From positions 1 through 28,854 of the forward strand of contig JAFZDJ010000018.1 of NCBI GenBank assembly GCA_017561265.1: a DNA stretch of 28,854 nt, given 5' to 3'. The notes beneath the pieces were generated by a model that was not told the DNA's origin, did not search any database, and worked only from the letters and a program-made list of their open reading frames with translations. Position numbers and translations under genes: made by a program. Source of the DNA: Bacteroidales bacterium. GTDB taxonomy: Bacteria > Bacteroidota > Bacteroidia > Bacteroidales > UBA932. Below are positions 1 through 28,854 of the stretch, piece by piece; position 1 is the stretch's first letter; each line of letters begins with the position of its first letter.

Positions 1-952
1 CTAATGGATTCTTTGTATAACCAAAGATTTTTAATATAGGTTCCTGTTGGTTGTAGCTTATAGTTGCCAAATAAAATTCAGTGATATTAGGATCGTCTTT
101 TACCATTTCAAGGGCATTGATAAAGTAGCTCTTATAGGTTGTTATTTCTTCTTCATTTAAGCCCCCACACAAGAGTAGATTGTCAATATCATAGGAAACA
201 CAATTTGCCACAAACTTGGGTGCATTAGGATATTTATCTTCAACCTCTTTTACTTCAAACCTATATGAGTTATTGACATTAACCATCTTAAAATACTTCA
301 GCCCTCGGCCTTTAAGTTTCTCCATAATATAGTCAATATCACCATCTGGCATTCTACATCCAAAATATATAGCAGTTACTGCCTTATAATCAATTTCAAA
401 CAGGCCTGTATTCTCAAATATAAGTCTTATTTCCTTTTCGTGTGCCCAAGACGATGATTTTGCGCCAATGAACCTCTTAAGCATTTCAACTATCTCATTA
501 CCCCTAATAGTTGAAATATCTATCTGAGGCACATCATTCCAGTACTCGACATCAAATTTATATAATTGTTGAGCATAGGCGTTATAATTTAACGACTGCT
601 CTAAAATATCGATATCATACTCGATTGCAAACCCCGTATGACCACTTGCATAATAAGCCCATAACAATTCATTATCAAAAGTTTTGCTTAGAGAATATAC
701 TCCGACTTTGCCAAACCTCTCGGTGAACTTATTGTATTGCTCTTCTACATTATGAGAGTATTTAGAGAAAACATTGAAGAACATTCGCAACGCATCATCT
801 CTATACACTCCCTCCGTTGGATCATTAAGCCCATCCTTAGTCGGCAGATATAATTGGTTGTTCACAAGAGTCATGACATCTCTTTCAAAAATAGACTTAC
901 CGTCTTTATCTAGTATGTCCCGACCACCTCTGTATTTATATGCTTTAGTCAT
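1..952 (-). CDS. DUF2971 family protein (3' end beyond the window)
   Basis: The minus-strand frame is open from the ATG at 952-950 to the window edge (about 317 residues) and has no stop, so the C-terminus is missing. It resembles DUF2971 proteins. The N-terminus has the YKYR start, then LVNNQLYLPT and LNDPTEG (usually FNDP.E). Mid-protein are YSLSKTFDNELLWAYYASGH and GFAIEYD, followed by the family hallmark SWAHEKEIRLIF near residues 170-182. The biochemical function of the family is not established. It often occurs in accessory or defence-like regions, which fits the neighbouring restriction remnant. It lies 51 bp downstream of that remnant on the same strand but seems to have its own promoter (971-978), so it could be expressed although the upstream gene is truncated. 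I see no internal stop or frameshift. Family assignment is from remembered motifs. Confidence 0.8.
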   Translation of the reverse strand, partial: MTKAYKYRGGRDILDKDGKSIFERDVMTLVNNQLYLPTKDGLNDPTEGVYRDDALRMFFNVFSKYSHNVEEQYNKFTERFGKVGVYSLSKTFDNELLWAYYASGHTGFAIEYDIDILEQSLNYNAYAQQLYKFDVEYWNDVPQIDISTIRGNEIVEMLKRFIGAKSSSWAHEKEIRLIFENTGLFEIDYKAVTAIYFGCRMPDGDIDYIMEKLKGRGLKYFKMVNVNNSYRFEVKEVEDKYPNAPKFVANCVSYDIDNLLLCGGLNEEEITTYKSYFINALEMVKDDPNITEFYLATISYNQQEPILKIFGYTKNPL

Positions 953-970
953 TATCTTAATAATTTATCA

Positions 971-978
971 CAAAGGTA
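971..978 (-). promoter_or_regulatory. Bacteroidales-type -7 element upstream of the DUF2971 gene
   Basis: On the minus strand this reads TACCTTTG, an exact match to the Bacteroidales -7 consensus TAnnTTTG. It lies 19 bp upstream of the DUF2971 start codon. I see no convincing TTTG-type -33 element at the usual 19-21 bp spacing, so confidence is moderate. Confidence 0.45.
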
Positions 979-1003
979 GTTATAATTCTCTATATTACAG
1001 CCG

Positions 1004-2215
1004 TTAGATGCTTTGTTCGATGATCTTTATATCATCCTTTGATAACTCATATGCTTGGTAAACAAACTCATCAATCTGCTTTTCTATTGCAGAAGTATCT
1101 GTCAAATGATTTACACGCTTAGTTTCAATAACTTCTTTAACTAACTCGGAAATCCTCAATTGAACATCTGAATCTAACCGTGGAATAGGGAAATTATCAA
1201 CTTCGTAACCATTAACATTGCTATTAGTACTGAAACATCTAAAGAACCAATTTATGGTTTTAGAGTTTAAGAACCCCAATAAACAATATAGGTCTATTGA
1301 GTGTAATGGTAATATATAATTACAGGAATTAGCTAAATAATATCCTTGAGGCACAATAGACATTACAAGTCTAATCTTGTCATTTGCACCTGTCATTCCT
1401 TGCATTGCAATTCTTTCATATTTGTGATGAGCAGATTTCTCAGTAGACCCATATTCTGACAAATATTTATCTTCTTCGATATAATCTATTTGACCTTGAC
1501 TCATTTGATGAGTATAGTAATATCTTTGAATTGAAGCTCCCTTCAATATGGCAGGATTGTAGATGTTTGAGCCAAAGAATTTCTTGTGAAATGTTACATT
1601 TAACTCGCCCTCATTGCATTTTATAGATACTTCTTTTTTCTTTAATAACTTAATAATAGTTGTTTTGTATTCTGGTCGCAGGCGAGGTATTGTATAATCA
1701 ACACTGTCAATCGCCGTAATATCATTAAGTGAAAAATAGGTGGTCAATCCTGATGATTTATACTTGTCATTCCATACATATACAGGAAATACATAATCAC
1801 TATCGACTTTAGTGTTTTGTATCGTTGATATACACACACTCATCTTTACACTCTCAAAAACACGCTTCTTCTTACTATCTCGTTCTGGGAATGAATCAAT
1901 TTTGACAATCTTGTCATTCTTGAGGATATACTTTCTCAAATTAGTAGCCTGTCTATCTCCTAAAAAAGAATTTTGGAAGATAAAACAATTTATACCATTT
2001 GTAGATAGGAGCTTTTTCACTGCATTGGCGATAAAGAGTTTGTAGGCATTTAATTTACCTCCAAATGCAATCGTATAGTCCTTATCACTACGCAAATCTC
2101 CAATCTCTCCAACATGTGATTCTTGATATAAAAAATACGGTGGATTACCAATCACAATGTCAAAACCTTCTTTATCGTCTCGGCTGAACACATCGCTAAA
2201 CCAAGTGTACACCAA
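1004..2215 (-). pseudogene. C-terminal remnant of an Eco57I/type IIG-like restriction-modification enzyme
   Basis: The frame encodes about 403 residues. It opens with FSDVF and GFDIVIGNPPYF (residues 6-28), the catalytic motif IV (NPPY) of N6-adenine DNA methyltransferases, in the context typical of Eco57I-type enzymes. A TaqI-like target-recognition region follows, with GYYLANSCNYILPL, LLGFLNSKTINWFF and the YEVDNFPIP segment near residues 290-350. Family members are usually 800-1,200 residues, with an N-terminal nuclease domain and an AdoMet-binding motif I before NPPY. All of that is missing. Upstream of about 2215 the frame stays open but the translation (QFFYHFSIL and a Ser-rich run) no longer looks like the family. 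The apparent GTG start is simply the first possible start after the break. A protein without motif I should not methylate DNA, so I call it a pseudogene. An assembly join is the alternative. Confidence 0.8.
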
Positions 2216-2231
2216 AATGCTGAAGTGATAA

Positions 2232-2720
2232 AAAAATTGGGCTGAGGAACTTGATTCTCTTCTCTTATTTATTAATGACTGGAAGGATTGTTATTTAAAG
2301 GAGCAATTAGGTGATACTGAACCTGCTAACAGAACAAAAGAGCCACCAATGTTCTCAATAAAGGATATGTCAACTATTGTACAGAATGTGCTTATATTAA
2401 AAGAATTACACATCCTTTTTCCTTGGAAAAAATTAGCAATTGGATTATCATCATGGGACAAATTCTCCCAAGAATATACATCGCCAGTGAAGATGTTGGA
2501 GCAACGTGCACCATTTTTGCACAACTTTGTTATGCACTATTTTCCTGATGTCTATATCTTTGGTGTAAGTGCTCAGGGTGATGAATACGTAGAAGATGAG
2601 GAAGCACAAAGCAAGCTATTGGAGAAAACAGAGAATGGTACGCGTGCTTTTATTGTTGATAAAGATGGAGTAAAGTCATATGATTTGACGTTACCTCTTA
2701 ATTTTTTAATTTCAGATTGA
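2232..2720 (+). pseudogene. C-terminal remnant of a TRAFAC-like GTPase (double-GTPase type)
   Basis: The frame is open from just after two stops (TGA 2226-2228, TAA 2229-2231) to TGA at 2718-2720. Coding sequence appears to begin well before the first ATG (2349), with WAEELDSLLLFINDWKD, so a start at 2349 would be arbitrary. Visible features are KKLAIGLSSWDKF, which I read as the strand plus a G4-like S/T-x-x-D guanine-recognition motif, and FPDVYIFGVSAQGDEY, in the position of a G5-like strand. This matches the C-terminal part of the TRAFAC-clade GTPases that accompany GAP1 proteins in predicted NTP-dependent conflict systems. P-loop, G2 and G3 are absent, so it cannot be an active GTPase. 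Its stop is 2 bp before the GAP1 ATG, as in a coupled operon. The identification leans on that neighbour. Confidence 0.6.
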
Positions 2721-2722
2721 TT

Positions 2723-4688
2723 ATGATAATACATCAAGCTCTTCATGGATATAACCAAGGCCATAATAGATTGGCTTCCTCTTTTCCATTGTCTGCACAA
2801 GATGATGACAAAATGAAGATGCTTAGTGACTGGTCTGAATATTCGGGAAGCAATGATAACTCATATATCACTACATATCCATTATCTGATGGTAAGCATT
2901 ATGTTATAGCCAAAAGTTGGTATGCAGATGATATGGAACGTCCTGGATGTGTATGGACGCATTCATTGATTGTTGATTTGGATAACCTTGATGAAAAATT
3001 TGATTTCAGATCATTGGTCGGGTTATTCAAAAGACCTGTTAAAGGTGAATATTCCAGAAGATATTAAATATGCCCCTCTTTTATCTGCGAATCATGTAAT
3101 TGTAGATTTTCAAGAAGATATATTGATATGGCTATATTCTAATTTGATTAATAGACGGGGAACAATGCTGTATAAAGTAGAGCAGGTTTCTACTTATTAT
3201 CAGGAATTAATACTGCTTCTGTTACAATATTTGCCACTCGGGGTTATTAAGGATATTGCAATGTGTTCGGGTTCTGCCTATGGACGCAGGTCTGACTTAG
3301 TTAAATACGAACTGCAGTTTGCAATATCTACAGAAGTAAGTATATCCACAATAGTTAGAGAGTCAAAGACTGATATTGGCAGAGTATGTGATGGAATCAG
3401 ATCTATCTGTAAAGCCATGACAAAGAATGAATCTGATACTAGTATGGTACTGAGGCTCTTCTCGTCTGATATCGGAGGTGATACCTTTAAATTGTGCACC
3501 GTAGGGTTATTGTTAAAATATCTTGACGAAGCTATAGCTCGATCAAGGAATATACCTCCATTTTTAGAAATCTTGAGATTGTTGACTGAAAGTTTTCCAA
3601 CAATAACAGAGGGTAAAACCGTGAAGATGACCTTTTGCAAAAAGAGTATTTCAAATCTTTTTTCATCGGAATTAACTATTCTGACAGATTTAGCAACAAA
3701 TGTGCCCGATGGAATCCTTGACTTTGAATGTTCTGAATATTCTCAAAGGGTTGTTAACTTTAAAGCGGAAGTGGGAATAGGTGAGTTTGCGAATTATTTA
3801 GCAGCATTAGTAAATGCGGATAGGTTGAACTCTACTGGAGAAAATCAATTAAAAAACTCTATCGAATATCTTCGAGTCGGTGATTATAACTATCTTGCTC
3901 AAAATCATTGGCCTATTTATATGTCTTTAGTTATGGCCAATCCTGAAATTTTGAAATATAGTTTTTGGATTGATTTGCCTGAGATTAATTTTATTGCTGT
4001 TTATGATATTTTCAGGAAATACCTTTACGAAGATTTTGATGCATGGGATAGATTGTTTTTAATCGTACTTTATCGAAGTCATCAGATAGATAGGGAATTA
4101 ATGGATTGTTTCATAAGATATGTTCCAAGTATTATTCCCGATGTAATGGATTATCTTAATCACTCGATATCTTATCAACTAAATACATTGATACAACAGT
4201 ATTGTGCTAGTGAAGAATCAAAAGTACTTACATGGTTGAAGTGTCAAAATGAACTGACTATGGCATCATCTCGTTTTTTGGTCGAGAATATTACTCCGAA
4301 CGACAAGGTGGTACAAGATGCGGGAAGTAATATATGGAATGTTCTATGTCAATGTGATAGATTCGAGAGCCTCTCGTACTATACTTTTATGTATATTCTT
4401 GGGCATAATTGGACAGATATAAACGGACTAAAATTTATCAAACGTTCGTTTTATCAATTACATAAGGCACTTGCTTCAGAGCAACTATCCGAACGTCTAT
4501 GGAATTTGATTGAGCCATATACTGCAAAACTACGTTTTTTCAATGAATGGGATAAGTGTAAAAAATTACGTAAAGGTGTAATTTACCATTTAAAAGTATC
4601 ACGGTTTAAAAAAAATGATTTGTTTAATTTTACTCCAGATACAGACTTGAATGATGTACTTTTGAATATATGGGACAAAACTAATTAG
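2723..4688 (+). pseudogene. GTPase-associated protein 1 (GAP1)-like gene, broken by one frameshift
   Basis: Two overlapping frames make up one gene. The first runs from ATG 2723 to TAA 3065-3067. It shows the GAP1 N-terminal signature: HQALHGYNQGHNRLASS at residues 4-20, then LSDWSEYSG, TTYPLSDGKHYVIAKSWYA and ERPGCVWTHSLIVDLD. The second carries the rest, from about IPEDIKYAPLL to TAA at 4686-4688, over 540 alpha-helical-looking residues without further interruption. A single +1 shift around 3030-3064 joins them. Each frame is otherwise clean, so the lesion is recent, a sequencing error, or less likely a programmed +1 shift. GAP1 proteins are predicted, not proven, partners of TRAFAC-type GTPases in conflict systems. 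With its GTPase truncated upstream, the module is probably dead. Family assignment for the N-terminus is good; the C-terminal part is assigned by continuity. Confidence 0.65.
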
Positions 4689-4744
4689 TATAGAGCAGAT
4701 AGCGCAAATCCACATTAGATAAGATTTGTTCAAATAACTGCATT

Positions 4745-5746
4745 ATGAATTCTCCTTTTACATATGGCAAGATTGCGACTGAGAAGGATTTCATTGGTAG
4801 AGAAATGGAGATTGTGAACTTATTACAAAACTTCATCGCGCTCACTAATACAATCATTATTGCTCCTCGCGGCTGGGGCAAGAGTTCGCTTGTGAATAAG
4901 GCAGCGAAGTTAGCGATGGAGCAAGATAGCAAGTTGCGTATCTGTCATATTGACCTTTTCAATGTGCGTAATGAGGAGCATTTCTATTCGTTGCTTGCAC
5001 AGAAGGTTATTGCTGCAACATCATCAAAGTGGGAAGAGGCTGTAGAGAGTGCAAAGAGTTTCTTTTCGCATCTTGTGCCAAAGATCTCGATTGGCAGTGA
5101 TCCTACCAATGAGGTATCAATCGATTTTGATTGGGAAACTGTGAAACAGAATCCTGATGAGGTGCTTGATCTTGCGGAGAAGATTGCGAAGAAAAAGGGT
5201 CTTAAAATTGTCATTTGCGTTGATGAGTTCCAGAATATAGCAGAGTTTACCGATCCTGACTATTTCCAAAAGAACTTGCGTTCGCATTGGCAGCAGCATC
5301 AGAATGTTGCTTACTGCTTGTATGGTAGCAAACGCCATATGATGATGGAGGTATTTACCAACTCGTCTAAGCCGTTTTACAAGTTCGGTAATCTGATGTT
5401 CCTCAATAAGATTGACACGCCTTACCTCGTGGAGTTCTTTAATAGTCGCTTCTCCGATACTAGCAAGAGCATAAATGAGGATGCAGCCAATCTGATTGTG
5501 AAACTCGTAGACAATCACCCTTACTACGCACAGCAGCTCAAATACCTCAAAGCCCTTATTGCAGGCGAAAAGTCAATCAGTTCTACTGATGTGATGCACC
5601 GCTACAAAATATCTTCTACAACCTCAATAGCACGCTCAAAGACGGCTCTTATCAAGAATGATATTTTGGATAACAAAGCTGGAGAAATCTCGTTCCAAGA
5701 TCCGATTTATGCCTACTGGTTGAAGACTGAATATTTCGCAAAGTAA
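4745..5746 (+). CDS. AAA family ATPase (ATPase_2 / archaeal-ATPase-like)
   Basis: The protein has 333 residues. An N-terminal FIGRE box (residues 16-20) precedes a Walker A loop APRGWGKSS at 40-48. The usual first Gly of the loop is Ala, common in this family. Walker B is IVICVDEF at 154-161 with Asp160-Glu161. The following YGSKRHMM (193-200) sits where the family has its sensor segment. The C-terminus has the winged-helix-like region and the family ending ISFQDPIYAYWLKTEYF, so the gene looks complete. These ATPases are widespread in Bacteroidales accessory DNA and have no settled cellular role. Some resemble STAND/AP-ATPase regulators. It starts 56 bp after the GAP1 remnant on the same strand and its codon use looks less AT-rich than that gene, so it may be a separate acquisition rather than part of the GAP1 module. 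Confidence 0.85.
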   Translation: MNSPFTYGKIATEKDFIGREMEIVNLLQNFIALTNTIIIAPRGWGKSSLVNKAAKLAMEQDSKLRICHIDLFNVRNEEHFYSLLAQKVIAATSSKWEEAVESAKSFFSHLVPKISIGSDPTNEVSIDFDWETVKQNPDEVLDLAEKIAKKKGLKIVICVDEFQNIAEFTDPDYFQKNLRSHWQQHQNVAYCLYGSKRHMMMEVFTNSSKPFYKFGNLMFLNKIDTPYLVEFFNSRFSDTSKSINEDAANLIVKLVDNHPYYAQQLKYLKALIAGEKSISSTDVMHRYKISSTTSIARSKTALIKNDILDNKAGEISFQDPIYAYWLKTEYFAK

Positions 5747-6118
5747 AGTATTATAATGCTAATTAGTCAATAAAAATCATTGCTAATCATTACTGATTAT
5801 CGCTTAAAAATCGTACCTTTGCATTAGAAATCATTTGGAACGCAAATGCGGTAAGAGGCTGAATAAGAATCACTTCAATTTGGTTTCTACCGAAACTAGA
5901 AAATGAGCTTGAAAAGCGCGGTACAACGCGTATATCGAAATCGATGATTATCAGTACGATGAATTTGTGAGTATTTTCCGTGTCATTGTAAAAATGTAAG
6001 TTGTACCGATTAAAAGGCTAAAACGCTTTCAATCAATAGTGTAAATGTGTTTTGCATCGGAAATTAAAGATTTATTGAATCAACATCCGTTTATATCAGC
6101 AATCAGATCACCGGTTAT
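5747..6118. other. Gene-poor stretch with a possible promoter
   Basis: There is no intact gene in these ~370 bp. TACCTTTG at 5814-5821 matches the Bacteroidales -7 consensus TAnnTTTG on the plus strand, without a clear -33 partner. Downstream of it the sequence looks like broken coding DNA rather than typical spacer (see the remnant at 5913-5999). The rest, about 6000-6118, shows nothing I can identify. Confidence 0.35.
5913..5999 (+). pseudogene. Possible 3' remnant of a lost gene
   Basis: The frame ending in TAA at 5997-5999 reads IEIDDYQYDEFVSIFRVIVKM at its end, which has the composition of a real protein C-terminus. It is open only back to a TGA at 5910-5912. Just upstream, a different frame reads FLPKLENELEKRG, so one indel near 5911-5921 would merge the two. 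No start codon or family is recognisable. This could also be chance. Confidence 0.22.
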
Positions 6119-6153
6119 ATAAAAAAGAGAAGCCTGGGATTGAGTCAGGCTTC
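6119..6153 (-). terminator. Rho-independent terminator of the hypothetical gene at 6180-6602
   Basis: GAAGCCTG (6129-6136) and CAGGCTTC (6146-6153) form a perfect 8-bp stem with a 9-nt loop. On the minus strand the stem is followed by TCTTTTTT, the expected U-tract. It lies 27 bp after the stop codon of the minus-strand gene. The plus strand has no comparable T-run, so it works best leftward. Confidence 0.8.
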
Positions 6154-6179
6154 ATTTGGCCGTATGTCCTTTTCATGAT

Positions 6180-6602
6180 TCAGCTAAGCGGCTTTCCATC
6201 CGGGCCAAATGACAATGTCGGAATCGAGTCCAGATTAATTCCACGGGCTGCCATGCTGCGGGTCATCATATCCATCATGACCGCTTCAAGAGTCCGTTCA
6301 TCATTTGTCAGTTCACCGATATGTATTCCAAAGCTTTCTATTCTATGGTCGATTTTATTGGTCAACATATATATGCTGTTGGCCAGTTCATCTGCATACT
6401 TACGTGCCTCCTGTACATCTTTACAAAATATTACCGACTCCAGACCTGTAGGAAAGGATGCATATCCTTTTAAGACCACACGTGTTTTTGCACTGGCTTT
6501 TGCCGTTGCCTCAAACAGAAAATTCTCCCCTTCGAAATTCGCCGGAAAAAGCGGAGTGTCATCAATTGTCTTGATCGACACAATAAAATGTCTTCTGGTC
6601 AT
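6180..6602 (-). CDS. Small hypothetical protein (140 aa)
   Basis: I do not recognise a named family. The protein is 140 residues and soluble-looking, with no signal peptide or membrane segment. It starts MTRRHFIVSIKTID and has a central helical part (residues about 60-90, with VQEARKYADELANSIYMLTN). It ends in a Pro/Gly-rich tail, SFGPDGKPLS. It is probably a real, expressed gene: it has a well-spaced Bacteroidales promoter (6664-6694) and a clean terminator (6119-6153), so it is a single-gene unit. It sits between the broken accessory DNA and the toxin-antitoxin operon and may be an original host gene or another islet passenger. Function unknown. Confidence 0.7.
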   Translation of the reverse strand: MTRRHFIVSIKTIDDTPLFPANFEGENFLFEATAKASAKTRVVLKGYASFPTGLESVIFCKDVQEARKYADELANSIYMLTNKIDHRIESFGIHIGELTNDERTLEAVMMDMMTRSMAARGINLDSIPTLSFGPDGKPLS

Positions 6603-6663
6603 AATTTTATCATTTATTAAACAACTTCACTGAGGAAATGGATTCCTCACCTTCAACATGAGG

Positions 6664-6694
6664 CAAAAGTAGAGAGGATATTTGGAAAACCAAA
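6664..6694 (-). promoter_or_regulatory. Bacteroidales promoter of the hypothetical gene at 6180-6602
   Basis: On the minus strand TTTG (6694-6691) and TACTTTTG (6671-6664) are separated by exactly 19 bp, matching the Bacteroidales -33/-7 pattern TTTG-N19-21-TAnnTTTG. This is the best-formed promoter in the window. It predicts a 5' leader of roughly 50 nt. Confidence 0.75.
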
Positions 6695-6886
6695 CAGCGT
6701 AACCTATTGTATTTCAGCAAGTTTTTCACTAAATAAAATAAGGACTCACACTAAAGAACTATTTTCTATATTTATATATATAATAAATATATATACTAGT
6801 ATAAGTATTATATGGTACCCATGGCAGAGTGGTCATAGTGTCACGAACAGCTGCGGGCTTTCTCATGCATATTACCTCCCAAAAAT

Positions 6887-6935
6887 CCGGAAAATGTGAA
6901 AATTCGCCTTTAAAATAGCCGGATTATGTGAAAAT
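6887..6935. repeat. Pair of 17-bp direct repeats upstream of hipB
   Basis: CCGGAAAATGTGAAAAT (6887-6903) and CCGGATTATGTGAAAAT (6919-6935) match at 15 of 17 positions and are spaced 32 bp start to start, about three helical turns. They lie about 115 bp upstream of the hipB start. They could be a regulator-binding pair or the scar of a lost element. Confidence 0.6.
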
Positions 6936-7022
6936 GGTTTAGCAAACTACACTCGTTCGGGTATAATTTATAATAAAAGACATCATTTTATATTCGATAT
7001 GATATAATTTCATTAAAATTGC

Positions 7023-7044
7023 TATATTTGCATCAGATAAGATG
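7023..7044 (+). promoter_or_regulatory. Probable promoter and operator of the hipB-hipS-hipT operon
   Basis: TATATTTG (7023-7030) matches the TAnnTTTG -7 element and lies 21 bp before the hipB ATG. The predicted transcript start falls in a small inverted repeat, CATC-AGATAA-GATG (7031-7044), well placed for autorepression by HipB. More AT-rich short symmetries lie at about 6981-7005. No clear -33 element is visible. HipB autorepression is inferred from the family. Confidence 0.45.
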
Positions 7045-7051
7045 TAGTTTT

Positions 7052-7270
7052 ATGAAATCATTACTGTCTGCAACACTAAAAACACTCCGTAAAGAATACG
7101 GACTGACACAGGAAGATCTCGCCCTCAAATGCGGTGTAGGTCTTAACTTCGTGCGTCAGCTTGAGCAGGGAAAACCTACTCTCAGAATGGATAAAGTTAA
7201 CCAGGTGCTTGCCATGTTCGGTTACGAATTGGCACCCGTAAGATCGGAAGAACTCAATGAAAAGAGCTGA
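7052..7270 (+). CDS. hipB: HipB-like antitoxin / XRE-family repressor
   Basis: The protein has 72 residues when started at ATG 7052. An upstream TTG at 7019 would read through the promoter and is rejected. A helix-turn-helix covers nearly the whole protein: LRKEYGLTQEDLALKCGVG (helices 1-2), then LNFVRQLEQGKPTLRMDKVNQVLAMFGYEL (recognition helix and dimer part). This is the classic HipB form. In known hip modules HipB represses its own promoter and helps neutralise the kinase. It overlaps the next gene by 14 bp, which implies translational coupling. It is the first gene of a three-gene B-S-T operon. Confidence 0.88.
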   Translation: MKSLLSATLKTLRKEYGLTQEDLALKCGVGLNFVRQLEQGKPTLRMDKVNQVLAMFGYELAPVRSEELNEKS

Positions 7271-7577
7271 AGTATACTACAAGAATAGCCTGGCCGGAAT
7301 CTTAGCAGAAACCGATGCAGGATACGAGTTCTGCTACATCAAGGATTATCTTGAAAGCAAGAATGCCGAACCGGTGAGTCTTACGTTCCCATTGACTGAT
7401 AAGCCATATCATTCAAATGTGTTGTTTCCATTCTTCGACGGACTCATTCCAGAAGGATGGCTCCTTGATGTTGCACTCAGGAATACCGACATAAGTGACC
7501 TTGACCGAATGTCTTTGCTCTTGCTCTGCTGCAAGGATTGTATCGGCGCTGTGAGTGTTGTACCAATAAAAGAATAG
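7257..7577 (+). CDS. HipS-like protein: free-standing HipA N-terminal domain
   Basis: The 106 residues correspond to the N-terminal domain of HipA ('couple_hipA'), with YYKNSLAGILAETDAGYEFCYI, LTFPLTDKPYHSNVLFPFFDGLIPEGWLL and a C-terminal LLCCKDCIGAVSVVP. In E. coli K-12 HipA this domain is fused to the kinase. Here it ends at TAG 7575-7577, 5 bp before the separate kinase gene. This is the layout of HipBST systems, in which HipS acts as antitoxin to the short kinase HipT. The reading frame is clean and the next gene has its own start and its own N-terminal motif, so this is a natural split and not a frameshift. Confidence 0.85.
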   Translation: MKRAEVYYKNSLAGILAETDAGYEFCYIKDYLESKNAEPVSLTFPLTDKPYHSNVLFPFFDGLIPEGWLLDVALRNTDISDLDRMSLLLLCCKDCIGAVSVVPIKE

Positions 7578-7582
7578 AAGCC

Positions 7583-8518
7583 ATGAGTAAATGCCTATAC
7601 TGTTATAAAGAGCTTGCAGACGGCGAAGTGGACTTCCACAAAGGATGTTGCAAAAAGTTTTTCGGGATACCTAAAGCTCCCGAACTACCCTACTCTCTAG
7701 ATGAGCTTGACACATTGGCTGCCCAAGTTATCCAATCACAGACAACACTGACCGGTGTTCAGGCTAAGCTCTCTCTTCACCTAGATAGACACGATGGATC
7801 AAAGAGACTTACAATCGTTGGTCTCTGGGGCGACTACATCTTCAAACCACAGACACAGTCATACAAGACTCTGCCCGAGAATGAAGACCTGACAATGCAC
7901 TTGGCAGAAATCGCCAAAATCAAAGTCGTTCCTCATACATTGATCCGTCTCAAGGATGGCACACTCGGATATCTGACCAAAAGAATCGACCGTTCTGCAG
8001 ATGGTGATAAAATTCCGATGGAGGATATGTGTCAGCTCACCGAAAGACAGACTGAGTATAAATACAAGAGTTCATACGAACAGATTGCAAAGGTCATAGC
8101 GAAATACTCCTACGCACCACTTCTAGATCTTACAGACTTCTATGAACAGGTATTCTTCAGCTGGCTCGTGGGAAACAACAACATGCATCTAAAGAATTTC
8201 TCACTCTATGCACCAAAAGGCAAATGGGGTCTCACACCAGCGTATGACCTATTGAATGTAACTTTGGTTAATCCTAAAGATGATGAAGAGCTAGCTCTTA
8301 CTCTCAACGCAAGAAAGAAACACATCAAGAAAGCAGACTTCGTAAAGGCAATGGAAACATCAGGCATTGCGCCAAAGGTCTTCGAGAACATTGTCGCAAA
8401 ATACCAGAAACTCCTTCCAAAGTTCAATGAAGTTATCGACATGTCTTTTCTTGATGAGGAAGACAAAGAGACATACAAACAGAGCATCGCATCAAGGCTA
8501 GAGAGGTTGGACAGATAA
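7583..8518 (+). CDS. HipT/HipA-like kinase domain protein with Asn at the catalytic Asp position
   Basis: The protein has 311 residues with ATG 7583 as start, 5 bp after hipS. It begins with a small putative zinc knuckle: Cys4, Cys7, His19, Cys22. The HipA kinase core follows: Gly-rich loop TLTGVQAKL (55-63), ATP-binding Lys88 in YIFKP, the catalytic loop GNNNMHLKNF (197-206) and the metal-binding AYD with Asp222. HipA kinases phosphorylate translation factors (GltX for HipA, TrpS for E. coli HipT). Aligned to E. coli HipA (Asp309, Asn314, Asp332), the catalytic Asp is Asn200 here (codon AAC at 8180-8182), while Asn205 and Asp222 are retained with matching spacing. The kinase is therefore predicted to be weak or dead unless this subfamily works differently. 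The rest of the protein is intact. Confidence 0.85.
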   Translation: MSKCLYCYKELADGEVDFHKGCCKKFFGIPKAPELPYSLDELDTLAAQVIQSQTTLTGVQAKLSLHLDRHDGSKRLTIVGLWGDYIFKPQTQSYKTLPENEDLTMHLAEIAKIKVVPHTLIRLKDGTLGYLTKRIDRSADGDKIPMEDMCQLTERQTEYKYKSSYEQIAKVIAKYSYAPLLDLTDFYEQVFFSWLVGNNNMHLKNFSLYAPKGKWGLTPAYDLLNVTLVNPKDDEELALTLNARKKHIKKADFVKAMETSGIAPKVFENIVAKYQKLLPKFNEVIDMSFLDEEDKETYKQSIASRLERLDR

Positions 8519-8526
8519 AGAAAACC

Positions 8527-8889
8527 ATGGAAATCACGACACTGCTAGAATATTCAGACCGTTCCCAGCTGAGGGCCTGGTTGCAGGAGAATCACTCCAA
8601 GGAAAAGGAGTGCTGGGTTGTCATGAGCAGGAGCAAGACTCCCCCTCCGGGCATACTGCCATATATTGATGTCGTGGAAGAAGCCCTATGCTTTGGATGG
8701 ATAGACAGTACACTCAAGAAGCTTCCTGACGGACGCTTGGCACAGAGACTGTCTCCTAGAAGAAAGAACAGCCATTGGACCAAGCTGAATATGGACAGAT
8801 GTATGGATCTCGAAGATCGTGGACTCATGACACCGGCAGGAAGACGCGCACTCGAGAACGCATACGGATGGGGGAAGAATCTCAATTGA
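8527..8889 (+). CDS. YdeI/OmdA-like protein, short at the C-terminus
   Basis: The protein has 120 residues. The sequence follows the YdeI / 'bacteriocin-protection' family: LRAWLQENHSKEKECWVVM, YIDVVEEALCFGWIDSTLKK (the conserved FGWIDS box near residues 56-61), RLSPRRKNSHWTKLN and GLMTPAGRRALENA. Family members are usually around 180-200 residues, with a C-terminal OmdA-type part after this point. Here the protein stops at KNLN after GWG. The next 87 bp to the transporter gene do not contain the missing part in any frame I read. It is either a short variant or a truncated gene. It starts 8 bp after hipT, possibly on the same transcript, but has no known link to toxin-antitoxin function. The molecular role of the family is poorly defined. 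Confidence 0.75.
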   Translation: MEITTLLEYSDRSQLRAWLQENHSKEKECWVVMSRSKTPPPGILPYIDVVEEALCFGWIDSTLKKLPDGRLAQRLSPRRKNSHWTKLNMDRCMDLEDRGLMTPAGRRALENAYGWGKNLN

Positions 8890-8976
8890 AAGGGAAATGA
8901 ATGAAGCCGACACATGCTTTCATTTCTCAATACCATTTTGTAATTTTACCGCGATAAATCTAAACTTGAATATTCT

Positions 8977-9834
8977 ATGAATACTATATGGATAGTGATG
9001 CCGATTCTCATTGTGCTGATGTTCCTGTTGGGCATCGACATAAACAAGAAGGCATTTACTGATATCGCACATAATCCTAAGGCTGTGCTGCTGGGTTTGA
9101 CCGGGCAGATTGTCATTCTACCGATACTTGCATTTTCAATAGCATGGCTCCTGAAACTCCCACCTGTATATTTCATGGGACTTGTACTTGTGGCTTGCTG
9201 CCCGGGCGGAAGCTCATCAAACGTCTTTTCCATGCTTGCAAAGGGAGACGTCGCTTTATCTGTCACTCTGACTGCCCTAAGCAGTATAATAACACTTTTC
9301 ACTCTTCCGATAATAATGGAGTTCGTCACAACCAGAGTATCAGACATGTCTGGTATAAACATCGAACTGCCTGTGGGAAAACTATTTATACAAAATATCG
9401 TATTGCTCTTCGTTCCTCTATTCGCCGGAAGTCTGTTCAAGCACTTTTGCCCGGATGCAGCGGCCAAGGTCAGCAAAGTCCTGAGCAAGATGGCCTTCCC
9501 TGCCTTGATGATTCTTGCCGCGGTATTCTTCCTGCAGTACAAGAAAGAGATCGCCGAAAATTTTGCTTCTTTGGGACTATCTGCAGCATTGCTAATAGTC
9601 GTCGCAATGATTTGCAGCTCATGCATGTCCAGGATTGGGAAATTCAACGATGCGGTAAGACGTACAATCGTGATAGAAGTGGGAATGCAGAACGCGGCGC
9701 AAGCCATCGCAATAGCATCATCTCCTTTCATCTTCAATAGCGGCGAGATGGCTCTTCCGGCCATCTGCTACGCCTTGTTGATGAATGTGATTCTGCTTAC
9801 ATACGTATATTTTATCCGACGAAAAAACAAATAG
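8977..9834 (+). CDS. BASS-family (bile acid:Na+ symporter-like) transporter
   Basis: The protein has 285 residues and about 9-10 hydrophobic segments across its length, so it is an inner-membrane protein. Diagnostic motifs are CCPGGSSSNVFSMLAKGD (near residues 73-90) and IEVGMQNAAQAIAIA (near 230-245), the two conserved unwound-helix regions that bind Na+ and substrate in the BASS/SBF family. Bacterial members carry bile acids, pantothenate or keto acids, and the substrate cannot be told from sequence. The TAG stop is 2 bp before menG, so it heads the menG-menA operon. A near-consensus -7 element, TAATTTTA, lies about 35 bp upstream of the ATG. The co-transcription hints at transport of a quinone-pathway or prenyl-related organic acid, but this is speculation. 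Confidence 0.85.
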   Translation: MNTIWIVMPILIVLMFLLGIDINKKAFTDIAHNPKAVLLGLTGQIVILPILAFSIAWLLKLPPVYFMGLVLVACCPGGSSSNVFSMLAKGDVALSVTLTALSSIITLFTLPIIMEFVTTRVSDMSGINIELPVGKLFIQNIVLLFVPLFAGSLFKHFCPDAAAKVSKVLSKMAFPALMILAAVFFLQYKKEIAENFASLGLSAALLIVVAMICSSCMSRIGKFNDAVRRTIVIEVGMQNAAQAIAIASSPFIFNSGEMALPAICYALLMNVILLTYVYFIRRKNK

Positions 9835-9836
9835 AT

Positions 9837-10541
9837 ATGGCAAAGAAAGAAGGAATCAGAAAACTGTTTGACAATATTGCTCCTGACTATGACAAGTTGA
9901 ATCATATACTTTCCCTCAATATAGACAAGGGTTGGAGAAAGAAGGCAGTGCGCGAGATAGCTGATATTGACAAGCCGATGAAAGTACTTGATGTGGCATG
10001 CGGAACTGCAGACTTTACAATTGAGATTGCTCAGAAAGTCACACCCGGAAGCAAGGTAACAGGAGTCGATATATCTGAAGGAATGATGGCCATAGGCAGA
10101 GAGAAGATACAGAAAGCCGGCCTTTCTGCAGAATTATCTGTAGCAGATTGCGAAGCACTTCCATACCAAGATGACACATTCGACCGTATATCAGTAGGAT
10201 TCGGAGTGCGTAATTTTGAGCATCTTGAAATCGGTCTCAGTGAAATGTTCAGGGTGCTGGCTCCTGGTGGAAAACTTGTAATTCTCGAATTATCAGTTCC
10301 TTCCAATGCTTTCATACGCTGGTGCTACAAACTGTATTTCCTAAAGATTCTTCCGGCGATAGGAGGCCTCGTATCAGGAAACCGTAGTGCATATGAATAT
10401 CTGCCTGCATCCGTCCTGCATTTTCCTGCACCCGACAAGTTCATAGGAATGATGAAGACTGCAGGCTTTGGAGTCGTGGAACATACTCCTATGACCTTCG
10501 GTATCTGCCGCATGTATGTAGGCAAAAAAGCGGCGATATGA
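9837..10541 (+). CDS. menG: Demethylmenaquinone methyltransferase
   Basis: The protein has 234 residues, normal for MenG/UbiE. The UbiE signature is present: IRKLFDNIAPDYDKLNHILS at residues 7-26 and WRKKAV, followed by AdoMet motif I VLDVACGTADFTIEIA (49-64), GVDISEGMM (motif II), DRISVGFGVRNFEH and the C-terminal FGICRMYVGKK. It transfers a methyl group from AdoMet to demethylmenaquinone, the last step of menaquinone synthesis. It is 2 bp after the BASS gene and its TGA overlaps the menA ATG by 4 bp (ATGA). The coupling with menA, the step just before it in the pathway, supports a menaquinone role rather than ubiquinone (ubiE). Confidence 0.93.
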   Translation: MAKKEGIRKLFDNIAPDYDKLNHILSLNIDKGWRKKAVREIADIDKPMKVLDVACGTADFTIEIAQKVTPGSKVTGVDISEGMMAIGREKIQKAGLSAELSVADCEALPYQDDTFDRISVGFGVRNFEHLEIGLSEMFRVLAPGGKLVILELSVPSNAFIRWCYKLYFLKILPAIGGLVSGNRSAYEYLPASVLHFPAPDKFIGMMKTAGFGVVEHTPMTFGICRMYVGKKAAI

Positions 10542-11413
10542 TAAGGCATTGGATAGAAGCCATGAGGCTCAGGACGCTTCCTGTAAGCATTGCAGGAGTG
10601 ATTGCCGGGACAGGATGTGCCATTATGGCTGACTCCTTCAAGGCAGTTCCGGCTCTGCTGTGCCTCGCATTTGCAATACTTGCACAGATTGCAGCCAATT
10701 TCGGCAACGAGTACTACGACTTCAAGAACGGGATAGACAAGAAAGGACGCGCCGGATTCCGCAGAGGTGTTACAGAAGGTGAGATCACTCCAGGTGCAAT
10801 GAAGGCAGCGACATTCATGACATTAGGACTGGCAGCAGCAGTCGGATGCGCCATGCTTCTTTATGGTCCATGGTGGCTCATCATTGCCGGACTTCTGATC
10901 ATGTGCTTCGCCCTCGCATACAGCACAGGTCCATATCCTCTGTCCCACCACGGATTGGGAGATATCGCCGTTATCATTTTCTTTGGCATCGTGCCGGTCG
11001 TACTTACCTGCTATCTTCAGACATCGTCTTGGAACTCTCTGGATCTTGTCTTAGAGACCTCTGTAACTATCGGTCTTCTCGCTGCCAATGTGCTGGTGGT
11101 CAACAACTATAGGGATATAGAAGACGATGCCGCTGTCGGCAAACGCACGACGGTAGTGATTTTCGGCCGTAGAGTCATGAGTGGCGCATATCTGCTGTCC
11201 GGTTTCATCGGCATGGCCGTCATGATACCGGTATGGCTTATGCTTCCGGCCTGGGCTTTGGCTACTCCATTGATTTATCTCGCACTACATATAAAGACCT
11301 GGTACCACCTTAAGCAATCCACAGGATCAGCAATAAATCCGATTCTGGGCAGAACTGCAATGAACCTGCTGATTTTTGCACTGCTTTTCACCGGTACCTG
11401 TATTATGAATTAA
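10538..11413 (+). CDS. menA: 1,4-dihydroxy-2-naphthoate polyprenyltransferase
   Basis: The protein has 291 residues and is strongly hydrophobic, with about 8-9 membrane helices, as expected for the UbiA superfamily. The first Asp-rich motif is NFGNEYYDFKNGIDKKGR (near residues 54-71), a Glu variant of NDxxD. It is followed by GFRRGVTEGEITP, and the second motif is NNYRDIEDD (near 188-196), both lining the Mg2+/prenyl-diphosphate site. MenA joins DHNA to a polyprenyl diphosphate at the membrane, giving demethylmenaquinone for MenG. The 4-bp ATGA overlap with menG implies coupled translation. I see nothing odd beyond the NE-for-ND change, which I believe is common in Bacteroidales homologues. 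Confidence 0.92.
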   Translation: MIRHWIEAMRLRTLPVSIAGVIAGTGCAIMADSFKAVPALLCLAFAILAQIAANFGNEYYDFKNGIDKKGRAGFRRGVTEGEITPGAMKAATFMTLGLAAAVGCAMLLYGPWWLIIAGLLIMCFALAYSTGPYPLSHHGLGDIAVIIFFGIVPVVLTCYLQTSSWNSLDLVLETSVTIGLLAANVLVVNNYRDIEDDAAVGKRTTVVIFGRRVMSGAYLLSGFIGMAVMIPVWLMLPAWALATPLIYLALHIKTWYHLKQSTGSAINPILGRTAMNLLIFALLFTGTCIMN

Positions 11414-11462
11414 CCGTTGTACCTAATGTATTTATAGCTTTCTCAAGAATATACCACAAAAC

Positions 11463-12224
11463 ATGAACAAGACAATATTGATAACCGGAGCATCCAGCGG
11501 AATTGGAGAAGGATGTGCAAAAAAGTTCGCTTCACAAGGAGCCAGACTGATTCTGAACGCGCGTAGTACAGATAAACTGACAGCTCTTGCTCAGGAGCTG
11601 AAGGAAAAGTATAATGCGGACTGCTACGTCATGCCTTTTGATGTATGTAACCGTGAGTCGGCCGCCGAAGCCTTAAATGCTCTGCCTGAAGAATGGAAGT
11701 CCATTGATGTGCTGATCAATAACGCAGGACTTGCCATAGGTATTGACAAGGAACATGAAGGCAACCTTGACGAGTGGGATGTTGTGATTGACACCAACAT
11801 AAAAGCCCTCCTGTCCATGACACGCCTTGTTGTGCCGGGAATGGTCGAGCGAGGCAGAGGCCATATCATCAACATTGGATCCATCGCCGGCGATGCCGCA
11901 TATCCTGGAGGCAGCGTATATTGCGCTACCAAGGCAGCTGTCAAGGCTTTATCCGATGGTCTTCGTATCGACCTCGTGGACACACCGCTTCGAGTCACCA
12001 ACATCAAGCCAGGTCTGGTTGAGACAAACTTCTCTGTAGTGAGATTCCGTGGCGACAAGGACAAAGCCGACAATGTATACCGTGGCATCAGACCGCTCAA
12101 CGGAGACGACATTGCAGAAGTTGCATACTTTGCAGCATCCGCTCCCGAACATATGCAGGTGGCGGAGATTCTCGTAATGCCGACATATCAGGCAACAGGA
12201 ACAATAGTTTCGAAAAACAACTAA
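11463..12224 (+). CDS. SDR-family NADP-dependent oxidoreductase (YdfG-like)
   Basis: The protein has 253 residues, a classical short-chain dehydrogenase. The cofactor loop TGASSGIG is at residues 7-14, NNAG near 87-90, and the catalytic triad is Ser140, Tyr153 and Lys157 (YCATK) with the usual 13-residue Ser-Tyr spacing. Asn-Ala-Arg after the second strand (LILNAR) suggests NADP(H). Overall sequence, including PGLVETNFSVVRFRGD, resembles YdfG-type 3-hydroxy-acid / L-allo-threonine dehydrogenases that also reduce malonic semialdehyde. Substrate is not certain. It follows menA by 49 bp on the same strand and may be co-transcribed or have its own promoter in that gap. It converges on the Gre-factor gene with only 7 bp between stops and no visible terminator. 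Confidence 0.9.
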   Translation: MNKTILITGASSGIGEGCAKKFASQGARLILNARSTDKLTALAQELKEKYNADCYVMPFDVCNRESAAEALNALPEEWKSIDVLINNAGLAIGIDKEHEGNLDEWDVVIDTNIKALLSMTRLVVPGMVERGRGHIINIGSIAGDAAYPGGSVYCATKAAVKALSDGLRIDLVDTPLRVTNIKPGLVETNFSVVRFRGDKDKADNVYRGIRPLNGDDIAEVAYFAASAPEHMQVAEILVMPTYQATGTIVSKNN

Positions 12225-12231
12225 GCCGGAA

Positions 12232-12696
12232 TCAGAAAGAGATACTTTCAATTCTCAGACGCAATGTTCCGGAAGGAGTCTTGGCCTCTGCTATTTCGCC
12301 GACCATCTTCCCCATCAGAGCAGCGCCTATCGGAGATTTCAAGGAAATCTTTCCAGCTTCAAGGTTCATCTCATGCGGACTGACTATCTCGAACTTCATT
12401 CTGGCATTTGTCAAGAGGTTCGTGAATTCAACCCGGCTCAAGAGGCAGACTCTGTCCTTAGGCAGTGCAGCAGGGTCAATCACGCGTGAATTCTCCAGAA
12501 CCTTCTGCAGGAAACGGATACGGCTGATGGTTTTCGCCTGCCTGCGTCTGGCTTCACGGTATCCCGCATTCTCGCTCCTGTCACCTTGTGCACTAGTCTC
12601 TGCGACTTGTTCACGCACCTCTGGGTAAACCACGCTGATAAGGTGATTCAACTCGGTCGCAATCTCATCGTATCGTTGTTTTGACAGATATTCCAT
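12232..12696 (-). CDS. greB: Transcription elongation factor, GreA/GreB family
   Basis: The protein has 154 residues. The N-terminal coiled coil carries the acidic tip GDRSENAGYREARRRQ (near residues 38-53), whose Asp/Glu residues help RNA polymerase cleave backtracked RNA. RIRFLQKVLEN then closes the coiled coil. The C-terminal FKBP-like domain ends in SPIGAALMGKMVGEIAEAKTPSGTLRLRIESI. The GDRSEN tip and basic flank are more GreB-like than GreA-like, so the symbol is tentative. The gene converges with the SDR gene and diverges from the esterase gene. Its likely -7 element (12701-12708) is so close to the ATG that the transcript may be nearly leaderless. Confidence 0.88.
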   Translation of the reverse strand: MEYLSKQRYDEIATELNHLISVVYPEVREQVAETSAQGDRSENAGYREARRRQAKTISRIRFLQKVLENSRVIDPAALPKDRVCLLSRVEFTNLLTNARMKFEIVSPHEMNLEAGKISLKSPIGAALMGKMVGEIAEAKTPSGTLRLRIESISF

Positions 12697-12700
12697 GGTT

Positions 12701-12708
12701 CAAATATA
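12701..12708 (-). promoter_or_regulatory. -7 element of the Gre-factor gene
   Basis: On the minus strand this reads TATATTTG, a match to TAnnTTTG, ending 5 bp before the ATG at 12696-12694. Transcription would then start at about the initiation codon, giving a leaderless or very short-leader mRNA. No clear -33 element is visible. Confidence 0.4.
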
Positions 12709-12719
12709 CTCAATTTTCT

Positions 12720-12727
12720 TAACTTTG
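12720..12727 (+). promoter_or_regulatory. -7 element of the esterase gene
   Basis: TAACTTTG matches TAnnTTTG on the plus strand and lies 40 bp before the ATG at 12768. It is 11 bp from the minus-strand -7 element at 12701-12708, so the two divergent promoters overlap and may compete for polymerase. Confidence 0.45.
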
Positions 12728-12767
12728 TGAAACTATAACTGAGTAAAACATATTAACCACATAAAAC

Positions 12768-14120
12768 ATGAAGACTTTAAAACCGATCCTTGCCGCTCTG
12801 GTAATGACAATTGCAATGACAGCTGGAGCTCAGACACTTAAGATGAAACCTCAGGTAACAGGCGTGACCACATATGAAGCTTCGACAGCAGTAAACATTG
12901 TTGTAGTGAAACCGGAAATCCAGATAATCGACATCGATCCATCAATCCTGGCCGTCAGAACAAACGGGACAGACCGTAATGTCATGTCGGTTTACCCTTG
13001 TGATGCAAGAGGTGCATTCAACCCTGAAGGTCCGTACCTTGCCCTCGGCCTGGAAAAACCTGCTGCCGGCACATCCGGACTCTCAATAAGAAATGGTGTA
13101 TGGAATGATGAATACAGCATCGAGGTAGGATTGAAGCCAGGCAAAGTCCTCAAGGTGGGCAAAAAGAAATATACAGCAATCGAATGCGGAACAGACAAGG
13201 CTCTCAAGGACTTCGTTTCCGAAGCGGACTATTTCAACAAAGGAACCTTCACAGGAAGATTGACTGGAAAGCCTGGCGATGTAACCCTTACTTACGCCTC
13301 GTATGAGCCATGGTCACTGAAGGGGGACGGAACTGCCAATCCATTGATAATCTGGCTGCATGGTGGTGGAGAAGGAGGAATTGACGTATCGGTGACACTT
13401 CTGGGCAATGAAGTGGTCTCCCTGATACGTCCGGAGATTCAGTCGCATTTCACTTCAGAAGGAGGAGAGAAAGGAGCATACGTACTTTCTGTTCAGTGCC
13501 CGACAATGTGGATGGGGACATCAAAGGGCTTCGGCCACGGCGACTATCCTTCACTATATGCAGATGTCCTCAAATCATGCATCGACAGATTTGTTGACGA
13601 ACGTCCTGACATCGACCGCAACCGTATCTATATAGGAGGATGCTCAAACGGAGGCTACATGACTCTGCATATGCTGATCCGCAATCCTAGATATTTTGCA
13701 GCTGCATATCCGACCTGCGAGGCTTACGCAGACAATTTCATTTCTGACAATGAGATAAAGGCACTTGCTGAAGAAAACATCTGGTTCGTGCAGTCATACG
13801 ATGATACGACTGTCGATCCGAAGACGCACTGCATTCCTACATTCCAGCGTCTGATGAAGGCTGGAGCGAAGAATGTATGGATGTCCATGTTCGAGGATGT
13901 GCAGGGCATAGATAATCCTGGGCAGAAACTATATGGACATTTCTCATGGTGCTACCTCTTCAACGACGTCGTGACAATGTCACAGGAGCAAAGCGGAAGC
14001 GAAGTGAAGCCGAACAATAACGGAGGAGGCACAGTAGCACCTCAGGGCCACGCGAACATCTTCGAATGGATGAACGCCCAGGTTCTTACTGCACCTGAAG
14101 TCACCGGAAGAAACAGGTAG
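12768..14120 (+). CDS. Secreted alpha/beta-hydrolase (esterase / prolyl-oligopeptidase-like)
   Basis: The protein has 450 residues. An N-terminal signal peptide (about residues 1-21, ending AGAQ) sends it out of the cytoplasm. An N-terminal beta-rich region of some 150 residues precedes the hydrolase fold, which starts at PLIIWLHGGGEGG (near 194-206, oxyanion-hole segment). The nucleophile elbow is IGGCSNGGYM with Ser293. The likely acid is Asp346 in DDTTVDP and the likely base His391 in GHFSW. The layout resembles Bacteroidales PHB-depolymerase-like or CE1-type esterases and prolyl-oligopeptidase-family peptidases. The substrate could be an acylated glycan or a peptide and is not determinable here. 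It appears to be a single gene with its own promoter (12720-12727). Confidence 0.85.
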   Translation: MKTLKPILAALVMTIAMTAGAQTLKMKPQVTGVTTYEASTAVNIVVVKPEIQIIDIDPSILAVRTNGTDRNVMSVYPCDARGAFNPEGPYLALGLEKPAAGTSGLSIRNGVWNDEYSIEVGLKPGKVLKVGKKKYTAIECGTDKALKDFVSEADYFNKGTFTGRLTGKPGDVTLTYASYEPWSLKGDGTANPLIIWLHGGGEGGIDVSVTLLGNEVVSLIRPEIQSHFTSEGGEKGAYVLSVQCPTMWMGTSKGFGHGDYPSLYADVLKSCIDRFVDERPDIDRNRIYIGGCSNGGYMTLHMLIRNPRYFAAAYPTCEAYADNFISDNEIKALAEENIWFVQSYDDTTVDPKTHCIPTFQRLMKAGAKNVWMSMFEDVQGIDNPGQKLYGHFSWCYLFNDVVTMSQEQSGSEVKPNNNGGGTVAPQGHANIFEWMNAQVLTAPEVTGRNR

Positions 14121-14221
14121 AAAGGATGCAGACGTACTTGTAATCGGTTCTCCAAATATTCAGGAGGAACTGGTAGAAACCCACTATATCAGATAAGAGA
14201 GGATTCTCTTTACATAGCCTT

Positions 14222-14267
14222 GCCCGTTACGACTTTGAATCATTCCGATTTCACTGTCGTAACGGGC
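14222..14267. terminator. 11-bp inverted repeat between the esterase gene and gadB
   Basis: GCCCGTTACGA (14222-14232) and TCGTAACGGGC (14257-14267) pair perfectly around a 24-nt loop. Position suggests a terminator for the esterase gene or a regulatory structure ahead of gadB. There is no good T-run after it on either strand, so an intrinsic terminator is uncertain. It could equally be an operator. Confidence 0.45.
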
Positions 14268-14275
14268 TATATGGC

Positions 14276-14310
14276 ATAATTTGTGACTCCGGCAGTCAGT
14301 TACAAATTAT
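14276..14310 (+). promoter_or_regulatory. Hairpin in the gadB upstream region
   Basis: ATAATTTGT (14276-14284) and ACAAATTAT (14302-14310) pair perfectly. Inside them GACT (14285-14288) pairs with AGTC (14294-14297) around CCGGC. The structure ends 14 bp before the gadB ATG, where it could gate ribosome access or be a palindromic protein-binding site. Together with the repeat just upstream, the ~100 bp before gadB are unusually structured. Confidence 0.5.
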
Positions 14311-14324
14311 AATTATTTAAAATT

Positions 14325-15734
14325 ATGGATAAGACAGAGAACAAAAAGGAGATTACGGACATTTTCGGATCAAAGGAAATGAGGGAACCGGCTCCATCAG
14401 AATTCATTCCGAAACATAAGACTGCTGCAGATATAGCCTACCAGATAGTCAAGGATGAGACATTCCCGCAGACACAGCCAAGATTGAACCTTGCGACATT
14501 CGTGACTACATACATGGATGAATATGGCACGAGACTCATGAACGAGGCAGTAGGCATAAATTATATAGATGAAACGGAATATCCGAGAGTGGCCGTGATG
14601 TGCGGTCGTTGCATCAATATGGTTGCAAACATGTGGAACACGCCTGAGAAACATGAATGGAAGACCGGTGCAGTGGGAATCGGATCATCTGAAGCATGTA
14701 TGCTGGGTGGAGTTGCCGCATGGCTCCGATGGCGCGAAAAGAGAAAAAAAGAAGGAAAGCCGTATGACAGGCCTAATCTGGTCATGAGCACGGCTTATCA
14801 GGTGGTATGGGAAAAGTTCTGCCAATTGTGGCAGATTGAAATGAGAACAGTGCCGATCACGCGGAAGCACACAACCCTCGATGTCGAAAAAGCTATAAGT
14901 ATGTGCGATGAGAACACAATATGCATTGTCCCTATTGCCGGAGTGACATGGACGGGCATGAACGATGACATCGAAGGACTGAACAACGCCCTAGAAGAAT
15001 ATAACAGAAAGACAGGATATGACATCCCTATTCATGTGGATGCTGCTTCAGGAGGATTCATCCTGCCGTTCCTCGACCCTGACAAGAAATGGGACTTCAG
15101 GTTGAAATGGGTATTCTCAATATCAACTTCAGGTCATAAATACGGTCTCGTATATCCCGGACTGGGATGGGTAATCTGGCGAGACAAAACATATCTTCCT
15201 AAAGACATGTCATTCAGCGTCAATTATCTGGGAGCCAACATCACACAGGTCGGTCTGAACTTCTCACGTCCAGCAGCCCAGATACTGGCACAGTACTATA
15301 ACTTCATACATCTTGGAGTGAGCGGATATAAGGAAATCCATACAAATTCGATGGAGATAGCGGAATACTGTCACAAGGCCATAGGAAAGATGCACTGTTT
15401 CGAGAATTATTCGGACAAATTGGAAAATCCGCTATTCGTATGGTACATGAAACCGGAATACGACGAAAAGGCCAACTGGACACTGTTTGACCTTCAGGAC
15501 AAACTCATGCAAAGCGGATGGATGGTGCCGGCATATACGATGCCGAAAGACATCGAGGACATGGTCGTAATGAGAATCGTTGTGCGTCAGGGCATGTCAC
15601 GCGACATGGCTGACATGCTGATAAATGACATCAGAAATGCAGTGAAGGAGCTGGAAAAGCTGGAATACCCTACTCCGACCCGTATTGCCGCACGCAACAG
15701 CGAAAAGCAGAAAGGAAAGGTATATACTCATTAA
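14325..15734 (+). CDS. gadB: Glutamate decarboxylase
   Basis: The protein has 469 residues, the normal GadA/GadB length (E. coli 466). PLP-enzyme features are HVDAASGGF at residues 237-245 with Asp239, and SISTSGHKYG with the PLP-binding Lys272. The substrate-proximal TFVTTYMDEYG (58-68) and GSSEACMLGG (120-129) match GadB. The C-terminus ends KVYTH, comparable to the E. coli tail whose His closes the active site at neutral pH. The cytoplasmic enzyme converts glutamate to GABA plus CO2, consuming a proton. gadC follows after 10 bp, so the two form the glutamate-dependent acid-resistance operon. The upstream region is rich in inverted repeats, which suggests controlled expression. Confidence 0.96.
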   Translation: MDKTENKKEITDIFGSKEMREPAPSEFIPKHKTAADIAYQIVKDETFPQTQPRLNLATFVTTYMDEYGTRLMNEAVGINYIDETEYPRVAVMCGRCINMVANMWNTPEKHEWKTGAVGIGSSEACMLGGVAAWLRWREKRKKEGKPYDRPNLVMSTAYQVVWEKFCQLWQIEMRTVPITRKHTTLDVEKAISMCDENTICIVPIAGVTWTGMNDDIEGLNNALEEYNRKTGYDIPIHVDAASGGFILPFLDPDKKWDFRLKWVFSISTSGHKYGLVYPGLGWVIWRDKTYLPKDMSFSVNYLGANITQVGLNFSRPAAQILAQYYNFIHLGVSGYKEIHTNSMEIAEYCHKAIGKMHCFENYSDKLENPLFVWYMKPEYDEKANWTLFDLQDKLMQSGWMVPAYTMPKDIEDMVVMRIVVRQGMSRDMADMLINDIRNAVKELEKLEYPTPTRIAARNSEKQKGKVYTH

Positions 15735-15744
15735 CTGATAAAAC

Positions 15745-17205
15745 ATGAAAACGAACAATACAAATACCGGAAAAGGATTCAAATTCAGCGTAGCGACACT
15801 AGCCATAATGAACATAACAGCAGTGGTGAGCTTGCGAGGATTGCCGGCTGAAGCGGTCTATGGTCCTTCATCGGCTTTCTACTATCTGTTTGCGGCAATA
15901 GTCTTCCTGATCCCTACAGCTATGGTAGCAGCGGAGCTTGCCGCCATGTTTTCTGACAAGCAGGGAGGAGTCTTCCGATGGGTCGGAGAAGCATTCGGTC
16001 CTCGCACGGGCTTTCTTGCAATATGGCTTCAATGGATCGAATCTACAATATGGTATCCTACCGTGCTGACTTTCGGAGCAGTATCATTCGCATTCATCGG
16101 AATGAACGGAGCAGCGGACGCAGCTCTTGCTTCCAACAAGATATTCACGCTTGTTACTGTATTGGCTATATACTGGATTGCAACATTCATCGCCTTGAAA
16201 GGTCTCGGATGGGTCGGCAAGATAAGCAAAATAGGCGGACTGGTCGGAACAATAATCCCGGCAGGATTACTTATATTATTGGGTATCATCTACATAGCAA
16301 CAGGTGGCCAGAATCATATGGACATGTCGCAAGGTTTTTTCCCAGACCTGACCAAATTCAACAATCTCGTTCTGGCCAGCAGCATCTTCCTGTTCTATGC
16401 AGGTATGGAAATGATGGGTGTGCATGTGATGGAGGTAAATGATCCGTCGCGCAACTACCCTAAGGCGATTATAATAGGTTCACTGGCTACGGTAGCGATC
16501 TTCGTATTGGGAACATTCGCCCTCGGCTTCATCATCCCGGCAAAAGAAATCAACCTGACACAGTCGCTTCTGATCGGATTTGACAATTATTTCAGACATT
16601 TCCATATTTCATGGGCGGGACCGGTGATTGCCGTAGCACTGATGTTCGGAGTGCTGGCCAGCGTGCTTACATGGGTCGCAGGTCCGTCTAAAGGTATATT
16701 CACTGTGGGAAAGGCCGGATATCTGCCTCCGTTCTTCCAGAAGACCAACAGCAACGGAGTACAGAGAAACATTCTTCTCGTACAGGGAGGAATAGTAACC
16801 CTTCTTTCGCTCCTGTTTGTGGTCATGCCGTCGGTGCAGTCGTTCTATCAGATTCTGTCGCAGCTCACGATACTGCTGTACCTCATAATGTATATGCTGA
16901 TGTTCGCAGCAGCCATCGTGCTCAGATATAAGATGAAGGACACGCCACGTCCGTTCCGCCTGGGCAAGGGAAACATGGTCATGTGGATTCTAGGAATAGT
17001 CGGTTTTGCAGGTTCCCTTCTGGCTTTTGTTCTCAGCTTCGTTCCTCCGGGACAGATACAGACAGGCAGCAGCACCGTATGGTATTCAGTGCTTATCATC
17101 GGATGCGTGGTGATGGTAGTAATCCCATATATCATTTATGCCATGAGAAAGCCATCATGGAGAGATCCGGATGCAGAATTCGCCCCATTCCATTGGGAGA
17201 AATAA
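15745..17205 (+). CDS. gadC: Glutamate:GABA antiporter
   Basis: The protein has 486 residues and about 12 hydrophobic segments, an APC-superfamily inner-membrane exchanger. The N-terminus shows ATLAIMNITAVVSLRGLPAEA (TM1 region) and GGVFRWVGEAFGPRTGFLAIWLQW, as in GadC. Later AGPSKGIFTVGKAGYLPPFFQKTN is the conserved loop after TM8. It imports glutamate and exports the GABA made by GadB. The short C-terminus (YAMRKPSWRDPDAEFAPFHWEK) is where E. coli GadC has its pH-sensing plug. Position 10 bp after gadB makes the role clear. Hairpins right after the stop (17208-17238) probably end the transcript. Confidence 0.94.
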   Translation: MKTNNTNTGKGFKFSVATLAIMNITAVVSLRGLPAEAVYGPSSAFYYLFAAIVFLIPTAMVAAELAAMFSDKQGGVFRWVGEAFGPRTGFLAIWLQWIESTIWYPTVLTFGAVSFAFIGMNGAADAALASNKIFTLVTVLAIYWIATFIALKGLGWVGKISKIGGLVGTIIPAGLLILLGIIYIATGGQNHMDMSQGFFPDLTKFNNLVLASSIFLFYAGMEMMGVHVMEVNDPSRNYPKAIIIGSLATVAIFVLGTFALGFIIPAKEINLTQSLLIGFDNYFRHFHISWAGPVIAVALMFGVLASVLTWVAGPSKGIFTVGKAGYLPPFFQKTNSNGVQRNILLVQGGIVTLLSLLFVVMPSVQSFYQILSQLTILLYLIMYMLMFAAAIVLRYKMKDTPRPFRLGKGNMVMWILGIVGFAGSLLAFVLSFVPPGQIQTGSSTVWYSVLIIGCVVMVVIPYIIYAMRKPSWRDPDAEFAPFHWEK

Positions 17206-17207
17206 CG

Positions 17208-17238
17208 ACTTTACAAAAGTGTAAAGTTTCTTTACACT
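17208..17238 (+). terminator. Overlapping hairpins after gadC
   Basis: Two mutually exclusive stems are visible. ACTTTACA (17208-17215) pairs with TGTAAAGT (17220-17227). Alternatively AGTGTAAAG (17218-17226) pairs with CTTTACACT (17230-17238) around TTT. Both are perfect. They begin 2 bp after the gadC stop, so a terminator role is likely, though there is no long T-tract after either stem. Confidence 0.5.
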
Positions 17239-17256
17239 CTCCACGCAGTATGATTT

Positions 17257-17296
17257 TGCCAAAGTATTGATACACAACGTATTAAATACTTTGGCA
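17257..17296. promoter_or_regulatory. 12-bp inverted repeat upstream of the export operon
   Basis: TGCCAAAGTATT (17257-17268) and AATACTTTGGCA (17285-17296) are perfect inverted copies, 16 nt apart and centred about 60 bp before the tolC-like ATG. The size and spacing suit a dimeric or tetrameric regulator's operator. Transcript folding is the alternative. I find no consensus -7 element between it and the gene. Confidence 0.5.
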
Positions 17297-17334
17297 TATC
17301 TGATGTTATAATCTGGGCAAAACAACACCTGATC

Positions 17335-18807
17335 ATGACAAAGAAACTGACCCTTACACTCCTTCTAACGCTTACTGTTCTTTCAACAGGCAGTGCGCAG
17401 GAATATATGACGCTTTCCGATGCCATCCGCACCGCACGAACACAATCTGTGGAAGCGCTTGAGGCAAAGCAGGCGTTCATATCTACATATTGGGCATATC
17501 GTTCTTACAAAGCCAGCAGACTTCCTTCTGTATACATGTATGGAAACCTGATGAATTTCGACCGTTCGCTCACTCTTCTGCAGAATCCTGAAGATGGAAC
17601 TCTCAAGTATGTAAGTTCCAACAACCTTCAGAACGGAGCAGGACTTGAAATCAACCAGAACATCACTTTCACAGGAGGTACACTCACGGTCTCATCAGAC
17701 CTTTCGCGCATTGACCAGTTCGGTGGAAACAAAAGCCTGACATGGTATTCAAGGCCTGTCACAGTATCATACTATCAGCCTTTGTTTACCTACAATCAGT
17801 TCAAGTGGGACAAGAAGATCGAGCCTAAGGCCTATGAAAAAGGAAAGAGGGACTATCTCGGATCAATGGAAGCGGTCACCATCAATGTAGTATATGCCTA
17901 CCACAATCTCCTTCTCGCAAAGATGAACAACGAGATAAGCCAAAGCAACTTCGAGAATTCGGGCAACATGCTGAAGATCGCGAAGGAAAGGCTTCAGCTC
18001 GGCGATGTAACCAAGGCAGATTATCTCCAGCTCGAGCTTCGAATGCTCAACGACAGCATAGCGATCAATGAAACCGAAGTAATGGTACGCGAAGCACAGA
18101 TGACACTTAACTCATTACTTGGATTTGACGAATCATTCGAAGTCGTCCCTGCTCTGGAAGAGGAACTCCCTGACATTCAGATGGATTATGACCTGGTAAT
18201 GTCCAAGTCACTCGAGAACTCGAGTTTCAGCCTCAACAATGAACTCAGCCTCCTCAATGCAGAATCAGCTGTGGCTCGGGCAAAGGCCTCACGCGGTTTC
18301 TCGTTCTCACTTAATGCACGCTTCGGAATGTCACAGACCGGTCCTGAATTTCCGCAGGCATACAAGGATCTCCTGGATCAGGAAGTGGTGGGAGTGACAT
18401 TCAGCATTCCGATCTTCGACTGGGGGCTTGGAAAAGGAAAGGTCCAGAAAGCGAAGGCAGCACAGGAAGTGGTCAAGGCACAGGTCCAGCAGTCCGAGAA
18501 TGACTACAGAAGACAGGTCTTCACCGCCGTAAGCCAGTTCAACAACCAGCGCCAGCAGTGCATGGTATCGCGTAGAGCAATGAATATCGCAAAAGAAAGA
18601 TACGAGCTTACAATGCACAGATTCAGGGAAGGAAATGCAACTGTAACAGATCTGAACATGGCTCAGACTGAAAACGACAGCGCATTCAGACAATATATCA
18701 GTGATGTCAGCAATTTCTGGGCATTCTACTATCAGCTCCGTCAATGTACTCTTTATGATTTCATCAAAGGAGAAGATTTGGAAATAGATGTAAATGAGAT
18801 GATATAA
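17335..18807 (+). CDS. TolC-family outer membrane efflux protein
   Basis: The protein has 490 residues, with a signal peptide (about 1-21, ending GSAQ). The mature part begins YMTLSDAIRTARTQSVEALEAKQAF, the typical TolC repeat start, and has two long helical stretches with regular heptads (for example YELTMHRFREGNATVTDLNMAQTEND near residues 423-448) and GVTFSIPIFDWGLGKGKVQKA near 361-381, matching the OEP family. It would form the trimeric outer-membrane channel of a tripartite exporter. It is first of a plus-strand operon, with the adaptor gene starting 20 bp later. Confidence 0.92.
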   Translation: MTKKLTLTLLLTLTVLSTGSAQEYMTLSDAIRTARTQSVEALEAKQAFISTYWAYRSYKASRLPSVYMYGNLMNFDRSLTLLQNPEDGTLKYVSSNNLQNGAGLEINQNITFTGGTLTVSSDLSRIDQFGGNKSLTWYSRPVTVSYYQPLFTYNQFKWDKKIEPKAYEKGKRDYLGSMEAVTINVVYAYHNLLLAKMNNEISQSNFENSGNMLKIAKERLQLGDVTKADYLQLELRMLNDSIAINETEVMVREAQMTLNSLLGFDESFEVVPALEEELPDIQMDYDLVMSKSLENSSFSLNNELSLLNAESAVARAKASRGFSFSLNARFGMSQTGPEFPQAYKDLLDQEVVGVTFSIPIFDWGLGKGKVQKAKAAQEVVKAQVQQSENDYRRQVFTAVSQFNNQRQQCMVSRRAMNIAKERYELTMHRFREGNATVTDLNMAQTENDSAFRQYISDVSNFWAFYYQLRQCTLYDFIKGEDLEIDVNEMI

Positions 18808-18827
18808 ATCAGACAATTATAAAGATC

Positions 18828-20090
18828 ATGGATAAACCTATTGAAAAAAAGAAAGGCATAGCCTTGGTATTCAGCAAGAAAGCACTCCCCTATTGGTTCG
18901 GTGGTTTCATGGCCATATTCATCCTCTGGCTCATCTTCCGTGACGATGCAAGCACTCTGCGTGTAAACGGTGACACGCTTACCATCAACGAGGTCAAGGC
19001 CGGGGAATTCAACGACTACATCCGCATAAGCGGACAGGTCCACCCTATGACCACTATCCAGGTTAGTCCTCGTGAGGCAGGTATCGTCGAGGAAATCGTA
19101 ATCGAGGAAGGAACACAGGTCAAGGCAGGAGATGTGATCATCCGTCTGAGCAACGACGACCTTGACCTCGAGATTCTCAATTCTGAAGCAAATCTCGCAG
19201 AGAAAGAAAATGCGTTGCGAAACACAATGATACAGATGGAACAGGAGAAGATGCAGCTCAGTCTCAACATCCTCGAGCTCCAGACAGAAGTGAAACGCAA
19301 GGGACGTGCCCTCGAATCACAGAAACGCCTTTTCGACGACGGACTTATTGGAAAAGAGGAATACCTCCGTTCTGAAGAAGACTATGTGCTTTTCTGCAAG
19401 AAGCTGGAAGTTACCATTGCAAGAGCAGAGCAGGACAGCATGTACAGAAACGTGCAGATCCAGCAGATGGAGGAAAGCCTCAAGAATATGAAGATCAACA
19501 TGCAGAGGATACGTAAGCGCAAGGACAATCTTGATGTCAAGGCTCCTATTGACGGTGTGTTGGGACTTATAGAAGTGGGGCTCGGCGAGTCGGTCGCAAG
19601 CGGTCGCAAGATAGGTCAGATCAATGCGGAAGGAAGCTATAAGATCGAGGCGCTGGTCGACGAGCATTATATAGACCGTGTATTCGCCGGACTTACAGCG
19701 ACTTTCGAGCGCCAGAACGAGACATATGACGCCGTCATCCGCAAGGTATATCCCGAGGTGCGCAACGGAAAGTTCCAGGCAGACTTCCGGTTCAGCGGTG
19801 ACCAGCCGGCAAATATCCGTACAGGTCAGACTTATTATCTCAACCTGCAGTTAGGCCAGCCTGAGAAGGCCATCCTCATCCCACGCGGCACATTCTATCA
19901 GAAGACCGGCGGCAAATGGATATATGTTGTATCCCCTGAGGGAGGCAAGGCAGTCAAGCGCGAGATCCGCATCGGCCGTCAGAACCCTCAGTTCTACGAA
20001 GTCCTCGAAGGCCTCGAGCCAGGCGAAAAAGTCATCACTTCGGGATATGACAACTTCGGTGATAACGAAGTACTCGCCATCGCACCCTGA
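18828..20090 (+). CDS. HlyD/MacA-like periplasmic adaptor (membrane fusion protein)
   Basis: The protein has 420 residues. One N-terminal membrane anchor (about residues 24-41, GGFMAIFILWLIF) precedes a lipoyl-like half-motif, VSPREAGIVEEIVIEEGTQVKAGDVIIRL (near 78-106). A long coiled-coil hairpin follows, about 110-215, rich in Glu/Lys/Gln. The second lipoyl half is LDVKAPIDGVLG, then come beta-barrel and membrane-proximal domains ending GLEPGEKVITSGYDNF. It links the ABC permease complex in the inner membrane to the TolC-like channel. The TGA stop lies inside a degenerate copy of the operon's hairpin repeat (20088-20123). Confidence 0.92.
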   Translation: MDKPIEKKKGIALVFSKKALPYWFGGFMAIFILWLIFRDDASTLRVNGDTLTINEVKAGEFNDYIRISGQVHPMTTIQVSPREAGIVEEIVIEEGTQVKAGDVIIRLSNDDLDLEILNSEANLAEKENALRNTMIQMEQEKMQLSLNILELQTEVKRKGRALESQKRLFDDGLIGKEEYLRSEEDYVLFCKKLEVTIARAEQDSMYRNVQIQQMEESLKNMKINMQRIRKRKDNLDVKAPIDGVLGLIEVGLGESVASGRKIGQINAEGSYKIEALVDEHYIDRVFAGLTATFERQNETYDAVIRKVYPEVRNGKFQADFRFSGDQPANIRTGQTYYLNLQLGQPEKAILIPRGTFYQKTGGKWIYVVSPEGGKAVKREIRIGRQNPQFYEVLEGLEPGEKVITSGYDNFGDNEVLAIAP

Positions 20091-20123
20091 AACGCCTGCG
20101 TCAGATGGAGCATGCGATTCAAC
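20088..20123. repeat. Hairpin repeat, degenerate copy 1
   Basis: Left arm TGAAACGCCTGC (20088-20099), loop GTCAGATGGA (20100-20109) and right arm GCATGCGATTCAAC (20110-20123). It matches the copy at 28287-28324 with about one change per segment and has the same loop orientation. The first three bases are the stop codon of the adaptor gene. Confidence 0.65.
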
Positions 20124-20164
20124 ACAAATCATTAATTATCTATTATTTACAAATACAAAACATT

Positions 20165-20845
20165 ATGATTACAGTAACAGATCTTTGCAAGGTTTTCCGT
20201 ACAGAGGAAATCGAAACAACAGCACTCAACAAGGTTTCTTTCGAAATCAATGACGGCGAATTCGTGGCCATCATGGGTCCGTCAGGATGCGGCAAGTCAA
20301 CACTCCTTAACATCCTCGGTCTTCTTGACAATCCAACTGACGGAAGCTACAAGCTTCTCGGACAGGAAGTTGCAAAACTCAAGGAAAAGGACCGCACAAA
20401 GTTCCGCAAGGGCAACATCGGCTTCGTGTTCCAGAGCTTCAACCTCATCGACGAGCTCAACGTATATGAGAATGTGGAACTTCCTCTGAAGTATCTCAAT
20501 ATCAGCTCATCAGAACGCAAGCAGCGCGTGACCGAGATGCTCAAGAGAATGAACATCAGCCACAGAGCCCAGCACTTCCCTCAGCAGCTTTCAGGAGGTC
20601 AGCAGCAGCGCGTCGCCATCGCCCGTGCAGTCGTATCAAACCCTAAGCTGATCCTCGCCGATGAGCCTACAGGTAACCTCGACTCGAAGAACGGCAAGGA
20701 AGTCATGGATCTCCTCACAGAACTTAACAAGGAAGGCACAACCATCGTGATGGTGACTCACTCACAGAAGGACGCAGCATGCGCACAGCGCATCGTCAAC
20801 CTCTTCGACGGTCAGATCGTATCAGACGTAAAGAACGAACTTTAA
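20165..20845 (+). CDS. ABC transporter ATP-binding protein (MacB/LolD type)
   Basis: The protein has 226 residues started at ATG 20165. Earlier in-frame starts would run through the hairpin repeat and are not favoured. Walker A is GPSGCGKST at residues 38-46, the Q-loop is [12 protein letters not shown] near 87-98, the signature is LSGGQQQR near 142-149, Walker B is [12 protein letters not shown] near 160-171 and the H-loop is MVTHS. The DEPTGNLDS form is typical of the MacB/LolD/FtsE subfamily that partners FtsX-fold permeases. It energises the permeases encoded directly downstream. A large nested inverted repeat lies between this gene and the first permease. Confidence 0.95.
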
Positions 20846-20939
20846 TGATTTTGTCGTAAGTTCCAGCGACCCCCGCCTTCTTCGAAGGCACCCCCTAGCC
20901 GGGGGTGGCATGTCGCTTCCACTTATCGACAAAATCATA
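20844..20939. repeat. Nested inverted repeat between the ATPase and permease genes
   Basis: Outer arms ATGATTTTGTCG (20845-20856) and CGACAAAATCAT (20927-20938) are perfect inverted copies. The stem continues imperfectly through TAAGT/ACTTA and AGCGAC (20865-20870)/GTCGCT (20912-20917). Inside are two further hairpins: GCCTTC-TTC-GAAGGC (20875-20889) and CACCCCC (20889-20895) with GGGGGTG (20901-20907). The whole predicts a branched cruciform or RNA three-way junction immediately after the ATPase stop codon. It resembles a mobile palindromic intergenic element. In the transcript it could reduce expression of the permeases or mark an RNA processing point. Confidence 0.7.
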
Positions 20940-21037
20940 AAGAAAACACGCACAATATTGAAAGGCACTGTCGCGAGATACTGTCTTTATTTCCATAACT
21001 TAACGGATAGACACAACGACTAAACACAACTGAAGAA

Positions 21038-23446
21038 ATGGCATTATTCAACATATTCAGAAAAGGCAGCAGTTCATTCATGTCAAGCATCCTCAATGTG
21101 CTTGGTATGGCTGTGGCGTTCGCGGCTTTCTACATCATTCTTGTGCAGGTGGACTATGACCTGAACTTCAACAAGGGCATCAAGGATTCGGAGAAAGTGT
21201 TTGTACTCTCCGTAGATGCACAAGGTCAAGCCAAATACAACACCCTGTACTATTGCCGTCCTCTGGCGGAAAAACTTATGCAGTCCTCCCCTAACATTGA
21301 ATTTGGAGGAGTGATCAACCTGACCAATACTGCTCCGGAAAGTTTCTGGACCGATAGAAATGGCGAGAAGGAAGTTCTTTCCCTGCGTCATACGGACATC
21401 AGCGGAACTGCCCTGATGGCTATAGGATTCGAAGCCGTGGAAGGATCATTGGACGATGTCATCAACCGAAACACTCTTGCTGTCAGCGAAAGTGCTGCAA
21501 ACCGATTTGACCTTAAGGTCGGCATGAGTCTCGGTCAGGGTACGGACATGCGTACGATCGTCGCTGTCTTCAAGGATATGCCGGACAACTCGCATTTCAA
21601 GAATCTTGACCTGTTGAGCGATATGGGTGACAGAAGTCTGGACAACTTCACAGAATGGGGATTCACGCATTTTGTAAAACTGCATGATCCGTCACAGGTC
21701 GAGCAGATGGAAAAGGAACTTGCCGAGGTTGCACGCAGCTATTATATGGAGAGGTTCTTCGGCACTATGCCTTCTCCTGAAGAACTTGGAATGACCCAGG
21801 AGGAATTCGACAAGGAAGTGAATGATATGTTGAACATGGCGATTGCGGACTTTATTCCGATTGAAAGCCTGTATTACGATAATGCCCAGCTCGAAAGAGG
21901 AAACAAGACGACCACAATAATTCTCCTGATCGTCGGCATCCTTATCCTCAGCATCGCATTCATCAACTATATCAACTTCTTCTTTGCGCAGATCCCCGAA
22001 CGCATCAGGGCCGTCAATACGAAGAAAGTGCTCGGATGTACACGTCGTGAGCTTATCATCAGCACTGTGACAGAAAGTATGACGTTGATTCTGTTTGCAC
22101 TGGTCCTTGCATTCGCCTTTGTCATGCTGTTCAATATGAGCCAGTTGACTCACCTTATCAGCGCAGACAGCAACTTCAGTACAAATATTGGGGTGACTAT
22201 GCTCACGGTTGCAATCGCTATTGTCATTTCCATTGTATCAAGCCTGTATCCGGCATACTATATCACTTCATTCGAACCTGCATTGGTGCTGAAAGGCTCA
22301 TTCAGCGGAACAAAATCCGGTCAGAGACTCCGCTACATCCTCGTCGGACTGCAATTTGTAATTTCTAGCGTACTGATCATCTGTTCAGGATTCATCAATA
22401 TTCAGCGCGACTATATGATCGATTTCGATATGGGATTCGATAAGGAGCAGCTGCTGTATGTGCATACGACCAATTATATCGGATACAACGCAGAGGCAGT
22501 CGAGGAAAGGCTGAAGACAGATCCGCAAATCGCCGATGTGACATGGGCTGCAGGAGACCTTATTGCAGAAGAAAGGATGGGCTGGGGCCGTCAGTGGAAT
22601 GGTCAGAACATCAATTTCGAATGTTATCCGGTCGCATATGATTTCCCGGAATTCATGGGAATCGACATCATCGAAGGCAGGACATTCTCGCCTGAGGACA
22701 AACACAGCGAGACAGGTGTATTCATCTTCAATGATGCGGCACGCAGGAAATACGGATTCACTCTTGAAGACAAGGTCAGCGGACATATGACTGAAACTGA
22801 CATCGTAGGATTCTGCGAAGACTTCAGTTTCCAGTCGCTCAAGCATGAGGTCCGTCCTTTCGCGCTCTATATTTTCGGAACAGACCCATGGTGGTATCCT
22901 ACGACAGCATTCATAAGAGTATCAGCTGGTGCGGATTATCAGGCTGTCATGAAACACATTGCAAGCGTTATGAGCGAATGGGAATACAATGTGTCACCAG
23001 ATGAATGGAATATCCATTTCTTCGACGACAACATAAATGCGACTTACAGGAAAGAGAAGGCTCTCTCTGACCTTATCAGCCTCTTCACTCTGATTGCAAT
23101 CATCATCTCACTTATGGGAGTATTCGGCCTGGTCATGTTCGAGACTCAGTACCGCCGCAGAGAGATCGCGCTTCGCAGAGTCAACGGTGCAACAGTAAAG
23201 GAGATCCTTGCAATGTTCTGCAGCAGATTCGTGAAGATCGTCCTCGTATGTTTCGCTGCAGCTGCACCTGTCAGCTGGGTGATTGTCAACAGATACCTAG
23301 CCACATTCGCACACCGCTGTCCGATGTACTGGTGGGTATTTGCCCTAGCACTTGTGGCAGTCATGGCTGTGACCATCGGAGTGGTCGTTCTCAGAAGCTG
23401 TAAGGCAGCAACAGCAGATCCTGCAAATGCATTAAAGACAGAATAA
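21038..23446 (+). CDS. FtsX/MacB-type ABC permease 1
   Basis: The protein has 802 residues in the duplicated MacB layout: TM1 near residues 16-38 (SILNVLGMAVAFAAFYIILV), a first periplasmic domain (about 40-280), three TM segments (about 285-420, with NTKKVLGCTRRELI as the coupling loop), a fifth TM near 430-450, a second periplasmic domain (about 455-680) and a final FtsX domain with FETQYRRREIALRRVNGATVKEI. The ending ADPANALKTE matches the family terminus. Together with the ATPase it would drive mechanical extrusion through the adaptor and TolC channel. Unlike the three permeases that follow, its start is not the shared MKSYLRFLGRNK sequence and no hairpin repeat flanks it. Substrate unknown. 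Confidence 0.9.
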   Translation: MALFNIFRKGSSSFMSSILNVLGMAVAFAAFYIILVQVDYDLNFNKGIKDSEKVFVLSVDAQGQAKYNTLYYCRPLAEKLMQSSPNIEFGGVINLTNTAPESFWTDRNGEKEVLSLRHTDISGTALMAIGFEAVEGSLDDVINRNTLAVSESAANRFDLKVGMSLGQGTDMRTIVAVFKDMPDNSHFKNLDLLSDMGDRSLDNFTEWGFTHFVKLHDPSQVEQMEKELAEVARSYYMERFFGTMPSPEELGMTQEEFDKEVNDMLNMAIADFIPIESLYYDNAQLERGNKTTTIILLIVGILILSIAFINYINFFFAQIPERIRAVNTKKVLGCTRRELIISTVTESMTLILFALVLAFAFVMLFNMSQLTHLISADSNFSTNIGVTMLTVAIAIVISIVSSLYPAYYITSFEPALVLKGSFSGTKSGQRLRYILVGLQFVISSVLIICSGFINIQRDYMIDFDMGFDKEQLLYVHTTNYIGYNAEAVEERLKTDPQIADVTWAAGDLIAEERMGWGRQWNGQNINFECYPVAYDFPEFMGIDIIEGRTFSPEDKHSETGVFIFNDAARRKYGFTLEDKVSGHMTETDIVGFCEDFSFQSLKHEVRPFALYIFGTDPWWYPTTAFIRVSAGADYQAVMKHIASVMSEWEYNVSPDEWNIHFFDDNINATYRKEKALSDLISLFTLIAIIISLMGVFGLVMFETQYRRREIALRRVNGATVKEILAMFCSRFVKIVLVCFAAAAPVSWVIVNRYLATFAHRCPMYWWVFALALVAVMAVTIGVVVLRSCKAATADPANALKTE

Positions 23447-23489
23447 TCTGAAATCTTTGACATATAAACGCAAAATTAAAATATACATA

Positions 23490-25868
23490 ATGAAAAGCTA
23501 CCTGAGATTCCTAGGAAGAAACAAATTGTACACCGCGATTGAGATTGTGGGACTGAGCCTTGCGCTGGCTTTTGTGATCGTATTGAGCTCGTATATCGTG
23601 AACGATATGAGTGTGAACCGTGTCTTGAAAGATACAGATGACATTTATCTGGTTCATAGTGCCGACCGTCCTGATATATTTGATGAAGTGCCGCATTTAT
23701 ATGCTGCGATGCCGGAAATCATCGGTACTTGCGGACTGATCCCACCCCATAACAGTACAACATTATTCCAGGACATCACTACGGCAAGCTGCGGAGAAAA
23801 CAAAATGAATGTGACAATCATGGGTGTGTCAGAAACATTCTTTGATTTCTTCTCATTCCCATTGTCGGAGGGCAATCCGGAAACTGCATTAACATCAAGG
23901 AACAGCGTTGTGTTATCTGAAGCAATGGCAAATACCCTCTTCCCTGATGGCAACGCTCTTGGAAAGGAAATCAATGTATTCGAGAAGAACCCATTTGGGC
24001 AATGGTCAGATGAACCTGCATTGGATTTCGATGTAAACCTGATAGTGACAGGCATTTTCAAGCCTTTCGCAAGGACGGTTTTCAAAGAGCCGGACATGAT
24101 GATGAGGATAGACCTTATTCAGGAGAAGCAGCATGCTATGTTCCAAGGTGGACTTAGAATCCTGGAATTCAGTTTTGTGAAGCTCCGTGAAGGAAACGAT
24201 CCGACGGTTGTCGCTGAAAGTCTGACAAGCGAATTTCTTAAACTGAACACCAAGTATAGACCAGATGTCAAAAAAGAAATCGGCCTGACAGCATTCGATA
24301 AGATCAAACTGCAGGATCCGAATGTATACAGCTATTACTTCGAGAACATAAGACAGGGTAAGCTCTTCGGAATCTATCTGCTTATGTGCATATTCATTAC
24401 AATTGTCTCTCTCCTTGATTATATCGTTCTCACAATAGCATTCAGCAGATTCAGAATCAAGGAGATAGCAACACGTCAGCTTCTTGGAACAGACCGTAAG
24501 GGAGTCATAGGAAGATGTTTTGCAGAGGCGTTGATACTACTTGCTGTCTCATGCGTCTTTGCAATTCTGACCGCTGTTGCATTCAAGAACCCTATCGGGC
24601 AGATCCTTGGTGCAGAGATCAATCCACTTACCCAGCTGAACGAATACCTTATCCTTGCAGAAATCATCGTCTTGATGGTCGCTATCGCCAGTGCAGTACC
24701 TTCATATATACTTTCTTCATACAGCACGATCAATGTGATCAAAGGAGAGGCGAGATACCGCGACAAGGCTGTTTATGGAAAGGGGTTCATCGGACTAGCC
24801 GGTCTTCTCTGCATAGGTGGATTGTCAATCTGTTTTGGTGTAACACGCCAAACAAGGCATATTTTGAACCAACCCTTCGGATACAGTTTCGACAACATAG
24901 TATGTGTCGGGTTCGTTTCCGATCAAAATCGGTTCATCGACGAGCTCGAATCCCTTCCTTTCGTAGATAAAGTCGGCTCATTTCAGACATTGCCTACTTC
25001 GTGGACAATGACAGACCTTACAAGTAATGTCACTAATGACAATGAAAGAATTACATTCATTGACGGAAATACCGCGTACTTTGATATTCTCGGTATAGAA
25101 ATCCTTGAAGACAACGGATCAGGCTCAGCTGATTCTGAGGACGGCAAATGGTATGTATGCAAAAGTTCATATGAGCGTCTTGACGAATATATGACAGATG
25201 GAATGCTGAATCTATGGCAGCCAGCTCCATTGAGCGGCATCGTAAGCGACATAAAGATTGGTCGCGTAAAGGAAAATGCTTATAGTGACTTTGCATTCAT
25301 CAATGTTCGCAATATACCTGAAATGGTTCAGTATGGTATGCCTATTCTGAAAGTTAACATAGATGAACAAAAGGCAAAGAAGATGGTACAGGACTTCTAT
25401 TACAGCAAAGGGTACGACGACACAATGTTCGCTGTCGAGACTTTACGAGAAAAGGTGGAAAGGGACCTTAAGGAAGAAAAGAATATGCTCAAGCTCCTGA
25501 GCGGATTCTCTCTTATCTGCATCCTTATGACCATAATGACCATAGTAGGACTCAGCAGTTATCATAGCAAGACCACCGAGAAGGATAATGCAATCCGCAG
25601 TGTCTTCGGATGCTCAAAGAAAGAGCTCATCAGGAAGATCACACTCGACTTCGTACTTCCCGTAGTGATTTCCGGAGTGGCTGCCATCCCGATCGCCTAT
25701 GTGGTCATCGAACGCTGGCTCGGAGGATACGTCATCCGCACTGACAACTCCCCTATCATCTACGCTGGAGCATTTGCTGTTGTTATCGTCGTGGTCATTG
25801 CAGCGATTCTCCTTCAGGCCCTGCGTATGACGCGCACCAATCCTGCCGAGGCGCTGAAGAAGGAATAG
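23490..25868 (+). CDS. FtsX/MacB-type ABC permease 2
   Basis: The protein has 792 residues from ATG 23490; a TTG 33 bp upstream is less likely, because ATG 23490 gives the same N-terminus as the next two genes. It starts MKSYLRFLGRNKLYTAIEIV with TM1 directly after. The duplicated MacB_PCD-FtsX architecture follows: first periplasmic domain to about residue 280, TM cluster with the FRIKEIATRQLLGTDRKGVI coupling loop, second periplasmic domain (about 460-670), last TM cluster with KTTEKDNAIRSVFGCSKKELI. It ends TRTNPAEALKKE. Its first 89 bp differ from permease 3 at one position only, while the body differs widely. The 3' end lies in the repeated joint described separately. Confidence 0.88.
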   Translation: MKSYLRFLGRNKLYTAIEIVGLSLALAFVIVLSSYIVNDMSVNRVLKDTDDIYLVHSADRPDIFDEVPHLYAAMPEIIGTCGLIPPHNSTTLFQDITTASCGENKMNVTIMGVSETFFDFFSFPLSEGNPETALTSRNSVVLSEAMANTLFPDGNALGKEINVFEKNPFGQWSDEPALDFDVNLIVTGIFKPFARTVFKEPDMMMRIDLIQEKQHAMFQGGLRILEFSFVKLREGNDPTVVAESLTSEFLKLNTKYRPDVKKEIGLTAFDKIKLQDPNVYSYYFENIRQGKLFGIYLLMCIFITIVSLLDYIVLTIAFSRFRIKEIATRQLLGTDRKGVIGRCFAEALILLAVSCVFAILTAVAFKNPIGQILGAEINPLTQLNEYLILAEIIVLMVAIASAVPSYILSSYSTINVIKGEARYRDKAVYGKGFIGLAGLLCIGGLSICFGVTRQTRHILNQPFGYSFDNIVCVGFVSDQNRFIDELESLPFVDKVGSFQTLPTSWTMTDLTSNVTNDNERITFIDGNTAYFDILGIEILEDNGSGSADSEDGKWYVCKSSYERLDEYMTDGMLNLWQPAPLSGIVSDIKIGRVKENAYSDFAFINVRNIPEMVQYGMPILKVNIDEQKAKKMVQDFYYSKGYDDTMFAVETLREKVERDLKEEKNMLKLLSGFSLICILMTIMTIVGLSSYHSKTTEKDNAIRSVFGCSKKELIRKITLDFVLPVVISGVAAIPIAYVVIERWLGGYVIRTDNSPIIYAGAFAVVIVVVIAAILLQALRMTRTNPAEALKKE

Positions 25869-26058
25869 GCATGGCCGCAACGCAAAACGATGAATAACAA
25901 AGACATACGTTGAATCGCCTGCTCCATCTGCCGCAGGCGATTCAACATAAAAGATTAAAAATCAACAACATGAAAAGCTACCTGAGATTCCTAGGAAGAA
26001 ACAAATTGTACACCGCGATTGAGATTGTGGGGCTGAGCCTTGCGCTGGCTTTTGTGAT
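25833..26058 (+). repeat. Permease joint repeat, copy A (permease 2 end to permease 3 start)
   Basis: This stretch covers the last 36 bp of permease 2, the intergenic DNA and the first 89 bp of permease 3. It aligns without gaps to 28211-28436 (both 137 bp from repeat start to the next ATG). Changes are few: single substitutions in the 3' coding end and spacer, the inverted 10-nt loop of the hairpin, three changes in the spacer before the ATG, and several in the 5' coding part. Confidence 0.85.
25909..25946. repeat. Hairpin repeat, copy 2 (perfect 14-bp stem)
   Basis: GTTGAATCGCCTGC (25909-25922) and GCAGGCGATTCAAC (25933-25946) are perfect inverted copies around the loop TCCATCTGCC. The loop is the exact reverse complement of the loop in the copy at 28287-28324. 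The structure lies between permease 2 and permease 3. Confidence 0.9.
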
Positions 26059-28246
26059 ACCATTGATCAATGTGGTGGCTGACAAATACGAGAGATCGCG
26101 TGCACATGAAAGATATGAGGATATATACGCTGTATCATATCTTGGGAACTTGTATACAGAAGTCAATTTCGGAGAATTCCTGAAGGAACGTATTCCTGAG
26201 ATTGAAAGGACAACTTCTGCGATGTTAGGTCCACGAAGCATCATCGACAAGGAATTCTTCTATTTCTTCCCGTTTGAGTTTATCGAAGGTGACGAATCTT
26301 TTCTGGATTCCAGGGAAAATATCGCCGTGTCTGAGAAGTTCGCATCAATGATTGCGGACGGATCTGCCATGGGCAAAGCCGTGAAGATAGAAGACAAGTA
26401 TTACACTGTGGCAGCCGTGTTCAAGAACGACAGGAATGACATTTTGAAAGAATGTGAAATATTGCAGAATATCGCTCCATTCAAGGAACTCAGAGAAAAC
26501 GGAGGCATTTCCAGTGGGGTCACATTCGTATCACTTAGGAATGGATATGATCGCAAGGAAATAGAAAAACGAATCCTTGAGACAGCAGATATATTCAATG
26601 CGGGTGATGAGACTTATCTCAAATATAGGGAAGGGGTATTCAGAGGATTAGTAAGATATGATGAACTGCCGACATGTATCATGAATTACGGCCAGTTCAT
26701 GAAATATCAGCAGGCTTCTATGGCCTTGGTTGGCGTTCTTCTGCTTCTGATTTTCATCACTGCCATCCTCAACTATATCAATCTGAATGTAGCTCTCTCG
26801 ACAACCAGAGCAAAGGAGAATGCAACCAGGAAGCTTGTTGGCTCCACACGTAGTCGCCTGATAATAAGCAATCTATGCGAATCACTGTTACTTACCGCAG
26901 CATGCTTTGTATTCGGCTATCTTTTAAGTGGATATACGGGCAACTTCATCAAAGGTCTGCTTGCAATGACCGAGTTCACAGACTTCTCAGTCAAGCCTGT
27001 ATGGAACATCAGAACCATCGCTGCATCAGTTTCGATCATTCTGATAACCTCAATTGCAGCCGGTCTGGCACCATCACTGGTAGCATCCAGATTCAGTCCT
27101 CTGGACATTACCAAGGGTGATTTCAGACTTCATAGCAAAAGAAGACTCTCAAAATTCTTCATCAGTTTTCAGATGATTCTTTCAGTTGTCCTTCTGTCTG
27201 TCGTGCTTATGGCTGATAAATGCCACCGTGATGCAATGAAGGTCGACTTCAACTGCGACATAGAAGATATGGTTTATATGCGGGTAGCTCCGGAAAATGC
27301 AGCGATAATGTTGTCCAAAGCAGCTGAATGTCCGGAAATATTATCTTGTGGACTGGCATCTCAGGTACCGACCCAGGGCCTAAGTGGTGCTCTGAGCATT
27401 CCTGATGCACCTCAATATCTTTACAGTCATATAGAATGTGACAAAAACGGATTCGAGACATTCGGGTTCGAAATCCTCCAGAAGAACGGCAATGACCTTA
27501 ATGGTTTATGGATTACCACATATACGCAATCATTCATTGAAAAGGATCCTCGTGTTCTTGAACATCTATACAAGGCTACAGGAACAGACCATCTGGCAGG
27601 TATCATCAATGACTTTCCGGGTATGGCACCGCTGGAGGGTAACCTCAGCCCATGTCTTACTGTTGCATCCGTCAAGGAAAAGACCATCAGGACCGGTGTC
27701 ATCTTCAAGGTTGCCGGAGACCATAAGGAAGGACGTGAACTGATACAGAGCCTTTACGACGAAGCACAGATGAACCAGATCGCTCCGGATGCTGATATGG
27801 CTGGTGTAGATAAGGCAAAATACGTTCTCGACATATTTGAGGAAATCACAGCTCCTTTCAGATTGATCATTGATATGATCGGGATAGTAATGGTGCTGGT
27901 CGTCATCATGTCCATGATGGGGCTCATCGGAATGAGCATGCATTTCACGAATGAACGAAAGAACGAAATCGCAGTCAGGAGAATATTCGGAGCAACGGAA
28001 AACGGTGAAGTGATGAGGAATCTTCGCTTCTATATGATCATAACGGGAATCGCATCATTGCTGGGAATATGTGTCGCAGAACTCGTTCGACAGTTCTTCA
28101 TGGAATTCGGAATAAATCCAAAGAATGTATGGTGGATCTATATAGTCGCAGTCATACTCTCCTTTGCGATCTCCCTTGCCTCCGTCCTCTGGCAGACCCT
28201 TCGGGCTGCCCGCACCAACCCTGCCGAGGCGTTGAAGAAGGAATAA
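25970..28246 (+). CDS. FtsX/MacB-type ABC permease 3
   Basis: The protein has 758 residues from ATG 25970; a longer frame from 25910 would translate the hairpin and is rejected. The N-terminus MKSYLRFLGRNKLYTAIEIV and TM1 are as in permease 2. The two periplasmic domains then differ from it. The first FtsX part has TTRAKENATRKLVGSTRSRLI and the last FTNERKNEIAVRRIFGATENGEV, both coupling-loop sequences. It ends ARTNPAEALKKE. The first periplasmic domain looks somewhat shorter than in permease 2. Both its 5' and 3' ends lie in near-identical repeat joints, so the gene is framed like a cassette. FtsX permeases act as dimers. Four different permeases for one ATPase suggest alternative or heterodimeric complexes. 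Confidence 0.88.
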   Translation: MKSYLRFLGRNKLYTAIEIVGLSLALAFVIPLINVVADKYERSRAHERYEDIYAVSYLGNLYTEVNFGEFLKERIPEIERTTSAMLGPRSIIDKEFFYFFPFEFIEGDESFLDSRENIAVSEKFASMIADGSAMGKAVKIEDKYYTVAAVFKNDRNDILKECEILQNIAPFKELRENGGISSGVTFVSLRNGYDRKEIEKRILETADIFNAGDETYLKYREGVFRGLVRYDELPTCIMNYGQFMKYQQASMALVGVLLLLIFITAILNYINLNVALSTTRAKENATRKLVGSTRSRLIISNLCESLLLTAACFVFGYLLSGYTGNFIKGLLAMTEFTDFSVKPVWNIRTIAASVSIILITSIAAGLAPSLVASRFSPLDITKGDFRLHSKRRLSKFFISFQMILSVVLLSVVLMADKCHRDAMKVDFNCDIEDMVYMRVAPENAAIMLSKAAECPEILSCGLASQVPTQGLSGALSIPDAPQYLYSHIECDKNGFETFGFEILQKNGNDLNGLWITTYTQSFIEKDPRVLEHLYKATGTDHLAGIINDFPGMAPLEGNLSPCLTVASVKEKTIRTGVIFKVAGDHKEGRELIQSLYDEAQMNQIAPDADMAGVDKAKYVLDIFEEITAPFRLIIDMIGIVMVLVVIMSMMGLIGMSMHFTNERKNEIAVRRIFGATENGEVMRNLRFYMIITGIASLLGICVAELVRQFFMEFGINPKNVWWIYIVAVILSFAISLASVLWQTLRAARTNPAEALKKE

Positions 28247-28436
28247 GCATGACCGCAACGCAAAACGATGACTAACAAAGACATACGCTGAATCGCCTGC
28301 GGCAGATGGAGCAGGCGATTCAACGCAAGAGATTAAAAATCAACAACATGAAAAGCTACCTGAGATTCCTGTCCAGAAACAAACTGTACACTGCGATCGA
28401 GATTGTGGGACTGAGCCTTGCGCTGGCGTTTGTGAT
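28211..28436 (+). repeat. Permease joint repeat, copy B (permease 3 end to permease 4 start)
   Basis: This is the counterpart of 25833-26058 at the next gene boundary, the same length and alignable without gaps. The 5' coding part of permease 4 has about 8 changes in 89 bp relative to permease 2, so this copy is more diverged than the permease 2/permease 3 starts are from each other. Confidence 0.85.
28287..28324. repeat. Hairpin repeat, copy 3 (loop in opposite orientation)
   Basis: GCTGAATCGCCTGC (28287-28300) and GCAGGCGATTCAAC (28311-28324) form a stem with one mismatch around the loop GGCAGATGGA, the reverse complement of the loop in copy 2. It lies between permease 3 and permease 4. 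Confidence 0.9.
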
Positions 28437-28854
28437 ACCGATGATATGTTTTTATACGAACATTGCCCGGATATCCAAGGGACATGACAACTATGAGAAC
28501 ATCTACAGCCTGTGCGTTGAGCGTGTGCAGGTAAGTTCGCCGGGATTCGGAGACTTCCTGAAGGAGAGAGTGCCTGAAATCGAAAAGGTGACCAGTCCGA
28601 TATTGAACAATGCATGGTATGACATTGAGAATACCAACAGGAAGATTCACTATGTGGACAAGGATTTCTTTTACTTCTTCCCCGCAAAGTTCAGCGTCGG
28701 TGGCATCGACTTTCTGGATACTCCTGACGGAATTGCTGTTTCAAAGGAATTTGCTGACTATCTGGCTAAGGATGGACCTGTAATCGGAAGGGAAATAGAT
28801 TTCAATTGGAACAGATATATTGTAAACGCTGTCTTTGACGAATATGGCAACGGC
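28348..28854 (+). CDS. FtsX/MacB-type ABC permease 4 (3' end beyond the window)
   Basis: The frame is open from ATG 28348 to the window edge, 169 residues. It starts MKSYLRFLSRNKLYTAIEIV, then TM1, then the beginning of the first MacB-type periplasmic domain: DFLKERVPEIEKVTS, FFYFFPAKFSVGG and GIAVSKEFADYLAKDG align well with permease 3 (DFFYFFP and IAVS motifs). It is more like permease 3 than permease 2 in this part, which suggests a tandem duplication. The remaining roughly 600 residues are outside the window. Confidence 0.88.
   Translation, partial: MKSYLRFLSRNKLYTAIEIVGLSLALAFVIPMICFYTNIARISKGHDNYENIYSLCVERVQVSSPGFGDFLKERVPEIEKVTSPILNNAWYDIENTNRKIHYVDKDFFYFFPAKFSVGGIDFLDTPDGIAVSKEFADYLAKDGPVIGREIDFNWNRYIVNAVFDEYGNG

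Follow-up and report, generated by a model that had tools for sequence, protein, structure and literature searches.

In gut bacteria of the Bacteroidales, about ten exporter permeases can be lined up behind one motor gene, and recombination at the joints between the permease genes probably reshuffles this set. We consider it likely that the array consists of exchangeable single-chain, YbbP-like permeases (duplicated FtsX/MacB type) that share an ATPase, an adaptor and a channel, and from comparison with related genomes we infer recombination or gene conversion at the joints.

Organization of the permease array

The window, the whole 28,854-nt stretch of DNA that we analysed, is the left part of such an array: a channel, an adaptor and a single ATPase, followed by permeases of the duplicated FtsX/MacB type, all on the forward (+) strand. 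A TolC-type outer-membrane channel (OEP; 17335–18807; Pfam OEP, E 9.6e-41) is followed by a HlyD/MacA-like periplasmic adaptor (18828–20090), whose top NCBIfam model is DarC with a score below the cut-off. The ATPase is encoded by an ORF of its own, separate from the permeases. This ORF opens at 20105 in its longest form; its likely start is codon 21, where the family matches begin, which places the gene at 20165–20845.

Four permease genes follow head-to-tail on the same strand. Permease 1 (P1; 21038–23446; orthogroup C′) has an N-terminus unlike that of the others, and permease 2 (P2; 23490–25868; orthogroup A) contains a MacB_PCD domain. In permease 3 (P3; 25970–28246; orthogroup B) MacB_PCD scores below the cut-off and the predicted fold is nearest to YbbP. 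P1 to P3 each carry two FtsX stretches in one chain (Pfam). Permease 4 (P4; 28348–28854; orthogroup I) ends with the window edge and is visible for its first 169 codons. A Pfam scan of the 20 window ORFs detected no recombinase gene, a megablast of positions 25500–28500 against phage records gave no match, and the lone match of the P2 sequence among solved structures (E 0.45) was not credible.

Joints between the permease genes

The first-pass annotation described P3 as framed by two collinear and highly similar joints, each covering the 3′ end of one permease, the spacer and the 5′ end of the next. This composition was confirmed, and the segments 25833–26058 and 28211–28436 are identical at 202 of 226 positions in an ungapped alignment. 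A repeat finder stretches them to 25798–26067 (joint 1: P2 3′ end, 101-nt spacer, P3 5′ end) and 28176–28445 (joint 2: P3 3′ end, 101-nt spacer, P4 5′ end), with 84% identity over 270 nt. Upstream, the likeness stops sharply (30-nt windows before 25795 match at 4–14 of 30 positions); downstream, it falls after about position 26060, with a weaker matching stretch beyond the joints (26168–26226 and 28546–28604; 71% of 59 nt). The spacers agree at 89 of 101 bases, and the longest exact run common to both joints is 41 nt.

The whole joint is present twice in the window and its 5′ part three times, the third copy (23478–23586; 93% identical to 25958–26066) comprising the 5′ end of P2 and the bases before it. 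Over the first 90 coding nucleotides, P2 and P3 are identical at 88 positions, including a 62-nt exact run, and P4 matches either of them at 81.

The permease bodies had been described as strongly different. This fits P2 and P3, which share 23% protein identity, and less so P3 and the visible part of P4, which are closer (41% over 121 residues); the joints are clearly more alike than the bodies. Measured against the orthologues in two related genomes, G001 and G002, the P2 body shows 68–71% and the P3 body 82–85% protein identity, while the 5′ end of P2 matches at 74 of 90 positions to each and that of P3 at 70 and 79 of 90. Among the seven closest P2 relatives (84–97% identical), I19, present in both P2 and P3 of the window, is absent from all, and G9, likewise present in both, from six.

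Related arrays differ in number, membership and order

Scanning genome contigs with P3 yielded four loci in metagenome-assembled genomes (MAGs) from yak cecum, goat rectum, water deer cecum and cow; three of these MAGs are titled Bacteroidales and the cow MAG Bacteroidia. The comparison set consists of related genomes reached via P3, one genome per species. P3 relatives at E ≤ 1e-20 occur in 47 of the 101 genomes of the G001 genus group, and of 400 genomes six contain P3 orthologues with at least 66% identity and eight contain P2 orthologues with at least 70%. The array set chosen from these comprises 31 pieces, including the window, from 24 genomes. These contain 94 permeases that are 450 residues or longer and carry the 5′ motif; permease length here is about 750–815 residues. 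Several arrays stop at contig ends, and the G004 array pieces are spread over more than one contig.

Permease number, membership and order vary between species, and as many as ten or eleven permeases occur in related genomes. With orthogroups formed by single linkage at 50% (A therefore lumps several subgroups) and a prime marking permeases without the 5′ motif, the order is C′-A-B-I in the window, N-W′-B-A-J-G-unique-X-A-unique in G001, D′-C′-T-N-Z-F-B-A-unique-A in G002, C′-F-B-V′-I-unique-A..A-Y in G302, F′-N-J-P-A-G-X-unique-B-R-A′ in G377, D′-C′-A-N-J-F-P-G in G301, B′-A-I in G244 and W′-J-A-K-G-unique in G004. C′ or W′ is usually the first permease behind the ATPase, and the remaining order is shuffled: the right neighbours of orthogroup A, with its several subgroups, carry ten labels in 13 cases. 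Recurring neighbours are B-A (four genomes), F-B (three) and N-J, A-G and P-A-G (two each).

A single strong ATPase match per piece was found in 11 of the 31 array pieces (the window and ten others; a 29% match in G003 was left out of the count). Identity to the ATPase of the window is 96–99% in the nearer genomes G001, G002, G004, G036, G043 and G301, and 81–90% in G037, G046, G073 and G094.

Spacers and coding ends

Pairwise comparison showed that spacers are common to permeases with unrelated bodies within a genome and differ between genomes. Among 79 spacers from 22 genomes, a score of at least 60 was reached by 31% of 173 same-genome pairs with unrelated bodies, by 6% of 115 between-genome orthologue pairs and by 1.7% of 2689 unrelated pairs; permuted labels reached the observed same-genome mean in none of 2000 runs. 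The within-genome likeness is clear in the window, G002, G301, G302, G377, G393, G244, G030, G076 and G042 (one pair each in G244, G076 and G042) and weak in G001, G004, G037, G040, G043, G186 and G392.

Purifying selection alone, whether on the protein, on the start of translation or on an RNA element, might make the N-terminus, spacer and C-terminus alike, and it accounts for part of what we see. Across 65 relatives with identities down to 32%, the C-terminal motif RTNPAEALKKE and most of the first 30 residues hardly vary, and the spacer RNA folds better than its shuffles (z −3.7 in joint 1 and −3.6 in joint 2). In the last 60 nt of the genes no genome effect was found (means of 43.0 versus 42.6 of 60; 651 of 2000 permutations), and the 3′ part of the joint is accounted for by protein conservation.

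The 5′ ends, whose 90 coding bases encode the N-terminal helix and a large part of the first transmembrane helix, were counted in 17 genomes, with seven more distant genomes left out. Mean identity over 90 positions is 74.9 for orthologues (bodies at least 60% identical), 71.5 for unrelated permeases of the same genome and 69.7 for unrelated permeases of different genomes; adjacent unrelated pairs within a genome (58 pairs, all genomes) average 73.7. Identity of at least 80 of 90 occurs in 23 of 199 same-genome and 44 of 2423 different-genome unrelated pairs (permutation, 0 of 2000), and two body windows show no such difference (same- versus different-genome means of 34.5 versus 34.4 and 32.8 versus 32.4). 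These alignments indicate that the 5′ ends are indeed homogenised within a genome, though incompletely: the mean likeness of orthologues still exceeds that of same-genome paralogues, so descent remains visible. Together with the 3′ ends, which lack a genome effect, this means that selection and descent explain part of the pattern.

As the whole explanation, however, selection alone is unlikely, since it cannot give spacers that are alike within a genome yet unlike between orthologues, nor 5′ ends that fall behind their own bodies. In 31 close orthologue pairs (bodies at least 88% identical, nine orthogroups), synonymous identity is lower at the 5′ end than in the body in 30, with pooled values of 0.677 versus 0.843 over pairs that are not independent; in 14 of the 31, no more than 5% of body windows fall to the level of the 5′ end. 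Adaptor and channel genes, taken as a control, have the lower 5′ value in three of eight pairs (0.594 versus 0.556). When all 114 orthologue pairs are counted, the body has the higher synonymous identity in 56, and in 88 some unrelated paralogue of the same genome is closer at the 5′ end, a count that favours paralogues because several are available. The P2-type bodies of G001 and G002 illustrate the pattern, with mostly 87–100% DNA identity per 60 columns that falls at the 5′ joint and across the final ~240 nt.

At the protein level, N-terminal swaps were not detected among 27 near relatives of P3, where the N-terminal difference rate equals that of the body (0.022 versus 0.024 in 292 close pairs of 351); the C-terminal rate in these 292 pairs is higher (0.065). 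One pair picked from many (P0027/P0028) differs at 3 of 30 N-terminal and 3 of 699 body residues.

A palindromic element in the spacers

A 32-nt palindromic element is found in both spacers of the window (25912–25943 in joint 1; 28290–28321 in joint 2). The two copies are exact reverse complements, so the element probably flipped once, perhaps through a hairpin-based event. A degenerate third copy lies in the gap between adaptor and ATPase (20093–20116), and an exact occurrence of the window pattern was found in none of 77 loci.

A dispersed REP-like repeat of this kind, inserted independently between genes, could in principle explain the likeness of the spacers. The spacer cores of G302 and G002 do recur elsewhere in their own genomes, and the degenerate copy in the window stands before the ATPase. 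The long, close matches, however, sit in the arrays. The array of G302 contains four matches of 93 nt or more and one of 76 nt, with pieces of up to 77 nt outside; that of G002 contains eight of 107 nt or more (83–100% identity), and a further 108-nt match at 74% lies on a contig other than that of the array; in G301, all five spacer matches lie inside the array. The seven matches in G393 divide into three in array pieces, two on another contig and two 40-nt pieces. In addition, the likeness in the window runs on into coding sequence, and searches of seven genomes revealed no unrelated gene with the full spacer and 5′ coding likeness. We therefore reject independent insertion of a dispersed repeat as the main cause, regard it as improbable overall, and view the palindrome as a REP-like element that is probably carried along with the spacer.

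Permease bodies and their junctions between species

Comparison of arrays and marker genes showed permease bodies in other array orders, neighbourhoods and species, often with higher identity than the markers. We used adaptor, UbiE and UbiA as markers, of which the adaptor is itself an array member, and many pairs have one marker only. In 45 pairs selected at protein identities of at least 75%, a choice of similar bodies that biases the marker comparison, body synonymous identity exceeds that of every available marker in 40 and 5′ synonymous identity does so in 31. Body values range from 0.49 to 0.94, and marker values in the same genomes from 0.41 to 0.75 among the listed pairs (means over all pairs, 0.55–0.57); the bodies of the top six pairs reach at least 0.9 at marker values of 0.43–0.66. 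This suggests that permease bodies moved between species, and given the 31 pairs with high 5′ ends, the incoming DNA may often carry its own 5′ end. P3 of the window fits vertical descent: its values are 0.65 to G001 and 0.62 to G002, with G302 also within 0.62–0.65, at marker values of 0.56–0.69. The case for movement of bodies thus concerns this type of array rather than P3 in particular.

The alignments showed that adjacent orthologues can retain order and body while the intervening spacer differs. P-A and A-G in G377/G393 and N-J in G301/G377 are kept neighbours whose flanks are mostly more than 90% identical in DNA on both sides, whereas spacer identity per 60 columns is 0–72% for P-A, 0–32% for A-G and 32–50% for N-J. 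Where G001 has W′-B-A-J, G004 has W′-J; the W′ spacer is identical save one base between these MAGs of different species, and the G004 junction enters J inside the first ~45 coding bases common to B and J. This is the sort of junction named as a check in the first-pass annotation, here seen between species, and in this set it is the nearest counterpart to a strain-level change with its crossover in a shared block.

Assembly error appears a very improbable source of the order differences and shared joints. The four genomes of named source are MAGs, repeats can mislead assembly, and arrays break at contig ends, with the G004 pieces on multiple contigs. Nonetheless, the same neighbours are found together in different assemblies (B-A in four genomes, F-B in three, P-A-G and N-J in two each), the longest exact run common to joints within one array piece is 122 nt, and misjoining at repeats cannot produce kept neighbours with differing spacers or the contrast between bodies and markers. 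Recent tandem duplication of a single permease followed by fast divergence of the body, which would leave the ends alike in head-to-tail genes on one strand (81–88 of 90 positions identical at the window 5′ ends), is scarcely credible and was rejected as the main cause, as the bodies are old: at 23% mutual identity, P2 and P3 are far more distant from each other than from their G001 and G002 orthologues (68–71% and 82–85%).

Exchange at the joints as the proposed mechanism

The observed pattern would be generated if the joints undergo homologous recombination or gene conversion. Crossing over there would result in gain, loss or swap of a permease body, and conversion would maintain the likeness of the joints, to which the strong protein conservation of both termini would add; both termini are probably adapted to the ATPase and membrane apparatus that the permeases have in common. 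The idea that joint recombination works as a cassette mechanism, put forward in the first-pass annotation, finds partial support between species, where number and order vary, spacers and in part 5′ ends have a distinct history, and bodies exceed the markers (40 of 45 pairs); homogenisation does not extend to the 3′ ends (651 of 2000 permutations). By further extension, exchange at the joints may turn over the compounds that the exporter recognises behind a constant motor.

More tentatively, the locus might be dedicated to diversifying the exporter: the genome-specific joints, made up of the spacer and often also the N-terminal coding segment, might serve as landing sites for bodies that arrive from other gut Bacteroidales and are swapped in by homologous recombination, which would pair a near-invariant ATPase with fast-changing permeases that possibly vary within strain populations.

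If exchange at the joints is correct, this is a transporter family that evolves by cassette exchange, with motor, adaptor and channel fixed and the permease changing, and the spacer together with the N-terminal coding segment would provide the homology for recombination. It predicts that one ATPase is common to all permeases of an array. Such an array would offer a natural set of permeases with a common partner, in which export by duplicated FtsX permeases could be tested. For orthologue searches in arrays of this kind, N-terminal and spacer sequences are misleading.

Comparison with known systems

Like YbbP, the permeases described here combine two FtsX units in one chain, and the predicted model of P3 was matched to YbbP. 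The ATPase gene is likewise separate (in the window and ten other array pieces), and its partnership with the permeases is predicted. The arrays differ from YbbAP in sequence (14% identity to YbbP in the aligned part) and in having several permeases per ATPase, plus an adaptor and a channel.

The darobactin exporter DarBCD also has a separate ATPase and a long permease, and DarD and DarC are the best NCBIfam models for our ATPase and adaptor, with scores below the curated cut-offs (DarD, 292.7 of 375 bits; DarC, 192 of 450; DarB, at most 60 of 700). In contrast to DarBCD, as many as ten or eleven permeases belong to one array here. Adaptor, TolC-type channel and MacB_PCD and FtsX domains are shared with MacAB-TolC. 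In MacB, the ATPase is fused to a permease with a single FtsX unit, whereas the present arrays have an ATPase gene of its own and duplicated permeases. The NCBIfam MacB scores of P1–P3, 20–24 of 966 bits, lie below the cut-off. ADOP (NCBIfam TIGR03434) is a duplicated permease as well and the best NCBIfam match of P1–P3, at 106–202 bits against a cut-off of 622.

Among the matches listed in the open-licence literature, there was no report of recombining FtsX/MacB permease arrays or of such a mechanism in a multi-permease exporter. In its proposed mechanism, the array resembles cases known in kind from esaG, lpl (lipoprotein genes) and tipC. These genes of Firmicutes are reported to form strings of non-identical tandem genes with short blocks of high similarity, at which recombination leads to expansion, deletion and mosaics, and esaG events in strains were confirmed by long reads (PMC9484751). 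Our array likewise consists of tandem, non-identical paralogues with short blocks of high DNA similarity, and copy number, order and membership vary between genomes, here between species. By the same source, esaG and tipC are immunity genes of Firmicutes, whereas the arrays described here consist of permeases of Bacteroidales, are supported by evidence at the species level, and often have a spacer type particular to the genome.

Spacer and intergenic elements in the window

The spacers of the two near-identical permease joints each carry a palindromic element, at 25912-25943 in joint 1 and 28290-28321 in joint 2, and the two copies are exact inversions of each other. As RNA, the window spacers fold with z = -3.7 (joint 1) and -3.6 (joint 2). 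The interval between the ATPase gene and permease 1 contains a nested inverted repeat (20842-20941), with outer arms of 15 nt placed 70 nt apart and inner arms of 13 nt.

Array-type permeases in related genomes

At the 3' end of the orthologue of window permease 2 in genome G002 (locus L007), the other C-terminal class is encoded in a different frame, so that the listed ORF has an unrelated tail; this could stem either from an event at the joint or from misassembly. On contig 82 of the same genome (L013), a solitary array-type permease immediately precedes a gene pair that also follows the array in G001, G003, G302, and G393 and that, judging by the gene beginnings, probably encodes a two-component system. 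In G043 (L066-L068), an orthogroup A permease lies in two pieces, N-terminal and C-terminal, separated by ~37 kb that includes genes resembling those of a Mu-like prophage, a call based on protein beginnings.

Other genes in the window

The window additionally contains an Eco57I-type methylase-like gene, a double-GTPase match, an ATPase_2 gene, and a HipA-like gene (1004-8518). Pfam matches further identify a pyridoxal-dependent decarboxylase beside an amino-acid permease (14325-17205), a pair that we take to be reminiscent of acid-resistance loci.
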